Origin: a virus
IMG/VR virus record: IMGVR_UViG_3300013123_000005
Location: 1 to 64,000 of that record
Direction: 5' to 3' (one strand)
DNA: 64,000 nucleotides
In this document: positions 1 to 64,000 of the stretch, piece after piece
How the letters are laid out: each line of letters begins with the position of its first letter
Position numbering within the stretch: position 1 is the stretch's first letter
Position numbers and translations under genes: made by a program
Notes under the pieces: generated by a model
Told to the model about the DNA's origin: nothing
The model's database searches: none
The model's input: the letters and a program-made list of their open reading frames with translations, nothing else

Positions 1-1
1 C

Positions 2-30
2 TTGACAGCCAGCCTTCGATCTGTTATACA
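2..30 (+). promoter_or_regulatory. sigma70-type promoter, copy 1
   Basis: Consensus -35 TTGACA at 2-7, exact 17-base spacer, -10 TATACA at 25-30. Confidence 0.8.
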
Positions 31-38
31 AACAGTCC

Positions 39-67
39 TTGACAGCCAGCCTTCGATCTGTTATACA
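39..67 (+). promoter_or_regulatory. sigma70-type promoter, copy 2
   Basis: -35 TTGACA at 39-44, the same 17-base spacer as copy 1, -10 TATACA at 62-67. Confidence 0.8.
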
Positions 68-75
68 AACAGTCC

Positions 76-104
76 TTGACAGCCAGCCTTCGATCTGTTA
101 TACT
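76..104 (+). promoter_or_regulatory. sigma70-type promoter, copy 3
   Basis: -35 TTGACA at 76-81, identical spacer, -10 TATACT at 99-104. It is the copy nearest the small-gene array and has the best -10. A start near 111 gives a short leader containing the AAGGA-type ribosome site before the ATG at 125. Confidence 0.85.
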
Positions 105-124
105 CTGTTCTGAAAGGATCGAAA

Positions 125-325
125 ATGTTTGATCATCGGACAGGAACAATACGGCAATGAAACAAGAAGCAGCCCACAAGATTTTCTGCACCATTCACCG
201 TGATCAACAGAAGTGATTGGTCGTACTTCTATACAACTCTTGACTTAGAAACTTTGGAGCTTTATTGTTCTGCGGATATGCAACAAAGAATTAATGATAA
301 CTTAATTCAACAAATTGAGATTTGA
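125..325 (+). pseudogene. Small early protein gene interrupted by an in-frame TGA
   Basis: An ATG at 125 with a good ribosome site (GAAAGGAT upstream) opens a 67-codon frame that is open to the TGA at 323-325 except for a TGA at codon 12 (158-160). The part after that stop contains TLDLETLEL, which matches the FLxLxTxxI segment of the neighbouring small-protein family, so the frame looks like a family member with a nonsense change. TGA is the normal stop of many genes here, so recoding is unlikely. Alternatives are stop readthrough, or restart at the ATG at 157, which reads a different frame for 19 codons. Confidence 0.5.
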
Positions 326-327
326 TT

Positions 328-549
328 ATGGCAACTCCATCGAAGCTTAAAATTGGCAATCTGTATACATTTAAATCAACTAAATTTACCAAAGAAAAAC
401 CACATATTCTAATGTTTGTCGAAAAAATAACTTTGCATATTACAACAGAGCCAACATATCGATTTATGTTTCTTGATTTGAATACAGCACAAATTGTGCG
501 TTGTGCTCCATATAAAATCAGCTTGATGATCACGGTTGACAATAAATGA
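328..549 (+). CDS. Small IGxVY-family early protein
   Basis: A 73-residue protein of unknown function. The start is the ATG at 328, two bases after the stop of the interrupted frame; an upstream TTG is possible. It shows the layout shared by this array: IGNLY at residues 9-13, a hydrophobic middle strand (HILMFVEKI), then FLDLNTAQI and a hydrophobic C-terminus. The pattern suggests a small all-beta, possibly SH3-like fold, but that is inference. It overlaps the next gene by four bases (ATGA), implying coupled translation from the triple promoter. Confidence 0.75.
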   Translation: MATPSKLKIGNLYTFKSTKFTKEKPHILMFVEKITLHITTEPTYRFMFLDLNTAQIVRCAPYKISLMITVDNK

Positions 550-821
550 ATAGTAATCTTATTGAACAGATTACACAAAAGTATATTCCCAAACCTCAAT
601 TTACTCTCGATCTCCATGTTGGCTCTGTATATCGAATTGGAACCTATTTGCCGTATGAATCAAACGTGACATACAGATCTTCGCTATATCTGTTTCTTGG
701 AATTCCTGCTGATGCAGCATATGGAACAAAGCGTACATTTCTTGAGATCGATACAAATCAGATTGTTAACATTTCTGCAATGATCGATTTCTTTGAGCAG
801 ATTGATTTGAAGAAAAACTAA
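546..821 (+). CDS. Small IGxVY-family early protein
   Basis: A 91-residue member of the array. VGSVYRIG starts near residue 25 after a longer N-terminal extension, LYLFLG forms the middle strand, and FLEIDTNQI is the conserved acidic-Thr segment. The ATG overlaps the TGA of the previous gene. The next gene begins one base after its TAA. Function unknown; paralogy is judged from motif order, since overall identity is low. Confidence 0.75.
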   Translation: MNSNLIEQITQKYIPKPQFTLDLHVGSVYRIGTYLPYESNVTYRSSLYLFLGIPADAAYGTKRTFLEIDTNQIVNISAMIDFFEQIDLKKN

Positions 822-1067
822 ATGAATCAAGCAGTCAACAATCTAAACCCTATTGTCTCCGTTGGTCAAGTATATCGATTTGCAAAAGAAGACACATATT
901 GGCTTACGATAGCAAAAGGAATCGGATGCTTTCGAGATAATTGGATTTGCCTAAATCTTGAAAACGGCAAGATTCAAGATTGGGATATTGAAGGAAGATC
1001 AAATCTCAGCCATGCAAATTATACGTACTATACTGGCTCTGAACGAATGTACCTAATTGAGACGTAA
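822..1067 (+). CDS. Small IGxVY-family early protein
   Basis: An 81-residue protein with VGQVYRF at residues 14-20 and CLNLENGKI at the position of the conserved FLxLxTxxI segment. It starts immediately after the preceding TAA with no strong ribosome site, so it is probably translated by reinitiation. The C-terminus (YTYYTGSERMYLIE) is tyrosine-rich. Function unknown. Confidence 0.7.
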   Translation: MNQAVNNLNPIVSVGQVYRFAKEDTYWLTIAKGIGCFRDNWICLNLENGKIQDWDIEGRSNLSHANYTYYTGSERMYLIET

Positions 1068-1073
1068 ACAAAC

Positions 1074-1340
1074 ATGACTCCTGATTCTCTTGTTATTGGA
1101 AACGTATATAGCGTTAAATCGCTGATACCAAATGAAATCTGTCTATTGCGATATCCTCTCAATGGTAACGGGTGGAATCCCATTTTTATCTGGAGTACTC
1201 ATCCAAACGTATTTGTAGAATACAATGAAAAGGATCTTGCTTATCGATTCTTGCATGTTCCAACAGGCAACCTATTTGAGATCAAAAACAGAGCATGCAT
1301 CAAACCAATGGAGCAATCAAATTTTAATGAAAATGAATAA
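1074..1340 (+). CDS. Small IGxVY-family early protein
   Basis: An 88-residue protein beginning with IGNVYSV at residues 8-14; YRFLHVPTGNLFEI matches the second family motif. The middle is longer and Trp-rich compared with neighbours, as if a loop between beta strands had expanded. It overlaps the next gene, whose ATG codons lie inside its last codons in another frame. Confidence 0.7.
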   Translation: MTPDSLVIGNVYSVKSLIPNEICLLRYPLNGNGWNPIFIWSTHPNVFVEYNEKDLAYRFLHVPTGNLFEIKNRACIKPMEQSNFNENE

Positions 1341-1599
1341 CTTGATCGGATCGTTGTGCCATTATTATGATGAAAACGACAACGGAAATCGTAAATGGGA
1401 AGTAGCTCAACATAAAAATCAATGGGAACTGTCTTTTACGTCGGAAAAGTTCGATGCATCAGAATTATTTCTTGTCGTTGATCGATTAGCAGTGGCTTTT
1501 TCGACATGTCAATATGACTGTTATGTTGGATTGGATCTATGTTCGACAAAACTTTTTTGGCTTTTTCGTGAAGACTGTATTAAACCAATTGTGTTATAA
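1327..1599 (+). CDS. Small early-region protein, diverged array member
   Basis: A protein of 90 residues if it starts at the ATG at 1327, or 88 from the ATG at 1333; neither has a clear ribosome site. It lacks an IGxVY motif, but its end (VGLDLCSTKLFWLF) resembles the second family segment, so it may be a diverged paralog. It contains a DENDNGN turn. Function unknown. Confidence 0.6.
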   Translation: MKMNNLIGSLCHYYDENDNGNRKWEVAQHKNQWELSFTSEKFDASELFLVVDRLAVAFSTCQYDCYVGLDLCSTKLFWLFREDCIKPIVL

Positions 1600-1600
1600 A

Positions 1601-1825
1601 ATGCATAAATTTATTGTTGGAAACGTATATTATATAACACATCCTCAGCCAAATAAAACGCTTTTACATGAGCCTTATATTTTTCTTTATGAATACGATG
1701 GAGACAGCAGAGAGTGGGGAAGATTTCTCAATATCGAAACAACCAAACAACTTATTTCTAAATTGGATTCTAGTTGGCAACCGATCATCACACAATCCTT
1801 GGCAATCGGACCGATCATCACATAA
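1601..1825 (+). CDS. Small IGxVY-family early protein with duplicated tail
   Basis: A 74-residue protein starting at the ATG directly after the preceding TAA. VGNVYYI at residues 6-12, IFLYEYDGD as middle strand and FLNIETTKQL complete the family signature. The last residues are encoded by the 30-bp tandem duplication at 1781-1840, producing the related segments PIITQSLAIG and PIIT. The same duplicated DNA forms the -35 region of the next promoter, so the gene end and the promoter overlap. Confidence 0.7.
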   Translation: MHKFIVGNVYYITHPQPNKTLLHEPYIFLYEYDGDSREWGRFLNIETTKQLISKLDSSWQPIITQSLAIGPIIT

Positions 1826-1840
1826 TCCTTGACAATCGGT
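1781..1840 (+). repeat. 30-bp tandem duplication
   Basis: Two near-identical 30-bp units (1781-1810, 1811-1840). Differences include CACAAT versus CATAAT and TTGGCA versus TTGACA. The second unit supplies the consensus -35 box of the promoter at 1829. The first unit's TTGGCA (1799-1804) is followed after 16 bases by CATAAT (1821-1826), which could be a second weak promoter. Confidence 0.9.
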
Positions 1841-1857
1841 TGCTCTGTTGCTATACT
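1829..1857 (+). promoter_or_regulatory. sigma70-type promoter inside the small-gene array
   Basis: -35 TTGACA at 1829-1834, 17-base spacer, -10 TATACT at 1852-1857 followed by GTA, the same TATACTGTA seen at 8412 and 21362. It would drive the genes from 1888 onward. Confidence 0.85.
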
Positions 1858-1887
1858 GTAGGCAGATAAAAAACGGAGGTCTTCAAA

Positions 1888-2076
1888 TTGGTTAATGCTC
1901 TCGAAATTGGCAAGACATATAGGCACAGTACTTTGCCAGTTGGACCTTTGCTTTGTATTGAAGAGCATAAAGATTCTAATGATCGTCTAACGGCTTCAAT
2001 GCTCGATATCGAAACTGGTGAGATGCGTCTCATTTATACCAGTAGCAGAGTGATTCTCTTTTTAACAGAGGTTTAA
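1888..2076 (+). CDS. Small IGxVY-family early protein, TTG start
   Basis: A 62-residue protein, first gene after the promoter at 1829. The TTG at 1888 is chosen because a GGAGG ribosome site lies eight bases upstream. IGKTYRH follows at residues 7-13 and MLDIETGEMRLIY is the second family motif. It is close to the minimum size of the family, so the two motifs and their strands appear to be the whole fold. Function unknown. Confidence 0.75.
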   Translation: MVNALEIGKTYRHSTLPVGPLLCIEEHKDSNDRLTASMLDIETGEMRLIYTSSRVILFLTEV

Positions 2077-2077
2077 A

Positions 2078-2392
2078 TTGTCTTCGCTTCCAATTGGAAC
2101 TGTACTAAAGATTAAAAATAGGAACAAATTTTATGTCGTTGCGCTTCATAACGATCATAATTTTTTAAACCTTCAAAATAATCAATTGGTAATATTGACT
2201 GAACGAATTGCGCATGCAACCAAGAAAGTTCCAAATCATCTTGTGTTTCTTCATCTCGACAGTGGAACATTGCTCAAAATGACACAATTACATCTTCTTT
2301 GGGAAGCTCTTGAACGATTACCTTCGAACAATCAACTGAAGTCGGTACAGAAGCAACAATCAACAACTCTCAACAAAGAAGACAGTCTTTGA
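2078..2392 (+). CDS. IGxVY-family protein, possibly with internal duplication
   Basis: A 104-residue protein with a TTG start one base after the preceding TAA (TAAATTG); GAGG lies eight bases upstream. IGTVLKI is near the N-terminus. Two segments resemble the second family motif (NFLNLQNNQL and VFLHLDSGTL), so the protein may be a partial duplication. The C-terminal tail is Gln/Ser/Thr-rich and polar. It overlaps the next gene by four bases. Function unknown. Confidence 0.7.
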   Translation: MSSLPIGTVLKIKNRNKFYVVALHNDHNFLNLQNNQLVILTERIAHATKKVPNHLVFLHLDSGTLLKMTQLHLLWEALERLPSNNQLKSVQKQQSTTLNKEDSL

Positions 2393-2619
2393 GCCACAAT
2401 ATCGAATCCAATTGGGCTTCCAGTATTCCAGACGATCTGATTGGTTGTGCAATCATTGATAACAGATCTGTCCAACTTGGGATTATTTTAGAAAAAAATA
2501 ATAAAGAAATTCTGGTGTTTTGGACAGAAGAGCAAAAGAGTCGTTCATTGGATATCAGTTTGTTGGCATATAAAGTATTTCATGGAGAGTGGCATATTGA
2601 GCAAAGCAATGTGGAATAA
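2389..2619 (+). CDS. Small early-region protein, TTG start
   Basis: A 76-residue protein whose TTG overlaps the preceding TGA (TTGA). LIGCAII, LGIILEKNNKEILVFW and a C-terminal hydrophobic segment give an alternating beta pattern comparable to the neighbours, but the FLxLxT motif is absent. A distant array member or an unrelated small beta protein. Function unknown. Confidence 0.6.
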   Translation: MSHNIESNWASSIPDDLIGCAIIDNRSVQLGIILEKNNKEILVFWTEEQKSRSLDISLLAYKVFHGEWHIEQSNVE

Positions 2620-3031
2620 TCAACCAATTACGTCAATATTCAAATCAAGAAAGCTTGGTGCTAGCACCTACAATAGTTCTCTTAATGACATTTCTGCTCG
2701 TTTTGTAGCCAATCTCATTATTGACAAATTTGGCGTCATTACCAAAAATCGTTGGGGCAGCGAACACTCCAATCATTCAAAACGAGAAAAGTTAACCGAA
2801 CAGTGTATTTTCAGTTGCAATGTTGGCGATACGCTTATAATCAAAGAAGATCGAATTCTTCTGCAAGATACAATGCTCAACAAAGACGATCTGTTGATTA
2901 TTGTATCGAAAGACGAAAGTAGCCTGATGTGCGACGTTCTCAGCGTCGATCAAGCAGTTATATGCAAACTACCAACTTCTGTTAGCAATTACAGTCAATA
3001 TGAACGATGGATTGAAAAGAAAGAGGTATAG
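2609..3031 (+). CDS. Hypothetical early-region protein
   Basis: A 140-residue protein from the ATG at 2609, which overlaps the previous gene; starts further upstream in frame are possible. It is polar at the N-terminus, with a central patch of alternating hydrophobic residues (TLIIKEDRILLQD, DLLIIVSKDE). No family recognised. It continues the same transcription unit. Confidence 0.6.
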   Translation: MWNNQPITSIFKSRKLGASTYNSSLNDISARFVANLIIDKFGVITKNRWGSEHSNHSKREKLTEQCIFSCNVGDTLIIKEDRILLQDTMLNKDDLLIIVSKDESSLMCDVLSVDQAVICKLPTSVSNYSQYERWIEKKEV

Positions 3032-3036
3032 ATTAA

Positions 3037-3354
3037 ATGAAAAAGCAACGACTAAGCATTGAGATTCATCCATTTGAAGAAACAGCAATTCCGATCAGAT
3101 ATTTTGTTGAGCAGGACGGTAACGATGGAACATTCCAAATATCGAGCCTAGGCAACATTTGCTATTTTCGTTCTTTAAATCCTATTGTTAGCGATAGCGA
3201 TAGCAGTATCCTGTTTGTTGATAATGATTGGCTAACTGTCAACAACATTTTTACCAACGAATATGCCAAATGGAACCTAAGCAAGATCTTTTCTTGGTCT
3301 GCCAAAATTGAGGATATCGAAAATGAATCCGAATCCGTTCAATCTGGTGATTGA
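3037..3354 (+). CDS. Hypothetical early-region protein
   Basis: A 105-residue protein, acidic toward the C-terminus (KIEDIENESESVQSGD), with short beta-like stretches (SILFVDNDWLTVNNIF). The start follows an AAGAGG ribosome site. It overlaps the next gene by 32 bases. No family recognised. Confidence 0.6.
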   Translation: MKKQRLSIEIHPFEETAIPIRYFVEQDGNDGTFQISSLGNICYFRSLNPIVSDSDSSILFVDNDWLTVNNIFTNEYAKWNLSKIFSWSAKIEDIENESESVQSGD

Positions 3355-3595
3355 ATGCACTCACTTTCAAGTGATGCATGACTCTGAAATGATTCTTGAT
3401 TTTTGGAGTCCATATTTTCGAATTAACTCCGATCTGATCGGTTCTTCTTTGTTGACAACCCCAATCCACTATGATAGACTGATCATGTTGGTTAACGGAG
3501 TTGAGAATCGAATGGGAACCGAATCTCTGAGAGCTTGGACCAAAGGATTCCTAAGTAACAGCAATATCGAAAGGCAGCTATCACGTGAGCGTTGA
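3323..3595 (+). CDS. Hypothetical early-region protein
   Basis: A 90-residue protein from the ATG at 3323, inside the end of the previous gene; an in-frame TTG at 3308 is an alternative. No recognisable motif. It is predicted to be soluble and overlaps the DUF3228 gene downstream by 11 bases, suggesting coupling. Confidence 0.55.
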   Translation: MNPNPFNLVIECTHFQVMHDSEMILDFWSPYFRINSDLIGSSLLTTPIHYDRLIMLVNGVENRMGTESLRAWTKGFLSNSNIERQLSRER

Positions 3596-4166
3596 TATCG
3601 GACTTCATCCTATTCTTGCTCGTCACACTCCAGAATCTAGGTTTACTCACTGGAACCTAAGCGAAGCAGATCTGATTGAGCGCGTCCAGCTAAACTGGTC
3701 TAAGCGAGTTGTCAGTTATCGGGAAGGAGTCTATGAGGTCGATATTCATCCTTCTGGATTCTTTTCTCCGGTAGTCTATCTGCAAGCTGGTGACACTCTT
3801 GTTGGAAACTATGAGTCTCGAATTGGTTCAGAGACTCCTAGAAAGACGACTCTTGTTTATCGACCCGGAGCAACCAAGAGTCCTGCAAAGGCAGTTAATG
3901 TGATTTGCTATCATCGAGATGTTCTTGCAGAAGATAACGAACAAGTCGATCATGAGTGGAATATTGTTTCTATCAATGCTCGAATCACTGATGAACCAGA
4001 GCCAATGACTGTTGGAACGCTGCTTGCCAATCATTTCAAGACAGACGGTGGGACAGCTACCAATATGACCAGCGAACAGTTTGAGACTGCTCTTCGGACG
4101 AGCTATAACTATTGGAAAGATAAGGGACTTTTGGCTCCAAGTAGCAATTGGTCAACATATGAATAA
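3585..4166 (+). CDS. DUF3228 family protein
   Basis: A 193-residue protein with a GTG start overlapping the previous gene. It carries the features I associate with DUF3228: a GFFSPVVYLQAGD segment, paired Pro-Arg-Lys and K-S-P-A-x-A-V motifs, a YHRDVLAEDNE stretch, and EWNIVSINAR with a following acidic EPEPMT segment. The length fits a whole domain. The biochemical role of the family is not known to me. Codon use looks like its neighbours. Its place in the early array suggests a host-directed role, which is inference. Confidence 0.8.
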   Translation: MSVDIGLHPILARHTPESRFTHWNLSEADLIERVQLNWSKRVVSYREGVYEVDIHPSGFFSPVVYLQAGDTLVGNYESRIGSETPRKTTLVYRPGATKSPAKAVNVICYHRDVLAEDNEQVDHEWNIVSINARITDEPEPMTVGTLLANHFKTDGGTATNMTSEQFETALRTSYNYWKDKGLLAPSSNWSTYE

Positions 4167-4464
4167 CGAACGAATCAGCGAAATTTTAAATCGCCCTTCT
4201 TTCAAGCAAAAAACGATTGTTGCAGACAATTGGGAGTACAAAATTGTTGCAGACAATTGGGAGTGCAAAGAGGATACTGTTACTTTTATCCCAGGCGAAG
4301 CATACAAGAGCTTTTTGGATCGAGAAGCAATTTTTATCTTTGTTGGATATTGGAGAGAAAATGAATATAATTTTCTTTTTCTCACCACAAAGGGCGACTA
4401 TCAATATATGGCAGATTTTATTCAACGTCAATTGGGTTTTGAGAGAGCAGTGTTGTCGAAATGA
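4159..4464 (+). CDS. IGxVY-like early protein with a 9-residue tandem repeat
   Basis: A 101-residue protein from the ATG at 4159, overlapping the end of the DUF3228 gene. An in-frame 27-bp duplication makes IVADNWEYK followed by IVADNWECK. The second half (FIPGEAYKSF, IFIFVGYW, NFLFLTTKGDYQY) follows the order of the IGxVY family, so this may be a paralog with a repeat-bearing extension. Function unknown. Confidence 0.65.
   Translation: MNNERISEILNRPSFKQKTIVADNWEYKIVADNWECKEDTVTFIPGEAYKSFLDREAIFIFVGYWRENEYNFLFLTTKGDYQYMADFIQRQLGFERAVLSK
4216..4269 (+). repeat. 27-bp in-frame tandem duplication
   Basis: Units at 4216-4242 and 4243-4269 differ by one base (TAC versus TGC, Tyr to Cys). The near identity suggests a recent slippage or recombination event. 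Confidence 0.9.
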
Positions 4465-4679
4465 AACGTATCTGGCATATTGGAAAAGTGTATAAACTCA
4501 TATCGCCAGTGTTTACGATGGAAATTCTATATCCAGAGGATACGCTAGCAATTTGCGTGAAAAGTGAATGTCGAAATATGCTACACGATCTTTGCTTTAT
4601 TGTGGAGGGAAGACTAATCAGACTAAGCCGCAATGTGGCTTGTGAAATCATTTCTAGAGAGGAAATTGATCTATCATGA
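4461..4679 (+). CDS. Small IGxVY-family early protein
   Basis: A 72-residue protein with the clear signature IGKVYKL at residues 7-13 and a later hydrophobic strand followed by FIVEGRLIRL. It overlaps both neighbours by four bases (ATGA type), implying strict co-translation. It is the last recognisable member of the array. Function unknown. Confidence 0.75.
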   Translation: MKRIWHIGKVYKLISPVFTMEILYPEDTLAICVKSECRNMLHDLCFIVEGRLIRLSRNVACEIISREEIDLS

Positions 4680-4999
4680 CAAAGAACGATTTGACCAGAG
4701 AAGACATTGCAGTCTATGAAGAGTATCGATCTATGCTGCATTGTAGCTACAAGACAGCTAAGATTGGTAAGTATTGGAAGTCTCTGTCTCCGCTAGCGGT
4801 TGCTCAGATTTATGCAGTCGGTGTTGGAGATTATTCTTTGCTTGAAAAGGCAAGGGAAACCGTTCGTGAACAAAATATTCGTTCAGAAGCCCAACGAGTG
4901 GTCAGTACATTGCTGGGGTCTTCGAAGATCACTCCAATCACTCCAAACACTTGTAAGGAAATACTTGAAAAAGCCATGAAGATTCTTCAGAAGAGTTAG
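4676..4999 (+). CDS. Hypothetical helical protein
   Basis: A 107-residue protein, mostly helical by residue pattern, with a basic central part (YKTAKIGKYWKSL). The ATG overlaps the preceding TGA. No motif recognised. It lies between the early array and the repair enzymes. Confidence 0.65.
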   Translation: MTKNDLTREDIAVYEEYRSMLHCSYKTAKIGKYWKSLSPLAVAQIYAVGVGDYSLLEKARETVREQNIRSEAQRVVSTLLGSSKITPITPNTCKEILEKAMKILQKS

Positions 5000-5010
5000 C
5001 TATTTATTGC

Positions 5011-5613
5011 ATGAAAACGATCATGGAATCTTGGAGAAAACGAATGCTTTCAGAGTCCGAAAACGATCAGACTCTTCAGATGCTCTTGTCTAAGTCTGCT
5101 ACATTCAGGAAACTGTGGCAAGATATGCACGAAAGCATTGAAGATACCAAATTTCATCTAGGCGAAACAACCCAGGAACACACTCGAAAAGTCGTATCAG
5201 CATTGCGAGAGTTGTCAAAAGATCTTCCAGAAGCCAAACGAACACTATTTGAGCTTCTTGGATTCTTGCATGATATTGGCAAGCCTTCGACTCGTAAATG
5301 GAACGATGAAAAAGGTAAGGTAGTCTTTTATGGTCACGATAAGGCTGGCAAGGAACTAGCGGCAAAAGTGCTCGAAGAGATTGCCTATGAAAACAAAGAC
5401 CTTTTGCTAAGTCTGATTGGGCATCATATGGATATCTTTCAAGCTCTTAACACCAAGCAGTTTGCCTTCTTGGCAAAAGACAAGCGATTTCCATATATTG
5501 AAGAACTAGCCTATATGGCAAAGGCAGATACGCTGGCAATCAACAAGGATCTTAGCAAAGAAATTGATGAGCTAGTAGTCAAAGTAAAGGAATTGAGAAA
5601 CAGTGCAAAATAA
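5011..5613 (+). CDS. HD-domain phosphohydrolase
   Basis: A 200-residue HD-superfamily metal-dependent phosphohydrolase. Visible ligands: His in EHT (near residue 57), LHDIGKP with His87-Asp88, a GHD and later GHH histidines, and a distal Asp near AKADT. The arrangement resembles the HD domain attached to some CCA-adding enzymes (2'-phosphatase, 2',3'-cyclic phosphodiesterase), here as a separate protein upstream of a kinase and a CCA enzyme. The N-terminus MKTIMESWRKRMLSES is amphipathic and contains L13-S-E15-S16, a possible prohead-protease site. No strong ribosome site; the start could also be the ATG at 5023. The substrate is not determinable. Confidence 0.85.
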   Translation: MKTIMESWRKRMLSESENDQTLQMLLSKSATFRKLWQDMHESIEDTKFHLGETTQEHTRKVVSALRELSKDLPEAKRTLFELLGFLHDIGKPSTRKWNDEKGKVVFYGHDKAGKELAAKVLEEIAYENKDLLLSLIGHHMDIFQALNTKQFAFLAKDKRFPYIEELAYMAKADTLAINKDLSKEIDELVVKVKELRNSAK

Positions 5614-6682
5614 GCATCCAAATATCAAGCAGGTTGCTGCGGATACAGCATTAGCTCTTGATTTGTTTTCGGAAGCTTTGTTGGCTGACGCAAATGATGA
5701 AAAGACAAAAGACGTTGTTCAGAAGATCAAGAGCGACGAATTTGAGAAACCAGATCCACAGCGATTCTTGCGGTCAGTCAGTACTGATGCCAAGCATCCA
5801 GAAATGTTGTCAGCTTATTCAACTGCTAATTATGTGACAATGAAGCTGTTCAAGCTTGAAGGCTATAACATCGGATATGCAATCAAATCAGACGGTGATC
5901 TTGTATCTGTTCATAACAACGAGCACGATGTAGCTGGCATTGGAGAGATTTTAGTTGAAAGTGCCGTATCGCATGGAGCAACAAAGCTCGATCACTTTGA
6001 TATACCCATTTTAAATAAAATTTATCAGAAATTCGGCTTTAGGGAATATAAGCGTTATCCGTTCGATCCTCAATATGTTTCAGCCGACTTTATTCGAAAG
6101 TATGGAAAACCGGACGTAATCATGCGAAGCAGAACATTGTCAGAAAACAAAATGAAAGAAATCATGCACAATTTCATGTTGTCTGAATCTTTGTTTGGAC
6201 TTGATGAAGCGGTGGATAGCCGACCAGAACTATATTTGCCAGTTGGCATTAGCGGTTCTGGTAAGTCTTCGTATATCCGAAAGAATTTTGATCCATCCAT
6301 CGTTATTGAACCAGATGCTATTCGCAGGGAAGTAACCGGTTCTGTTAGCGATCAGTCACAAGAGAACAAGGTTTGGGGAATCGTCTTTGCAAGACTGCGA
6401 AAGACTCTACAGCAATATGGTAAGGCAGTGTTGGACGCAACGAATGTTCGTTCCAGAAATCGAATGAGCGTTCTCAAGATGTTCAAAAACGCAAAGAAAA
6501 TTGCCATTGTATTTGACGCCGATCCGGAAATTGCAAAGCAGCGAGTTGCAAAAGATATCTCCAACAAGGTCGATAGAAGCAACGTACCAGCGGACGTAAT
6601 TGATCGTCAATATGCAGCTTTCAAGCAAGATTATCCTCTGATCAATCAACAGTTTGACGAGGTATTTCACGTTAAATCGTAA
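5603..6682 (+). CDS. GNAT-like / P-loop kinase fusion protein
   Basis: A 359-residue two-part protein with a GTG start overlapping the HD gene. Residues about 70-180 resemble a phage GNAT-like domain (GYAIKSDGDLVSV, KFGFREYKRYPFD); this is tentative. Residues about 208-359 are an AAA_33 / polynucleotide-kinase-type domain with Walker A GISGSGKSS at 215-223 and a DATN motif, consistent with RNA or DNA 5' kinase activity. The linker carries M-LSES (cleavage would be after E195) and LDEA (after E202), both of prohead-protease type, just before the kinase domain. The linker start looks like a buried N-terminus, so two cargo genes may have fused. Confidence 0.8.
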   Translation: MQNKHPNIKQVAADTALALDLFSEALLADANDEKTKDVVQKIKSDEFEKPDPQRFLRSVSTDAKHPEMLSAYSTANYVTMKLFKLEGYNIGYAIKSDGDLVSVHNNEHDVAGIGEILVESAVSHGATKLDHFDIPILNKIYQKFGFREYKRYPFDPQYVSADFIRKYGKPDVIMRSRTLSENKMKEIMHNFMLSESLFGLDEAVDSRPELYLPVGISGSGKSSYIRKNFDPSIVIEPDAIRREVTGSVSDQSQENKVWGIVFARLRKTLQQYGKAVLDATNVRSRNRMSVLKMFKNAKKIAIVFDADPEIAKQRVAKDISNKVDRSNVPADVIDRQYAAFKQDYPLINQQFDEVFHVKS

Positions 6683-6699
6683 TAAGGAACCAACATTTA

Positions 6700-8376
6700 A
6701 TGTTTGACGATAAAAAATGGCATCAGGTACTTCGTGAATCAATTTTAGAAGAAGACGAATCTCTTCGTTACGCTTCAAAAGACTATCGAGCAATCGATCC
6801 TCATAATCCACCTTCAATTCAAGAAATTTTAACCAATTGGGTTCAAAAAAATATTGCTCTATATGATGAACATATTCATGCTTATTATCCTGTCAAGCAG
6901 TTGATTCCTTGGCGAGAATACACTTGGTCTAGACAAAATGCTCGAATGTCTCCAGAGGAATACGACGATCTTAAATCTGACATTGCCGAACGAGGTATTC
7001 AAAGTCCATTGATGATTGTTCTTGGCAGAAACGGAAAAGCCAAGATTGGTGAAGGAAACCATAGATTAGCAATTCTAATTGAACTAGGTTATACCGGTCT
7101 TGTTCCAGTTAGATTTTTATTTCATCAAAATGTCGAGAAAAACAGTCAAAATCTATATGAAAGCAAGCTAGCCGAATCTCAAAAAAGTTTCAAACTCCTT
7201 GAAGCTGCTGATATCGGTGGCAAAACCGTCAAGATGATTATGCGAACAATCATGCATGCTGGTGGAAAGCCATATATCATTGGTGGCTCTGTACGCGATG
7301 AAATGATTGGCAAGGAAACTAGATCAAAAGATATCGATTTTGTTGTATGCGGTCTTCCACTAGAATCAATTGCTAATGCTCTCCGGTCTCTCGGCAAGGT
7401 TAATATGGTTGGCAAGTCTTTTGGAGTTGTCAAGGCGACCATCGAAGGTGACGAATATGATTTCGCCATTCCAAGAGCCAAAGAAACAAGAGTTGGGTCT
7501 GGTCATGGAGACTTTGAAATTGTCTTAGATCCTAACGCTCCAATTGAAGAAGATCTTTCTAGGCGAGATTTTACCATCAATGCTCTAGCAAAAGATCCTT
7601 CTGGTAAAATCATTGATATTTTTGGAGGAATTCAAGACCTCAAAAACGGTATTATTCGTGCTGTTGGCATTCCAAAAGAACGTTTTGCAGAAGATCCATT
7701 AAGAATGCTCAGAGCAATTCAATTTGCAACAAGATTCAATTTTGATATTGAACCAAAGACTGCTCAAGCGATTCGAGAAAATAGAGCAGAATTAAGACGA
7801 ATTTCTTCAGAACGAATCTTTGAAGAGTTTACGAAAGCGTGGACAAAGGGATTTGCTGATTCAAGAAAGCTAATTCTGCTATTGAACAAACTTGCCGTTG
7901 GAACAACTTTATTTGGAGTCGATTTTGAGCCTATTGAATGGCAAAATAAAGAACCAGACTATTCAATTAAAACAGCTTTCGTTTCTTGCTTTGTTCGTGG
8001 AGGTGATGAAACAATCCTCAGAGCACCAACGGATCTGTTAGCTCTTTTGTATCTCGCAAGGATCGTATCCAAGACAGAAGCAGAGAACCTTTACAAGATC
8101 AAGAATATTCGAAGAACCAGATTAGAAGATGTAGCGAAAGTCTTCAGAAACATTATGGATATTCGTTTCAGAAATCTAGCTGAAAAGCTAGAAAAAATTC
8201 TTGAGCTGCCAATTGAACCAAAAGAACTTGACGTAACAGGCGAACAACTAATGCAACTAGGTCTTTCTGGTGCTCAGATTGGCGCAGCACAGTACAAAGT
8301 TTTGGAAGCAGTTCATCAAGGTCAGATTCAAAACAATCACCAAGAAATTCTAAACTTTATTTCTCCATTAAATTAA
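6700..8376 (+). CDS. ParB/Srx-like domain fused to CCA tRNA nucleotidyltransferase
   Basis: A 558-residue fusion. Residues about 65-145 form a ParB/sulfiredoxin-like domain with GEGNHR at 117-122. Residues about 185-440 are a class II CCA-adding/poly(A) polymerase head: GGSVRD at 195-200, DID at 211-213 as catalytic carboxylates, RRDFTINAL, and EDPLRMLRAIQFATRF. The C-terminus is helical. It should add or repair the 3' CCA of tRNA, including the tRNA-Arg at 21257, which lacks an encoded CCA. The N-terminus has L11-R-E13-S14, and the linker has LYES, LAES and LLEA at about 152-169, all matching L-x-E/[AS]. The activity of the ParB-like part is unknown. Confidence 0.9.
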   Translation: MFDDKKWHQVLRESILEEDESLRYASKDYRAIDPHNPPSIQEILTNWVQKNIALYDEHIHAYYPVKQLIPWREYTWSRQNARMSPEEYDDLKSDIAERGIQSPLMIVLGRNGKAKIGEGNHRLAILIELGYTGLVPVRFLFHQNVEKNSQNLYESKLAESQKSFKLLEAADIGGKTVKMIMRTIMHAGGKPYIIGGSVRDEMIGKETRSKDIDFVVCGLPLESIANALRSLGKVNMVGKSFGVVKATIEGDEYDFAIPRAKETRVGSGHGDFEIVLDPNAPIEEDLSRRDFTINALAKDPSGKIIDIFGGIQDLKNGIIRAVGIPKERFAEDPLRMLRAIQFATRFNFDIEPKTAQAIRENRAELRRISSERIFEEFTKAWTKGFADSRKLILLLNKLAVGTTLFGVDFEPIEWQNKEPDYSIKTAFVSCFVRGGDETILRAPTDLLALLYLARIVSKTEAENLYKIKNIRRTRLEDVAKVFRNIMDIRFRNLAEKLEKILELPIEPKELDVTGEQLMQLGLSGAQIGAAQYKVLEAVHQGQIQNNHQEILNFISPLN

Positions 8377-8388
8377 AATCTAATCTGC

Positions 8389-8417
8389 TTGACATTTATC
8401 TAAATCTAGGCTATACT
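8389..8417 (+). promoter_or_regulatory. sigma70-type promoter before the nucleotidyltransferase gene
   Basis: -35 TTGACA at 8389-8394, 17-base spacer, -10 TATACT at 8412-8417 followed by GTA. It lies in the 67-base gap before 8444, with a GGAGA ribosome site between. Confidence 0.9.
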
Positions 8418-8443
8418 GTATCTGCAATCGATGGAGACACGTA

Positions 8444-9454
8444 ATGTCGTTCAATATTCCCAAGCATACAATTCTTCTTACAATCGCTGGTTCTAGAGCA
8501 TATGGCATTCATCGCCCAGAATCGGACGTAGATATCAAAGGCGTGATTATTCCTCCTGTTGAATATCTGTACGGTACCAAGCGTTTCGAACAGTTCGATA
8601 AACCAGAAACAATCAAGAACGCATACTTTGATATGCTCAATGATGTGGAAAGGCAGGTTTCCAGAGATATCAAGCTCGAAGGATCTGCCTATGATCTTCG
8701 TAAGTTTGTAAGTCTTGCCGCAGAAAACAACCCAAATATTCTCGAAAGCTTGTTCTGTCGAGATGAAGAAGTAAGATTTATTACTCCGCTTGGACAGAAG
8801 CTAAGAGATAATCGAGACTTGTTTTTGAGCAAGAAGGTTCGTTATAGTCTTGCTGGTTATGCTTTTGCTCAGTTGCAGAGAATTAAGACTCACCGTGAAT
8901 GGCTGCTCAACCCTCCGAAGGTTGAACCGACCAGAGAGTTGTTTGGTCTGCCAACTGTTCACAAGACATTCCAGAGAGAGCACTTGAATGCCCTTCTTAC
9001 GCTCACAAAGCCTGTTTTGGAGAGCCTCGGGCTTTCTCGGGAAGGGATTGACCTGATCTTTAAAGAACGCGCTTACGAGGATGCTAGGCGTCATTGGGAG
9101 CAGTTTAAGAATTGGCAGAAAAATCGCAACCCTGCCCGTGCCGACATTGAAGCAAAATATGGATATGACACCAAGCACGGTGGTCATCTTTATCGTTTGC
9201 TTTCGATGGGCAAGGAAGCATTGCTGACTGGAAAGATCAACGTTTGGCGTGGTGATATTGACGCAGAACAGATTCTTGCAATTCGGGCAGGAATGTGGAG
9301 CTACGATCAGTTGATCGAATGGGCAACGAACATCGAAGCGGAGCTTGACGGACTCTATAAGTCTTGCACTTGTTTGCCTCACAGTCCTGATCGTGAAGGA
9401 ATTGATAAGTTGTGCGTTGAGCTTCACCAGGAATTTCATCAAACAAAGGAATAA
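8444..9454 (+). CDS. Pol-beta superfamily nucleotidyltransferase (RlaP-like)
   Basis: A 336-residue DNA polymerase beta superfamily nucleotidyltransferase. GSRAYG is at residues 16-21 and the metal-binding DVD at 28-30. The C-terminal half has the conserved YDTKHGGHLYRLL and MWSYDQLIEWA segments of phage and bacterial RlaP-like proteins, a family associated with RNA ligases. It likely transfers nucleotides to an RNA end or a protein; the substrate is unknown. It has its own promoter and is followed five bases later by the ligase gene. Unlike neighbours, it lacks the L-x-E N-terminal segment. Confidence 0.85.
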   Translation: MSFNIPKHTILLTIAGSRAYGIHRPESDVDIKGVIIPPVEYLYGTKRFEQFDKPETIKNAYFDMLNDVERQVSRDIKLEGSAYDLRKFVSLAAENNPNILESLFCRDEEVRFITPLGQKLRDNRDLFLSKKVRYSLAGYAFAQLQRIKTHREWLLNPPKVEPTRELFGLPTVHKTFQREHLNALLTLTKPVLESLGLSREGIDLIFKERAYEDARRHWEQFKNWQKNRNPARADIEAKYGYDTKHGGHLYRLLSMGKEALLTGKINVWRGDIDAEQILAIRAGMWSYDQLIEWATNIEAELDGLYKSCTCLPHSPDREGIDKLCVELHQEFHQTKE

Positions 9455-9459
9455 ATTAA

Positions 9460-10353
9460 ATGTCAAGCAATCTGATTCGCCCGATGCTGGCAGTTGACGT
9501 TAAAGACGTTGCCAACATCAAGTTTCCTATTTATGCTCAACCCAAGATCGATGGTATTCGATGCTTGAAGGTAAATGGGCAAATTGTTTCTCGTAATTTC
9601 AAGCCCATTCCAAACAAGTACATTCGTTCTGTTCTTGAACGAATTCTTCCAGAGGGCGTTGATGGAGAAATCGTTGGTGCAAATATGGAAGATTTTCAAG
9701 CAACCGTTAGTGCTGTCATGAATCGAGAAGGCGAACCAGAGTTTTATTACAACGCATTCGATTATGTAGAGGATGCTTTGTTTACTCCGTTTAATAATCG
9801 ATATGCAGCGCTCAAGGAATGGCACAATAGTCAGAATTCCAATATTGTTCGTCTTGTAGAAGTCAAATATATTGAAAATGTTGAAGAATTGCGCGCTTAT
9901 GAAAACGAATGTCTTTCTGCTGGTTATGAAGGTTTGATTCTTCGGAGCCTTTACGGCAAGTATAAGTGTGGTCGAAGCACCATTAATGAACAGCTTTTGC
10001 TTAAACTTAAACAGTTCCAAGATAGCGAAGCAAAAATTGTCGGGTACGAACCTCTAATGCACAACGAGAATGCCAAGGAGAGGGACGTATTTGGGGATTC
10101 CAAGCGTTCCAGCAAAAAGGACGGACTAGTTGCTATGGAAACCTTGGGAGCGCTTCTAGTGGTCGATAACGTCACAAACGTAGACTTTAAAATTGGTACA
10201 GGTTTTGATGCAGCTTTGCGTGAGCAGATTTGGCAAAATCGTGATACTTATATGGGAAAGCTTGTGAAATACAAGTATTTCGCGATTGGTGAAAAAGACA
10301 AGCCACGATTTCCTACGTTCCTTGGATTTAGACACGAGAACGATATGGATTGA
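9460..10353 (+). CDS. ATP-dependent DNA ligase (T7-like)
   Basis: A 297-residue ATP-dependent ligase. Motif I is QPKIDGIRC with the adenylated lysine at 29; VDGEIVG is motif III; EGLILR is motif IV; LLKLK is motif V. The C-terminus is a small OB-fold with KYKYFAIGEKDKPRFP. The size and compact OB match phage T7-type DNA ligases, though a dual RNA/DNA role is possible. It sits five bases after the RlaP-like gene, so it is in the same operon and completes a kinase/nucleotidyltransferase/ligase set. Confidence 0.9.
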   Translation: MSSNLIRPMLAVDVKDVANIKFPIYAQPKIDGIRCLKVNGQIVSRNFKPIPNKYIRSVLERILPEGVDGEIVGANMEDFQATVSAVMNREGEPEFYYNAFDYVEDALFTPFNNRYAALKEWHNSQNSNIVRLVEVKYIENVEELRAYENECLSAGYEGLILRSLYGKYKCGRSTINEQLLLKLKQFQDSEAKIVGYEPLMHNENAKERDVFGDSKRSSKKDGLVAMETLGALLVVDNVTNVDFKIGTGFDAALREQIWQNRDTYMGKLVKYKYFAIGEKDKPRFPTFLGFRHENDMD

Positions 10354-10376
10354 TCAGATGGAGATTTAAACGATAG

Positions 10377-12215
10377 TTGACGATTAGATTAATCCCGACA
10401 ACGTATGCCAGCCCGGCTGCGGCTTTAGCTGCTTGTGGTGCTGGTGATACGATCATCTTTGAAGCTGCTGCTAACTCTTCCTACACAAATCAAGATTTAT
10501 CTACAAAGGGAGCGACCGCCAATATTACGTGGCTGAATCAAAAAGGCTCCAAGATAACGATAACTTTAATTAATAATACTTCGCTGGTGCCCGGTAACGG
10601 TTGGATTTTTGGAAGCATTGAGGGCTCGGACTCGACTGCTTTCGATTTTTCTTGTGTGGGATCTCCTGGCGGTGCTGGTGGTTGTTGTTATATATCTTCC
10701 GGTAAGAGCGTCACGATGTATGACACGTGTATTCACGGAAACTCTTCTGGTGGTACAGCCGTTCGGTTGGAAGCCGGTGCGTCAAATGCTATTTTGGCGG
10801 CAAGGCGTTGTCAATTTCAAGCCTATACAATTTTTCCGAATAATGCGCTATCGGGCGCGTCGGTTCAGTTGACAACTAACGGTGGCTCTACGTCCAGGGC
10901 AATTTTAAGCGCCTACGATACGATATTTTATGGGCAGGGAGCCTCTGGTGGTACTGGAATTGAGTGCAGTGCTGGTGTCAGGGGTCAATATTATACTGAG
11001 CGTTGTACATTTCGTACAATGTCGTGGGGAATATATTTGCCCGGCATATTTGGTACAAATGGTTCAACTTCTCTTTATTGTGAATTTTATAATTTGGCAA
11101 TTGGCATTGCACATGCTGCTACTTTAAATCCTCAATTGGTCATTAAGCGCTGTACATTTGGAAACAACTCCATTACGGATTATCTGCGAAATGTTAACAG
11201 CAAAACGAACGTTGTCGTGGATTCTTGTTGGTTTGAGACAATGGAGGTTCAGGCTGGCGCGGCTTGGACAAAAAATGGATATGAAACGTGTACTGCGGGA
11301 ACTCCGGGTGCTAGCGACTTTGTTTGTTCTCACATTTCTGCTGCATTTACAAATTGGGCGTCATCTAATTTTGATATCGCCAGTTCTAGTTCTTTATTGG
11401 TAGGCACTGGCAATGACGCTGCTGGCGAACATTTAGATCGCGCCGGACGCCCGGCTGTCGTCGGTCTTTCTGATGTCGGCGCTTACGAATTGCAGTGTAC
11501 TGATCCCGCGTTTGGTGAGACAACATTAAATGCAACTTGCGCTGGTACTGTGGGCGACGCAGTTGTCTCTTGGACAACTGCCAGTATGGACGGTAGCTAC
11601 GATCTTTTTGGAATTTATTCTGGAAGTACTCAGCTTGGTACTGTTGGAATCACGACTGGATCTTTTGCTGTTACTGGTACTGTGGGTGAGGTGATAGTCT
11701 ATACACTCAAGGCTCGTTCTGGTTGCGACAGTATTACTTGGGTGACTGGTCCTACGGCTTCTTTTTCTTATTCTTCAGTTGCAGATTGGGGTGGTACAGA
11801 AGAGTTGAGTTTTTTTAGACTCTCCGAGACAGCCATTAATATTGCGTGGGATACTAGTTCGATCACGGGAGTCGTTAACGGTTATGATGTTTATGCGGAC
11901 GATGTTTTGGTTGCAGAATTGGGACTAGTTGATGAATGTGGAGCAACCGCTAGCTTCTTGTCAACTCACACCTATAAAATCAGTCTTATTGATGAATGTG
12001 GATATGAAGTGGATGGACCTACCGGCAGCTTTTACTTTGATTGGTTAATTCCTACTGACTTTGGCTGCTTTAAAATTAATCCATCAAATCACAACATACA
12101 ATCAGCGGTATGCGTTAGCTTTGATCATCTTCGAAACATTGAGCAAGTTCCTCTATCCTTGTCTCTTCCGGTAACGACTATTAGAAAAAACAAACCTTAT
12201 AGAGTTGGAACATAG
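10377..12215 (+). CDS. Beta-helix tail fibre or tailspike-like protein
   Basis: A 612-residue protein rich in Gly, Ser, Thr and Asn. Residues about 1-370 have the short repeated strand-turn pattern of a right-handed parallel beta-helix (pectin-lyase-like); residues about 375-580 look like Ig/FN3-type beta-sandwiches, with two similar DECG segments. The end is short and polar. Probably a receptor-binding or virion-surface protein. The TTG start at 10377 is supported only by the open frame and a distant GGAG. The coding DNA is visibly richer in GC-containing codons than neighbours, suggesting exchange as a host-range cassette. It stands apart from the other structural genes. Confidence 0.7.
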   Translation: MTIRLIPTTYASPAAALAACGAGDTIIFEAAANSSYTNQDLSTKGATANITWLNQKGSKITITLINNTSLVPGNGWIFGSIEGSDSTAFDFSCVGSPGGAGGCCYISSGKSVTMYDTCIHGNSSGGTAVRLEAGASNAILAARRCQFQAYTIFPNNALSGASVQLTTNGGSTSRAILSAYDTIFYGQGASGGTGIECSAGVRGQYYTERCTFRTMSWGIYLPGIFGTNGSTSLYCEFYNLAIGIAHAATLNPQLVIKRCTFGNNSITDYLRNVNSKTNVVVDSCWFETMEVQAGAAWTKNGYETCTAGTPGASDFVCSHISAAFTNWASSNFDIASSSSLLVGTGNDAAGEHLDRAGRPAVVGLSDVGAYELQCTDPAFGETTLNATCAGTVGDAVVSWTTASMDGSYDLFGIYSGSTQLGTVGITTGSFAVTGTVGEVIVYTLKARSGCDSITWVTGPTASFSYSSVADWGGTEELSFFRLSETAINIAWDTSSITGVVNGYDVYADDVLVAELGLVDECGATASFLSTHTYKISLIDECGYEVDGPTGSFYFDWLIPTDFGCFKINPSNHNIQSAVCVSFDHLRNIEQVPLSLSLPVTTIRKNKPYRVGT

Positions 12216-12217
12216 TA

Positions 12218-12802
12218 ATGGAATATAGTCGGTTATATTGCGATCTCGACGGAGTTCTTGTAAATTTCGATTTTGGTGCCGTAGAACGCTGTAATTTGGC
12301 AATGAAAAACGGCGAAGTATCGTCAAACTTGATTAAACAGGTTAGGCAAGATCTTGGACGAGATTATCTTTGGGTTGGTGATTTCGCAATGCACAAAAAA
12401 GAAAGTAATCCGAAATCTCTTCGAAAACTATTACATACCGTAATAGCAAAGAATCGTGAATTTTGGGCGACGTTGCCATTCATGCCTGATGGCGAACAAC
12501 TTTGGAGGGCAATTGGAAGCCGCGCTTATATTCTTTCAAAGCCAATGTCGGAAGAGTGCGCGCAAGGAAAAATAGAATGGTGTATCAAGAATTTGGGAAT
12601 TACAAAAAATAAAATCATATTGACATCGTGGGAATCCTCAAAAGATAAATCTGCATATGCAAAAAATGGAGAAACTCCTAACATTTTGATTGATGATTAT
12701 GCTGGATTTATTGAGCCATTTCGCGCTGTTGGTGGAATTGGTATTTTGCACACGAGCACACCAGACACATTGAGGCAATTGCAAAGGATTTTGTCTATTT
12801 AG
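12218..12802 (+). CDS. HAD-like phosphatase, 5'(3')-nucleotidase type
   Basis: A 194-residue HAD-superfamily enzyme. The nucleophile motif DLDGVLVNFD has Asp9 and Asp11; a Ser/Thr motif is present in the middle, and ILIDDYAGF near residue 165 supplies the acidic C-terminal motif. Size and motif spacing fit phage 5'(3')-deoxyribonucleotidases, but 3'-phosphatase activity on nucleic-acid ends cannot be excluded. It starts three bases after the fibre gene. Confidence 0.8.
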   Translation: MEYSRLYCDLDGVLVNFDFGAVERCNLAMKNGEVSSNLIKQVRQDLGRDYLWVGDFAMHKKESNPKSLRKLLHTVIAKNREFWATLPFMPDGEQLWRAIGSRAYILSKPMSEECAQGKIEWCIKNLGITKNKIILTSWESSKDKSAYAKNGETPNILIDDYAGFIEPFRAVGGIGILHTSTPDTLRQLQRILSI

Positions 12803-12805
12803 AAC

Positions 12806-14632
12806 ATGATGAAAATTACCGGTAACATTCAAAACGAATTAAAAGAAATGGTTATGGACTTCTATGATTTTGCCAAGCCATATATGAAATTTGATAAAGA
12901 TGTAACGAAAACCAATTTTGTTTCAGATAACGAAAATGCCAAGAAAATCTTGGGAATGACTGGATATTATAATCCAGAAGATTATTCCGTTACAATTTAT
13001 ACTGATCGGCGACACCCAAAAGACATATTACGTTCATTGGCACACGAGTTAGTGCATCATGCTCAAAATTGCAAAGGCGAATTTAATGATGGCTCTTTGG
13101 ATGAAGCAGCAGAAGAAGGTTATGCACAGGTTAATCCGAAGCTTCGAAGCATGGAAAAGCAAGCCATGCTCATCGGAAATATCTGCTTTCGAGATTGGGA
13201 AGATGGAATAAAGACCGGTCGAAACAATTCAAAAGCTCCTAGTTATATTGTAGAAAATCGAGAAAGGTATATTCGTTTGTTGAATCAAGAACAAAATGGA
13301 CTGTTGATGGAACGCGCCCTTAAGACTAAATGGAATCTATCAGAAGCTTATGAAGATCGATCTGTTGAACCAAATATGATGGAAGCAATTGGCGGAAATT
13401 TTGATCGAGTTAATGCTTTAGCGAAAAGATATCAGCAAACACAAGAAGATTCCGATCTTGAAGTGTTGAAACAGGCTTTCGAAGAAAACGTCGTACCAAT
13501 GTTGTCCCAGGCTGGATTGGATTACAAAGGATTTCACAAATACGATGCAATGCTCAAAAGAGAAACTGTTGCAGTGTTCAGAGCTTTGAAAACTGAATCT
13601 GATTATAAGGTTGCGAGAGTTCATATCGATTTAGATCCGTTGACGAAGCTATTTTCAACTTCAGTTGAAACTGATCACAATTTTCTAGAGCGGGATTGGA
13701 ATAGAATCGAAAAGGCAGTAGAATATATCAAACGTGCTCTTGGTCAAGGTCAAGAACCAATTGAAACGCAAGAAAAACCAAGTCTTAAGGAGAATACAGG
13801 AATGAAGAACGTTCCAAAGGCAGGAAAATTCAAGTACACAAAGAAAATCACAAAAGAGAATATCGCCAATATTGTTGAATCATATATGCGTAAGCTCAAG
13901 GAAAGCAAGGGAACACTAGGTCAGACTCAAATTAATGAGATGGTCGCCAACGTTGTCCGCTTCATGATGGAGCAGAATGACAAAAATATGAAGCCCGCTC
14001 AAGGTAAGCCAGCTGGTGCTATGGTGCAAGAGCAAGGCGACAAGAACATGAAGCCAGCGCAGGGCAAGCCTACTGGAGCAATGGTTCAGGAGCAGGGTGA
14101 TAAAAATATGAAGCCCGCCCAAGGAAAACCAAAGGGCGCGATGGTTCAGGAATCTGACGGTGCCAACGAATACAAGTACGAAAAGGCTGGTAACAAGCCA
14201 AAGGGTTCATTAGTTGAGGAAGATCTTGACAAGCTAGTCAATGAAGTGTTGGGTGAGTTTAACGAATCTTATGGCGACGTAGATCCTTCTGCACCTTGGT
14301 CTTCGGCTGATGAATTTGGCAATTCGACTCCAAGTGATGCTTATGGTCCTGGCGACACCTTCACCGGCAATCCTCGCGATGCCGGGCTAGAAACTGATGT
14401 TAACAACTATGCCGATACTGAGCTTGGAATGGACGAAGATATTGTTCCTCCAACTCCTGATGCAACAAATACTCTCACCGCTGAACCAGAACCAAACTGG
14501 CTATATGGTGATGAGCCTCTAGCCGAAGAAAAGGAAATTTATGAGCGTTGTGCTCCTGGCTCAAAAGATAAGCTTTATGAGGGTCGTCATAGTCGTACAG
14601 CCAAGAAGCTTCTTTCTTGGGCAGTTCGATAA
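12806..14632 (+). CDS. HExxH metallopeptidase-like protein with 20-residue repeats
   Basis: A 608-residue protein. Residues about 40-140 contain HELVHH (His80-Glu81-His84) and a following glutamate (E117), consistent with a zinc metallopeptidase. Residues about 392-450 hold three 20-residue repeats beginning DKNMKPAQGKP and ending GAMVQE. The remainder is acidic and Pro/Gly-rich with low complexity. L-x-E/[AGS] sites occur internally (LSEA, LKES). It could be a virion-associated protease or a packaged protein; a head-maturation role is only inference. Two in-frame ATGs start it; the first is used. Confidence 0.75.
   Translation: MMKITGNIQNELKEMVMDFYDFAKPYMKFDKDVTKTNFVSDNENAKKILGMTGYYNPEDYSVTIYTDRRHPKDILRSLAHELVHHAQNCKGEFNDGSLDEAAEEGYAQVNPKLRSMEKQAMLIGNICFRDWEDGIKTGRNNSKAPSYIVENRERYIRLLNQEQNGLLMERALKTKWNLSEAYEDRSVEPNMMEAIGGNFDRVNALAKRYQQTQEDSDLEVLKQAFEENVVPMLSQAGLDYKGFHKYDAMLKRETVAVFRALKTESDYKVARVHIDLDPLTKLFSTSVETDHNFLERDWNRIEKAVEYIKRALGQGQEPIETQEKPSLKENTGMKNVPKAGKFKYTKKITKENIANIVESYMRKLKESKGTLGQTQINEMVANVVRFMMEQNDKNMKPAQGKPAGAMVQEQGDKNMKPAQGKPTGAMVQEQGDKNMKPAQGKPKGAMVQESDGANEYKYEKAGNKPKGSLVEEDLDKLVNEVLGEFNESYGDVDPSAPWSSADEFGNSTPSDAYGPGDTFTGNPRDAGLETDVNNYADTELGMDEDIVPPTPDATNTLTAEPEPNWLYGDEPLAEEKEIYERCAPGSKDKLYEGRHSRTAKKLLSWAVR
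13979..14155 (+). repeat. 60-bp coding repeat, three copies
   Basis: Units at 13979-14038, 14039-14098 and 14099-14155 (last one slightly short). The protein unit is nearly invariant, while DNA copies differ mostly at third codon positions (GCC/GCA, AAG/AAA, GGT/GGC). The repeat therefore looks old and kept by selection on the protein. Confidence 0.9.
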
Positions 14633-14660
14633 ATCAAACTAAAATTATAAGAGGTCTATA

Positions 14661-15002
14661 ATGATTCCAGTTGCAGTATTAAATCGTCTTAAGAAACAAG
14701 CGCAACAGAGGCACGAAAAGCTGGTTCTCAATGTGCCACCGACAAAGCAAGATATCGTCACAACTGCGCCCGTTGCAATTGAAGAAAAAGTTCCAACAAT
14801 TACGGTGATCGAAACGTTTAAGGTGGGTCAAGAGTTGGCAGAAGAACCGTCAAGCGCAGTTGTAGATTCAATTCCGGAACCGGCAACAGTTCCAGAAATG
14901 ACAAAAAAAGAAATCATGAAGGCATTAACTGAGGCTGGTATCACATTCGACAAGTACCGAACTCGTGCCGAACTTTTGGAATTATTGCCAACGAATGATT
15001 AA
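14661..15002 (+). CDS. Small protein with HeH/SAP-like C-terminal domain
   Basis: A 113-residue protein with a good AAGAGG ribosome site. The N-terminal 25 residues are basic and helical, the middle is a Pro/Val/Glu-rich linker, and the last 35 residues (KKEIMKALTEAGITFDKYR) match the helix-extended-helix fold of HeH/SAP-like DNA- or RNA-binding segments. Possibly a small nucleic-acid-binding or scaffold-associated protein. It overlaps the next gene by eight bases. Confidence 0.65.
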   Translation: MIPVAVLNRLKKQAQQRHEKLVLNVPPTKQDIVTTAPVAIEEKVPTITVIETFKVGQELAEEPSSAVVDSIPEPATVPEMTKKEIMKALTEAGITFDKYRTRAELLELLPTND

Positions 15003-15231
15003 TCACGATGATATGACAAGAAGATTTCTTCTGTACGAAGGAGAAATGCAGGAATCAGGAGTCTTTTCCAGAATTCAAGCAATTCAAGATCTTCTGTCTA
15101 AAATCTCTCCAAAATCTCAAATGGACGTTCGACGTATCGAAATGATTGACGACAACCTAAGAGCATTACGTCGAATTGTCAGAGCCTTAACTTCAAAGGA
15201 TTCACAAGAAGCCGATATCTCAGGAGAATAA
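14995..15231 (+). CDS. Small helical protein with LYEG N-terminal site
   Basis: A 78-residue protein from the ATG at 14995; a shorter form from the ATG at 15013 is possible. RRFLLYEGEMQ at residues 9-19 includes L-Y-E-G, a prohead-protease-type tetrapeptide. The rest is a predicted helical hairpin ending in acidic residues. No family recognised. It is directly followed by the 781-residue multidomain enzyme. Confidence 0.65.
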   Translation: MINHDDMTRRFLLYEGEMQESGVFSRIQAIQDLLSKISPKSQMDVRRIEMIDDNLRALRRIVRALTSKDSQEADISGE

Positions 15232-15237
15232 AGTATC

Positions 15238-17583
15238 ATGCAACACTCTAGAATCTTGCTGACGGAGGGTGGTGTTGCAGGACACATGATGCACCTGTAT
15301 GAAAATCCAGATCTGTCTTTCACTGATATCAAGTCAATATTCTACAAAGCTGCAAATGGAAAGTTAGCCGGTACTGAAAAAACTGACGGTCAGAATCTAT
15401 ATGTTTCTTATTCTGTCAAGGAAAATCGTGCAAAAGCTGCCAGAAACAAGGGCAACATCAAGTCTGGTGGATTGAATGTTCAAGAGCTAGCAGAAAAATT
15501 TGCTGATCGTGGAGATTTAACTTATACGTTTACGGAATCTTTTGCGGCTTTCGAAAAAGCAATGCAGACTTTAGATGAAAAAACGCTGATTGGGATTTTT
15601 GGTCCGGACGCAAATGTGTTCTATAACGCAGAAATCATGGACCCTCGCAGTTCGAACGTTATTCATTATGATACAAAATCGTTAGTATTTCATCAAGTTG
15701 GCCATGCCGAATTCGAAAGAGAAACTGGCACGGTAAAAGATTCTGATGTTAGCGAAAATGTTAGACTTTTGAACAAAACAGTTCAAGAGATTGAAAAGCG
15801 TTTGCAGCAGACCGCTGGAGATGAGTATCGTCTTAAGATTAACGCGGTGCGTTATCTCAAGTTTATGAGCGAACAGAAGCCCTATGAGCATGCAATTGTT
15901 AGGCTCGATCGCGAATTGCAAAAATATCACTTAACTGAAGAAGAAACGATATCGGATTATTTGGTTGCGCGTATGTTACCAGAGGTAAACAAGCGCGTAC
16001 CAAACGCTAGTAAAGAAGCAAAGGCAATGTTGCTTAAGCGTTTATTGGGCGCAGAAGGATTCTCTGCCAACGACGTATTGGCTTTATTTCCAAAAGAACA
16101 GAAGCAATTAATTCGTGATATTATCAGAGAACAGTCGACTCTACTAAAGATGGCAATTTGGCCAATAGAAGACATTGTGCATGATTTTTCTGTCGAAGCG
16201 TTAAAGGGATTGCAGTCTGCTTTTATCCTTGACAACGAAAAGGAAGTGCAAAGACTTCGAGATGAGGTTGCTACGGCTGTTGCAGCAATCAAAAATTCTA
16301 AAAACGAAGATGCAATGGTTATTTTGCAGCAACAAATGAAGAAACTGAAGGAAGTTGACAATATTCATACTGCTGCCGAAGGCTTTGTGTTCGTTTATAA
16401 CGGACAAACATACAAATTTACTGGCAACTTTGCGCCGATGAATCAGTTGTTGGGATTGTTCAAGTATGGTCGCGGCAATATTCCGGCAATGATTAAAGAG
16501 GAAGATGGTGCCGTCACAGAACCAGTAGAAATCGATTCTGGTTTTCATTTGCGTGGCGGAAGAAAGTTGGCTTTGATTCCTGGTGCATTTAAGCCACCTC
16601 ACAAGGGTCACTTGGAGATGGTTAAAGCGTATGCTCAACATTCAGACAAAGTGATTGTTTTTATGTCGCCATTGCCAAGAAGAATGCCGGATGGTAAAGA
16701 AATGACATTCCAGATCGCAAAAAGCATTTGGATTACATATCTCAAGGCAGAGAAGCTTAATGATCGAGTTGAAGTGCTAGAATCTCCAGTCAATTCTCCA
16801 GTTGGAGCAGTATACTTGTTCGTCGCAAACGAGAAAGATGATCCTGAATGGGCGCAACCAGGGGATATTATCGCTTTGGGCGTATCGACAAAGGGTGGAG
16901 ATCAAGAAAGGTTCGAAAAGGCTCAAAAATATGCCAGAGAAGGTGTAACTGTATTGAGTGGCGAAGAGGCTGCTGTAGCACCAACTATTGAGGGTGGTGT
17001 TGAATTATCCGCTAGTGATATGCGCGCCGCCATTACGAATGGCGATCTCAAATCGTTCACTAGATTTATTCCAGATTCTTTGAGACAATATGCGGAACAA
17101 ATCATGGTCAACATTCAAAAGAAGCTGGAACAGCAATCAAATGCCTTAATCAAGGAGCGATTGATTCGTTTTATTGACAAGAAATTATTCGAAGCTCTTA
17201 CTGGAAGGATCGATAACAGTCTAGATATTCCGAGAGAAGCTTTGCCGCAAATCAAGGATATGGACGATTTTCGAAAGTACTTAAACCGTCGTAGTCGCTC
17301 AATCAAATATGTTGAAAAATCGATTCGACCAAGAGATATAATGCCAATTCAAAAGGAATTTGATCCTGCAAAAGTAGAAAAATTCAAGAAATGGCTGATT
17401 GATAATCCTCAAGAACCTAGAAAACCAGTCGTGATATCAAAAGATTTGTATGTTATCGATGGACATCATCGTTGGTTGGCGGCTATGGATCATCCAAATA
17501 CACCGGTTGAAGTGTTGCAAATCAATTTACCGTTTGCTGAAGTACTTAAATTAGCTAAACAATATGCAGCCACGAAGGCATAA
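15238..17583 (+). CDS. Three-domain ligase-like / HxGH nucleotidylyltransferase / ParB-like protein
   Basis: A 781-residue fusion. Residues about 10-410 resemble the covalent nucleotidyltransferase (ligase) superfamily: EKTDGQN with candidate lysine 48, then EGFVFVYNG near 381 and YKFTG near 393, like motifs IV and V. Residues about 445-640 are an HxGH nucleotidylyltransferase: IPGAFKPPHKGH with HKGH at 455-458, then an SASDMR segment, as in NMN adenylyltransferases. Residues about 690-781 are a ParB/Srx-like domain with DGHHR at 741-745. The N-terminus has L8-T-E10-G11 and the linker after the second domain has LFEA (cut after E652). NAD synthesis or repair-linked adenylylation are the leading guesses. 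Confidence 0.8.
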   Translation: MQHSRILLTEGGVAGHMMHLYENPDLSFTDIKSIFYKAANGKLAGTEKTDGQNLYVSYSVKENRAKAARNKGNIKSGGLNVQELAEKFADRGDLTYTFTESFAAFEKAMQTLDEKTLIGIFGPDANVFYNAEIMDPRSSNVIHYDTKSLVFHQVGHAEFERETGTVKDSDVSENVRLLNKTVQEIEKRLQQTAGDEYRLKINAVRYLKFMSEQKPYEHAIVRLDRELQKYHLTEEETISDYLVARMLPEVNKRVPNASKEAKAMLLKRLLGAEGFSANDVLALFPKEQKQLIRDIIREQSTLLKMAIWPIEDIVHDFSVEALKGLQSAFILDNEKEVQRLRDEVATAVAAIKNSKNEDAMVILQQQMKKLKEVDNIHTAAEGFVFVYNGQTYKFTGNFAPMNQLLGLFKYGRGNIPAMIKEEDGAVTEPVEIDSGFHLRGGRKLALIPGAFKPPHKGHLEMVKAYAQHSDKVIVFMSPLPRRMPDGKEMTFQIAKSIWITYLKAEKLNDRVEVLESPVNSPVGAVYLFVANEKDDPEWAQPGDIIALGVSTKGGDQERFEKAQKYAREGVTVLSGEEAAVAPTIEGGVELSASDMRAAITNGDLKSFTRFIPDSLRQYAEQIMVNIQKKLEQQSNALIKERLIRFIDKKLFEALTGRIDNSLDIPREALPQIKDMDDFRKYLNRRSRSIKYVEKSIRPRDIMPIQKEFDPAKVEKFKKWLIDNPQEPRKPVVISKDLYVIDGHHRWLAAMDHPNTPVEVLQINLPFAEVLKLAKQYAATKA

Positions 17584-17610
17584 TTATAGAAACGAGTTGG
17601 AGCGATAAGC

Positions 17611-18480
17611 ATGTTTATCATCGAAAGAGCAAATTTCATCGAAGAAATTAAAGAAGAAAGACTTCTCAAGGAATCGATGCAATCATTAATTCAGCAAAGA
17701 CTAAAGATTGTTACAGAACAGAAAAGTCGTCTTAAAAAAGCAATCAAGAAAATCATCATTAATGAGATGGACACGGTACCACATAGATCTACTGGAATTA
17801 ACGTTCTAGAAGATCTGTTGAAAAAGATTGTACCAGTACTGGAGGATAGTTATAAGCAACTAACTACCGATGAATCTCAGAGAGAATCATTCCGTGCTCA
17901 TATTGTGAACGCTATACAAAACGCCCTAGCTCCTACTAGAGTAAGCGTAGATGGTGGTGAAGAAGAGACAGATGACGGAGGTATCCTTAATATCGACGAG
18001 AATGCCCTTTTTGAAGCTTTGAAAGAAGCAGACGTAGATGTAGAGGTTGGAGATTCGGAAGCAGCCAAAATCGATTCTGACGCTGAAAACGAGGATGCTT
18101 TCATCGGAGATAATCCACCAGAAAACATTAATACAGAAGTACAGCCTGGAGAAGAAGAAAAGTTTATCGACATTGATGGAGATGGTAAGGAAGATCTAGC
18201 ACCGGATGAATTTACAATTTCTGGAGAAGAAGAAACAGGACGTAACTTTGCTGCTGAAGCTTTCGAAAAAGTAGAAAAGCAGATTGTTGATGCATATAAG
18301 AAATTAGCCAATGAATCTGACAGAGAGACTTTCTATGATTATTTATTAACAAATATTCGTCTATATTTCGACAAATTTGAGGATGAACTACAAACATCAC
18401 TGCCAGAACCTACTTCAGAACAGTACGAATCAGAAAAGAACAAACTAGAACAAACTGATCAGAATCAAAATGCTTTTTAA
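17611..18480 (+). CDS. Acidic coiled-coil protein with calcium-loop-like motif
   Basis: A 289-residue protein. Residues 1-60 are charged and helical and contain LLKES (L19-K-E21-S22), another L-x-E/S site. The middle is very acidic. DIDGDGKED near residue 189 has the spacing of an EF-hand/dockerin calcium loop (D-x-D-x-D-G-x-x-D). The C-terminus is helical. It may be a capsid-core, scaffold-like or packaged protein. It is the last gene before a 215-base gap with a hairpin and a new promoter. Confidence 0.7.
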   Translation: MFIIERANFIEEIKEERLLKESMQSLIQQRLKIVTEQKSRLKKAIKKIIINEMDTVPHRSTGINVLEDLLKKIVPVLEDSYKQLTTDESQRESFRAHIVNAIQNALAPTRVSVDGGEEETDDGGILNIDENALFEALKEADVDVEVGDSEAAKIDSDAENEDAFIGDNPPENINTEVQPGEEEKFIDIDGDGKEDLAPDEFTISGEEETGRNFAAEAFEKVEKQIVDAYKKLANESDRETFYDYLLTNIRLYFDKFEDELQTSLPEPTSEQYESEKNKLEQTDQNQNAF

Positions 18481-18591
18481 ACAGTTTTTAATTAGTTGGC
18501 ATCAGCAAGCTATTAAATACTGATCAAGTACTGTCAGTGCATTACCAACCAACCTCAAACACAGAGTACACCTTCCCAGGTACCTTGTTTA

Positions 18592-18633
18592 CACTTTTTT
18601 CAGAAGTCGTTGATCTGATTGATTAAAAAAGTG
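18592..18633 (+). terminator. Possible weak terminator-like hairpin
   Basis: CACTTTTTT at 18592-18600 pairs with AAAAAAGTG at 18625-18633 across a 24-base loop. The stem is A/T-rich and there is no U-tract after it, so intrinsic termination on the + strand is doubtful. It may instead be a processing or binding site. Confidence 0.3.
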
Positions 18634-18661
18634 AGCCTTCCCTCTTAACAAGATTTGGACG

Positions 18662-18689
18662 TTAACAGGAACCTGAATTCTGGTATAGT
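18662..18689 (+). promoter_or_regulatory. Promoter next to a possibly leaderless gene
   Basis: -35-like TTAACA at 18662-18667, 16-base spacer, -10 TATAGT at 18684-18689. A start seven bases after the -10 would fall on the ATG at 18696, giving little or no leader. No ribosome site precedes that ATG. Confidence 0.6.
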
Positions 18690-18695
18690 GGTTTT

Positions 18696-19292
18696 ATGGA
18701 AAAGAAACAATACAAAGTAGATTATACAAATACTGACAGCCTTCGCGAACCACCAATTTCGGTACAACTAAGAGAACAAGGAAAAATCAACGAATCATTT
18801 GAGGTGATGCTTTCTGCTCTCAGCATGGAAGAACTGATGGCTTTAAAGCTGGAATCTATTGTCCGAACAATGCGAGGTAAATATTTTGGGTTTCCTTTGT
18901 GGAAAGTTTTTCCGAAAATAATCAAAGACGCTTTGCTTAAAATAGCAGTCAGTATGACCACAAACCACAAAGATGCTGCATTGCTTCTTGGCATGACAGC
19001 ACAGCAATACTATTTCCAGATCATGACGCATGACGTTTTGCATAAACAAATCAAAAAATCTATGGCAGACTATGTACGTATTGAGAGATTGAATTGCATG
19101 ACGGATAAGCAATATCAGAAACTTCAAGAGAGAATCAAAAAGAGGTTAATCAGTCGACAACAACAAAACATCTTTCTTCATAAAAAGAAAGCAGAAAGAT
19201 TGGCGTATGTTAGAAATCATTTGTTGAAAGGGAAAGAAAATGTCAGAACAGAAGACAGCAGTGACAGTGGAAACGAAGAAGTTCAATCTTAA
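18696..19292 (+). CDS. Basic protein with Fis-like helix-turn-helix
   Basis: A 198-residue basic protein. Residues about 80-115 (including NHKDAALLLGMTAQQYY) resemble the C-terminal Fis-type helix-turn-helix in which AAxLLG leads into the recognition helix. The C-terminal 60 residues are strongly basic with RIKKRLISR and HKKKAERL. It is a likely DNA-binding regulator, placed directly after a promoter that may give a leaderless mRNA. Fis-like assignment is by motif only. The last 53 bases overlap the next gene. Confidence 0.65.
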   Translation: MEKKQYKVDYTNTDSLREPPISVQLREQGKINESFEVMLSALSMEELMALKLESIVRTMRGKYFGFPLWKVFPKIIKDALLKIAVSMTTNHKDAALLLGMTAQQYYFQIMTHDVLHKQIKKSMADYVRIERLNCMTDKQYQKLQERIKKRLISRQQQNIFLHKKKAERLAYVRNHLLKGKENVRTEDSSDSGNEEVQS

Positions 19293-19596
19293 GCAGGTCT
19301 TTATTGCACTTCTAGTGGTCGTGTTTGCGATTCTTGGAGGTTATGGAATCAGCATCGGCTTTGATCCTACTGCTCCAGTCGATCAGGAGGTTGTACAAGA
19401 GGTCGTTCAGACAGATGTACAGACTGTTCCAGTTGAGCTAGATGTAGTTGTCGTACCAGAGACAGTTGATGAAGTTGTTCCAGAGACTACCACTACAACA
19501 GTTGACGTACCGGTAGCAACAGTACCAGAGGAAGTCAAGGTTTCAGCAGAAACAGTACCAACTCTGGATGAAGTACTTCCAAAGGCTGACAACTAA
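19240..19596 (+). CDS. Single-pass membrane protein with Val-Pro-Glu-rich tail
   Basis: A 118-residue protein with one transmembrane segment near residues 19-40 (VFIALLVVVFAILGGYG) after a short basic N-terminus, then a low-complexity tail of VPET/VPEE/VVQ repeats. The layout (cytosolic N-terminus, extended acidic tail outside) resembles phage inner-membrane spacer proteins; a spanin-like role is possible but unsupported. It overlaps the Fis-like gene in another frame and has a GGGAAAG ribosome site. Confidence 0.7.
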   Translation: MSEQKTAVTVETKKFNLKQVFIALLVVVFAILGGYGISIGFDPTAPVDQEVVQEVVQTDVQTVPVELDVVVVPETVDEVVPETTTTTVDVPVATVPEEVKVSAETVPTLDEVLPKADN

Positions 19597-19607
19597 CAAA
19601 GATTCAA

Positions 19608-19913
19608 GTGCTATCGTTTCTTTTAATTTCCTACCTTTTGGCTTGTTTTGGAATGACGTTCATTCTGACATATGGCCATATCTTCGATTCAATCCGACCA
19701 AAAGCTAGATTTTTTCATTGTCCATTATGCGTTGGCTTTCACGTAGGATGGCTTAACTGTTTAATGTTTCAGTGGATTCTTGGACTATGGTTTCCGTTAT
19801 CGATTCAGTTTCTAATTTTGTTCGAATGTGCTTGCATTTCATCTGGCTTTGTATATACTATGAGTATGTTAAGTCTTAGAGCGGAGCAAGACATTTCTCA
19901 TGAGAAAAAATAA
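19608..19913 (+). CDS. Small membrane protein with CPLCVGFH motif
   Basis: A 101-residue protein, GTG start. Two or three hydrophobic segments surround FHCPLCVGFHVGW, similar to the cysteine/His motif of DUF1360-type small phage and bacterial membrane proteins. The charged end (LRAEQDISHEKK) would be cytosolic. Function unknown. It overlaps the next gene by 14 bases. Confidence 0.65.
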   Translation: MLSFLLISYLLACFGMTFILTYGHIFDSIRPKARFFHCPLCVGFHVGWLNCLMFQWILGLWFPLSIQFLILFECACISSGFVYTMSMLSLRAEQDISHEKK

Positions 19914-20067
19914 AAAGAAATACAATCCTGTGGCTGCCGCCAAGGCTGCAATGCGTAAGGCAATCATTGAGGCTGTTGGTTTGTCTGCTTGGGTCAGCAA
20001 GAATCGAGTGATTCCTGACAAGAAAAAGAAGGCAGATCGAGAACGTTGTAAGGACGTGAAGGAATAA
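19900..20067 (+). CDS. 55-residue lysine-rich protein
   Basis: A 55-residue, very basic protein. The frame starts with MRKNKKKYNPVAAAKAAMRK and ends in a KKKKADRER stretch. The YNPVA opening and basic tail recall small phage proteins that begin NPVAKxxxxFNKA, but I cannot assign a function. The ATG lies inside the end of the membrane-protein gene, with AGCAAG as the only upstream purine run. Confidence 0.6.
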   Translation: MRKNKKKYNPVAAAKAAMRKAIIEAVGLSAWVSKNRVIPDKKKKADRERCKDVKE

Positions 20068-20072
20068 AGAAA

Positions 20073-20150
20073 GTGTGGAATTATAATTGGAATGAACCAG
20101 ATAAGGATAATCGAGGAATTATCGACTTGACAGTTAGTTATTCTTTGTAA
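20073..20150 (+). CDS. Possible 25-residue ORF
   Basis: GTG start a few bases after the previous stop, behind an AAAGAAAG purine run; codons read to TAA at 20148. Short and Trp/Asn-rich (WNYNWNEPDKDNRG). Kept at low confidence because length alone cannot show it is real. Confidence 0.3.
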   Translation: MWNYNWNEPDKDNRGIIDLTVSYSL

Positions 20151-20325
20151 CTTTAATCGACTTTTGTTGATCAGAACCGGTCTTTATCCGTATACGGAAG
20201 ATTATATCACTAATCCGAATCTTGACGGTTATTTTGGTGGGTATTACTTTTGATTGAAATAGCCTTTTATACCATTTACGTCTATTCGTGGAGTACAGAA
20301 TCCATAACAGCTGGAGACTGTCACC
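20151..20325. other. Short non-coding stretch with a palindrome
   Basis: 175 bases with no supported gene. It contains the 10-bp perfect palindrome CCGTATACGG at 20188-20197, which could bind a dimeric regulator, and an imperfect TTGACG element at 20214 without a good -10. Confidence 0.5.
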
Positions 20326-20475
20326 ATGAAAGATCTCATGAAATCGGTTACGAAAATACAGTATCCTGGTTATCGTCCTTGGTTTGGCGATAAAAGAGAT
20401 AAACGTAATGCCATTCATTCTGCTAGACAATATCTTAAGAATCAGCTTCGAAAGTGCTTGACAAATGATTGTTGA
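20326..20475 (+). CDS. 49-residue basic protein
   Basis: A 49-residue protein from the ATG at 20326, with GGAGA 11 bases upstream. It is basic and aromatic (IQYPGYRPWFGDKRDKR) and ends in LTNDC. The end of the gene overlaps the promoter at 20458. No family recognised. Confidence 0.55.
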   Translation: MKDLMKSVTKIQYPGYRPWFGDKRDKRNAIHSARQYLKNQLRKCLTNDC

Positions 20476-20486
20476 TCGAGTATCCT
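20458..20486 (+). promoter_or_regulatory. sigma70-type promoter overlapping a gene end
   Basis: -35 TTGACA at 20458-20463, 17-base spacer, -10 TATCCT at 20481-20486. The -35 lies inside the last codons of the 20326 gene. The predicted start near 20493 is 15 bases before the ATG at 20508. Confidence 0.75.
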
Positions 20487-20507
20487 ACAGTTGAAAGTGG
20501 CATAAGG

Positions 20508-20801
20508 ATGCGAAAGTTTGATTATAAGGTTGGCGATGCCGTCAGAGTGACGTTTTTTGATCGGATTTATGATCCGTATACTGACGAAATTAATCTTGAA
20601 GAGCCAAGTGCGATTCATGAAGATTGGATTGGCGTCATTTTGTTTGTAATGGAAGAAAAAGGCGATGTGGACTGTTTGCGTGTGGATATGCAGACTAAAC
20701 AAGCAATTGCTGGAATCCATATGAACAAAACTACTGCAATTGGTCGACACAGAGGAAATCGCGTAACCTATATGAAGGTAGAGGTAATCAAAAGTGAATA
20801 G
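20508..20801 (+). CDS. Small beta-rich protein
   Basis: A 97-residue protein from the ATG at 20508. Upstream TTG starts are open, but they would lie within the promoter, so this ATG is preferred. FDYKVGDAVRVTF near the N-terminus is typical of small SH3-like barrels, followed by an acidic loop and WIGVILFVMEEK. It may be a distant relative of the IGxVY proteins. Function unknown. Confidence 0.65.
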   Translation: MRKFDYKVGDAVRVTFFDRIYDPYTDEINLEEPSAIHEDWIGVILFVMEEKGDVDCLRVDMQTKQAIAGIHMNKTTAIGRHRGNRVTYMKVEVIKSE

Positions 20802-20811
20802 AACAACTATC

Positions 20812-20919
20812 ATGAATGGTACTTGGTACGGTTGCCCGGTTGCTGATGAAGTACCGATGAACATGTTGTACAAGTTACAGGTTGTTTTGACTGTCCTTGC
20901 GCCACACCTGACGGTATGA
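20812..20919 (+). CDS. 35-residue ORF coupled to the next
   Basis: ATG at 20812 to TGA at 20917; the peptide begins MNGTWYGCPVADEVP. Its TGA overlaps the ATG of the next frame (ATGA at 20916-20919), a classic coupling junction. No ribosome site of note. Low confidence as a product on its own. Confidence 0.4.
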   Translation: MNGTWYGCPVADEVPMNMLYKLQVVLTVLAPHLTV

Positions 20920-21044
20920 AGGGTGAAGACTGGTTTTGTCAGTTGCAAAAGACACAAGTAAGCTCTAATACAAAATGTTCGTTGTTTGATGGCGATTTTG
21001 TTCTTTCACGAAAGCTTTCACGAAAGGTAGTTTGGTATGCTTGA
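20916..21044 (+). CDS. 42-residue ORF, possible second half of a split gene
   Basis: ATG at 20916 to TGA at 21042, peptide MKGEDWFCQLQKTQV onward. The same frame is open upstream of the ATG and reads a cysteine-rich stretch (GCFDCPCATPDG), so the pair 20812/20916 could be one Cys-rich gene broken by a frameshift. It overlaps the next gene by eight bases. Confidence 0.4.
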   Translation: MKGEDWFCQLQKTQVSSNTKCSLFDGDFVLSRKLSRKVVWYA

Positions 21045-21240
21045 ATTTAACGTAATCTTCAATGGTAAGACGTATGGAATTACAATCTATCGCAAGTCTG
21101 AAACAGATTATACAGCCGATTGTAAAGAATTGAACGTCTTGACAGTCGGAAAGAATATGGTTTCAGTGTTGGCTGAAGCTCAACAGCTTATTCGACAGAA
21201 GCTAGGATTGAAGGTCTTTCCAGATTACTTTAAGCGATAG
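21037..21240 (+). CDS. Small HicB-like-sized hypothetical protein
   Basis: A 67-residue protein with alternating beta strands (FNVIFNGKTYGITIY, YTADCKELNVLTVG) and a C-terminal helix with AEAQQLIRQKLGL. This order resembles the short beta-beta-beta-alpha HicB-type antitoxin fold, but no HicA toxin is adjacent, so the similarity may be only structural. A GAAAGG ribosome site lies ahead of the ATG. Confidence 0.55.
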   Translation: MLEFNVIFNGKTYGITIYRKSETDYTADCKELNVLTVGKNMVSVLAEAQQLIRQKLGLKVFPDYFKR

Positions 21241-21256
21241 AGTTTATGTAGTATTT

Positions 21257-21330
21257 GCGCCAATAGCCTAGCGGATCAGGCACCAAACTTCTAATTTGGC
21301 TTTACGGATGTTCGAATCATCCTTGGCGCG
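21257..21330 (+). tRNA. tRNA-Arg (anticodon TCT)
   Basis: A 74-nt cloverleaf: acceptor GCGCCAA pairs with TTGGCGC (21323-21329), D-arm GCCT/AGGC, anticodon stem CCAAA/TTTGG around loop CTTCTAA (anticodon TCT), T-arm GGATG/CATCC with TTCGAAT loop, discriminator G at 21330. CCA is not encoded (CTT follows). It reads AGA/AGG, codons used often in this AT-rich sequence. The phage CCA enzyme at 6700 could finish its 3' end. Confidence 0.93.
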
Positions 21331-21338
21331 CTTTATAC

Positions 21339-21367
21339 TTGATAGTATAAGTAAAATTGCTTATACT
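21339..21367 (+). promoter_or_regulatory. sigma70-type promoter after the tRNA
   Basis: -35 TTGATA at 21339-21344, 17-base spacer, -10 TATACT at 21362-21367 followed by GTA. It starts eight bases after the tRNA end and serves the gene at 21386. Confidence 0.85.
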
Positions 21368-21385
21368 GTATTCGAGGTTGAGAAC

Positions 21386-21850
21386 ATGACCACAGCAAAT
21401 CGTATTTTTACAAAGTATCACGAAATGGGATATATCATTGTATCCTCTGAAACGAGGTCGCTTTGTACAACTCCACGAGAAGCTGACGAATTGCGTCAAA
21501 AGAATGATAAAAATTATCGACAACTTAAGGCTCTCGTTCGTGAAGCTGGTTATGGATACGTGCAAGCAATCGGAAGACATAACGGAAACGACGATCTGCG
21601 CTGTCTGATTGTACCTGCAAGATCTGTAGAAGATTCGGTAGTACTGTCATATGAGGCAATTGGTTGGGCTAGGAAATTTGAACAAAAGTCAATTTTCGTG
21701 AAGTCTGCAAATAAGTATGGTAAGCATGCCATGTTGATTTTTGTTGATAGCGATCATACTCAAATCCTTAGCAAAGTACAGCATGATAATTTTAGAGTTG
21801 GAAATACGCGCCTTCGAAAGCGTCCTTATGAACATTGGAGTTGGATTTAA
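21386..21850 (+). CDS. Conserved-looking phage protein ending YEHWSWI
   Basis: A 154-residue protein. The ATG at 21386 is chosen because it lies 19 bases after the -10; longer in-frame starts would run through the tRNA and promoter. It opens FTKYHEMGYIIVSSETRS and contains LVREAGYGYVQAIGRH, a pattern seen in small proteins of other large phages. Function unknown. The stop overlaps the next ATG (TAATG). Confidence 0.7.
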   Translation: MTTANRIFTKYHEMGYIIVSSETRSLCTTPREADELRQKNDKNYRQLKALVREAGYGYVQAIGRHNGNDDLRCLIVPARSVEDSVVLSYEAIGWARKFEQKSIFVKSANKYGKHAMLIFVDSDHTQILSKVQHDNFRVGNTRLRKRPYEHWSWI

Positions 21851-22491
21851 TGATTTGGATTACGAGCGATCAACATTTTTCACACAAAAACATCATCAAG
21901 TATTGCAATCGACCGCTTGATATCAATGATCCAGATTGTACATTTAAGATGAACAATCTGCTTGTTGAACGATGGAACGAACGAGTACAGCCAAATGATG
22001 TGGTGTATTTTTTAGGGGATTTTGCCTGGACAAAGGGTGCATTTTTTGTCGAGAAACTTATGAATCGCCTTAATGGCAGCATTCATTTTGCGATGGGTAA
22101 TCACGATTCACATGATATTTATGATTATCATGGCATGCCCGGTACAAAGGTTATCGAAATTGCCAATCATTTCGTACTAGACAATGATTATCTGCTTGTA
22201 CATTATCCAGCAAGAGAAACGATGCCGGCAGAATTTGACAATACAAACGTCGTTGTAAAGCCATTCAAACAGCAGCGAATGTTTGATAAGTTGATGCAGC
22301 AAAACAAACGAATTGAGAAGTTGCGAGAAGTGACAGGTTGCAAGTACATTGTGCATGGTCATGTTCATAATTCGATTAAGGAAAATTATCCCAATCATTT
22401 CAACGTGTCCTGTGATGCACATGATTTTTATCCAGTCAGTTTTGATGAGATTAAGAAGGATTTGAAGACACGAAATGCAGCCCAAAATTAA
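21850..22491 (+). CDS. Calcineurin-like metallophosphatase
   Basis: A 213-residue metallophosphoesterase. Metal ligands are visible in order: DQH (Asp7, His9), GDFAW (Asp57), GNHD (Asn84-His85), a later His in VHYP, and HGHVH. It likely hydrolyses phosphomonoesters or diesters, perhaps of nucleotides. The start is the ATG in TAATG at 21850. It overlaps the small gene at 22475. Confidence 0.85.
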   Translation: MIWITSDQHFSHKNIIKYCNRPLDINDPDCTFKMNNLLVERWNERVQPNDVVYFLGDFAWTKGAFFVEKLMNRLNGSIHFAMGNHDSHDIYDYHGMPGTKVIEIANHFVLDNDYLLVHYPARETMPAEFDNTNVVVKPFKQQRMFDKLMQQNKRIEKLREVTGCKYIVHGHVHNSIKENYPNHFNVSCDAHDFYPVSFDEIKKDLKTRNAAQN

Positions 22492-22648
22492 ATTGTGCCG
22501 AATGTTTCGAATTATGACCTTCAGGATGAAGTGGTTAGGATTTCGTTTTTGTTCATATGAATATTCGGGCAATGATGGAAGAATTGTTTACGATTGGACT
22601 TTAGATATGGGCTGGTTTCGTTTAATCAAACTTAAGCGCGGGTGGTAA
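22475..22648 (+). CDS. 57-residue basic protein
   Basis: A 57-residue basic, aromatic protein (CRMFRIMTFRMKWLG, then YDWTLDMGWFRLIKLKRGW). It overlaps the metallophosphatase gene by 17 bases, with a weak purine-rich ribosome site. Unknown function. Confidence 0.5.
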   Translation: MQPKIKLCRMFRIMTFRMKWLGFRFCSYEYSGNDGRIVYDWTLDMGWFRLIKLKRGW

Positions 22649-22649
22649 A

Positions 22650-22799
22650 ATGCAAATGAACGGACCAGATAAGCCTGGAGATTGTTTTGCGGGTGATTGC
22701 CCATTCGAGCATGGTGATGATATGAAATATCGTTGCACCGTTGGATTTGGCTTTGCTCATAAAGACTATAAGGAAGTTCAAGCACGGTGTCCGTTTTGA
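22650..22799 (+). CDS. 49-residue four-cysteine protein
   Basis: A 49-residue protein with Cys at CFAGDC and two later (YRC, ARC), possibly a small metal-binding knuckle. ATG one base after the preceding TAA. Unknown function. Confidence 0.5.
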   Translation: MQMNGPDKPGDCFAGDCPFEHGDDMKYRCTVGFGFAHKDYKEVQARCPF

Positions 22800-22833
22800 A
22801 ACGAAGATGAAGTTACGGTGAGGCTAAACAACT

Positions 22834-23169
22834 ATGAGCGAGCCTAACTGCCCTGAAGGTTTTCGACCACTTGAGCAGCTTTACGTTTCGACAGAAAAGC
22901 TAGCTGCCACTCGAAATAAACTTTACATGACTTCGAAAGGAAATCGAGTAGTTGTGTATATTCACGTCAAGGATAAGGTCGGTCAGCAAGAAATCAACGA
23001 TATGATCAGCAAGCTCGACAAATATCAAAATACAGACCTTCCAGTAACGCTAATTAAACAGTCTTACAAAACGTGCCAATTTCCTTTTGAAGAAGGCGAG
23101 TTGGGCAAGTTTGTGTTTCTTCGTCTATTTGATCGCGATGAAGATGAGATGAATCCGGCAGAAAACTGA
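22834..23169 (+). CDS. Hypothetical 111-residue protein
   Basis: A 111-residue protein with beta strands (NRVVVYIHV, KFVFLRLF) around a central helix, acidic at the C-terminus. GTGAGG lies upstream of the ATG. It ends in TGATG with the next gene. No family recognised. Confidence 0.65.
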   Translation: MSEPNCPEGFRPLEQLYVSTEKLAATRNKLYMTSKGNRVVVYIHVKDKVGQQEINDMISKLDKYQNTDLPVTLIKQSYKTCQFPFEEGELGKFVFLRLFDRDEDEMNPAEN

Positions 23170-23291
23170 TGGTCTTGCATCCAATCGTTGTTACAGAAGA
23201 TTGGTATGACAATCCTAAAGAATTTCACGAGGCTGTGATCACAATTCGATTTAAGAAAACACCTCTTGACAAGAGTACCGAGAACGAGTAA
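23169..23291 (+). CDS. 40-residue ORF
   Basis: ATG overlapping the preceding TGA; peptide begins MVLHPIVVTEDWYDNPKEFH. Its 3' end overlaps the promoter at 23266-23294, as in the 20326 gene. Small but correctly coupled. Confidence 0.5.
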   Translation: MVLHPIVVTEDWYDNPKEFHEAVITIRFKKTPLDKSTENE

Positions 23292-23294
23292 ACT
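23266..23294 (+). promoter_or_regulatory. sigma70-type promoter
   Basis: -35 TTGACA at 23266-23271, 17-base spacer, -10 TAAACT at 23289-23294. It precedes the ATG at 23334 by 39 bases, with AGGAAG between. Confidence 0.75.
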
Positions 23295-23333
23295 GTGTTG
23301 GTAGGTTAGAGAAGAAACTTAGAAAGGAAGAAA

Positions 23334-23507
23334 ATGATGAAGGGTCTACATGACGAGAAGCAAATGACTGCTTGGCTACAGCAAGACGAGGCTATTTTTG
23401 CCAAAATTATCGAGGAAATGCTGTACATTCAGAAGCACGGTCAGCTTGGCAGAATCGATGAACTGGTACGCGCTCTGCGACAAGTAATTGCTGATCGCAA
23501 CAAGTAA
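23334..23507 (+). CDS. 57-residue helical protein
   Basis: A 57-residue protein starting with two ATGs behind an AAAGGAAG ribosome site. Helical throughout (EAIFAKIIEEMLYIQKHG, DELVRALRQVIADRNK). Unknown function; first gene after the promoter at 23266. Confidence 0.6.
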   Translation: MMKGLHDEKQMTAWLQQDEAIFAKIIEEMLYIQKHGQLGRIDELVRALRQVIADRNK

Positions 23508-23529
23508 CTGAGGAAAAAGACAGAACAAA

Positions 23530-23832
23530 ATGGGCAAGAGTTTTAAGCGCAATCAGTTCGATTCCAACGCAAAGGTACGCGCTGGAGAAGAAGATAAGTG
23601 GAAGCGCTCGGATCGTCAGGCAATTCGAAGGACAGTAAAGCGGGTAATTGACTTGGTTCCTGAGCTATCCGATGAAGAGCTAGACAGAATTGACGATATG
23701 GAAATCCTCGACAAAGAGCATGCGCGTGATGTGTACAATGCACCGAAGGACGGCAAACACAGAATTCGCAAGGGTTCGAACGAGGACGAAGATGAATTTG
23801 AAGAGCGCAGGCTTAAGGCTTTGCGAAAGTAA
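23530..23832 (+). CDS. Charged 100-residue protein
   Basis: A 100-residue hydrophilic protein, basic in the first half (KVRAGEEDKWKRSDRQ, RRTVKRVIDL) and acidic near the end (NEDEDEFEERRLKALRK). Possibly nucleic-acid-associated. A GAGGAA ribosome site lies upstream of the ATG. Confidence 0.6.
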   Translation: MGKSFKRNQFDSNAKVRAGEEDKWKRSDRQAIRRTVKRVIDLVPELSDEELDRIDDMEILDKEHARDVYNAPKDGKHRIRKGSNEDEDEFEERRLKALRK

Positions 23833-23855
23833 ACAACTTTTTAGGAGGAAGTAAA

Positions 23856-23930
23856 ATGCGTAGGTTTATGGTACCGCGTGTGTCGCATTGTTGCGGAGGT
23901 TCTAACCTGTGGTCCCGATCAAGACCATAA
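23856..23930 (+). CDS. 24-residue basic peptide ORF with strong ribosome site
   Basis: ATG at 23856 follows TAGGAGGAAG, the best ribosome site in this stretch. The peptide MRRFMVPRVSHCCGGSN and seven more residues is basic with a Cys-Cys pair. The strength of the site argues for translation. Confidence 0.5.
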   Translation: MRRFMVPRVSHCCGGSNLWSRSRP

Positions 23931-24002
23931 ACTGATTAAATGGTTGCTATGTTGCTCTGGCAAAACTGCCAATTTAACAAATTTCACAAGATGGTGAATA
24001 AA

Positions 24003-24419
24003 ATGAATCTAGATCGCGTGTTTTTTCGTTACTGGAACGATGGTGCTGTTTCTGTCGCTGTAGATGCTGGTGATAAGTTTGACAAGGAATATCGTCTAGC
24101 TTTTTCTTTCCGTGATCGTTACGATACGGCTGTAAAGAGCTATGGCAAGGCTACGGCTGTTGGTCGTCTAGTTCTTGGCGAGACAATGACTATCGAGAAG
24201 TCAATGGTTGAGGAACACAAGGGCATCTATAACTGCATTGCGGTTGCCGCTTATCAGGTTTTGAGCACCGAGACTCGAAATGCTGTAAATTATCGTCTGA
24301 CTAGCACTGTAACTAACCAGATTGGCTACAATCGCGCATTCGCATCGTTCAAACAGCTTCACTTTCCTCCTTGGTTTTTTCGTCAGCTAATCAAGGACGG
24401 ACGTAAGTTGATCGGGTAA
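24003..24419 (+). CDS. Hypothetical 138-residue protein
   Basis: A 138-residue protein. The ATG at 24003 is preferred because GGTGA is six bases upstream; in-frame starts at 23991 and 23940 exist. It contains VSVAVDAGDKFDKEYRLAF and KSYGKATAVGRLVLGE strands. No family recognised. Confidence 0.6.
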   Translation: MNLDRVFFRYWNDGAVSVAVDAGDKFDKEYRLAFSFRDRYDTAVKSYGKATAVGRLVLGETMTIEKSMVEEHKGIYNCIAVAAYQVLSTETRNAVNYRLTSTVTNQIGYNRAFASFKQLHFPPWFFRQLIKDGRKLIG

Positions 24420-24479
24420 TTTTGTCTCTCCTGTTGGTCAGCGACACTAGTTACAGTGTCGAATAACGCAGGAGAAACC

Positions 24480-25151
24480 ATGAAAGCCTATATCAAAGAA
24501 TCCTCTTCTAAGTCCCGAAAATCTTTGGGCGAATTCTCAATCTTCAATAAAATCACAGTATACGTCAATAATCCCTTACCACAAGACGTGGATATCGTCG
24601 AAGCAATTGCGCTTTTGGAACAGAGACTTCCAGAGAGCCTAGAATATGACGTTGAAGAAGTCATGATCGGAAGTTTTGCGTTTCTTAAGACAAGAGAGGT
24701 TGCAAGTGTTTTCGAGAACGGAACGATTTACGTATCGAACGAACAAGATTCAATAATGACTTTGGTAGATGATATCGTACATGAGTTTGCACATTCACTG
24801 GAAGCTTCTTATGCAAGAGCATTATATGCTGACAAAAAGTTAGCTGGTGAATATGTTGGGAAGAAAGATCGATTGTTAGTACTGTTAAAGCAAGAAGGAA
24901 TCGATGTTGCCGATGAATGGTATTCTCAGACTGAATTTGATGAGAATTTTGATGATTTTCTATTTAGAGAAGTTGGATATCCAGTCGTAACCAATCTTTC
25001 GATGGACTTGTTCCCGTCTGCTTATGCAGTAACAAGTCTTCGAGAATATTTGGCAGTTGGCTTCGAGGTATTTTGTACAGAAGAAAGAGAAATGCTAAAA
25101 GATCAGTGTCCGACGTTATATCAAAAACTACAGGAATTGTTTAATTCCTAA
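24480..25151 (+). CDS. HExxH metallopeptidase-like protein
   Basis: A 223-residue protein with HEFAHS (His101-Glu102-His105) in a DDIVHEFAHSLEAS helix, the usual zinc site of gluzincin-type peptidases; a later Glu (LREYLAVGFEVF) may be the third ligand. The start at 24480 follows GCAGGAG. The N-terminus MKAYIKESSSKSRKS contains I5-K-E7-S8, again of I/L-x-E/S type. A small hairpin (GACACT/AGTGTC, 24443-24460) lies just upstream. Proteolysis is plausible but not shown. Confidence 0.75.
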   Translation: MKAYIKESSSKSRKSLGEFSIFNKITVYVNNPLPQDVDIVEAIALLEQRLPESLEYDVEEVMIGSFAFLKTREVASVFENGTIYVSNEQDSIMTLVDDIVHEFAHSLEASYARALYADKKLAGEYVGKKDRLLVLLKQEGIDVADEWYSQTEFDENFDDFLFREVGYPVVTNLSMDLFPSAYAVTSLREYLAVGFEVFCTEEREMLKDQCPTLYQKLQELFNS

Positions 25152-25165
25152 CTTCGAGTCTTAAA

Positions 25166-25996
25166 TTGTCCGAAACAACAGAACAGAAAACACATTTGAG
25201 TTATTCAGAGCTAGTACAATGGAACTTCTGCTCGCATTTTCACAAGTTAAAGTATATCGACAAAGCTGACATTCCAGATAATTATGATGGTCCTGCATCT
25301 GCTGGTATTTTAGGTACAGCGCTTCACTATACCTGTGAACAAATCATGCATAAGCGCGCAAACACAGATGAAGAACAATGGAACGCATTTTTGTCTTCAA
25401 TTGAAAAGAGCCTCAAAGATGAAGAAAATAAGCTCTCAGAGAGAGACAAAAAGAAGTTGCTCAACGAATCTGCAATGATTGAAGAACACAAAGCACTTTG
25501 GAAGCCAATATTTTCAGAGATTGAACCAGCATTCAAGGATTACTTTGGCGAATATGAGGTTGTTGCAACCGAATTTAGGCTGATGGAGCTAATCGAATAC
25601 GGTAATGGCTGGAATTTCAAAGGTTTTATCGACTTAATTTTAAAGACCAGCGATGGCAAATACCATATTGTCGATCTAAAATCGTGTTCATTTGGGTGGC
25701 TTCCTGAAAAAAAGAATAGCGCAATTGTCAACTATCAATTGACATTGTATAAGATTTTTTACAGTCAAAAAACAGGAATCCCACTAGAGAATATCGAAAC
25801 TCACTTTGCTTTACTCAAGAGAACGGCAAAGAAGAACAGGGTAGAGATTTTCAGAGTTACTTCAGGCAACAAAAAGATGCAAAACGCTAATGATTTATTG
25901 AGAAAGGCTCTTTACAACTTGCAGAATAAGCGTTATCTTAAGAACCGAAGCAATTGCGGAAACTGTAAGCTGTTTCATACGCCACATTGCTCTTGA
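25166..25996 (+). CDS. PD-(D/E)XK nuclease with Fe-S cysteines (Cas4/RecB-like)
   Basis: A 276-residue nuclease. The core has GFIDLIL (Asp156), VDLKS (Asp170, Lys172) and a following NYQLTLY motif, as in Cas4, AddB and RecB nucleases. Cys22 together with C264-x2-C267-x7-C275 forms the four-cysteine pattern of an Fe-S cluster. TTG start preceded by AAA. Likely a single-strand exonuclease in recombination or DNA processing. No cas genes or array are near, so it is not evidence of CRISPR. Confidence 0.85.
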   Translation: MSETTEQKTHLSYSELVQWNFCSHFHKLKYIDKADIPDNYDGPASAGILGTALHYTCEQIMHKRANTDEEQWNAFLSSIEKSLKDEENKLSERDKKKLLNESAMIEEHKALWKPIFSEIEPAFKDYFGEYEVVATEFRLMELIEYGNGWNFKGFIDLILKTSDGKYHIVDLKSCSFGWLPEKKNSAIVNYQLTLYKIFYSQKTGIPLENIETHFALLKRTAKKNRVEIFRVTSGNKKMQNANDLLRKALYNLQNKRYLKNRSNCGNCKLFHTPHCS

Positions 25997-26008
25997 AAAG
26001 GTTATAAG

Positions 26009-27283
26009 ATGGGTGAAGAAAAAAAGATTCGATTAATGACCATTTCCGACAATCCAATCGGAAAACCAACTGGCGTCGGTCTTCAAACCAGATACATGAT
26101 TGAAGGTTTGTTGAAAACCGGTAAGTATCAAGTCGCTTCCTTAGCAGCAACCGCTGCAAATCAAAATATGAATCCAATCAAAACACAAGAATATGGTGAC
26201 GCTTGGGAAATCCTGCCCATTAATGGCTTCGGAGAACCAGAAGTATTGCGAGCCGCCCTAAGATTGAAGAAGCCAGATATTCTTTGGTTCATGACAGATC
26301 CAAGATATTATTGGTGGCTGTGGAATATGGAAAATGAGATTCGCACCAATTGTTACACCGTGTATTATAACATTTGGGATAACTTACCATATCCAACATA
26401 TAACAAAAAATACTACGAATCAACAGATACGCTAGTAGCTATCAGCAAGCTGACTTTCGATATTAATAAAACTGTAGCTCCAAATACTGAATGTTTGTAT
26501 TTGCCGCATGCAGTAGACCCGAAGTACTTCAAGCCCCTTCCAGAAGAGAGCGTTAAGACTTTCAGGAAGAACTCTTTAGGACCGAATGCAGAAAAGTTCA
26601 TTTTCTTTTGGAACAATCGAAACCAGAAGCGCAAGCAAGCAGCTAGTTTGATTTGGGCATATAAGGACTTTTGCGATAAGATTGGTCACGATAAGACAAT
26701 TCTGTTGATGCACACAGATCCAAAAGAAGCTGCTGGACCAGATTTAGAGGCAAACGTTAAGGCGACAGGACTAACGAACGGAGAAGTATTATTTTCTACC
26801 GATAAGGCATTATCGTTTGAGCGTCTTGGAGTGCTTTACAACGCCTGTGATTGCGGAATTAACATCAGCGATTCTGAAGGTTTCGGCTTGAGCTTGCTTG
26901 AAACTCTTGCATGCGGCAAGCCAGCAATTGCGACGTTGACAGGCGGAATGGTAGAACAGATTATCAATGATAATGGTGTTCATCTTGGAGTTGGACTAAA
27001 ACCATCGGCTAGTCCAGTTGTAGGTTCTCAAATAATTCCTTATATTTATGAAGATCATGTAAGTCGCGAACGGGTTGTTGAAGCAATGACCAAAATGTAC
27101 TTTATGAGTAAAGAAGAGCGAAATAATCTCGGCAAGTTAGCAGTAGAACACGTCAATAAACACTTTAATTTTGAACAATATACAAATCGTTGGGATGAAA
27201 TTCTAACTTCCGTATATCAGAAAGGACCAACATGGCCAAGAGTGGATTACAAATCGTGGAGTCTTACGGAGATGAAGAGTTAG
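26009..27283 (+). CDS. GT4-like glycosyltransferase 1
   Basis: A 424-residue GT-B glycosyltransferase. The N-terminal domain opens with a Gly-rich loop (GKPTGVGLQTRYM); the C-terminal donor site has SDSEGFGLSLLETLACGKP, the EGFGxxxxE motif of GT4 enzymes. A sugar-nucleotide donor is expected. It follows the nuclease gene by 12 bases and overlaps the small gene at 27232. Donor and acceptor are not determinable. Confidence 0.85.
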   Translation: MGEEKKIRLMTISDNPIGKPTGVGLQTRYMIEGLLKTGKYQVASLAATAANQNMNPIKTQEYGDAWEILPINGFGEPEVLRAALRLKKPDILWFMTDPRYYWWLWNMENEIRTNCYTVYYNIWDNLPYPTYNKKYYESTDTLVAISKLTFDINKTVAPNTECLYLPHAVDPKYFKPLPEESVKTFRKNSLGPNAEKFIFFWNNRNQKRKQAASLIWAYKDFCDKIGHDKTILLMHTDPKEAAGPDLEANVKATGLTNGEVLFSTDKALSFERLGVLYNACDCGINISDSEGFGLSLLETLACGKPAIATLTGGMVEQIINDNGVHLGVGLKPSASPVVGSQIIPYIYEDHVSRERVVEAMTKMYFMSKEERNNLGKLAVEHVNKHFNFEQYTNRWDEILTSVYQKGPTWPRVDYKSWSLTEMKS

Positions 27284-27480
27284 CAACATATAGTTTTGTT
27301 TTGAGATATGGTAATAAGTTAGCCAATAGTGTTTGTCATAAATTGTTTATCAAAGCTCCCGTTGAAAAAGAAGATGTTAGTGCAGTTGCAGCATTAATTA
27401 AAGAGCAGTTGGACTTATTGACAGTTGAACAGTTGGCTGAATGGGTAAGAGAAATAGAGCGTTATAGGGACGGAGAATAA
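27232..27480 (+). CDS. 82-residue hypothetical protein in sugar cluster
   Basis: An 82-residue acidic helical protein. It overlaps the end of the first glycosyltransferase and is followed one base after its TAA by the next one. No motif recognised; perhaps a small partner of the transferases. Confidence 0.6.
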   Translation: MAKSGLQIVESYGDEELATYSFVLRYGNKLANSVCHKLFIKAPVEKEDVSAVAALIKEQLDLLTVEQLAEWVREIERYRDGE

Positions 27481-27481
27481 A

Positions 27482-28762
27482 TTGGCAGAGAAAAAAAAGG
27501 TTGTAGTCGTTGGTAGTGCCTTTGCTACTGCTGGCTATTCGGTTGCTGTTCGTTTCGTTCTAGAGTCTTTAAAAGACAGGAATGACGTTGAATTATATTT
27601 GGTATCGACTCCTTGGGCGAAGATGACCAATAATTTGCAGCAAACCGAATTTTTTGAATGGATGCATTCTTTGGTACTCAAGACTTTTGAATATCAAAAG
27701 AACGGCGGCAAGTTTGATGTTTCTGTACAGGTAACAATTCCTGGCGAATGGCAGAAGATTGCGCCAATCAATATTGGTGTTACTGCTGCGATGGAAACCG
27801 ATAGAATTTCGAAACAATGGCTTGAGAAGTGTTATTTGATGGACAAGATTATCGTTCATTCGGAGCACTCAAAGAATTCCATCGTTAACGCTCATTACAA
27901 GATTTCAGTGCCGAATGGTCGAGAAATCGATTTAAAGGTACCTTCCAGCGTTCCTATTGAAGTGGTGCCATTTCCAGTAGTCCCGGTAGAGCAAGACGCT
28001 AATTTTGCCCTTCCTGCGCTTATGGACTTCAATTTCCTGGCAGTCGCTCAATGGGGTTCAAGAAAGAACCTAGAACAGACGATTATTGGTTTTGTCGAGG
28101 CAATGAACAATGAGCCTGTTGGATTGATTCTGAAGGTTGCCGGTGGCAATCTTTCGAACGTTGATCGAGAAGATACAAAAGAAAAGTTAGACAAGTTACT
28201 CAAACCGCTATACACAAAGTATCCAAACCGAAAGTGCAAAGTATTTCTTCTTCATGGTTATATGACTGATGCAGAAATGAGCGCCTTGTATCAAAATCCA
28301 AAAGTCAAGGCAATCGTTACAACTACTCATGGAGAGGGTACGTGTTTGCCGATTCTTGACGCAGCCTCATATGGTTTGCCAGTAGTTTGTTCTTGGTGGA
28401 GCGGATATACTGACTTTCTTCAAGCTCCAACAGTCGACAAGAAGCTGCACAAAACAGTTATCAAGCCGATGGTAACTCAGATTGAATTCAAAATCGCTCC
28501 AGTTGATCCTTCGTTTGGATTGATTCCGCAATGGCGTAATTTAATTGAGCCTGGAATGCAATGGTGTTATCCAGACATGGTATCGTACAAGAACGCTTTG
28601 CTTGACGTATATAAGAATCATTCTGAAAAGCTTGGTAAGGCAAAGAAGCTTCAAAAGCATATTTTAGTTGAACTGGAAAAGTCAAAGATTTACGAGAAGA
28701 TGCGCGAGACTTTGTTGGGGGAAGCTTTCGAGATTGAAGCTGTTGAGATTGGAGTTGTGTGA
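27482..28762 (+). CDS. GT4-like glycosyltransferase 2
   Basis: A 426-residue GT-B enzyme, TTG start in TAAATTG. The C-terminal donor motif is GEGTCLPILDAASYGLPV. The N-terminal half has AFATAGYSVAVRF. The stop overlaps the start region of the third transferase. Probably acts on the same glycan. Confidence 0.8.
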   Translation: MAEKKKVVVVGSAFATAGYSVAVRFVLESLKDRNDVELYLVSTPWAKMTNNLQQTEFFEWMHSLVLKTFEYQKNGGKFDVSVQVTIPGEWQKIAPINIGVTAAMETDRISKQWLEKCYLMDKIIVHSEHSKNSIVNAHYKISVPNGREIDLKVPSSVPIEVVPFPVVPVEQDANFALPALMDFNFLAVAQWGSRKNLEQTIIGFVEAMNNEPVGLILKVAGGNLSNVDREDTKEKLDKLLKPLYTKYPNRKCKVFLLHGYMTDAEMSALYQNPKVKAIVTTTHGEGTCLPILDAASYGLPVVCSWWSGYTDFLQAPTVDKKLHKTVIKPMVTQIEFKIAPVDPSFGLIPQWRNLIEPGMQWCYPDMVSYKNALLDVYKNHSEKLGKAKKLQKHILVELEKSKIYEKMRETLLGEAFEIEAVEIGVV

Positions 28763-29985
28763 TGAAAAGGTTTGTTTTTATCGCGCAATTTCGAGATAAT
28801 TGTGGATATGCCGTTGCTGCGAGAGGATATCTTAAAGCCTTAGATCATTATTTAAAAATGCATCCGAAAGCTTTTCATTTAAGTATATTTACAATTCCTC
28901 TTGAAACCAATAACAGCAAAATTACCGAGGAAGAAGAAGCGCTTATTGAAAAATATGAGATATCTTATGATGAAGTTGATAACTTGATAATCCATAATCA
29001 ACCTCAATATACAGTCATTTGGAGTATGCCTCCACCCATGATAGTATGGAAAGACAAAAGTGCTTTGCCGATTTGGATAAAGGTGAAGCAGCTTTTTGAT
29101 CATTCTAGTGATAATGTGAACATTTCTTTTTGGGAAGCAACAGATATTCCTCGCTTTTGGATGGATATTTTTGACGCCATCAAAACCTCGAAGGTAATAG
29201 TCGCTTGTGATTGGAATGAACAAGTATATCGACGACGGCTTGGAGAGCGTGTATATCGCGTTCCATGCGTTGTTGAGCAGAGTGATATCAAAGATATAAC
29301 AGAGATTTCGTCGTTGCGTTCACTTTTGAGCGGAAAATATGTATTTTTGTCAGTTGCACAGTGGCAGCCAAGAAAAGGATTAAAAGATCTTTTGCGCGCG
29401 TATTATATGGAGTTCGCAAAGCGTCAAGATGTTGTTTTAGTTTTGAAGACTTACATTAATATTATGAACAACAATCCGATGTCAGCCAGTCAACAAAAGC
29501 AAGAGATTCAAAAGCAAATTGTTGAGATCCGAAACTCCATATATCTAGATGATGGCAGCAATCCTTCGGCGTTAGTTGTGGTTGTCCCTGGTGCTATTTC
29601 GAAGGGAAATTTGAATTGGCTGTATAATAGTTGCAATGCTTTCGTTTTGCCCACGCGCGGAGAAGGTTTTTGCATTCCGTTGGCAGAGGCTATGCAATTC
29701 AACAAGCGCGTAATCGTCCCTCGCGAGGGAGGTCATGTTGATTTGCTTCGGGGATATCCCGAAGATTCTATTTTTTTGACTGATGGAATGTGGCAACCGT
29801 ATGAGGGATTGCCTGGGTATACGTGCAATATGGATTGGTATTTGGCGGATATTAAGTCAGTTCGCAAGCAGATGAGAGCGGCTTTCGAGAGTGGTCTTGT
29901 TGATCATATAAGTCCACAATCGTTAAGTCTAAATACTATTGAATTGGTTGGCGATAAATTAGCCGGAGTGCTACTAAATGTATAA
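28762..29985 (+). CDS. GT4-like glycosyltransferase 3
   Basis: A 407-residue GT-B enzyme starting at the ATG that overlaps the preceding TGA. N-terminal NCGYAVAARGYL loop and C-terminal GEGFCIPLAEAMQFNKRVI support GT4. Similar layout to the previous gene suggests paralogy. It overlaps the acetyltransferase gene by eight bases. Confidence 0.8.
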   Translation: MKRFVFIAQFRDNCGYAVAARGYLKALDHYLKMHPKAFHLSIFTIPLETNNSKITEEEEALIEKYEISYDEVDNLIIHNQPQYTVIWSMPPPMIVWKDKSALPIWIKVKQLFDHSSDNVNISFWEATDIPRFWMDIFDAIKTSKVIVACDWNEQVYRRRLGERVYRVPCVVEQSDIKDITEISSLRSLLSGKYVFLSVAQWQPRKGLKDLLRAYYMEFAKRQDVVLVLKTYINIMNNNPMSASQQKQEIQKQIVEIRNSIYLDDGSNPSALVVVVPGAISKGNLNWLYNSCNAFVLPTRGEGFCIPLAEAMQFNKRVIVPREGGHVDLLRGYPEDSIFLTDGMWQPYEGLPGYTCNMDWYLADIKSVRKQMRAAFESGLVDHISPQSLSLNTIELVGDKLAGVLLNV

Positions 29986-30514
29986 GTCTCTAGAATTTAT
30001 GAAACAATTTAAGTATGTCGGAGAAGGTGTACAAGTATTCGAAAATGCGCTGATTTTGAAACCAGAAGAGATCATTTTGCACGATGGGTGTCGCATTGAT
30101 GATTTTTGCCGTCTTGAGGGTGGTAGCGGATTAGATATCGGGCGGTATGTTCACATTAGTTCGTTTTGTGGAATTTTAGGCGGCGGCAAGGTGATTCTTG
30201 AAGACTATGTTGCTATGGCTCAAGGAAGTCGCATTATATCTGGAAGCGATACAAAGAATGCGATTATGTCTGCTGCTTCACCTCACGGTCGAGAAATCAA
30301 AAGAAGCTGGAATATTCTACATAAACATGCATTTATGGGAGTTAATTCGGTATTGATGGTTGGAATTCCGCTACATGAAGGTGTGGTTGTCGGCGCATGC
30401 GCAGTAGTAACGAAGGAATATCCAGCGTGGACTATTCTTGGTGGCGTTCCAGCAACAATCATTGGTAACAGAAACGCTTCGAGGGTAATTCAAAAGGAAG
30501 ACGCGGGAACATGA
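29978..30514 (+). CDS. Hexapeptide-repeat O/N-acetyltransferase
   Basis: A 178-residue left-handed beta-helix acyltransferase. Short imperfect hexapeptides (ILHDGC, IGRYVHI, ILEDYV, GIPLHEGVVVGA) and GVPA near the end match sugar acetyltransferases. A catalytic His is likely within SAASPHGREI. It may acetylate the sugar made by the aminotransferase downstream, or a glycan unit. Confidence 0.8.
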   Translation: MYKSLEFMKQFKYVGEGVQVFENALILKPEEIILHDGCRIDDFCRLEGGSGLDIGRYVHISSFCGILGGGKVILEDYVAMAQGSRIISGSDTKNAIMSAASPHGREIKRSWNILHKHAFMGVNSVLMVGIPLHEGVVVGACAVVTKEYPAWTILGGVPATIIGNRNASRVIQKEDAGT

Positions 30515-30571
30515 AGTTTTATGGCCAATTCGATCCTCCAATCGATAAAATTCTTTATTTGCGAGGCAATA

Positions 30572-30874
30572 ATGTCTGATACACTAGGTTCTTTAATTGA
30601 CAAGCTTTTTACTGTCGACACAAAAATGTGGAACAATCAAGAAGAATTGTATCGAATTCGACGAATGACATTCGATGAGTACAAGCATGAGTATTTTGAA
30701 AATGAAGAGGGCGCAAAACGTTTGTGGTCTTCATTACAAAAGGCTTGTGATTTAAATGTTCAAAGAAACAATCTTATTGATGAAATTGATCAACATATTG
30801 TGACCCTCTTAGAAGACATAAAAAATGATAAAGCGCTTGAAGAATACGTCCAGACTAAATACAAAACCTATTAA
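30572..30874 (+). CDS. DUF4254-like small protein
   Basis: A 100-residue helical protein; the ATG at 30572 follows GAGG, while an upstream ATG (30521) would add 17 residues. TLGSLIDKLFTVDTKMW and NVQRNNLIDEIDQHI match the small DUF4254-type proteins often found beside glycosyltransferases. Role unknown. It overlaps the next gene by 50 bases. Confidence 0.65.
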   Translation: MSDTLGSLIDKLFTVDTKMWNNQEELYRIRRMTFDEYKHEYFENEEGAKRLWSSLQKACDLNVQRNNLIDEIDQHIVTLLEDIKNDKALEEYVQTKYKTY

Positions 30875-31886
30875 AACCGAAGAAGTCTCTTCCATATATA
30901 AAGAAGCTTCGAAATTTTTTGATATGTCTGTTGAGGCTATAAAAGATGAAATATCAGTAATATTGCATACATTTGAAGCGGATTTGATTGAATTGTGTGA
31001 AAGAATAGATTGTACTGAAGTAGATACTGTGTTTGTGGAATATGCTGGATTCGGTGATGCCATTCACTCCAGATTAATGATTCAACAATATCGCTTAGAG
31101 CATCCGGAGCAAACTGTGGCATGGTTTGTTAATAAAAACGTAGCAAATATTTATAGAAACGAAGAATTGGTTTTTGGTCATCATGTAATTAATCGATATC
31201 GATATCCTCATAACGCTTTAAGTCGAGAAGTGATTAAGTGTTTAGGTGCGTTGGTGGACAAAGCATTTGTGCATTCCAAACTTCGAATATACGATCTGTC
31301 TAAAAAAGTAATACAATATCACATAGAAAGACGCCGCATTCAACAGTGGAAAAGTTTTGAGTTTCCTTATTATGACTCAATGAATATGAAAAGAAATTAC
31401 GATATTAAACACGTAGTTAAGCATAATGGCAAAATGAGCGATTTCGATTTTTTTTCATCTTTGGGTGCCCGACCCTGGATTCTTTTTGAACATTCTTCAA
31501 TGTCGTTTCGAACGTCATCTAATCCAAAAGCTTATGCTGAGTTTGTGCAAACCATGATTAAGAATGACGTTCCGGTTGTGTTGGTTGGCGCTAAGGATGA
31601 TTTTTTTATTGATGGTTGTTACAATTGTCTTGGAGCAAATTTTTATGATGTTATAACATTGATGCGTAATTGTTCTTGTTTTGTTGGAAGAAATTCTGCC
31701 AATCAAATGATGTCTGTTTTTACACTCAAACCAATAAACATATTAGAGTTAGACACAGTTGACCATAATGGTCTTTTGTCATTTAAAAAATGCGAATATT
31801 TGCCCGTTAATAGTATTATTCGTTATTATGATACGAGAAAAACTGTTGGGTATATTGAACATGCGTTAGAGTTAGCTAAAAAATGA
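30825..31886 (+). CDS. GT9/heptosyltransferase-like protein
   Basis: A 353-residue protein. The segment VFVEYAGFGDAIHSRLM resembles the N-terminal nucleotide-sugar loop of GT9 enzymes, and the second half has VPVVLVGAKDD and RNSANQMMSVF, typical of the acceptor/donor interface of that family. The first 60 residues are an extra helical part. It is followed immediately by the aminotransferase (4-base overlap). Confidence 0.65.
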   Translation: MIKRLKNTSRLNTKPIKTEEVSSIYKEASKFFDMSVEAIKDEISVILHTFEADLIELCERIDCTEVDTVFVEYAGFGDAIHSRLMIQQYRLEHPEQTVAWFVNKNVANIYRNEELVFGHHVINRYRYPHNALSREVIKCLGALVDKAFVHSKLRIYDLSKKVIQYHIERRRIQQWKSFEFPYYDSMNMKRNYDIKHVVKHNGKMSDFDFFSSLGARPWILFEHSSMSFRTSSNPKAYAEFVQTMIKNDVPVVLVGAKDDFFIDGCYNCLGANFYDVITLMRNCSCFVGRNSANQMMSVFTLKPINILELDTVDHNGLLSFKKCEYLPVNSIIRYYDTRKTVGYIEHALELAKK

Positions 31887-32995
31887 TTCCAATTTATAAA
31901 CCTTATTTAAATGATGTTACAAAAGATCTGGTTCGATATGCTCTTGATAGTGGATGGGTTTCTTCACAGGGTCAATATATCGATATGGCAAAGCAGTTAT
32001 TAAAAGAACGCTTGGGAGTTAAACATGTAATTTTGACGTGTAATGGCACTGCCGCAACATATTGTTTGGCCAAGGCGGTGCAATATGTTAAGCCAAAGGC
32101 TGAAGAAGTGATTACGTCAAACAACAGTTATGTTGCATCCGTCAACAGTTTTCTGCATGATGATAAATACGATATTTTAGCCTTGGATGCAGACAAAAAC
32201 ACTTGGAACATGGACTTATCAGCTGATTGGTTAGAAAGAGAGGGAATGCTAGCTTCAGGTGTTATTTTTGTAGTTCACAATATGGGCAATCCCGTAAATG
32301 TACCGGCGCTTCAGAGAAAGTTTCCAAATGCGTTGATTGTTGAAGATGCGTGCGAAGCTTTGTTTGGTGAATATGATGGAAAGCCAGTTGGCTCTGCTGG
32401 TCTTTGTGCTTCTTTTTCTTTTTTTGCAAACAAAACAATAACCTCGGGCGAGGGAGATGCGTTCGTAACCAATGATGATACGATTGCGAAATATATTGCA
32501 TCATACGTTAATCAGGGCAATACTTCAACCAGATTCGTGCATGATACGCTAGCTCATAATTTCAGAATGACGAATTTACAGGCTGCAATGTTATGCGGTC
32601 AGCTTTTATCTGTCGATGAGATCCTAACATCCAAGCATGCCGTTTTTGAAGCGTATCGTGCCAAATTGAGCAGTTCAACAAAGTTGAGCTATCAACAGAA
32701 CGCCGAAAACACAAAAGCAGCAGAGTGGATGTTTGCAGTAAAATTAGAAAATTCTGGAACATATTTGCAGGCTGAATCTTTCTTTTCAGAACGCAACATT
32801 GATATTAGACCAATGTTTTATCCGTATACTCGTCACGAACATTTGCGTTTAAATTCTAGAGTGTTCTGTCAGAAAGATGATGTAGCTAAAGAATTATCTG
32901 AAAAGGTGATTGTCTTGCCTTCATATCCGACATTGACACTTAACGAAATTGAGCATATCTGTGATACTTTACTTGAATTTGTGGAGAAATCATGA
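31883..32995 (+). CDS. DegT/DnrJ/EryC1 sugar aminotransferase (perosamine synthase-like)
   Basis: A 370-residue PLP enzyme. It has the PLP lysine in FFANKTITSGEGD (Lys184), VEDACEALFGEYDG for cofactor binding, and an NFRMTNLQAAM motif, all typical of the sugar aminotransferase family. With the GDP-mannose dehydratase next to it, the natural substrate would be GDP-4-keto-6-deoxymannose, giving GDP-perosamine. The family also makes other amino sugars, so the exact product is inference. Confidence 0.85.
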   Translation: MIPIYKPYLNDVTKDLVRYALDSGWVSSQGQYIDMAKQLLKERLGVKHVILTCNGTAATYCLAKAVQYVKPKAEEVITSNNSYVASVNSFLHDDKYDILALDADKNTWNMDLSADWLEREGMLASGVIFVVHNMGNPVNVPALQRKFPNALIVEDACEALFGEYDGKPVGSAGLCASFSFFANKTITSGEGDAFVTNDDTIAKYIASYVNQGNTSTRFVHDTLAHNFRMTNLQAAMLCGQLLSVDEILTSKHAVFEAYRAKLSSSTKLSYQQNAENTKAAEWMFAVKLENSGTYLQAESFFSERNIDIRPMFYPYTRHEHLRLNSRVFCQKDDVAKELSEKVIVLPSYPTLTLNEIEHICDTLLEFVEKS

Positions 32996-33984
32996 GTAAC
33001 AAACAAAAGCTAGCTATCATAACCGGCGTAAATGGACAAGATGGCTCTCATCTATCCGATCTTCTTTTGCAAAAAGGCTATAGGGTTGTCGGATTGACTC
33101 GCCGCCGAGCCGTAGAGTGCGGCAGCAATCTCGAATCAGCGCTCAAAGATCCCAATTTTCAATTGGAATATGCCAACATGACCGACTCTTCGAGTCTTTG
33201 GAATGCTCTGCATAAACACAGACCAGACGAAATCTACAATCTTGCTGCTCAATCTCACGTACATACTTCGTTTGAGGTGCCAGAAGAAACCATGAACGTT
33301 AATGCACTTGGTACGCTAAGACTTCTCGATGCAATGCGAAAGATTGTACCAGAAGCGAGATTTTATCAAGCCAGTACCAGTGAAATGTTTGGCAAAAATA
33401 TTGCAGTGCCCCAAAATGAACAGAGCGCAATGCTTCCCGTTTCCCCTTATGCATGTGCAAAACTATGTGCTCATCAGCTTTGCGAAAGTTACAGAGAGGC
33501 ATATGGAATGTTTATTGCGTGTGGCATTCTTTACAACCACGAGGGAGAACGTCGAGGTGAAAAATTTGTATCACGCAAAATTACACAAGGCGTTGCGAGA
33601 ATTAAACATGGGCTTCAGAACAAACTTGTACTTGGAAATTTACATGCAAAGCGCGATTGGGGTTATGCCGTAGATTATGTTAACGCCATGTACATGATGT
33701 TGCAACACGATAAACCAGACACTTTCGTAGTAGCCACCGGTATCACTCGTACTGTTTTTGATTTTGTATTGGAGACTTTCAGATGTGCTGGAATTGAAAA
33801 TTGCGCGGATTATATTTCTCTCGATCCAACGCTCCAACGCCCAGCGGAAGTTCCATTACTGCTTGGTGATGCTAGTAAAATTCAAAATGAACTTGGATGG
33901 CAACCAGAAGTGACTTTTGAACAATTGGTAGAATTAATGTATAATCATGATGAACAAGAAGTGTTGCGGTTAATTAAAAACTAG
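32992..33984 (+). CDS. gmd: GDP-mannose 4,6-dehydratase
   Basis: A 330-residue short-chain dehydrogenase. TGVNGQDGSHL (residues 11-21) is the Rossmann loop with the GQDG signature of GDP-mannose dehydratases; S/T and Y-x3-K are in STSEMFG and YACAK (Tyr153, Lys157). RRGEKFVSRKI matches the family substrate region. It converts GDP-mannose to GDP-4-keto-6-deoxymannose, precursor of fucose, rhamnose and perosamine. It overlaps the aminotransferase by four bases. Confidence 0.9.
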   Translation: MSNKQKLAIITGVNGQDGSHLSDLLLQKGYRVVGLTRRRAVECGSNLESALKDPNFQLEYANMTDSSSLWNALHKHRPDEIYNLAAQSHVHTSFEVPEETMNVNALGTLRLLDAMRKIVPEARFYQASTSEMFGKNIAVPQNEQSAMLPVSPYACAKLCAHQLCESYREAYGMFIACGILYNHEGERRGEKFVSRKITQGVARIKHGLQNKLVLGNLHAKRDWGYAVDYVNAMYMMLQHDKPDTFVVATGITRTVFDFVLETFRCAGIENCADYISLDPTLQRPAEVPLLLGDASKIQNELGWQPEVTFEQLVELMYNHDEQEVLRLIKN

Positions 33985-33994
33985 GAGAAAAGAA

Positions 33995-34249
33995 ATGACA
34001 GAAGAGAAGACATTCAAGGTATCGGAACAGTTTGCAATGGCAATGTTGTTTGCGCTACAGAATTCGTTGGCAGAACAAACAGACATTATGCCAGAATTGA
34101 TGGGCTGGAAGCTCTTTATCAAGGACGATGAAGTTTGGATCGAGAATCCGCCTGTATTGCGCGTTTCATCAGATGCTAGCCCCTATGACGAGCAGCCAGA
34201 AGAAGTTAAGAAGGTAATGGATTCGATTCTTGTAGACTTTGAAGGGTAA
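33995..34249 (+). CDS. 84-residue hypothetical protein
   Basis: An 84-residue acidic protein with a helix (QFAMAMLFALQNSLAEQ) and a beta part (WKLFIKDDEVWI). AGGAGA ribosome site. It opens the group with the zinc ribbon and sigma factor. A late-transcription partner role is possible from position only. Confidence 0.6.
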   Translation: MTEEKTFKVSEQFAMAMLFALQNSLAEQTDIMPELMGWKLFIKDDEVWIENPPVLRVSSDASPYDEQPEEVKKVMDSILVDFEG

Positions 34250-34252
34250 GAA

Positions 34253-34507
34253 ATGCCATTTTATACGTATAAGTGTAAAGAGTGCAACAAACAATATACG
34301 GTTTCTCATGAAATGACAAAACCGTTAACTGCATGCCCGATGTGCAATGCAGATGCGCAGCAATTAATAAGAGTTCCAGTCATCAATCAAGTCAGATTGC
34401 AGAACGCTGCATCATCTACAAATCAAGATCGCAACTTGGAGATTCGACGAAAGAATTTAACATCTTATATTGAGTCAATGCGCGAGGAATTAAAAGGAAA
34501 ACAATAA
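34253..34507 (+). CDS. FmdB-type zinc-ribbon protein
   Basis: An 84-residue protein. Two CxxC pairs (CKECN, CPMCN) in the first 40 residues form a zinc ribbon of the FmdB/regulatory type; the tail is polar. It might contact DNA or RNA polymerase. It starts three bases after the previous stop. Confidence 0.8.
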   Translation: MPFYTYKCKECNKQYTVSHEMTKPLTACPMCNADAQQLIRVPVINQVRLQNAASSTNQDRNLEIRRKNLTSYIESMREELKGKQ

Positions 34508-34508
34508 T

Positions 34509-34910
34509 ATGGGTTGGTTTTTTACAGTAGTTCTATTTGTTGTTGTGATTTTTTTTCTGCTTTATGTTAGAGCGCTCATGAAGCGTGTACAATCCTTAGT
34601 CTTGGGTTGGTTTTCAATTAGAGCAGAATTGAAAGATTATCAGCAACATTTAGAGCGCGTATACAAGATGCCGTCATATTACAACGAACCGACTCTGGAA
34701 AAGCTTATCGAACATACAAAGTTTCTAGAATCTGCAATAGATGAATTTGAACATGACACATACTTGGTTGGCTTGTTTGATCAAAAAGATGCGCTAGAGT
34801 ATGATCGACAAACTTCAGAGTCCTCACAAGATGAGGAATTAGATATTGATCACAAAGAAGAGCAACAAGAAACAATCGACAAAAGCGAAGTCGTCAGGCA
34901 AGTATACTAA
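34509..34910 (+). CDS. Membrane-anchored coiled-coil protein
   Basis: A 133-residue protein with one transmembrane segment at residues 3-22 (FFTVVLFVVVIFFLLYV), then charged helices and an acidic tail. The gene overlaps the sigma factor start by 65 bases. Its purpose next to the sigma gene is unclear. Confidence 0.7.
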   Translation: MGWFFTVVLFVVVIFFLLYVRALMKRVQSLVLGWFSIRAELKDYQQHLERVYKMPSYYNEPTLEKLIEHTKFLESAIDEFEHDTYLVGLFDQKDALEYDRQTSESSQDEELDIDHKEEQQETIDKSEVVRQVY

Positions 34911-35646
34911 CTCCGCTGGCAAGACTCCCAAAAACTATTACTTTACACAAATTCATGAAAATGCCATTATTCAATATGCATCATCGACAAATAGAGATGA
35001 AAAGAATAAACTGTACAAAGATTTGTTACAGCCAGTATTTTCAGAGTTAGTCGACAAGATCGTATATACGTACAAGTATACGTCACTTCCAAATATTGAA
35101 GAAAAGAAGCAAGAGTGTAAGATTTGGCTAATGACTATTCTTGATAAGTTCGATCCGGCTAAAGGTTCGAAGGCTTTTGCATATTTTACAGTTATCACTC
35201 GTAATTGGTTTAGTCACGAACGAAAGCGTCACGTATCTCTGCTAAAGAGAGAGATGCACTATGAAGATGCTTCAAAGAATGGTGTTGCTTTATCAGAACG
35301 CGAAGAATTGATTTCTGAATCGCTTCCGTATCTTGATAGCAGAGAACGTGACGAATTTTGGTCTACATTTTTAAAGGAATTTGCTACTTGGGAAGATTCC
35401 GAAGAAGAATCAACCGCCAATCGCAAGAAGGTCTATGATGCCCTCAAAATTTTGTTTGACAGCAAAGAAGATATTGAAATCTTCAATAAAAAGGCTATAT
35501 ATTTGTATCTAAGAGAGATCACAGGACTGAGTACCAAACAAATTGTATGTCATCTCAAAAAGTTTCGAGAGCAATATTTAGTTTGGAGAGGCATTTGGGA
35601 TGAAGGGTATGAGGATTTTATCTATGACGAAGAGAATGAAATTTGA
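34846..35646 (+). CDS. gp55-like late sigma factor
   Basis: A 266-residue sigma-like protein, larger than T4 gp55. After a basic N-terminus, residues about 60-130 hold a region-2-like segment (KFDPAKGSKAFAYFTVITRN) as in phage late sigma factors that replace host sigma70 at late promoters. The C-terminal helix (LSTKQIVCHLKKFREQY) looks like a short helix-turn-helix. It precedes the structural block, which fits late-gene control. TTG start chosen from the open frame; the true start may be later. Confidence 0.8.
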   Translation: MITKKSNKKQSTKAKSSGKYTNSAGKTPKNYYFTQIHENAIIQYASSTNRDEKNKLYKDLLQPVFSELVDKIVYTYKYTSLPNIEEKKQECKIWLMTILDKFDPAKGSKAFAYFTVITRNWFSHERKRHVSLLKREMHYEDASKNGVALSEREELISESLPYLDSRERDEFWSTFLKEFATWEDSEEESTANRKKVYDALKILFDSKEDIEIFNKKAIYLYLREITGLSTKQIVCHLKKFREQYLVWRGIWDEGYEDFIYDEENEI

Positions 35647-35938
35647 TTCAGGCGACCTAACCGCTAAAGCACTAAAGAACATTGACGATGATCGTATCAA
35701 GGTTGATGCGCTATTAAGCGATCTGATGATCCACATGAAGCAGCAGAGTCGGTTAGAACAGGGCGGCTTGGTTGCTGCCAAATATCTTGAGACTCTACAA
35801 CGTTCAAATGAACAACTTATTAAAATCATTCACGGCATGCACAAGAACGATGCTGTTGCTGACGAGCCAATGACTCAAGAAGAAATTGATGCTCAATATG
35901 AAGAAATTGAACGTCAACGCGCGCTTAATCGTCAGTAA
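35624..35938 (+). CDS. Hypothetical helical protein
   Basis: A 104-residue helical protein. The ATG at 35624 is supported by GAGG nine bases upstream; it overlaps the sigma gene. Repeated Asp/Glu/Gln with LEQGGLVAAKYLETLQRS. No family recognised; possibly a small assembly factor. Confidence 0.6.
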   Translation: MTKRMKFDSGDLTAKALKNIDDDRIKVDALLSDLMIHMKQQSRLEQGGLVAAKYLETLQRSNEQLIKIIHGMHKNDAVADEPMTQEEIDAQYEEIERQRALNRQ

Positions 35939-35958
35939 ATAGAAAGCAAATAAGTCGT

Positions 35959-37104
35959 ATGGCTATTGAGGGTCGACAAGAATTCGCATATGGTGACCTA
36001 AATCCAATTGAACCGCCTATCATTCGAAGAAGAAGTGCGCCAACAAGCGCAATTAATGCTCTGGAGCGCTCTGTTCAAGATTCGCAAACATTAGATTCTC
36101 TTAATAACACTGGAGCCTTTAAAGCGGTTGTACTTCGCGTTGAGCCAGAAGCAAATGGAGCCTCTTGGTTAAGTTGGGCATTTTCTGACGATCCTCCAAA
36201 TTTGGTCAGAATCAGAGCCAGAATTCCAGAGCTTCATGCAATGCTTCCAGAACCAAATGAATTAGAGGCTCGCGAAGGTGAAGATGCTAGAATTATTGAG
36301 ATGTATCCAATATTTGAGGCTCAATCTGAAGATATAGAAGCTCCCAATGCTGGCGATATTGTCTGGGTAGACTACACTAATAAAGTCAACGTTACTGGAC
36401 CAATCTATCTAGGACCGGTACAGGGACAACCAGATGGTAATACCAACAATTTGAAAGCTGATGGTCCTGGCGGGTATACCAAACTAGATGGCAAATTTGT
36501 AGGAATCAAAGGAGTGGGCAATCAAATTTTGAATTCAATTTTTCCAGACGATCCAGATTTTGTTCCGTTGCAAGGTGTTAATATGTCCGTTGAGTTTCAG
36601 CGATATATTTGGAATTTGGATCGTCAATTTGATAAGGTTTCTTCACAGTTATTTAAAGATTGGCCAGTTACAAGAGTTAAAGAAGAAGCTATCAAAGTAT
36701 GTAAACGGCTTGGCATTGAAGATCCTGGCGCGTTTTGGACTGTAATTATGACAGAAGCTACTGGACGACCGGTTGGAGTCTATGGAAACAATTGGGAATC
36801 TGCCGTAAAAGCTCATAGCTCGGCATATGGCATTGGACAGAACACAAGAAATTCAAACTGGAAATATATGCAAGAAAAATATCCCGACATTGCGGGTAAA
36901 ATTCCGCACGATCAGCTTTATTTGCCAGAGAACGGCATTTTGGCATGTGGTCTATATTGGAGACATATCGAGAAGTATACCAAAGCCAACGGAGGGTACG
37001 ATCTACTAACAAGTAGATTCAAGGCTTATACTGGTCGATGGAATACTGCGCAAGATAAAAAAACTGCTTATACAACGTGGAGTAAAGATATTAATGTCGC
37101 ATAA
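35959..37104 (+). CDS. Baseplate hub protein with lytic transglycosylase domain
   Basis: A 381-residue tail hub. Residues about 45-190 include an OB-like part (FKAVVLRVEPE, GDIVWVDYTNK) like the N-terminus of T4 gp5. Residues about 235-380 are a transglycosylase-like fold with MTEATGRP (Glu266 likely catalytic), AYGIGQ, and a C-terminal AYTGRW. It would locally cut peptidoglycan during infection. The T4 beta-helix needle seems to be on a separate gene downstream. Confidence 0.8.
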   Translation: MAIEGRQEFAYGDLNPIEPPIIRRRSAPTSAINALERSVQDSQTLDSLNNTGAFKAVVLRVEPEANGASWLSWAFSDDPPNLVRIRARIPELHAMLPEPNELEAREGEDARIIEMYPIFEAQSEDIEAPNAGDIVWVDYTNKVNVTGPIYLGPVQGQPDGNTNNLKADGPGGYTKLDGKFVGIKGVGNQILNSIFPDDPDFVPLQGVNMSVEFQRYIWNLDRQFDKVSSQLFKDWPVTRVKEEAIKVCKRLGIEDPGAFWTVIMTEATGRPVGVYGNNWESAVKAHSSAYGIGQNTRNSNWKYMQEKYPDIAGKIPHDQLYLPENGILACGLYWRHIEKYTKANGGYDLLTSRFKAYTGRWNTAQDKKTAYTTWSKDINVA

Positions 37105-37119
37105 CGGAGAAAGAGAAAT

Positions 37120-38055
37120 TTGACAACTCGCAAGCCAGTATTTGATATTAGTGGACTTTCGGATACTAAGAAAAGTACCGTTAATGATACAGACAATGTT
37201 GCCATTGTTACTTCTCGCGGAGTGTTCAACGATCAGTTGGTTGAACCTATTCCAAATTTCAACGAAGCGCCATGCGAAACAGTCATTTCCGGTAAGAACA
37301 ATGCATGGATCGTATTTGGTCGAGATCGACCGGCAGACCTAAAATCTGGCTACGGTGGTGAAGGTCACACGCAAGCTGGTAGTCTCGACATTGTTGTTGG
37401 CAGAGATTGTCCATCACCAAAGTTGGTAGACGAAAAGGGCGAAAAGAGAGTCGTTAATCCTGATTTTTTTCGAGATGCAGCGCGAATCCACATTAGTCAA
37501 AAAACAGATGTAGACAAGAACTTTAATTTAGTAGATGGAAATGTCGGGAACATTAAAGCTCATTCTGCCATTGCTTTAAAGGCAGATGGAATTCGAATAA
37601 TTGCAAGAGATGGCGGAATTAAACTTGTTACAAGAACCGATAGATTTAATTCTCAAGGTGGAGAAGTAAAAGCAATTCGAGGTATTGAGCTTAACGCTGG
37701 AAATCAACCATCTGGCTTACAGTCAATGGTCAAGGGAGAAAATTTGGCCAGCGCCCTGAAATCAATGAATGAAAACATTTCAAAATTGACTGGAATTGTA
37801 GATAACGTTTTGACAGCCTTGATAGCGCTAGACGCTGCTCTAGCTGCACATACGCATATCTGTGCGGCTCCAGGTTCACCGACAACACCATCGGCAGACT
37901 TGGCGCCCTCGGTAGCAAAAGCGTTGTCAACATATTTGTCGGATGGTAAGATTCCACTGATTAATCAAAAGATCAATTTGGTGAATTGGTATTGGGACTA
38001 TCTATCTCCAACTAGCAAAGAATATATCAACAGTCTGTACAATAAGGCTAACTAA
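37120..38055 (+). CDS. Baseplate needle-like protein
   Basis: A 311-residue protein, TTG start. Gly-rich strand pattern (GNIKAHSAIALKADGIRIIARD, GGIKLV) suggests a beta-helix, followed by a helical part and an AAHTHICAAPGSPTTPS segment typical of gp5-type C-termini. It most likely forms the puncturing needle with the hub protein upstream. Confidence 0.65.
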   Translation: MTTRKPVFDISGLSDTKKSTVNDTDNVAIVTSRGVFNDQLVEPIPNFNEAPCETVISGKNNAWIVFGRDRPADLKSGYGGEGHTQAGSLDIVVGRDCPSPKLVDEKGEKRVVNPDFFRDAARIHISQKTDVDKNFNLVDGNVGNIKAHSAIALKADGIRIIARDGGIKLVTRTDRFNSQGGEVKAIRGIELNAGNQPSGLQSMVKGENLASALKSMNENISKLTGIVDNVLTALIALDAALAAHTHICAAPGSPTTPSADLAPSVAKALSTYLSDGKIPLINQKINLVNWYWDYLSPTSKEYINSLYNKAN

Positions 38056-38056
38056 T

Positions 38057-41000
38057 ATGTCCAATCTAGACCCATTTGAAAATGTAGAGAAATGGACAGA
38101 TCCTAGAGATAATTTTGCTCTAGCGTCAATGAATCCGGACGGTACGCCACATGTAATTACCCCGACAACAGCCCCTCAGGGTGAAACTGGTGTCACAGCG
38201 GATTGGTATTATCGAGAGCCTTGGACAGTTTGGGAACAAGATGGCAAGTGGAATATTGTAGTTTCGTCGGACAAGCAAATTCCAAAAGAAAACGAAGAAC
38301 TAGTCAATCCTCCACCACCAGAAGATGATCGCTTTGGAATTGATCTTGAAGATGATAGCACTACGACAGAATATGTCGCCTCTGGTTCTCAAGAACCGGC
38401 AACCACCGGTAAACCCGCTGGAGAAGCAGTTGAATCGGCTAAGAATCCGTTTATTGTCAAACAAGAAGCATCAGTAGAAAAGGCAAAAAATTCTTGGGAT
38501 AAGTCAAAGCTCGAATTGTCCGATTTAGAACAGGAAAAGTATAAGCGCTCTGATGGAAAGGTTGTCAATCTTAGCGAAGAAATTAAGCACTTAGAGCAAG
38601 TACGCGATATTGATGTGTCGAATATGGAATCTGCAAATGCGCGTGTTCCTGTTGATGCCGATATTGTGGCAATGTATAAAGAAAAGATTGCCAAGCAAAA
38701 CAAACAGATTGAGGACTTAAAGAAAAAGCGTTCTGATATTCACGAAAAAAAGATCCCGAAAGCCAAAGAAAAGGTAGCCAAGAAAGAAGCGGCATACAAT
38801 CAAGCAATCAAAGATTCCAACACAAAAATAAAGCAATATATCGAAGAAAACAAGAGTCCTAGAGTCAAAGCACTAGAATCTTCTGTGCGTAAAGGTTTTC
38901 AAGCAATTCTAGATGAAGCCGGGAAGTATTACCCTCCAGATTTTTTTACGGATTACGATAAATTCGATCCATCGAATCCTGTAACTCGCTCATTAGTTTA
39001 CGAAAAGGATTACAAGACCAGCGAATCTCCATTGATAAAAATGAGAGTACTAGTTGTTGCCAATAAAGCCTACGTTGATATGTTTCCTGATAAAACAGAT
39101 GCACAGGTCAATGAGGGTTTTGAGAAATATTACGAGCACGAAAAAGCTGCACGCTATAACGTTTCATATGAGCGCGCTAGATTAAATACTGTCGTTGCGT
39201 CAGCTACAAGAATTCTTGAAGATAAACAGTATTTGTTGGATACTGGTTTTTCCGGTCGAGTAAACGGCATTAATATGAACGATGATGCCGCTTTACTTCG
39301 AGAGATTCCGCAACACATTGAGAGTTTGATTCAAGAACAAACTAAGAATAAAATTTATGCTGATTATATGTCAAAGATGACCAGTTTAGAAATGACTGGA
39401 GAACCGGCATATATCAATTTTTACCAGAACGAAGATCATGGATTTGTGACGTTCTCTTATGTTGTTGGCGATAGAGTCTTCTTTATGAGAAATGGGTTAT
39501 CACGCTTTGCCAACCTGTCTCCGATTCAATCTAAGAAGATCATGTTCTTGTTTTATTATTTAGCTGATATTTTGGCTGATGAAAATATGCAAGTGCTTGA
39601 CTTTGTTGCGAAATATTACAGTGGCACAGAACTTCGACCATCTGATGATAAAGAAAATCCTGGCGATAATTTAGATTCAGACTCGGAAAAATTTGACGAT
39701 CTTGGTATTCGCAGAGAAAAGTTCAACAAGAATCGTAGGATTTCGAACGTAATTGATGAAGAAGAAAACAGTTATCTTCGAAGAGTCAAAGATCTTGCTT
39801 CAGCGTACAGCGACGCTATTTCGAAAATTGATATAGGCGAGCTTATTAAGGCTGCTGTAAGCTGTTTGCACCAAAAGCAACTGGAACTCTCTTGGCCAAA
39901 TCCTCCAAATTTGTTGGGCACTTGGACGTTTCCTAGTTTTGGAAAATTTGATTTTTTGGATTGGCTAGAGCGACTATCTGATGCAGTCGATAAAGCCATT
40001 CGAGATGCGTTAGATCAGCAAGTTGTCGATATTATGAAAGAATTGATGCGACTTCTTGAAGAAGGTTGTCGCGATTCTGTTGATTATGGAAAACACAAGG
40101 CGAATGATTATCTGGTATGGCAGAAAGCCAAGGGAAATTCTTATGTCTCTAATTCCGTCGAAGAAGAAACAGGTACTCCGCTTGGAGAGATTGTATTGGC
40201 GTTAAATCATCCGGATGAAGTTGCACAAGCTAAAGCAGATCATCAAAAAGACATATATATTAATCAACCGGTAGCTGAATTTAAGAGTGATGTTAATCAA
40301 GAAGCTCGTAATTTGCTCGATGATGTTTCAGCTACGTTGAATCCTACGAACATGTACTATATGCTCAACGGAAAACCAACAGAAAGCACGACTATTCAAA
40401 TTGTTGAGGTGGCTGACAACAAGTGGGTTGACAGTTTTGGTCACAAGTATTTGTATCTTCCAAAGCTATTAAATACCACTCAAAAATCTAAAGCTTTCTG
40501 CAAGGCTTTGCAGAAATACGTTGTACAAGAAAAGTTGTATGCGCTTGAGCAAGAAATTCAGAGTGAACCCAAAGAAGAAACGGCTAGTTATCCACCAAAG
40601 AAGCGTTATATTTGCGGTGATAAACAATTTGTCAGCAAGAAAATAGAGCTTTACAAGAACAAGGGACTTTCTCAACAAGAAGCCGAAGAACAAGCCAATA
40701 AAGATCTTGAGCGAAACAAGCAACTGTTGATTAAGTATTCGGATATGTTAAAGAATCCGAATCGCAAACTTGTAACGCCAGTGTTGATGGACAAAAAGAA
40801 CGAAGATGGCTCCGTAATAAAAGGCGTAATTTCATCAACACCCCCTGAACTGATGTACAGTGTTGAGAAAGTAATGGAGCCGATTTTCAAGTATGTCGTT
40901 GAAGAGTTGGTACAAGATACGCGCAAGTATTTTAATGCGACGATGGCTGTGACAAATCCACAAGAAATTGCAGAACTAATGCTCGGAACTAGAACACAAT

Positions 41001-42805
41001 TGACAATCACCATTTCGCAAGCATTGTCGTTAGCGGTTGATGAATTTTTGTTGGCAAACAAGTCTGAAAGAGTAAGTTTGTCGAATTATTCAATGTTAAA
41101 GACTGATACTGTTTCGTTTGGTATGCCCACTGAAGCATTTGATGGAGATACTTTATATGCCAGGGTTATACGAGGAACAGACAGTATCGTTAGCGAAGTA
41201 AAATTATCCGAAGAACTTAAGCAACGAGTAATTGAGAAAACTCCAGATAGAATCAAGGGTGAGACTCCACTGTCGTTTCCAGAGAGATATTTTGGATTTT
41301 TATGTTCAGAAGCCTGGAAAGAAGTGATTTCAAATTCAGTAGATTTGGCAAAGCTTGAACAATATTATGCAGATAAAGTCTATCAAGGAATCTATGACGA
41401 TTTATTTGGATTTGCTTTGGCTCAGGTAAAGCAAAATTTGTCTAGTGTTGCACGCCCAATTGAAGTAAAACCGTTTACAATTCCAGGTGATGATGTTTTA
41501 GCTGCTGATTATACAAAACAGCTTGATGAATATCATGATTACCTTGAACAGCGTGATCATTATAATTTCGATGAAGATAAATTGTCAATCAAGAATCTCG
41601 TAAAAAACGTATATGCGGAACATGCATTAGATAAGATTGCTCCTAATGCTCCAAGACCGATGGATATTGCTTTTGCTTCCGGAGTCGTATACGCCAGAAT
41701 CAGAGCGATGATTATCGAAGTGCTGTTCAAAACGCTGTCTATTCAACGTGCTTTTGATGTTACCGAAGTGTCGATGCTTAAGAAAGGGTTGACAGATCGA
41801 TTGCAAGAAGAGTTTGGCGATTCGACTGCTTGGTATTGTAGAGAAATTTTGCGCGCTCAATATAAAATAGCAGAAACATCTCAACCAATTCCTGACTTGA
41901 TTGAGCAAATGTGGTCGACGACTATTGATGATGCCAAAGATGCGTTGTATCTCAAGAAGGCTAGCAGTTTCAACGCTGCATTTGTACGTAATTTACCATT
42001 AGTGAGTATTGCCAGATCTGATGGTGGTACTCGTTCTAGATTGTTTGCCGCGAATACTACAGACACAAAAGCTATTGAATTTAGTAGTATATTCAAGAAA
42101 CCACAAAACAGCTTAACGAACGGGCAATTGATTCGTGAAAAATACGTTAAGCTTGTCGGCTTGGACGGTACTATTGAATGGATTGATCCGGAAAAAGTCA
42201 TAACAATGTTTACGCTAGCAACTCCTACTGATAAGGTTAACAATTTCTATAGTGAAGCTTCATATGGTTTACGATTAGTTTATATACCGCCTGTATTACC
42301 AAGTGTATATGAAAATTTAAGCGAGCAAATGCCAAATGTTAATATTGTCGATTTTCAGAGCATGTTAAATGCAACGACATTGCCAAAAACCGCTATAAAT
42401 AAGAGGCTTTTTGTGGTTGCTGAGTTTTCAAAATGGTTTCCTGTTAGCGGAAATGCCACAGACGTTATGAGAAACATTTATCCAATTTCTCTGGCACAAT
42501 ATGAATCTCCAATTGCAGCAGATTTGACATTGGCTCAAATGGTTGAAATCATTCAAAAACATGAAAGCAATCCGGCACAATTGTCGTTCGAACTAGCCGA
42601 TACGCCAGAATGGCAAGAGTTGTTTAAGTTCTGCTTTCCATTGGAACAAATTTTATCCGTAATTACCTTGTACGTGTATGATAAAAATATCGAGCTTTAT
42701 GGTAACTTTAAAAGAAACGCAGAAGCATGTATGAATCTATTTAAGGTGTACACCGAACAAGCCGGTAACAAAGAACAGAGCGAATACATAGAGAAAAATA
42801 AATGA
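38057..42805 (+). CDS. Very large baseplate-associated protein
   Basis: A 1582-residue protein. Residues about 130-275 are long charged helices (coiled coil); the rest is mixed. No family recognised. It lies between the hub/needle and the gp25/gp6-like wedge genes and ends with a four-base overlap with the gp25-like gene, so it is almost surely a baseplate component, perhaps fulfilling the role of several wedge proteins. Confidence 0.7.
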   Translation: MSNLDPFENVEKWTDPRDNFALASMNPDGTPHVITPTTAPQGETGVTADWYYREPWTVWEQDGKWNIVVSSDKQIPKENEELVNPPPPEDDRFGIDLEDDSTTTEYVASGSQEPATTGKPAGEAVESAKNPFIVKQEASVEKAKNSWDKSKLELSDLEQEKYKRSDGKVVNLSEEIKHLEQVRDIDVSNMESANARVPVDADIVAMYKEKIAKQNKQIEDLKKKRSDIHEKKIPKAKEKVAKKEAAYNQAIKDSNTKIKQYIEENKSPRVKALESSVRKGFQAILDEAGKYYPPDFFTDYDKFDPSNPVTRSLVYEKDYKTSESPLIKMRVLVVANKAYVDMFPDKTDAQVNEGFEKYYEHEKAARYNVSYERARLNTVVASATRILEDKQYLLDTGFSGRVNGINMNDDAALLREIPQHIESLIQEQTKNKIYADYMSKMTSLEMTGEPAYINFYQNEDHGFVTFSYVVGDRVFFMRNGLSRFANLSPIQSKKIMFLFYYLADILADENMQVLDFVAKYYSGTELRPSDDKENPGDNLDSDSEKFDDLGIRREKFNKNRRISNVIDEEENSYLRRVKDLASAYSDAISKIDIGELIKAAVSCLHQKQLELSWPNPPNLLGTWTFPSFGKFDFLDWLERLSDAVDKAIRDALDQQVVDIMKELMRLLEEGCRDSVDYGKHKANDYLVWQKAKGNSYVSNSVEEETGTPLGEIVLALNHPDEVAQAKADHQKDIYINQPVAEFKSDVNQEARNLLDDVSATLNPTNMYYMLNGKPTESTTIQIVEVADNKWVDSFGHKYLYLPKLLNTTQKSKAFCKALQKYVVQEKLYALEQEIQSEPKEETASYPPKKRYICGDKQFVSKKIELYKNKGLSQQEAEEQANKDLERNKQLLIKYSDMLKNPNRKLVTPVLMDKKNEDGSVIKGVISSTPPELMYSVEKVMEPIFKYVVEELVQDTRKYFNATMAVTNPQEIAELMLGTRTQLTITISQALSLAVDEFLLANKSERVSLSNYSMLKTDTVSFGMPTEAFDGDTLYARVIRGTDSIVSEVKLSEELKQRVIEKTPDRIKGETPLSFPERYFGFLCSEAWKEVISNSVDLAKLEQYYADKVYQGIYDDLFGFALAQVKQNLSSVARPIEVKPFTIPGDDVLAADYTKQLDEYHDYLEQRDHYNFDEDKLSIKNLVKNVYAEHALDKIAPNAPRPMDIAFASGVVYARIRAMIIEVLFKTLSIQRAFDVTEVSMLKKGLTDRLQEEFGDSTAWYCREILRAQYKIAETSQPIPDLIEQMWSTTIDDAKDALYLKKASSFNAAFVRNLPLVSIARSDGGTRSRLFAANTTDTKAIEFSSIFKKPQNSLTNGQLIREKYVKLVGLDGTIEWIDPEKVITMFTLATPTDKVNNFYSEASYGLRLVYIPPVLPSVYENLSEQMPNVNIVDFQSMLNATTLPKTAINKRLFVVAEFSKWFPVSGNATDVMRNIYPISLAQYESPIAADLTLAQMVEIIQKHESNPAQLSFELADTPEWQELFKFCFPLEQILSVITLYVYDKNIELYGNFKRNAEACMNLFKVYTEQAGNKEQSEYIEKNK

Positions 42806-43197
42806 GTTTGACACCTAGCTTTCCATTACGAGGCGATGAAACACAAGCTGGAGGATTCGCACAAGTAGAACAGTATCGAGATCTTGTCAGACAAAATTTT
42901 CGAAATCTTTTGTTGACTGCCCCTGGTGAACGTGCAATGAATCCTGGGTTTGGAGTTGGTGTCAAGAATTTTCTGTTTGAGCAAAGCACTTTTGTAACTA
43001 AAGAAGCACTTAAGGCAAAAATTAATATGCAAGTGGCTTTATATTTAAAGTATATCAAGATTGAAAATATTGAATTTGTAGAAGAGAATGATCAATTGCT
43101 TCGTTTGCAGATTCAGTATTTTATTGAACCACTGGGAGCCAGCGATTTGATTAACGTCAACATTTCCGAAGAGGGAACAAATACGAATGAGTTCTAA
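42802..43197 (+). CDS. gp25-like baseplate wedge protein
   Basis: A 131-residue protein almost identical in length to T4 gp25. Ordered features: SFPLRGDE, QNFRNLLLTAPGERAMNPGFG with the EPRxRPxGxG-like turn of the family, and a C-terminal beta strand pair. It joins the baseplate to the sheath. It overlaps the gp6-like gene by 11 bases. Confidence 0.9.
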   Translation: MSLTPSFPLRGDETQAGGFAQVEQYRDLVRQNFRNLLLTAPGERAMNPGFGVGVKNFLFEQSTFVTKEALKAKINMQVALYLKYIKIENIEFVEENDQLLRLQIQYFIEPLGASDLINVNISEEGTNTNEF

Positions 43198-44986
43198 GAG
43201 AGTTGTTCCAATCAAATATATCAATAGAGATTATGCTTCAATTCGAGAAGCTTTGATTGAGCATGCAAAGAGATACTATCCAGATACGTACAAAGATTTT
43301 TCAGAACCCGGTCTAGGATCGTTGATAATTGATTCTGTTTCTTATGTTGGTGATGTACTTTCGTTTTATTTGGATTATCAGACTAACGAAAGCTTTCCAG
43401 ATACAGCATTAGAGTACAATAATATTTTACGCCATGCAAAAAGTTATGGATATAGATTTTTGGGGAATCCATCATCTTACGGAGCAGTTCAAGTGTTCGT
43501 GTTGGTTCCTGCACTAACGAATGCGTTAGGACCGGATTCAAGATATATGCCAGTACTTAAAAAGGGTAGCACGTTTAATTCGACTGCTGGTGCTAGTTTT
43601 ATTCTCAACGAAGATGTTGATTTTTCGAGTTCTACGGATTTCGTTGCTGCTCAAGTCAACGCACAAACCGGAAAGCCAACGTCATACGCAGTAAGATCTT
43701 CTGGACATGTTATTTCCGGAGCCTTGGGAGTCGAATATCAACAAATTGGTGCATATCAGAAATTTTTGAAGCTACAATTAACTGCCAAAAATGTTTCTGA
43801 AATTATTTCTGTAATAGATGCCGAAGGTCATGAATATTTTGAGGTAACTCATCTTTCACAGAATACAGTTTTGCGTTCTATTATTAACCATGACGAGAAT
43901 ACAAGAAATTATGCAAACAACTTGCTTCGTCCTTATATTGTGCCTCGCAGATTTGTTGTAGATAGAGATAGAACGTATACAACATTGATGTTTGGTTCTG
44001 GCACTGATGCTACATTGTCTGAGTCATCTGTAGCAGAACCATCAAAAGTAGCGTTAAATTTATATGGAAAGCAATACGTTTCTGATACATCGTTTGATCC
44101 AACTAAGTTATTGGCGACTGACAAGTATGGCATTGTTCCAGCCAATACTGCCTTGCGAATTGTCTATCGTTATAATAACGTCGATAATGTTAATGTCTCT
44201 TCTGGAGCCTTGAGCGTAGTTGGCAAAACGGATTTTCAATTTCGAAATACCGTTGGACTAGATCGTTCTCAAATGCAAGCTGTACAAAGCAGCCTAGAAG
44301 TTAATAATGATGTTCCGATTGTTGGCGATGTTACATTACCGTCAGTTGAGGAAGTCAAAGTAAGAATGGTTGATTCTTTTGCGGCTCAGAGTCGTGCAGT
44401 TACAGAGCAAGATTACAAGGCTTTGGTATATGCAATGCCACAATCCTTTGGAGCTATTAAACGAGTTGGAGTAGCTAAGGGAAAGACAGATTCATCTACC
44501 AGAACATTAAATCTTTACGTTGTTTCGGAAGATGCTACTGGAGTATTGACGCAAACCAACGATGCAATTAAGGAAAATCTTCGTTTTTGGTTAATCAAGA
44601 ATAAGATGATTAATGATGTTGTCGATATTCATGACGCTAAGATTATTAATTTGGCGATTGAATTCGAATTTATGGCTGCCTCAGATCGAGACAAATACGA
44701 AGTATACAAACGTGCAGTAGCGGCTTTGAAAGATTTTTTCTCAAATACGAGCAATGTTGGTGAAGATTTTTACATTACCGATGTATACTCTGTTTTGCGC
44801 CAAGTAGATGATGTATTAGATGTTACGAAGGTCAAAGTGACACAAAAGACTGGTGCAAATTACTCTAGCGTACAGTTCGATGTTGACTCGAATACGTCAG
44901 CCGATGGCAGAAGTATTCGTTGTCCAGCAAACTGTATTTTTGAAGTTAAATATGTGTGGGACGACGTGAAGGGGAATGTAATTTAA
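43187..44986 (+). CDS. gp6/baseplate-J-like wedge protein
   Basis: A 599-residue protein. The opening (YINRDYASIREALIEH, DFSEPGLGSLIIDSVSYVGD) matches baseplate J/gp6, as does the end (VTEQDYKALVYAMPQSFG with LNLYVVSED). It forms the baseplate wedge ring with gp25. Order gp25 then gp6 is the classical T4-type synteny. Confidence 0.9.
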   Translation: MSSKRVVPIKYINRDYASIREALIEHAKRYYPDTYKDFSEPGLGSLIIDSVSYVGDVLSFYLDYQTNESFPDTALEYNNILRHAKSYGYRFLGNPSSYGAVQVFVLVPALTNALGPDSRYMPVLKKGSTFNSTAGASFILNEDVDFSSSTDFVAAQVNAQTGKPTSYAVRSSGHVISGALGVEYQQIGAYQKFLKLQLTAKNVSEIISVIDAEGHEYFEVTHLSQNTVLRSIINHDENTRNYANNLLRPYIVPRRFVVDRDRTYTTLMFGSGTDATLSESSVAEPSKVALNLYGKQYVSDTSFDPTKLLATDKYGIVPANTALRIVYRYNNVDNVNVSSGALSVVGKTDFQFRNTVGLDRSQMQAVQSSLEVNNDVPIVGDVTLPSVEEVKVRMVDSFAAQSRAVTEQDYKALVYAMPQSFGAIKRVGVAKGKTDSSTRTLNLYVVSEDATGVLTQTNDAIKENLRFWLIKNKMINDVVDIHDAKIINLAIEFEFMAASDRDKYEVYKRAVAALKDFFSNTSNVGEDFYITDVYSVLRQVDDVLDVTKVKVTQKTGANYSSVQFDVDSNTSADGRSIRCPANCIFEVKYVWDDVKGNVI

Positions 44987-44987
44987 C

Positions 44988-46367
44988 ATGGCTATCAAGC
45001 GTTATTCTTGTACTAAAGATACTACAATTACCAATGCCTTCAAGGAAAACATGCTTGATAGAGGCGAAGAATCCAATATGGGTGCTAGCGATATCGCAGA
45101 AGTTTTTAGCATTTTTGGACAAGCCACATCTAGCTCAATTGAGAAATCTAGAGTGCTATTTCAATTTGATGTTGATTCGATTATTGCAGATCGAGAAGCA
45201 ACAAGCATTCCAACTAGCGGAAGTGTCAATTTCTATATGCGGGTTTTTAATGCTCCGCATGCTCAAACGTTGCCAAGACAATTTACATTGCAGGTCTTGC
45301 CTGTATCAAGTTCATGGACAGAAGGGATCGGGCTTGATATGGAAACGTATTCAGACGAAGGGCAAGCTAGTTGGCTTAGTTCGTCGTTGAATATTTCGTG
45401 GACTTCAGAAGGAGGTGATTATCTAGGAAGTCCACAGTTTGAGCAATTCTTTGACGAAGGAACAGAAGATCTGGAGATTGACATTACCAATTTAGTTGAA
45501 AGTTGGATTGACGAGACAACAGAAAACAAAGGAGTGTTAGTCAAGTTGTCTGGTAGTCAAGAGGATGGTTCTGAGGAACGTTCTTATTATACCAAACGAT
45601 TTTTTGCCAGAGGAACAGAGTTCTTTTTCAAAAAACCGGTACTTGAGGCTCGTTGGCAATCTTCCAAGTCTGATGATCGTGGAGATTTCTACTTTAGTAG
45701 TTCTCTGGCTTCAGAAGAAGATAATACGAACAAGTTGTACCTTTACAATTATGTTCGTGGCATTGGCTTGAAAGATATTCCCGGCATGACAGGTTCCATT
45801 TATGTTGATCTATATGATGAAAACATGGAATGGTTGTCCGCTAGTTTTACCGGTTCTTGGGAATCGATTGGAATCTATGTTGTTGATGTAGCATTAGAGC
45901 CAACAACATCTAGTATCGTTTATGATGTTTGGGGTGATGGAAATGGTATTGAATTTTATACTGGAAGTTTTGTTCCCAAGACATTGACGCCTAGCAATCA
46001 CTTCGGTCCAGAGCAACACTTCACAAAGATTATCAATTTAAAGAACAGATATTCAACCGAAGAAACTAATGCAATGTTTAGATTGTTTATTCGAGACAAA
46101 AATTGGCAGCCAACGCTTTACACTGTTTCGAATGCCACGCAAGAATCACAAATTGCAAGAGAGGCTTGTTATCGCGTTTTTAGAGTGGTTGATAATTACG
46201 AAGTGATTGCATATGATAGCGCATATACCAAGTTATCATATGACGCCAATGGTAATTACTTTACATTCGATATTAGTCTTTTGGAGCCAGGATATATGTA
46301 CGCATTCCAATTCAGATATAATGATGTTGAGCAGCCAGAGATCTTCAATTTCAAGGTTGAGGAATAA
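44988..46367 (+). CDS. DNRLRE-domain virion protein
   Basis: A 459-residue protein. Residues about 50-225 resemble a DNRLRE beta-sandwich: SRVLFQFDV, DITNLVESWIDE, GVLVKLSGSQE and a final FFKKPVLEARW. Later residues form additional beta domains. Such domains occur in adhesive and virion surface proteins. It starts one base after the gp6-like stop, so it is likely an external baseplate part. Confidence 0.7.
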   Translation: MAIKRYSCTKDTTITNAFKENMLDRGEESNMGASDIAEVFSIFGQATSSSIEKSRVLFQFDVDSIIADREATSIPTSGSVNFYMRVFNAPHAQTLPRQFTLQVLPVSSSWTEGIGLDMETYSDEGQASWLSSSLNISWTSEGGDYLGSPQFEQFFDEGTEDLEIDITNLVESWIDETTENKGVLVKLSGSQEDGSEERSYYTKRFFARGTEFFFKKPVLEARWQSSKSDDRGDFYFSSSLASEEDNTNKLYLYNYVRGIGLKDIPGMTGSIYVDLYDENMEWLSASFTGSWESIGIYVVDVALEPTTSSIVYDVWGDGNGIEFYTGSFVPKTLTPSNHFGPEQHFTKIINLKNRYSTEETNAMFRLFIRDKNWQPTLYTVSNATQESQIAREACYRVFRVVDNYEVIAYDSAYTKLSYDANGNYFTFDISLLEPGYMYAFQFRYNDVEQPEIFNFKVEE

Positions 46368-49300
46368 TGAGCAATCTTAAAAAATATTTCGAGAACAAGA
46401 CAAGCCGTACATTAACTGTCGAGTCCGTCAATTCGATTGCAATTGATTCGGAATTGAACAAAGATGAGCGAATTATTCCAAGTGTCGATTTTTCCGACTA
46501 TGCCAATTTCGTGCATTATGGTAGTGCGGAACTTTATGGGACTAGAGCCGTAAGCTGGATTTATGACAGCTATCCTTATGATGGTTCTCGAAAAGAAAAA
46601 GAAACTTGGTATCAATCTGGAAGCGCTTACGATAATTACGTTTTTGATAGTGAATATCCAAAGACAACTGGATATGTGAATTTTGATGGTACACAATGTG
46701 TTACTATTTTTGGTGGTCCAAGTGTCGATAATGTTTATCAATCTGGAACAAGAGAGGCGAATCTTGTTTATGATTTTGATAAAGGCGTCACTATAGAGTT
46801 TTGGATGGATGAGGTTGCCGGGAGGACTGGCAGTGTCGTTGTATTTGATTCTTCAAATTCCGGTACGGCTGTTTATGGTACTCCAGATTATTTTAGAGTA
46901 TTGGCGTTGTTGAGTGGTACTGAAACAGATCCGGAATGGTTGATTTACGTTTTATATAACGATTCTTTGGATACTTTTTATTGGCAACTGTCTGATGTTT
47001 CGCAAGCTTGGCAGCATTATGCTTTTACTTTTAAAAGTGAAGCTGGAATGTTGGTTCCGTATTTTTATCACAATGGACAGCTTGACGAATCTGCAAGTGG
47101 AATTGATTATGGCGTTACGCCAAGTTCGCCAATTCCATCAATTTCGAATGGATTGGCAGCTTCGGTTGGCGCAATGCTTGAAGCAGACGCTTGGGAATAT
47201 TTTGGTTTTGGTACTGGAGGTTTAGGACAACTTGGTTTAGTTGGTTCTCTTGACGAATTCCGTTTTTGGAAGACTGCAAGAACCTTCGAAAAGATCGCTC
47301 AAAATTGGTTCACATCAGTTTATGGCGGAACAAATACTCAAGATGACAATCTAGATCTTGGAGTATATTTCAAGTTTAACGAGGGAATTACTGGAACATC
47401 TTCGATTGATTCCGTTGTCCTTGATTATGCTGGTCGTGCATCAAATGGAACGTTCGTGAATTACAATACAAGTTGTCGTTCGACTGGCTCTGCAATGACA
47501 GACGAGATTCCAGATCCAATCATGTACGCTAATCACCCAGACGTGTTGGCTTTGTATGAGTCAAAGCAACAGAGCGGTATTGTATACGATACACAGAATA
47601 CTAATTCGTTCTATAAGTTGTTCCCGGGCTATTTGCTTGAAGAAGATGAAGAAGCAGGAAACAACTTCAAATATATTACTCAGATTATTTCAAGCTATCT
47701 TGATGAACTTCATATGTTTATCAATGAACTTCCGAAGGTTGGCAACGTAAATCATTTATATGATACTGGTGGAAAGCCTCTACCATTTGCAAAGCATCTT
47801 TTGGAATCGCATGGCTTGACAGTTGGAGAGTTATTTGCTGATGCCGAGTTACTTGAAAGCATTGGCAATCGTAACGATTCGATTATCTTCGAACAATCAG
47901 TAAAAGATATCAAGAACACAATTTATCATCGTCTTTACGACAATCTAACCAATATTTTCAAATCCAAAGGTACTGAAGAAGCGATTCGTCATGCATTGAG
48001 ATGTTTTGGTGTTGATGATGAACTATATCGTTTGGTTGTTAATGCAGATAATCAGACAGTACGATTTGATGAATCGAAAGATTATCAGACAGTTACAAGA
48101 AAGAAAGTTATTGACTTCTATAATGTTGATCGTTTTGAAGGCACAGTAATCCAGACAGCCAGCAACGCTGATGAGACAAATTATGTCGCAGGCTACGAGC
48201 TAAACAAGCGTGGTGGCTTTACGGTAGAAGTTGATGTTATTGCTCCAGAAAAGCAATCGCAAGAGTCTGAATTTTGGATTTCGACAGACTTTTTGACTTC
48301 ATCAATCTGCGGATATCGCGATGCAAGCAACACTGGCAGCTATGAATGGAACAACAATTCTGCTTCGTTTGACGTATTGATTTATCGTGATGACTCAAAC
48401 TCATCTTCTGGTCGATTTTGCTTGACAGGAACATTTGGTTCTCTAGAAAGCGATACAATCAACGACTTGTATGATGGTCGCAATTGGCATCTGTACGTAC
48501 GAGCAAATACAGAACTACACAAAGAAACCGATAGTAGATATATCGAGTTTGGTGGATATAAATACGAAATCGATCAGTTGGCTGATTCGTTTGCACTGAG
48601 TGTCTCCTATCCTGCTGGTGACGTTTCTGGTTTGATTGCGCAACCAAAGCGATATTATGTTGGATCGTTGCATTCAGATTTTCTGAGTGCTAGTTTAATC
48701 TATAGAACCGATGTGCGAGTTGCAGATTTTAAGGTTTGGCAAGCATGTCTAGAAGATAATGAAATTATTAGTCACGCCAAAGACATTAATAGTTTTGGAC
48801 GAGATTATGGTTCAGATTACGATTCCCTATTGTATTTGGATGGAATCAAAATCAAGAATAGTGCTATGTTGGCTTTACATTGGGATTTCGAACTTGTCAC
48901 TGGTTCAAACAATGTCGGTGAGTTGGAAGTACTTGACATTTCCAGTGGATCGGCAGACTTCTACGCAAATAATACATATGGATTTTTAAGTGAGTCACTT
49001 TGTTTGAAGCATCCTGGCTTGTGCATGTATATGCCAGCGGATTCAAGCGATGTGGTTGATGTAGAATATATCCAAATCGCCAAGAGTGAAATTCCTGGTA
49101 GTGTTGGTACGTCTGGAATGGTTGGCGTTTTTGATGAAAACTCAGAATCGATTCCAGCCTCGTTTAGACCGGTGCAGCATTCGTTTTCGCTAGAAAAGAG
49201 TATGTGGAGAACAATCTCAGAAGAGATCTTAAAGACCTTCTCTGCAATCGTAGAGTTCAACAATCTGATCGGTATGCCGCTTGACAAATACAAGCCATCG

Positions 49301-52300
49301 TATGATCGATTGAGAACAGTAAGAGAAAAATACTTCGCAAATGTAACAGATCGCTCAACGATTGAGCGATTTACCTCATTCTATAAGTGGCTTGATGGAG
49401 CAGTTGTTGCCGTTATTTCGAATCTAGTACCAGCAGGAGCATCTTTCTCCGTCAAGATCGGTGATGTTATCGAAAGTCACGTACTTGAGCGCAACAAAGT
49501 ACAATATCAATTGCCCGTTTATCACTCGGCAAAGCAACGTGAAAATCTAGCAACTATTGATATGTCCGATGTTCAAGGAGATCAACAATATTCAATCGAA
49601 GGCACAATTACGATGCCAACGATGACCGGACTTCCAAGAGCAGACGAAAGAAAGTATGCGTGCGTTCAGACTACTGGAAGAAAAGAGAATAATCTATGGC
49701 TTCGTGATCATCCAGAAGATTTCGGACAAAACTATATCGAATCACCATATGTCGAAGGGCTAGTTGACTATGCCGTTCCAGTAAGAGATCGTGTCGAAAC
49801 GATTTTTGTTAATAAGTTTGCATCCCCTGGTGGAGCAGATACAATGGGCGTTGGAGCCTGTGATCCAGAAAGTGAAGAATATTCAGTTTATAACAGCTTG
49901 AATTATCGAAACCTTTCTGTTAGAATGCCACTTGATACTCTAATGAGCAAACACAGTGCTCAATTTGGATATGACTCTCAGTATGGTGCTCCAAGTGCAT
50001 CATATTGTAAGGCAAATCGAAATACCAGATATGTTGCTATTGATGATAATACTCTAGAGCCTCGCTATGATAACGAATTTGTCGGTCACAGTATTCCGAT
50101 GAACGACAAGCAATATGCTTGGATTACTGCCTCTGTTGAAACTGCTTCTGTCGGTTATGCGCCAGAAGACGGAATGGACAATATTGACGGAGAATATGTA
50201 CCATTCTTTGAATTCGGTACAGCATCTACTCTGCAAGACGCTTTGCATTATGATCGATTTGGTTATCCAACTTGGAAGCAATTGCGCTCTGGTGATCATC
50301 TAGAAGCAAGATTACAGAAGAAAAACAACCAAATCGTCATTGAGCCATCAGACAACAATACAGCTAGCTATCACGAACCAGCCGTAAGCTGGAATTATCC
50401 ATTGCGTCAGAGATTGGTTGATAATGAGACAGGCGATCCGGCTCATATAGTTTATCCATTCTCAAATCAGAGACAAAGATTTGCTCAACCAGCATTGCAA
50501 GATCAACTATTGGGAGATTATCGACAAGACAATAGAACGTTGTATGATTCGTATAGTAAAATGTACTTGAATGACAGCAAAGAAGCAGAATTTGTTAGTC
50601 TTCACTACGAAGAACAAATTTTCCCTAGAGCGGTGAATGTCGGCTCAACAACTCAACGAGACAAACCAGATTATCAAGAAGTAGTTGGCACTGGATCAAA
50701 CGGTTACGATCGAGGCGTGTTGGAGCGTAGAAAGATTTGGGCAACCAACAAGAGTGATCGCGGAAGATCGTTCCCTGCCGGTCACAATGCTTTTGACAAG
50801 GAAGATTTCAGGAATTCTGTTTGGCCATTGGACCTAAACGATGACGAATCCGAAGCTGGTTCTGTTGGTAAGGGAGGTGAATTAAATAACACTTGGCAGG
50901 ATGCTGCTGGTTATCGTTATACATCGTTTACCGGTCAAGATAACGATGCAAAAATGGCGACAGCCAGTTGTCTATATGCGCATAACGTCAGAATCAATAA
51001 TGATAGCTACGAAGTTGGTATGCCAAACTGGACTTGCGGTTCTGAAGCTGGCAATGCTCCGTGGTACAATGATTATAATGAGTTTGCAGCAGATCTTCGA
51101 CCAATGAGTCAGCGTTATGGATTTATTCCAGAATACCGTGTATCAGAATATATGGATTTCTTTGTCGATGATAATGGTGGAAACTTTAGAGCAACACAAA
51201 GAACGCTTCCAATCAAACTTGACGGAGTTGAACATTCTGCTAGCTCTGATTCTGTACTGTTCGCAGAACATACGTTCACAGATGATTTTGAATACTTTAA
51301 TGAGTTGATGAAGGATCATGAGCAACACAAAGAGAACGCTCGTCTAAGTCTTAAGTGCAGTGGTCTTAAGAAGTTGTTGCCGTACAATGGATTCTATCCA
51401 CAACACAGAACAGTGCAGTTGGCAAATTTGTTTTCAAGCAGCTTTGCTGAACACATCGAAGGACTAAGTGGCGCTGGTACGGGAACAGAATCAATCGATC
51501 AACAAGATCAATGGAAGCTTCAATCTATGTTGCAACCTTGGTTCTCGCCAGGAATCGTATACAATACAATTAAATCTGGTATTGCTGTTGATTGGCCAAC
51601 ATATTTGGGAGTTGGCGGATTTAACGGATCGGCTGGCGAAGCAGCAGGCGGAAAGGCAGTACATTTAGATGGTGTCAATGATTGGATTATTATTCCCGAT
51701 GATGGTGGATTAAATGCGGGTGTATCCGATTGGTTAGGAATTTCCTTTTGGTTTAAAGTTCCACCGGCAACCGTAAGGCATAGCGATACGAAAGTTTTAC
51801 TTTCCCGTTTTGATATATCTGATGTCACAAAAAGAATTTTTGAGATTGCTTATGAAGTTAGTAGTAATATTAGTACCGGCGCAGATCCATTATACGCTGT
51901 GTTTTATGATGGATTGGGTCATTCAGACTCTTTGTTTGGATATTTCGATGCCTATGATGGCGCATGGCATCATGTTGCATTAATTTACAAAGCGGCAGTC
52001 GGTGCTAGCTTGTGGCTCGATGGTGTACAAGCTGATACGTTGACTACAAATTTGAATTCAACGTTGCCAAGTGGTAGTGTCGATATGGTAGTTGGTAATT
52101 TCCTGTCTGCCAGCACTGTACAGATATTAAATCCGGAGTTATGTTTTAATGGATATGTCGACGATCTTGCTTATTATACTGGTTCAGTTAGACTTCAACA
52201 AGCCGACGTTACACAGATTTATAATGCTGGTCGTTGTTCTTTGTTTGATTTGACCACTGTTGAACCCGCACCGGTTTATTGGTGGAAGATGGGTGACGGC

Positions 52301-54337
52301 TCTGGCTCTGGTCATGATGATGGGTACAATGGTTTAATTTATGATATGATTTCTGGAACTTTACCAGCCGAAATGACAGGCTCGACTATTGTTAACGCTT
52401 GTCCTGGTGGTGATTTTGGCTTTTTGTCGACAGAGCCAAACTTTAGAGTACCATTCGAATCAATGTTCTCGTTGAAAGATTATGTACCGGCTTCATCTTC
52501 TGTTGCTGGCGTTGACAATAGCATGTATTTTGTTGCGCCAGAGTGGTATACTGGAAGCTCTGCAACAACTCGCTATCCATATTTTCTTTGGGATTCTGAG
52601 AAATCGAGTAATCTGTTTGAGATGGCTGCTCACAACTTCTTTGGAGAAGTCCCAAGATTTACATTGAAGAATGAAGGTCTTGCTTCGTATGTGTCAGCAC
52701 CATCAAGCTTGTATAAGCCGATGGTTTCTGGAAGCACGTATTATATGGACGTGACCTTATATCAAACTGCTGATCATGATATGGTGTTCAGTACACATCA
52801 CGGTCCTAGTGATAATTTGAGTTATGATGGTAGATATTTTGGACCCGCAATGCAAATGGTATCAGTTCCAGAGTTATATACCGGCTCTGATAATCTCTAT
52901 TCAATGTCAGCCGATCCGACATATGCAGCATATGCTCCACCTTATCTATATGGCAAGGCTGTTGCCCGTTTGTCATTTACGCCAACACAGTCAAGACAAT
53001 ATTCACTTGATGAGATTCAAGCTGGAATGACTGTTGAATATATCAATGAAGGTCTTGTTGATATGGCTTCTGCTTCAATTGGTGAAGACATTCTAACAAA
53101 CGGAAGTCCACTGTGGTCTTCTTCAATGCCGCTGGAATCATCTATTGAAATCAGAGGCAAGGCGAAAATTTCTGAGACAGAACATACTCTTGTTAGTGAT
53201 GGCGTTTATGTGCCAACATCGATCAAAAACATCAATGATGCTGGATATTCTGCTTGGGCAATTTATCCAAAGTTTGAATGTCCTGTTTTGAACTTTGCGG
53301 ATCTTCGTACAGCTTCTTTGGATACTGATTATGGTCCGTACGGAATGTGGTTGAATCATGGACGTTCATTGGAGCGTAATGAAGGAATTTGGATTTCTCT
53401 TGAGGAAAGCTACAAGAAAAAGGGTGGTAGAGATATTGCTTCAAATACTGGTTCTTTGCTTGATGTTTGTGGCTTTATTCCGAGTACTCGCAAGATTGGT
53501 GAAGTAGCAGATAACAAGACGATTCACGAAGCTGTTGTGGCCATTCCGTTTGTCGACAATCCAACAAGAAGTGGCGCAAAGACAGTCAGCGTTGCCGGAT
53601 ATAATATGTTTGCAATCGATAAGACGATGTATTCTCTTCAGACCGCTTTCAAGACTGCTGGCAAACCAGCAGTACCAAAGGGTTCTTATGGAGCAGTAGA
53701 AGATATTCAGAATACAACGATTACAGATATGCACGATAAGATGAAGAAGTATTATCTACCACCAGCATTAGACTTTTCAACCTATCCAGACATTAATCCA
53801 TTTGCGATGTATATCTTTGAATTTACGAGCAATTTAAATCAAGGTGACATTGAGAATATTTGGCAGGGCTTGATGCCTTCGATTGCAATGAAGGTCGAAG
53901 GAGAAGATATCACAATCTCTCACAGCTTGAGCAAAGTTGAATTCTTTGGTGGAGAAAAACTGCCAGAAGGAGTGCGATGGTTATTGTTCCGAGTTAAACA
54001 AAGAGCAGAAAAGAGCTACTATAATCTTACTGCTGACTCTAAGGATGATGCAAGATTCCAGTTTGACTTCAAGGTAGGCAAGAAGGCACCAGAATACAAT
54101 TACAACTGGCCATATGACTTCTTCTCGTTGGTAGAATCGGTTAAATTAGATGCCAGCTTGGATATTGTTCCAAGGGTCAATCTAAATGTTGCTGCACCAG
54201 AAGTAATTGGTGATGTATCGAATATTGAAGCAAGACTTGGAGATGTTGCAATGAATGTATCGAAAGAAACAAAGCAACAGCTAAATATTGGTGGTAACAT
54301 TGCAAACGTATTGCAAAAACAAGGAAGCAAATTATGA
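46367..54337 (+). CDS. Giant LamG-bearing baseplate/adhesin protein
   Basis: A 2656-residue protein, largest in the window. LamG/concanavalin-like modules are visible near residues 134-300 (GVTIEFWM, WQHYAFTF, GSLDEFRFWKTARTF), probably 615-805 (GGFTVEVDVIAP, YVGSLHSDFLSASLI) and 1762-1960 (AVHLDGVNDWIIIPDDGG, WHHVALIY, GYVDDLAYYTG). The linking regions are large. It likely recognises glycans on the host surface or holds the wedge together. Starts in TAATG after the DNRLRE gene and ends in ATGA with the lipoprotein gene. Confidence 0.75.
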   Translation: MSNLKKYFENKTSRTLTVESVNSIAIDSELNKDERIIPSVDFSDYANFVHYGSAELYGTRAVSWIYDSYPYDGSRKEKETWYQSGSAYDNYVFDSEYPKTTGYVNFDGTQCVTIFGGPSVDNVYQSGTREANLVYDFDKGVTIEFWMDEVAGRTGSVVVFDSSNSGTAVYGTPDYFRVLALLSGTETDPEWLIYVLYNDSLDTFYWQLSDVSQAWQHYAFTFKSEAGMLVPYFYHNGQLDESASGIDYGVTPSSPIPSISNGLAASVGAMLEADAWEYFGFGTGGLGQLGLVGSLDEFRFWKTARTFEKIAQNWFTSVYGGTNTQDDNLDLGVYFKFNEGITGTSSIDSVVLDYAGRASNGTFVNYNTSCRSTGSAMTDEIPDPIMYANHPDVLALYESKQQSGIVYDTQNTNSFYKLFPGYLLEEDEEAGNNFKYITQIISSYLDELHMFINELPKVGNVNHLYDTGGKPLPFAKHLLESHGLTVGELFADAELLESIGNRNDSIIFEQSVKDIKNTIYHRLYDNLTNIFKSKGTEEAIRHALRCFGVDDELYRLVVNADNQTVRFDESKDYQTVTRKKVIDFYNVDRFEGTVIQTASNADETNYVAGYELNKRGGFTVEVDVIAPEKQSQESEFWISTDFLTSSICGYRDASNTGSYEWNNNSASFDVLIYRDDSNSSSGRFCLTGTFGSLESDTINDLYDGRNWHLYVRANTELHKETDSRYIEFGGYKYEIDQLADSFALSVSYPAGDVSGLIAQPKRYYVGSLHSDFLSASLIYRTDVRVADFKVWQACLEDNEIISHAKDINSFGRDYGSDYDSLLYLDGIKIKNSAMLALHWDFELVTGSNNVGELEVLDISSGSADFYANNTYGFLSESLCLKHPGLCMYMPADSSDVVDVEYIQIAKSEIPGSVGTSGMVGVFDENSESIPASFRPVQHSFSLEKSMWRTISEEILKTFSAIVEFNNLIGMPLDKYKPSYDRLRTVREKYFANVTDRSTIERFTSFYKWLDGAVVAVISNLVPAGASFSVKIGDVIESHVLERNKVQYQLPVYHSAKQRENLATIDMSDVQGDQQYSIEGTITMPTMTGLPRADERKYACVQTTGRKENNLWLRDHPEDFGQNYIESPYVEGLVDYAVPVRDRVETIFVNKFASPGGADTMGVGACDPESEEYSVYNSLNYRNLSVRMPLDTLMSKHSAQFGYDSQYGAPSASYCKANRNTRYVAIDDNTLEPRYDNEFVGHSIPMNDKQYAWITASVETASVGYAPEDGMDNIDGEYVPFFEFGTASTLQDALHYDRFGYPTWKQLRSGDHLEARLQKKNNQIVIEPSDNNTASYHEPAVSWNYPLRQRLVDNETGDPAHIVYPFSNQRQRFAQPALQDQLLGDYRQDNRTLYDSYSKMYLNDSKEAEFVSLHYEEQIFPRAVNVGSTTQRDKPDYQEVVGTGSNGYDRGVLERRKIWATNKSDRGRSFPAGHNAFDKEDFRNSVWPLDLNDDESEAGSVGKGGELNNTWQDAAGYRYTSFTGQDNDAKMATASCLYAHNVRINNDSYEVGMPNWTCGSEAGNAPWYNDYNEFAADLRPMSQRYGFIPEYRVSEYMDFFVDDNGGNFRATQRTLPIKLDGVEHSASSDSVLFAEHTFTDDFEYFNELMKDHEQHKENARLSLKCSGLKKLLPYNGFYPQHRTVQLANLFSSSFAEHIEGLSGAGTGTESIDQQDQWKLQSMLQPWFSPGIVYNTIKSGIAVDWPTYLGVGGFNGSAGEAAGGKAVHLDGVNDWIIIPDDGGLNAGVSDWLGISFWFKVPPATVRHSDTKVLLSRFDISDVTKRIFEIAYEVSSNISTGADPLYAVFYDGLGHSDSLFGYFDAYDGAWHHVALIYKAAVGASLWLDGVQADTLTTNLNSTLPSGSVDMVVGNFLSASTVQILNPELCFNGYVDDLAYYTGSVRLQQADVTQIYNAGRCSLFDLTTVEPAPVYWWKMGDGSGSGHDDGYNGLIYDMISGTLPAEMTGSTIVNACPGGDFGFLSTEPNFRVPFESMFSLKDYVPASSSVAGVDNSMYFVAPEWYTGSSATTRYPYFLWDSEKSSNLFEMAAHNFFGEVPRFTLKNEGLASYVSAPSSLYKPMVSGSTYYMDVTLYQTADHDMVFSTHHGPSDNLSYDGRYFGPAMQMVSVPELYTGSDNLYSMSADPTYAAYAPPYLYGKAVARLSFTPTQSRQYSLDEIQAGMTVEYINEGLVDMASASIGEDILTNGSPLWSSSMPLESSIEIRGKAKISETEHTLVSDGVYVPTSIKNINDAGYSAWAIYPKFECPVLNFADLRTASLDTDYGPYGMWLNHGRSLERNEGIWISLEESYKKKGGRDIASNTGSLLDVCGFIPSTRKIGEVADNKTIHEAVVAIPFVDNPTRSGAKTVSVAGYNMFAIDKTMYSLQTAFKTAGKPAVPKGSYGAVEDIQNTTITDMHDKMKKYYLPPALDFSTYPDINPFAMYIFEFTSNLNQGDIENIWQGLMPSIAMKVEGEDITISHSLSKVEFFGGEKLPEGVRWLLFRVKQRAEKSYYNLTADSKDDARFQFDFKVGKKAPEYNYNWPYDFFSLVESVKLDASLDIVPRVNLNVAAPEVIGDVSNIEARLGDVAMNVSKETKQQLNIGGNIANVLQKQGSKL

Positions 54338-54696
54338 AAAAGTTGGTAATGATTCTTGCGACAGTGATGTTGGTTTTATCAATGGTTGGTTGTCCGACTT
54401 ACGTTATTCGTGATGAACGAGCGGTGAGAGTAGATTACATGATGCTAGATCGAGTTGCTAAAGAAAGCGCCAAGACTATTCAAGCGACTATGCAAGATTA
54501 CTGTGCGTGTCAAAATGGCCATTGGGCAACTGTAAGCTGTGAGAATTCTGCAAAAACTTATCTGTTCTTGACAACTAGATTAAATTGGCACTTGAGCATG
54601 ATGTTATACAATAGCGGACTAACTGAAACTAGACCCGGAGAAGTACCAGAAATTCCAATGCCTGATACACTTTGCAATGGAGGTCTTTCGCAATGA
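54334..54696 (+). CDS. Small lipoprotein
   Basis: A 120-residue protein with a signal peptide (MKKLVMILATVMLVLSMVGC) ending in a lipobox-like MVGC, so Cys20 could be lipidated. The rest is helical with three further Cys. Might be an o-spanin or a superinfection-exclusion protein; the sequence does not decide. The ATG overlaps the stop of the giant gene. Confidence 0.75.
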   Translation: MKKLVMILATVMLVLSMVGCPTYVIRDERAVRVDYMMLDRVAKESAKTIQATMQDYCACQNGHWATVSCENSAKTYLFLTTRLNWHLSMMLYNSGLTETRPGEVPEIPMPDTLCNGGLSQ

Positions 54697-55070
54697 ATGA
54701 GCAACTAAAGAAAATCATTGAGTTAATCGGTACTGCTGGACTCAAGGAAGCAATCAAAGAGCTTCAAGAACTTTCTAGTAAGGCGACAGATCCAAGCAAG
54801 AAAGCAGTATTGGCAATCGTAATTAATGCTGTAGCGCTATATGGTGATAAAGGTATCGATATTGCTAAGGAAACAATTGATAAGTTTTTTGGTGGTCAGG
54901 AAATTCCAGATACATCATTACTTTCATTAGAAGAGGCAAGCGATCTTTGGGCACAGATTCAGAATGATGAAGCAGATCATAAAGAAGACGTAAATCGATT
55001 TGTGGCAATTACAACTTCAGTTGTCAGCAAGTTGTTTGCTGAGTTTGTAAAAGGACTGTTAGTAGTTTAA
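54693..55070 (+). CDS. Helical 125-residue protein
   Basis: A 125-residue helical protein from the ATG at 54693, with GGAGG nine bases upstream. Pattern of helices with AIKELQELSSKATDPSKKA. No family recognised. TAATG junction with the next gene. Confidence 0.65.
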   Translation: MNEQLKKIIELIGTAGLKEAIKELQELSSKATDPSKKAVLAIVINAVALYGDKGIDIAKETIDKFFGGQEIPDTSLLSLEEASDLWAQIQNDEADHKEDVNRFVAITTSVVSKLFAEFVKGLLVV

Positions 55071-55876
55071 TGGAATTATTCGATAAGAAATCAGAAGTAA
55101 TAGATATCAAGCTTACGAAGTTCGGTAAGGAGCTTTTTGCTCAAGGCAAATTCAAGCCAGCCTATTACTTCTTTTCTGATGATGATATTCTTTATGATTC
55201 TGGTTTTGTCAGCGGTTCAACTAGTTCAGAAGAGCAGAACGAGATCGTTCCTCGAATCGAAGAACAACCTCACGTCAAATCCGTTCCTATGCGAACAGAA
55301 ATGCCCTTTTTAAGCGTTTCGGACTCAACTAGCAACTACGCCCCATCTTGGAAGCTAAATGTACTACAGGGCAAAATAGAAGCTATAAAACGTGGTACGC
55401 AAGACACCAATAAAAATTTTGTGGATTCTGTCCTCAATACCAGAATTGATATGGAAGATGCGATAACGATTATTGCTTCTGATGGAACGATTAATCCAGC
55501 TGGTTACGTGTTCGAGTTCGAAGAAAAGAATGTTCCAAGCAGAACGGATATGTTTGACATTGAAGTATCGATGTTCGTTGAAAGTCCCAATCTATCTAAT
55601 TCAAAATTCAAAGAAGGACAGTTTGTTCCGTTAAATTTTGCAAATATGGCACGTTCTGAAGTGATTGATGACATTTTGGTAGAATATCCTTTAAGGCATG
55701 TAGAATATTCCGATGATAATGTTGAGAGATTTTTAGATATAGCGATTGATCGAAAGGCTGAAGAATACAAGCCAATGGCTGTTACGCTAGCCGACAATCA
55801 AAAGTTGAAAATCGAATTAGCTGGTAAGATATATACTTCTCAGATAACCAACAAAGACATTGAGGAAAAGTGCTAA
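55070..55876 (+). CDS. Virion protein with shared N-terminal fold, copy A
   Basis: A 268-residue protein. The first 45 residues (VIDIKLTKFGKELFAQGKF, YYFFSDDDILYD) repeat the pattern of the gene at 60395 (DAVLTDAGRKLLAKGDGSF, FALFDDEIDYG). Both are likely structural proteins with a common N-terminal domain and different rest. It starts in TAATG. Confidence 0.65.
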   Translation: MELFDKKSEVIDIKLTKFGKELFAQGKFKPAYYFFSDDDILYDSGFVSGSTSSEEQNEIVPRIEEQPHVKSVPMRTEMPFLSVSDSTSNYAPSWKLNVLQGKIEAIKRGTQDTNKNFVDSVLNTRIDMEDAITIIASDGTINPAGYVFEFEEKNVPSRTDMFDIEVSMFVESPNLSNSKFKEGQFVPLNFANMARSEVIDDILVEYPLRHVEYSDDNVERFLDIAIDRKAEEYKPMAVTLADNQKLKIELAGKIYTSQITNKDIEEKC

Positions 55877-55879
55877 CAC

Positions 55880-57970
55880 ATGCTGCCAACAATTGAAATT
55901 CGCGACATTAAACTGGAAAAGTCAAGGATAACAGTCGGTACGTTGATTTCTGAGACTATCAATGAACAGTCTTTATCTGGTCAGTGGTTAGGATCGAAGT
56001 ACATTAACTACGTGACATTGAAGTTGGAGCAATATATCAATAACGCCTTCAATGGCAAGCTTGAATATAATCTCGGTTTATTGACTGATTCTGATGTTGT
56101 TGAGACAATATTGACCGGTAATGGCCAAGAGTCAAAGAAATATTATGTTCAGCATGTGTTTTATCCAGAAGCAAACGTATATCCAATCAAGAATCTCAAT
56201 TACAAATACTCAACAGCAATTGATTTAGAGTTGTTGATTCAAGACACTGGAATCAGTGCGAAAGTAAATCCGGCGCAACAGAAGAAGTTTACTAGTGGCG
56301 TCACTTCTGTCGATATCATGAAAGATTCAGAATACGTAGCCGGAATCAATATTCAAGATTTCGATAGTACGGCAACTTTAGTAGAAGAGAGAATGTTGGA
56401 TTATACGTTATTCAATAACATGACGTATCATCCAAAAGATGTATTGACAGCATACAATTCAAATAATGTTGGAGGTTTCTTTTCTCCATTGCTAATGTCT
56501 GTCTCTGAGGATCGTGATGTACGAGCTATGTTCTTTGTGGATCTAAGAAATATATTGCTTGAACGTTCAAATTATAAGAGTTTGCTGGTTTCTTCTGATA
56601 CGATTTTACAGAAAGTGCTCGATAGAAGCAAGATCGTTAGTATTCGAATTATGAGGTATCGTGATGGATTTGAAGAGCTTGACTCTCCAGTCTTAGTAAT
56701 TGTTAGCAATGAAAATGGGTCTGTGACTGCTTCCGCTAGTTTGAAGAAAAATCAAGTTGCAACGACTTCATATCACGCTGGTTTGAGAGCGTTTGAATTT
56801 GTGGACAGTACAGTGCTTCAGAACACTTTTGGCAGTTATCGTTATGCTGTCGAGCTTCAAGTTGAAGATGGAGCCGTTGCCTTGTTGCAAGAGCAGAAAA
56901 CAAAGCTCGAAAGTCACGTACAAGCTCTTCGAGATTATTCAGCAAAGTCACTTTCAGATACAAACTATATTGATTTTAATGGATATTTTACGGCAGCATT
57001 TAACGATCAATATGTCGGAAGAACACAGCCTTGGATTTCAGCGATCCTAGATTATCTGGAAACCCTAAAATTTGTCACGACAATCTCTACTGAAGAGTCA
57101 AACAAGCTAGCTGTTGCTTTGAATTTATTGGCTTCTTCGAATACTGGCAGTTTGGCAGGAGTCGAATATCTGATCGATTGGATTGTGTCGTTGATCCAAA
57201 TGTTGCAGGATTTGAGTCTGTATCAACGAATTGACTTGACTTTTAATTTCTTGCGAGAACTAATTGATCCAGATAAGGTCGGCATGCCATCTGCTGTGTA
57301 TCTTGAAGAATCACCTTCTGATGGTTTGTTGAACGCTAGCAGCAGAACGGTAATTACCTCGCTAGCACTAAATCAAAGACAAGCCTCTTTAGAGCCAAAA
57401 GAAATTCAAGTAAACACAAGTAGTGTTACAAAAAGAACTACAAGTTTTGCAGAAGTTGAAGGCTCGGCGGAAATTAACAAGACCTTCGACTCTAGAAGTG
57501 CAGCGATGAACGTTTCGGAGTTGTCTTTGGAATTTACTTTGCAAGAGCTTGGATATGAAACGCTAGAAGAGTGGGCTGGTGCAATTGGTCTAGGATTCGT
57601 AGAACTTGAAGCTGGAACAACACAAATTACAGAAAAAGCAGCATACACTGATAATCAATTACAGAAGTCAAATACTGCTAGTAAGATTGCAGAACCATTT
57701 GTAAATTCGTTTGTTTCGAAGTTGCTAAAACTTCCAACAAGCTATCAACAGTTTCTTGAACGATTTGGATTGGAGAAGCAACTTCAATTGTTGTCTGGTT
57801 TCAAGTTGAGCAATAATCGTACAGAACCAAGAGAAATGATTTGGGAAATATATACACCAGATTTATATGAACGACTCAAAGCAAAGAACGGTATGATTCT
57901 TTGTCGGTTATTGTCGATGAGAAATCCCGAGAGTGTGACCATTTATAATCGCTACTTCTTGATGAAATAA
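55880..57970 (+). CDS. Large virion structural protein
   Basis: A 696-residue protein following its neighbour by three bases. Mixed beta and helical segments, with a central helix pair (VALLQEQKTKLESHVQALRD). No family recognised; structural by position. Confidence 0.65.
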   Translation: MLPTIEIRDIKLEKSRITVGTLISETINEQSLSGQWLGSKYINYVTLKLEQYINNAFNGKLEYNLGLLTDSDVVETILTGNGQESKKYYVQHVFYPEANVYPIKNLNYKYSTAIDLELLIQDTGISAKVNPAQQKKFTSGVTSVDIMKDSEYVAGINIQDFDSTATLVEERMLDYTLFNNMTYHPKDVLTAYNSNNVGGFFSPLLMSVSEDRDVRAMFFVDLRNILLERSNYKSLLVSSDTILQKVLDRSKIVSIRIMRYRDGFEELDSPVLVIVSNENGSVTASASLKKNQVATTSYHAGLRAFEFVDSTVLQNTFGSYRYAVELQVEDGAVALLQEQKTKLESHVQALRDYSAKSLSDTNYIDFNGYFTAAFNDQYVGRTQPWISAILDYLETLKFVTTISTEESNKLAVALNLLASSNTGSLAGVEYLIDWIVSLIQMLQDLSLYQRIDLTFNFLRELIDPDKVGMPSAVYLEESPSDGLLNASSRTVITSLALNQRQASLEPKEIQVNTSSVTKRTTSFAEVEGSAEINKTFDSRSAAMNVSELSLEFTLQELGYETLEEWAGAIGLGFVELEAGTTQITEKAAYTDNQLQKSNTASKIAEPFVNSFVSKLLKLPTSYQQFLERFGLEKQLQLLSGFKLSNNRTEPREMIWEIYTPDLYERLKAKNGMILCRLLSMRNPESVTIYNRYFLMK

Positions 57971-57983
57971 GGGCTGACAAACA

Positions 57984-60392
57984 ATGGCAGTGAATGTTAC
58001 AAATCCAACACAATTCTCGGGACAATCAAATACAGCACCAGCCAACAGTGTTGTTCAGTCGGCAGCGCAACAAAATGTCAGCGGATTCTCGGAGACCGTT
58101 CAGCAGCTAGAAACCACAGAGTTACTTTCCAGTACGTTTGCTCTAAATGTTCAGAATGTGACAGATTTCCGAAAGCGACTTGGAAGATATAAGAGTTTTA
58201 TCAAGAAAGGCGTATATGGTGTAGTACCAGAAAACATCATAGAAGAAAAGAAGAAATTTTTTGCTTCTGGTATTGATGACGTTTTCCGAATGCAATTGGG
58301 AGCTTTCGTTACTGTTGTTGATGGAAAGCCTGTACATTACAATACCGTTACGCCATATGATGTATTTGAGAAGGTAGAGTTTATTCAAGGTGTTGATGGT
58401 CCGTTGATTCGAGTTGTTGCTAACAAGAAGTCAGTCTGGTTTTTAGAAAACGGAAAATTCAACGATAAAAAGTTTAGTGATTTCGTCAAGAACAATACTT
58501 TTGAATCATTTAAGGATTTTTATTCTTCGTTTGCTGAGATGCTAGCACCAAATGATCGAAGTGAAGGATGGCAGACATATCCAGAAGCTTCGGCAGAATC
58601 GGTATACAACTATTTCGACAAAGGATATGAGCTTGGTCGAAAAAACGAATATGTAGAACGAGCTTTGCCAAATGTTAACGTTCTTGCAGCCGAATTACAG
58701 AACGGCAAAGAAACTGGCACCAGTCTTGACTTTTTGGTAACGCTGGTCGAAGATGCTCACATTGATGAACGAAGAATTTGTCTAGAACAAGTCAGAAACG
58801 GAACATATTTCTCAAACTTTTCAAAGCGTTATGACAATGCAGTTGGCAGCAAGTTCGTCGACAAGGTGCAGAAGAAACAGAGAACGTTTGTGTTTTCCGG
58901 AGAAGATCAAAATCAACTCAAGTCTTTGGATTCTTTGAAGAATTCAATTCCAATGTATATTGCAATCGATTTGGACACGAACGTTTCGACGTTCTCGAAG
59001 ATTCTAGAAGATACGAAGTTTGACGATCAGTTGTTAGCTCAGTTGATTTCGGATACGTATTGGAAAAAAGATCAGTATTATGTTTACGATACAAGCGATC
59101 CAAAGAACGCTGCATTTCAAGATACAAGAGTATTCGATCTGAAAGCTTGGTATGACGCCTATGATCAAGATCAAGAGATTCCAAAGATCACTATTCCCAC
59201 TAACGAGCTAGTGTATTATGGTGAATATCTCAAACGTTACGCGGAATCATTATCTAAGAAAGATTCGTTAGAACGAGCTATTAACTGGCTTGTGTTCTCT
59301 GAGAAGTATCAGCAGCTAGTTTTAGAAAATTCCAGAACATATCAACAGATGCTTGAGAACAGCAAGAAGCCATATACAGAAACAGTTGCTTATCGTATTG
59401 ACAAGAAGAACAATGTGACTGGAGAAACGTTACAGAGCTTTTATTTCATGAATACTTCGAAGCAAGAAGTATTGCGATACATCGACAGCCAAGTCAAATA
59501 TGGAATTCCGTATCGTTATGATATTATCGCTCTTCAGTTGGTTATCGGAGAAAAATACAATTATGGTGCTCCAAAGCCCGGCTATGGTAAAGATGATATG
59601 GTTGTGCCGTACAATTGCGAAACTATTGTACAGATTGTTGAAGTTTCAATTTATGCTGATGTCGCACAAGTACTCGACAAGCCTTCGGTTGGTCCAACGG
59701 TAAGGTTTTTGCCGCAAATCGGTATCGATAATCGTGTCAAAATTTTTGTAAATAGCTCTTTTGATCAAGTACGTTTAGAACCAGTAACCATTCTGAATAC
59801 TGATGCTGCGTATTGGAGAACGGTTATTGCTTCTCAGAAGTCGAAAGACAAGAAGGTTCAGTTCGGAACCGACGATAGACCAATTCGTTTTCAAGTGTTT
59901 CGATTGGACAAAGAGCCGGTAAAATGGACAGACTTTCAAAGTGGACTGTTTTATGAAACAGAGAACAATTCAGCAATCTTTGAAGATAATATAGAGCCAA
60001 ATATAACTTATTATTATTGCATTCGAAGTATCGATAATCATAATAATATTTCGATGCCATCAAATATTTTCAAAATTAAGGTAGTTAATGACGGTGGTAC
60101 GGTCTATATGATGAATGATTTGTTTGAGTTTGCAGAGAAGCGAAAGAGCAAGAAAGACAAGAGCTTTAAGAGGACTCTTTCAATTAGTCCAGCTTTCTTG
60201 CAGACTGTATTGAAGCAAGAAGACTCTGGAAAATATACCGGAACGGGAATTGATGATTTTTCGATTTGGAACAAGCCAATTAGGGTTCGAATTACTTCGA
60301 AAAATACCGGCAGGAAGCTCGATGTGTATTGTAAGTTTACTTTGGACGATAAACTAGTTATTGGGAAAACATTGAACAATGGAGTACAATAG
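57984..60392 (+). CDS. Large virion structural protein with FN3-like end
   Basis: An 802-residue protein. The early part is low-complexity (Thr/Ser/Gln); the later part contains ITYYYCIRSIDNHNNIS, similar to the last strands of FN3 domains. No family recognised; virion protein by position. Confidence 0.65.
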   Translation: MAVNVTNPTQFSGQSNTAPANSVVQSAAQQNVSGFSETVQQLETTELLSSTFALNVQNVTDFRKRLGRYKSFIKKGVYGVVPENIIEEKKKFFASGIDDVFRMQLGAFVTVVDGKPVHYNTVTPYDVFEKVEFIQGVDGPLIRVVANKKSVWFLENGKFNDKKFSDFVKNNTFESFKDFYSSFAEMLAPNDRSEGWQTYPEASAESVYNYFDKGYELGRKNEYVERALPNVNVLAAELQNGKETGTSLDFLVTLVEDAHIDERRICLEQVRNGTYFSNFSKRYDNAVGSKFVDKVQKKQRTFVFSGEDQNQLKSLDSLKNSIPMYIAIDLDTNVSTFSKILEDTKFDDQLLAQLISDTYWKKDQYYVYDTSDPKNAAFQDTRVFDLKAWYDAYDQDQEIPKITIPTNELVYYGEYLKRYAESLSKKDSLERAINWLVFSEKYQQLVLENSRTYQQMLENSKKPYTETVAYRIDKKNNVTGETLQSFYFMNTSKQEVLRYIDSQVKYGIPYRYDIIALQLVIGEKYNYGAPKPGYGKDDMVVPYNCETIVQIVEVSIYADVAQVLDKPSVGPTVRFLPQIGIDNRVKIFVNSSFDQVRLEPVTILNTDAAYWRTVIASQKSKDKKVQFGTDDRPIRFQVFRLDKEPVKWTDFQSGLFYETENNSAIFEDNIEPNITYYYCIRSIDNHNNISMPSNIFKIKVVNDGGTVYMMNDLFEFAEKRKSKKDKSFKRTLSISPAFLQTVLKQEDSGKYTGTGIDDFSIWNKPIRVRITSKNTGRKLDVYCKFTLDDKLVIGKTLNNGVQ

Positions 60393-60394
60393 TT

Positions 60395-61306
60395 ATGGGA
60401 TTTTTAGATAATTCAGGTGACATTATTCTCGATGCCGTATTGACGGATGCTGGTCGAAAGTTGCTGGCAAAAGGAGATGGTTCTTTCCGAATCACTCAGT
60501 TTGCTTTGTTTGATGATGAAATTGATTACGGTCTGTATGATAGTTCTCATCCATCTGGAAGTGCTTATTACGACTTGGAGATCATGAGAACGCCAATCTT
60601 TGAGGCGTTTACGAACAATGCTTCTTCTGGCAAGTCGAGGCTCATGACGATCCCTAGAACAAATTTGCTATATCTGCCAGTTATGAAGATTAATGATACA
60701 AGGCACCCGACAACGATTGACAGCAAAGACGTTTATGTTGTTGCAGTTGATACAGACACGTTTACGGCTGTACGCGATGATCTAGGTGCTTTGAATTTGA
60801 CAGCTTTGATTATGGACGGATCGAAGAATTTTGGCCAAGGTGGTGTACAAGTTGATCAAGGACTCGACACGACAGCGATATCTCCAGTCAATCCACTAGA
60901 TGCGGATTTGACAGAGACAGCTTATATTGTCGAGATGGATAATCGCTTTGGAGCAGTATTGAAGATCAGCAATACGGAAAATCCAACGGCAGTATCATCT
61001 TATATTGACGATGACGATATGGCAAGTTATTATTTGTCAAGCAATGATCCAGATTACGTGTTCCCCAACAAGGACACAACAGTATCGAATGGTCAGGTGA
61101 TCGCCGGTCCTCGTGGAAATTCTCTGCAATTCAGAATCAAGTCTTCAGTTAATCTTCAAGAGAGCGATTATTATTTTACTCGATATGGTAAGACAATTAC
61201 GATTAATGACAGCAATTATTATATCATTGAAACAAATGTTCGCGTATCTGGTGCAACTACAGGTGGAAGCGTTGTTGTTCCACTTACTTACATTAAGCAA
61301 GTATAA
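60395..61306 (+). CDS. Virion protein with shared N-terminal fold, copy B
   Basis: A 303-residue protein. N-terminal DAVLTDAGRKLLAKGDGSF and FALFDDEIDYG align with the gene at 55070. The rest is beta-rich. GGAG lies ten bases upstream of the ATG. Confidence 0.7.
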   Translation: MGFLDNSGDIILDAVLTDAGRKLLAKGDGSFRITQFALFDDEIDYGLYDSSHPSGSAYYDLEIMRTPIFEAFTNNASSGKSRLMTIPRTNLLYLPVMKINDTRHPTTIDSKDVYVVAVDTDTFTAVRDDLGALNLTALIMDGSKNFGQGGVQVDQGLDTTAISPVNPLDADLTETAYIVEMDNRFGAVLKISNTENPTAVSSYIDDDDMASYYLSSNDPDYVFPNKDTTVSNGQVIAGPRGNSLQFRIKSSVNLQESDYYFTRYGKTITINDSNYYIIETNVRVSGATTGGSVVVPLTYIKQV

Positions 61307-61325
61307 GAAATAAGGAGAGAATATA

Positions 61326-62339
61326 ATGGCTTCTATGTTTAAGCAATTATTAGCTAGCGATAAGGCGACCGTAAGAACGCCTTTGTATGAAGGAATTCCA
61401 ATGACGGGAACTTTGTTCAATGGTACTGACTATGCTGGCTTTCCAGATGAAGAGAATATTAAGAAGTATTCTCATGGTATTTTTGAATCGGTATATGATT
61501 ATCCTTATTTGAGTTCCTCAGCGAATCATTTGTTTGATTTGTCGTTTGGCTTTGCATCAAGCTCAATTTACAATACGACTGGTGTTGTTGATGCAGACAA
61601 GAAAATTAACATGTACAATCAAATGTGTCAGATGTTGATGGGATTTGACGATGATGGAAAGGTAAAACCATTGAAAAATCCCGAGACTGGTGCAGAAATG
61701 AAGGAAGTCTTCCTTATCGATCTTTCTCGATTAGTTTACAAGGATGAAATTAAGAAGGGCTCAGTGAATCTGTATTATTTTGACGATACCTCTTATTCTA
61801 CGTCCTGTGATTCGGGAGAAATTTGTCACGGTTATGAAGCCGGTAGTATTTATATTGATTCACCGGTTGGTGAATATTCTTCAATATATGTCACAATATC
61901 GCCCGAGGATAATTGTGGAATGGTATTTTATCAGGCTGGTGCGATATTGTTGTCGGGCTCTAGTTGGGCTATAGAAGAGGCTAACGGTTCGGCTGACACG
62001 TTTGCAGATCTCTTTACTTCCGGCAGTATCGAAGAGATTTGTGACGGTTTCAGACACCGAATTTGTAATCTTCAACTAACAAACACTACAGAGCTTTTTA
62101 GTCAGATGTATTTCTGCCGGGCAAATAATAACGAGTTTAACTATTCTAGTAATCCCACGTATCTTTCTAGTAGCCAGATTGTCACAAAAGACGTGGCTAG
62201 CGATCCAGCAGTTTCGTATTTAACGGGAGTTGGTCTTTTCTCTGCTAAAGGAGAACTGTTAGCCACAGCTAAGTTATCGGAACCATTGAAGAAAACAAGC
62301 AGTACAGAGTTAAACATTAAAATCAGGCTCGATTGGTAA
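61326..62339 (+). CDS. Virion structural protein, paralog 1
   Basis: A 337-residue beta-rich protein with a strong AAGGAGAG site. The end, GELLATAKLSEPLKK then ELNIKIRLDW, is like the end of the 62804 product (NVIAIASLAEPLRK, EYTIKISIDG), and the middle motifs NNEFNYSSNPTYLSS versus KGSLNHSNNPSFVDR also correspond. The two are paralogs separated by one small gene. Confidence 0.7.
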   Translation: MASMFKQLLASDKATVRTPLYEGIPMTGTLFNGTDYAGFPDEENIKKYSHGIFESVYDYPYLSSSANHLFDLSFGFASSSIYNTTGVVDADKKINMYNQMCQMLMGFDDDGKVKPLKNPETGAEMKEVFLIDLSRLVYKDEIKKGSVNLYYFDDTSYSTSCDSGEICHGYEAGSIYIDSPVGEYSSIYVTISPEDNCGMVFYQAGAILLSGSSWAIEEANGSADTFADLFTSGSIEEICDGFRHRICNLQLTNTTELFSQMYFCRANNNEFNYSSNPTYLSSSQIVTKDVASDPAVSYLTGVGLFSAKGELLATAKLSEPLKKTSSTELNIKIRLDW

Positions 62340-62369
62340 TTTAAGGAAATTTAAGGAAATCAACGATTT

Positions 62370-62801
62370 ATGAATCTTAAAAAGATGATAAACGAGGCTT
62401 TCGAAGATCACATTAAGCAAGCCCAAGAAAAGCAACCAGAAATTATTCGTCATATCAAGTTGCAACTTCAAAGATTCGTTGAAGATGAATCGGTATTCAC
62501 AGATATGATCGATGCTTTTGAACGCATTATCCGTATGGCTATGGCAGATAATACTTCTGATTCTGTTGACAAGATTGCAAGAGATCTAGACTTAGCTCCA
62601 GCTTTTGTCAGTTTTCATACCAGAATAGCGAAGAGAGATAAGAGCGATGGTTTACTGAATAAGTCGATTGACGTTAAACAGATTGCTTCAACAATTCAGA
62701 AACCAAAAGCCAGAGAATATGTACCTTCCTATCGTGATGAGAATGAAATGATTTATGGCAATTCTTATTCAGAGCCCGGTGGACATAGAACGGGAGATTA
62801 A
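62370..62801 (+). CDS. Small helical protein between paralogs
   Basis: A 143-residue helical protein. The opening MNLKKMINEAFEDH contains I7-N-E9-A10, a prohead-protease-type site, and resembles the start of the gene at 63927. A duplicated 10-bp purine element (62341-62350, 62351-62360) gives two AAGGA sites before the ATG. No family recognised. Confidence 0.65.
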   Translation: MNLKKMINEAFEDHIKQAQEKQPEIIRHIKLQLQRFVEDESVFTDMIDAFERIIRMAMADNTSDSVDKIARDLDLAPAFVSFHTRIAKRDKSDGLLNKSIDVKQIASTIQKPKAREYVPSYRDENEMIYGNSYSEPGGHRTGD

Positions 62802-62803
62802 TT

Positions 62804-63913
62804 TTGTCATATCTTTTTCAGTTCGATCAAGATGATATTATTCATTCAACAAACGAGGCGCATCCTCGTTCAGAGATGATAATCTTGTCAGATGGAACAA
62901 AACAATGTTCTTGGGAGCCTTCTGAAAGAAATGCCGATGGTTATTTGACCTATGGGCTGTCTGCTTCAAGTGGACAGTTTGTATATAAAGATTCTTCGAA
63001 TGCTGATAGTTTTCCGACAGCATCATACGGAGAACAGATTCAATTAAATTCTGGAATGACAACTGCTTCGATTTCTTTATACAAATATTGGACAGGTTTC
63101 GATACTTCAAGCTACGAACAATATTTGTCAGCCATCAAGTCAACACTAAAGTACAACACTCTTCTAAGTCCTCATTTTGCTTTTAGCTCGTCCTATGGTG
63201 ACAAGAGCGCTCAAGAGATGCTGATGATCAGCATTCCAGAGGCATTTTACGGAAGCAAAATACAAAAAGGATCTGTCAAGTTAAGTTTTCTTGAAACTGA
63301 AGTGCTGTTTGGTACTCTAGAAGATTCAAATCAAAATGGCGAATTAATTCAGACGTTTGGTGCAACCGGATCTGGATTAGTAGCTGGAGTTGTACTATAT
63401 GATGAAGGCATTATCCTATTGACTGGTTCTTGGATCATTGATGACAGCATCGATGGATTGACTTATTCCGGAACATATCCGACTTGGAACACAGATGGCA
63501 AGCCTAGGTGGTGTTATTGGGGCGCAGACAATACAGATGAAAGTTTTCCATCATATACTTTGGAGTTTAATGGAACAGTACAGACGCCAGTGATTTTGAT
63601 GTATGCTCATGCACCAAAAGGATCGTTGAACCATTCCAATAATCCATCGTTTGTTGATCGAAATGATATGACAAGATATTTGAATTTTGCTAGCAGTTCT
63701 CATGGTTTTTATGAAGATGAGAAGGTAGGCTTAACCAACTCTATTTATTCAGAGTACAACGATGTACACAAAGATTTTCGAAAGCAAACATATATTTCGA
63801 AAGTTGCCGTTCTCGATGAAGACAAGAACGTAATTGCAATTGCCAGTTTAGCAGAGCCATTACGCAAACTTCAAGAGCGAGAGTACACGATAAAGATTTC
63901 GATTGACGGATAA
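62804..63913 (+). CDS. Virion structural protein, paralog 2
   Basis: A 369-residue protein, TTG start two bases after the preceding TAA. Paralog of the 61326 gene by order of motifs and C-terminal strand pair. Beta-rich, probably virion. Confidence 0.7.
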   Translation: MSYLFQFDQDDIIHSTNEAHPRSEMIILSDGTKQCSWEPSERNADGYLTYGLSASSGQFVYKDSSNADSFPTASYGEQIQLNSGMTTASISLYKYWTGFDTSSYEQYLSAIKSTLKYNTLLSPHFAFSSSYGDKSAQEMLMISIPEAFYGSKIQKGSVKLSFLETEVLFGTLEDSNQNGELIQTFGATGSGLVAGVVLYDEGIILLTGSWIIDDSIDGLTYSGTYPTWNTDGKPRWCYWGADNTDESFPSYTLEFNGTVQTPVILMYAHAPKGSLNHSNNPSFVDRNDMTRYLNFASSSHGFYEDEKVGLTNSIYSEYNDVHKDFRKQTYISKVAVLDEDKNVIAIASLAEPLRKLQEREYTIKISIDG

Positions 63914-63926
63914 GGAAGCAAATACA

Positions 63927-64000
63927 ATGAATTTAGCCAAAGAACAACTTAAGAAAATGATTCAAGAAGCTTTGAGCGAGGTTCTTTCAGAAGCCACCTT
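63927..64000 (+). CDS. Partial gene, truncated by window end
   Basis: ATG at 63927 with AAGGAAG upstream; 24 codons are present. MNLAKEQLKKMIQEALSE and following residues contain two I/L-x-E-A sites (IQEA, LSEA), like the gene at 62370. The remainder is outside the window. Confidence 0.7.
   Translation, partial: MNLAKEQLKKMIQEALSEVLSEAT

Follow-up and report, generated by a model that had tools for sequence, protein, structure and literature searches.

Positions 328–4679 of the window (the 64,000 nucleotides of viral DNA analyzed here) hold 15 short genes, all on the plus strand and most of them abutting or overlapping by 4 nucleotides (Table 1). In seven of the 15 (A, B, C, D, F, G and O), the encoded protein has a strict [VI]Gx[VLT]Y motif close to its N-terminus; H is an eighth member with IGTVL in its place. 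The strict motif occurs seven times in the 1,440 residues encoded by the array and twice in the 28,924 residues of the other genes of the phage, and shuffling yields it 0.05 times on average. The array is preceded by at least 2.8 tandem copies of a 37-bp promoter unit (positions 1–103), inside which the contig begins. A frame at 125–325, downstream of the promoter repeats and ahead of gene A, has one internal TGA and a member-like end (YTTLDLETLEL); considered as a broken member, it was rejected on a profile score at background.

The window corresponds to bases 1–64,000 of the 82,396-bp IMG/VR virus contig IMGVR_UViG_3300013123_000005. The end of this contig is overlapped by a second record (G001, IMGVR 3300013125_000020; 99.99% identity over 23,367 bp), which adds 13,324 bp and makes 95,720 bp of one phage readable. 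The portal protein shares 49–57% identity with those of a large group of uncultured phages and 43% with its best match among isolates (Microcystis phage Mel-JY01, the others being lower), so the phage is only distantly T4-like. The core module conserved in its relatives starts at position 12,218, and the array lies upstream, in a variable region.

Table 1. Features of the array and a separate VGDLV-type gene (window positions; ranks are among the ORFs of the phage).
Feature	Position	Strand	Description
Promoter repeat	1..111	+	37-bp unit, TTGACA-17-TATACA/T, at least three -35/-10 pairs
Gene A	328..549	+	IGNLY, 73 aa; SH3-like barrel predicted by AF2
Gene B	546..821	+	VGSVY, 91 aa; clear paralog of X3 (z 8.1)
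Gene C	822..1067	+	VGQVY, 81 aa; weakest member
Gene D	1074..1340	+	IGNVY, 88 aa; SH3-like core, confident prediction
Gene E	1327..1599	+	Without strict motif
Gene F	1601..1825	+	VGNVY, 74 aa
Second promoter block	1780..1857	+	Duplicated 30-bp unit (1780-1839), then TTGACA-17-TATACT (1829-1857), before G
Gene G	1888..2076	+	IGKTY, 62 aa; TTG start, good Shine-Dalgarno
Gene H	2078..2392	+	IGTVL, 104 aa; VGDLV profile rank 4 of 539
Gene I	2389..2619	+	Without strict IGxVY; VGDLV profile rank 3 of 539
Gene J	2609..3031	+	Without strict motif; VGDTL segment at C-terminus
Gene K	3037..3354	+	Without strict motif
Gene L	3323..3595	+	Without strict motif
Gene M	3585..4166	+	DUF3228 (PF11539, 1.6e-8); outside IGxVY family
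Gene N	4159..4464	+	PGEAY variant; weak as family member
Gene O	4461..4679	+	IGKVY, 72 aa
VGDAV gene	20505..20801	+	VGDLV-type, rank 2 of 539; TTGACA-17-TATCCT upstream at 20458

As the members had first been picked by the motif, we re-tested them using leave-one-out HMMs against 7,053 background ORFs of the relatives. A, B and D were outscored by 0–1 background ORFs, O by 4, and F, G and H by 8–10, which sets seven of the eight members clearly above background; C, outscored by 64, stands only weakly above it. Overall identity to gene A ranges from 13 to 32%, and genes F and D are identical at 18 of 20 nucleotides across the motif. E and I–N, all seven of which lack the strict motif, were tried as members and set aside, as the family profile gave no support. 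Gene N contains an in-frame 27-bp tandem duplication at 4216–4269 (IVADNWEYK/IVADNWECK).

An independent test came from X3 (91543–91821, in the G001 extension), a gene located between the major capsid and neck genes that had not been included in the HMM: it scored above all but 12 background ORFs, and its alignment with B (z = 8.1) extends through β2. X3 belongs to a small cluster (90960–92108) within an island that is absent from the relatives. The island (86931–92108) also holds two homing-endonuclease-like genes, a reversed gene and a lysozyme-like gene, and X3 is one of its four small genes. The earlier note had claimed at least seven neighbouring genes sharing an I/V-G-x-V/L/T-Y order, arisen by local amplification with divergence. 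Motif enrichment and the leave-one-out profiles confirmed the shared motif, and the amplification is likewise supported; the members do cluster within 328–4679, but E and I–N interrupt them, so that not all are contiguous. Searches of Pfam, PHROG, NCBIfam, PADLOC and PDB sequences with the array proteins returned no convincing family match, tblastn searches of phages with F, C, G and a consensus as queries found no relatives, and pattern scans of viral and genome contigs for relatives of B+C+D, B/X3 and A/D found nothing.

An AlphaFold (AF2) model of gene A, computed with ten paralogs, shows a five-strand SH3-like barrel (pLDDT 84.7, pTM 0.71) with strands at residues 12–15, 28–36, 43–50 and 55–59, a short helix and a last strand at 67–69. 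To fold B, C and D, we joined them into one read-through frame in which Q stands in for TAA, a substitution made for modelling only. In this fusion D adopts the topology of A (pLDDT about 80–89), B is predicted with five strands consistent with the layout of A (pLDDT about 57–73), and AF2 was uninformative on the fold of C. The models thus confidently predict that A and D share a five-strand SH3-like barrel whose last strand follows a short helix. The predicted strand map is best explained by β1 corresponding to IGxVY, β2 to the hydrophobic strand and β3 to the FLxLxTG segment. The array and its predicted fold are well supported, and the common ancestry and common fold proposed by the earlier note gain from the leave-one-out profiles, the B–X3 homology and the matching models of A and D; the comparison of predicted structures holds for A and D, is consistent for B and gave no usable fold for C.

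Foldseek searches with the model of A retrieved small barrels of EF-P/eIF5A, the UvrD Tudor domain, Mfd, WYL and PWWP, with weak E-values (best 0.06 in the PDB) for a type of fold that matches many things. The best mutual PDB match by TM-score was the Tudor domain with which UvrD binds RNA polymerase (0.64/0.62). Matches of the B–C–D fusion model were discarded as uninformative, since they follow the fusion, in which only D is confident. In the viral structure library BFVD, A has its top matches among small viral proteins that are uncharacterised. Some ten of the best 50 come from a single UniProt accession block (A0A516L/M) and several of these are numbered close together, a hint that further phages encode sets of small barrels of this kind.

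Across the whole 95.7 kb, promoter matches of at least 11/12 on the gene strand occur only at 76, 1829 and 8389. The earlier note's strong promoters are borne out by these sigma-70 consensus matches in two repeat-bearing blocks. A scan of viral contigs for the promoter repeat found no other occurrence, and no T4 TATAAATA late promoters were found on the gene strand in intergenic gaps. In the complete relative G005 (203.7 kb, with repeated ends), the 17.3-kb array region holds 10 of the 17 promoters matching at least 11/12 (p=2e-7), and the structural block (29–139 kb) has no such promoter. From these promoter sequences we infer that the array is probably transcribed early, by way of host sigma-70 promoters. 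Its assignment to an early region, also made in the earlier note, fits the promoter positions indirectly, but a related cluster also sits among the head genes. The product of the gene at 34846–35646 may be a sigma factor (weak match to Sigma70_r2, E 0.013; about 50% conserved in relatives), perhaps the late sigma.

In the relatives, the corresponding variable region, again upstream of the conserved core, contains rows of genes encoding proteins of 50–75 aa that start with MKVGDLV and often end with LEVISESR. G007 has 28 of these VGDLV genes, G005 16 and G009 15, and the arrays among the records listed reach 30 genes and are rich in sigma-70 promoters. Their junctions share GAGGTGATCAGTGAAAGTCGGTGA, which encodes EVISESR and a stop in one frame, a Shine-Dalgarno sequence, and MKVGD in the other frame; a scan for the junction listed at least 120 matches. 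At least 1,246 array members were counted in at least 124 records, and 520 of the 699 adjacent pairs among those listed overlap by exactly 14 nucleotides; as some of the records overlap in their loci or come from near-identical strains, the counts are not independent. The MKVGDLV...LEVISESR string was not found in the literature searched. The VGDLV arrays are a widespread and apparently undescribed pattern in uncultured phages, one into which the orphan genes of a single phage may now be tied.

Near-identical phage strains record exchanges of single genes. L247 and L266 are 98–100% identical except for one gene, in which the start and end are kept and the middle differs; one gene likewise distinguishes L167 from L265 (98–100% identical), and in L217 compared with L214 the start of one VGDLV gene is fused at the junction to the body of its neighbour. 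The difference between L186 and L209 was considered as a further swap and rejected, the differing gene not being a barrel gene. These exchanges are best explained by conserved VGDLV junctions that let single genes be swapped. G007 carries exact 53-nt and 64-nt repeats, the latter holding a TTGACA promoter-like element, which indicates recent duplication. In L102, identical 64-nt copies with a TTGACA...TACATT promoter-like element lie within one array (2165–2228 and 3452–3515), and the gene starts at 1999 and 2232 are identical over 53 nt and continue into different gene bodies.

The window array resembles the VGDLV arrays in its sigma-70 promoters, in its site upstream of the conserved core and in being a tandem set of tiny single-domain SH3/KOW-like proteins. 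It differs in that its proteins have IGxVY and other ends instead of the MKVGDLV start and the LEVISESR end, and in that the 14-nt dual-coding junction is absent. Direct comparison of the two families by hhalign was not significant (P=0.26). The two are bridged by a VGxLY subfamily found within the arrays of the relatives: it merges by profile with VGDLV members, it matches the window family (hhalign P=5.5e-4), and among the 539 ORFs of the window phage its profile places family members at ranks 1, 2, 4, 6 and 7 (p=5e-7). The four best ORFs of the window phage by the VGDLV profile are those at 90960 and 20469, I (2389) and H (2078), and gene I looks by its sequence like the related VGDLV type. 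Common ancestry of the window family and the VGDLV arrays is therefore likely on sequence grounds, and falls short of proof because the first strand, which the families share, carries much of the signal in both profile results. We tentatively propose, at slightly under even odds, that this phage clade diversifies tiny SH3-like binders by recombining a cassette array, in which each junction combines a protein end, a ribosome-binding site and the next start and permits in-frame swaps; the window array would be a diverged descendant that lost the junction or never had it.

Directly downstream of the array, positions 5011–10353 encode a putative RNA/tRNA-repair set: an HD phosphoesterase and an AAA_33 P-loop kinase, both of which match phrog_6931 (HD-kinase family) and by sequence seem to resemble a split HD-kinase, together with a ParB-like protein and CCA-adding enzyme, RlaP (PF10127) and an ATP-dependent ligase. 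Repair sets of this kind are known from counter-defence: in jumbo phages, RlaP and CCA-adding enzymes are described as answers to host attack on tRNA (PMC7824862). Small genes behind a shared strong promoter include anti-defence genes in archaeal viruses (PMC11065993); those sets resemble the window in combining small diverse genes with a repeated strong promoter, but they have archaeal promoters and their genes are mostly unrelated to one another, whereas the window genes are paralogs. The expansion also recalls Bacillus phage G, for which PMC7824862 describes about 35 zinc ribbons as a lineage-specific expansion of one small domain, although the fold is another and the passages on it report no tandem swapping array. 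A comparison of the array proteins with the PADLOC defence library gave no convincing match, and no known anti-defence family was matched. By analogy with these systems, host takeover or counter-defence would be the most likely use of the array.

We therefore favour, with a probability of about 0.55, the interpretation that the window holds a diverged array of small early SH3-like binding modules for host takeover or counter-defence. Its genes would be diverged tandem paralogs from one family of tiny single-domain SH3-like proteins, and the array a diverged counterpart of the large KOW/SH3-like arrays of the relatives. Shortly after infection, strong host sigma-70 promoters would drive production of a range of small barrels, each with its own host protein or nucleic acid as target, and duplication and recombination would renew the set in the service of takeover and counter-defence. 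If the members bind host targets, such arrays would offer a ready-made collection of small natural inhibitors and a direct way to test how phage counter-defence evolves.

The barrels could alternatively be KOW/Tudor-like binders of nucleic acid or RNA polymerase that tune host or phage transcription or translation, as T4 MotB or NusG modules do. The UvrD Tudor domain as top match by TM-score agrees with this interpretation, as do the Mfd, EF-P and eIF5A matches, the Pfam KOW match of one VGDLV relative (4e-5) and the weak resemblance of the VGDLV profile to NusG, eS4 and uL24. T4 MotB, a DNA-binding KOW protein made early (PMC7827196), resembles the window proteins as a phage accessory protein for which an SH3-like/KOW domain is predicted; it is, however, a single-copy protein with two domains (KOW and OB), whereas the window members are single-domain proteins of 62–104 aa. 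No scanned window member matched Pfam KOW (PF00467), the profile comparison of the window family with MotB was not significant, and the rapidly diverging copies are more numerous than a single regulator should require. This is the main alternative, though we consider it unlikely.

A further possibility is that recombination produced the array almost neutrally, short genes accumulating and being replaced by way of their recombinogenic ends while contributing little function. This would account for the extreme divergence, the tandem duplications, the repeated promoters, the 27-bp duplication in N and the junction-mediated gene loss seen in relatives. Open frames, the barrel pattern and strong promoters nevertheless persist in more than 100 records, and expression from strong promoters has a cost, which makes such an origin improbable. 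That otherwise unrelated small proteins share just a short motif is very improbable, since the low identity to A and the weak statistics for C and H are outweighed by leave-one-out scores above background, the B–X3 alignment through β2 and the same topology in A and D.

Other features were seen outside the array. The conserved gene at 12806–14632 contains three copies of a 60-bp repeat (13969–14151). In L002, the terminase large subunit (6937–9000) and the prohead protease (14113–15846) carry apparent inteins. The window also encodes a tRNA-Arg (TCT) at 21257–21331.

Follow-up and report, generated by a model that had tools for sequence, protein, structure and literature searches.

Short leaders ending in L/I-x-E are encoded at the N termini of proteins of a virus record that also encodes a T4 gp21-type S77 head protease. 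The leaders are in excess over chance, are reused as modules in relatives, and have counterparts placed in the linkers of multi-domain enzymes. We think it probable that they are T4-style capsid-targeting leaders, that the interdomain motifs are cut sites, and that the cargo enters the next host; docking, cleavage, packaging, and injection are the steps that we infer from these features.

N-terminal L/I-x-E motifs and the head protease

The window is the whole stretch of DNA that was analyzed, i.e., positions 1 to 64,000 of a virus record of 82,396 bases (G000); the other 18.4 kb of the record were analyzed too. An earlier note on the window had proposed that enzymes encoded at 5011-18480 are packaged in the capsid, cut into domains after L/I-x-E where A, G, or S follows, and injected. 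We called 90 proteins in G000 and then set two starts by hand to those of the earlier note, one at 5011 and one, for a 78-aa protein, at 14998 (the codon following the ATG of 14995). All the tetrapeptides that the note had named are present in the sequence where it placed them.

[LI]xE[AGS] was found within residues 1 to 20 of 18 of the 90 proteins, compared to 3.35 when each N terminus was shuffled (p 0.0005) and 5.8 carriers expected from internal windows of these proteins. The enrichment for which the note had requested a test is present, and it holds outside 5011-18480 (13 of 78 proteins versus 2.9 in shuffles). Control motifs with D, K, or Q in place of E ([LI]xD[AGS], [LI]xK[AGS], and [LI]xQ[AGS]) each occurred at 1 of 90 N termini, without enrichment. 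Random viral contigs showed no excess (69 of 1236 genes, or 5.6%, versus 4.8% internally), and the difference between these contigs and G000 was significant (Fisher p 7.5e-6). LxE is also in excess across the whole G000 proteome (319 versus 241 shuffled). We conclude that the N-terminal motif in G000 is genuine and well beyond chance. Chance is expected to account for about one-third (about six) of the 18 matches; the genes at 10377, 43187, and 61326 may be such cases. The note, too, had pointed to chance matches in other genes. Confining cleavage to sites with A, G, or S at P1′ proved too narrow: in the leaders of relatives, E, Q, or D also directly follows L-x-E, and T4 processing requires just L/I-x-E (PMC9026906).

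Features of the window that carry L/I-x-E leaders or internal sites
Feature	Position (strand)	Description
HD-domain hydrolase	5011..5613 (+)	Pfam HD, 9e-13
HD hydrolase, leader	5011-5055	MKTIMESWRKRMLSE then S; type A tag; LSES, E15
Two-domain protein	5603..6682 (+)	N-terminal domain, then AAA_33 (polynucleotide-kinase-like) P-loop kinase, Pfam 212-341
Two-domain protein, linker (~residues 185-207)	6155-6223	LSES195, LDEA202, directly before AAA_33
ParB-like domain plus CCA-adding (poly A polymerase family) enzyme	6700..8376 (+)	PolyA_pol, 2.5e-24, at 192-320
ParB-CCA protein, leader	6700-6738	MFDDKKWHQVLRE then S; LRES, E13
ParB-CCA protein, linker (~residues 151-177)	7150-7230	LYES154, LAES159, LLEA168; CCA domain from 192
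Putative zinc-protease-like protein (HELVH)	12806..14632 (+)	Internal LSEA180, IVES358, LKES366, LYEG592
78-aa protein	14995..15231 (+)	Leader MINHDDMTRRFLLYE then G at 14995-15039; LYEG, E15
781-aa protein	15238..17583 (+)	Ligase-like (KTDG motif), adenylyltransferase-like, and ParB-like domains
781-aa protein, leader	15238-15267	MQHSRILLTE then G; LTEG, E10
781-aa protein, linker site	about 17155-17232	LFEA652, before last domain
Acidic 289-aa protein	17611..18480 (+)	Leader ends LLKE then S (17611-17673); LKES, E21
M90-like metallopeptidase	24480..25151 (+)	Slightly under Pfam cutoff; leader MKAYIKE then S; IKES, E7
143-aa protein	62370..62801 (+)	Short type-B-like leader MNLKKMINE then A; INEA, E9
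58-aa protein, start	63927..64000 (+); ends 64103 in G000	Type B leader MNLAKEQLKKMIQE then ALSEVLSE, then A; IQEA (E14), LSEA (E22)

The ATG of the HD hydrolase lacks a Shine-Dalgarno sequence, yet its leader fits MKLIMENWRxxLxE and so matches the conserved tag described below. The start of the 78-aa protein is uncertain: the ATG at 14995 has no Shine-Dalgarno sequence, the ATG at 15046 has one, and with the latter start LYEG is lost. The protein encoded at 12806 contains 13 LxE sites (6.1 in shuffles) and matches a metallopeptidase family in Pfam below threshold. Around residues 390 to 450 of this protein, the segment MVQEQGDKNMKPAQGKP is repeated near-perfectly. A block at 26009-33984 resembles, by eye, sugar or surface-polysaccharide genes (glycosyltransferase-, aminotransferase-, and epimerase-like).

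The earlier note had suggested that the rest of the genome be searched for a gp21-like protease. Such a gene, of the T4 gp21 S77 type, lies beyond the window at 78113-79846 of G000 (L003:14113-15846), with matches to PF03420 (Peptidase_S77) at G000:79352-79762 (E 3.8e-21) and to the PHROG head maturation protease (1.9e-45). It is seemingly split by an in-frame intein, and the terminase large subunit gene (L003:6937-9000; G000 70937-73000) seemingly holds one too. A T4-type portal (gp20) and terminase are encoded in the same head region (PHROG). Contig G047, which is 99.99% identical to G000 across 23.4 kb, extends beyond the end of the record and encodes a major head protein (gp23 of the T4-type module) with LTEG10, LLEG35, and LREA60. 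It also encodes a long acidic, LxE-rich protein with 18 LxE sites, assigned as a scaffold by position and composition only. Other genes of G047 include one for ribosomal protein bS21 amid the head genes (L411:12345-12572) and one for a NUDIX hydrolase that opens with MKLYE then AE (L411:3-971, minus strand), possibly a further leadered enzyme.

Leader types A and B in other viruses

The leader of the HD hydrolase is a member of a conserved tag, MKL[IL]MENWRx[YF]LxE (type A), found in marine viral contigs on at least 100 proteins that are otherwise unrelated. We searched IMG/VR with a DNA pattern for MKxxMENWR, which fixes residues 1 to 9 only, and obtained at least 120 stretches, compared to 3 with the reversed pattern. 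Among the matches listed, position 11 was Y or F in 86 of 103, position 12 was L, I, V, or M in 80 of 103, and position 14 was E in 73 of 103. Conservation reached 2.4 bits at E14 and was 0.2 to 0.6 bits from position 16 onward; the tag terminates at L-x-E. Only the leaders of the tagged proteins align, and the remainders are unrelated. Domains of the tagged proteins include GNAT, NUDIX, AAA_33, zeta-toxin-like kinases, DNA methylase, M23, and tRNA-ligase cyclic phosphodiesterase (CPD), and up to four tagged genes follow one another. Lys, Leu, and Glu are abundant in the leaders, which have a helix-like character. All six codons are used for each of Leu and Arg, in free variation, indicating that selection acts on the peptide. 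The free variation of synonymous codons also led us to reject the idea that the tag spreads as a DNA element.

The same pattern, applied to 257 Gb of genomes from bacteria and archaea (GTDB), matched 86 stretches, of which about 4 were tag-like, 1 of these in a protein that a viral contig encodes as well. Nearly all 86 matches were short open frames or lay inside long frames, and we rejected a bacterial occurrence of the tag. By inspection of their sequences, the long frames resemble glucose-6-phosphate dehydrogenase or an esterase. A few bacterial MAG contigs (L348, L360, and L374) carry a type A tag; these are probably mis-binned phage contigs, and the tagged protein of L360 resembles one in viral locus L115. 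A tblastn search of cultured phages with a tag-like 25-mer gave a single, chance match in Microviridae. Literature searches, including one by the letters of the tag, found no published description of it, and as far as they show, the type A tag, the breadth of its cargo, and the internal tags are undescribed.

A second leader, MKLTExxLKxIIxE (type B), adjoins head genes in G000 and in the 484-kb phage LR756508, and leaders of this type cluster around the gp20-gp21 region in both. In LR756508 (L130 and L292), runs of small type-B-tagged proteins are encoded close to the protease gene and at ~220 kb. The last domain of the 781-aa enzyme has ParB-like relatives that stand alone; these carry type A leaders in four contigs (G003, G006, G007, and G017) and type B leaders in three (G002, G042, and G046). 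Types A and B thus look interchangeable on the same ParB-like domain.

An S77 gene was found in 14 of 24 type A contigs (10 of 10 that are at least 119 kb long), in 5 of 6 type B contigs, and in 2 of 15 control contigs. The association across all tagged contigs was significant relative to the controls (Fisher 0.0016), which is supportive rather than decisive, because most controls are shorter than the largest tagged contigs.

Domain boundaries and the putative cargo enzymes

Of 33 mostly tagged records, 24 encode a protein related to the 781-aa enzyme or to any one of its domains. In six family members, a short leader with a terminal LxE precedes Gly; these are the members from the window (LLTE/GG), G041 (LLLE/GG), G023 (MLLE/GG), G006 (LLLE/GP), G009 (LLNE/GG), and G011 (LLLE/GP). 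The other members with a readable start begin with Met-Gly, and an in-frame stop usually lies a short distance upstream of these starts (G001 is an example). A cut after Glu in the former, or removal of the start Met in the latter, would give leadered and leaderless homologs an identical Gly end, and this shared end is the strongest hint from sequence alone that the cut is real. The enzyme is leaderless in 10 of 16 contigs with a readable start; hence, many phages have no tag on it, and its packaging would not be universal.

We determined where LxE[AGS] falls in 17 family members. There were 32 sites outside the domain cores and 8 inside (0.54 versus 0.10 per 100 residues, about 5-fold rarer inside; Fisher 2e-6), and within-segment shuffling gave 17.2 linker sites (maximum, 29), although the homologs are not independent and these p-values are therefore optimistic (pseudo-replication). 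LxD, LxK, and LxQ showed no bias between cores and the rest. The cores are depleted of LxE as such (55 versus 92 in shuffles). Tetrapeptides that the earlier note had placed in the linkers of the proteins at 5603, 6700, and 15238 are all there (see the table), and 8 of the 10 sites in these three multi-domain proteins are N-terminal or in linkers, with boundaries drawn partly by eye. In an AlphaFold model of the 781-aa protein, the strict sites at 10 and 652 both lie in segments with pLDDT below 50, a helix at 613-655 passes through site 652, and the ParB part is poorly modeled; fold comparison with the PDB recognized the adenylyltransferase domain alone.

Fusion of tagged genes would explain the internal sites. 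In G015, a stand-alone relative of the N-terminal domain encoded at 5603 opens with a tag-like leader, MKQIMDKWRTHYKRLATQNVLAE then S. The G015 homolog of the 781-aa enzyme carries, as judged by inspection, a C-terminal fusion of acidic sequence like the 17611 protein, and the junction contains LDES and INES. The ParB-like part of the 6700 protein matches a stand-alone LR756508 protein with the leader MKLQNILYE then S; the ParB-CCA protein as a whole has few relatives among the tagged contigs searched. The earlier proposal of a packaged and cut enzyme set is supported in part. It is well supported comparatively as regards head-targeting leaders with S77 processing (S77 gene, modular tag, co-occurrence of the tag with S77, shared predicted mature end, and L-x-E at the end of type A); as regards cutting of enzymes into domains, it finds statistical support in the concentration of sites in linkers and in the same domains standing alone elsewhere with their own tags.

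The region at 5011-18480 encodes an HD hydrolase, an AAA_33 kinase, a CCA-adding enzyme, an RlaP-type nucleotidyltransferase, an ATP-dependent ligase, and the 781-aa protein, whose KTDG ligase motif was read from the sequence. Such enzymes are typical of RNA end repair. The HD, CCA, and 781-aa proteins are tagged, and the kinase lies behind a linker tag. The RlaP-type nucleotidyltransferase (8444) and the ATP-dependent DNA ligase (9460), together spanning 8444-10353, have no leader, so an RNA-repair kit would be tagged only in part. Injection of such a kit is attractive but unproven and is the most speculative part of our reading. Comparison with a library of defense genes gave one likeness, that of the HD domain to Cas3-type HD domains, which is uninformative. 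The one experimental link is indirect: mass spectrometry of virion preparations from Vi01-like phages detected a protein with a ParB N-terminal domain (PMC10892097). The related protein of Salmonella phage rabagast carries a structural annotation that follows Dickeya phage LIMEstone; we looked in the sequence of this Ackermannviridae ParB-like protein (rabagast_59) for a leader and recognized none.

A model of capsid targeting and its alternatives

We propose that a T4-type head is built on a scaffold core and matured by the gp21-like S77 protease. The leaders, most of which are amphipathic helices of basic character with L/I-x-E at their end, would dock chosen proteins on the core as the T4 capsid-targeting sequence does. 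A cut by S77 after the glutamate would then strip the leader and leave the mature protein within the head. Multi-domain proteins would be fused tagged genes in which old leaders persist as linkers, and the protease would part their domains as well. The cargo would pass into the next host together with the DNA, where the HD hydrolase, polynucleotide-kinase-like kinase, CCA enzyme, and ligase-like enzyme could act early in infection as an RNA-repair kit, countering, e.g., tRNA-cleaving host defenses.

It is quite conceivable, although we lean against it, that processing is limited to the N-terminal leaders, with the multi-domain enzymes remaining whole and their linker sites persisting as inert relics of gene fusion. 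Such sites could be masked by a helix shared across the linker, as the modeled helix spanning site 652 illustrates. The number of linker sites, above even the maximum of the within-segment shuffles, argues against inert relics, and the presence of several sites in one linker (three in the 6700 protein) suggests upkeep. An unlikely explanation is that the tagged proteins, chiefly the small proteins with type B leaders encoded next to the protease, are parts of the prohead core that are degraded and expelled. T4 gp67, gp68, and gp22 are core proteins with that fate, T4 core proteins have LIEA, IPEA, and IAEA close to their N termini, type B leaders cluster near gp20-gp21 in both genomes noted above, and the protein in the scaffold position is rich in LxE. 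However, type A leaders are carried by recognizable enzymes, and the cores of the 781-aa family are LxE-poor amid an LxE-rich proteome, which fits proteins that survive the protease.

We consider it improbable that the leaders dock to some other phage structure, such as the replication machinery or a membrane, with L-x-E merely reflecting the composition of an amphipathic helix. The leaders do have the helix-like, Lys-, Leu-, and Glu-rich character that this would require, but shuffles that keep composition fail to reproduce the motif, and LxD, LxK, and LxQ are not enriched. The type A tag also stops at L-x-E, leadered and leaderless homologs converge on the same Gly, and the tag and S77 are found together. 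Very improbable, finally, is the selection by eye of short chance motifs in Glu- and Leu-rich proteins. Random matches would supply the expected six of the 18 N-terminal sites, but the significance relative to shuffles, also beyond 5011-18480, and the flat result for random contigs refute chance as the source of the whole set.

Capsid-targeting leaders with interdomain cut sites could be part of something broader, which we put forward tentatively and regard as rather doubtful: a widespread, hitherto undescribed type A/B capsid-import code that marks a large set of injected enzymes in marine T4-like phages, with fused tagged genes acting as polyproteins cut in the head and, in the present phage, RNA-repair cargo delivered ahead of phage gene expression. 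Injected proteins are normally learned phage by phage, through virion proteomics. If the leaders do have the function proposed here, those of many uncultured marine phages could be read from sequence, and the tag would flag kinases, acetyltransferases, NUDIX enzymes, methylases, and others as injected. The head protease could then split fusion proteins into individual enzymes, and short peptides would be available for loading enzymes into phage heads.

Known systems differ in how closely they resemble these leaders. In phiKZ and SPN3US, many ejected head proteins are cut after glutamate, with redundant propeptide sites (PMC9026906, PMC10052503). The phiKZ motif is S/A-x-E, whereas the motif enriched here has L/I at P3, and a shared leader like type A is undescribed for these phages as far as our literature search found. 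Targeting of DarB in phage P1 is similar, in that the first 30 residues of this large protein carry it, and also a reporter, into the head (PMC9024508). Within the 781-aa enzyme, only the ParB-like domain was similar to a DarB-like protein, that of a Burkholderia phage. Unlike the situation here, the P1 protease is of another kind (Pro resembles HK97 gp4), and no consensus leader has been found for the P1 Dar proteins. The T4 proteins IPI, IPII, IPIII, and Alt have capsid-targeting N termini cut by gp21, an S77 protease as here, and T4-type head genes are likewise common to both; the short N-terminal leader of these T4 proteins starts with MK, ends with an aromatic or hydrophobic residue followed by I/L-x-E, and is reused on divergent proteins (PMC9026906, PMC3012670). 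Leaders here have ~7 to 20 residues, end in L/I-x-E, and occur on unrelated proteins. The T4 IPII/IPIII leader is MKTYQEFIAE then A, with which type A shares MK- and [FY][LI]xE; the T4 leaders examined lack the ENWR core. In contrast to T4, the leader here is longer (~14 residues, with an MENWR core or a type B helix), is found on many enzymes rather than on small basic proteins, and occurs several times in succession and repeatedly inside multi-domain proteins. With these differences, and with a likeness to the IPIII leader that is partial, the S77 gene, the T4-type head module, and the leaders on unrelated proteins fit capsid targeting of the T4 kind.
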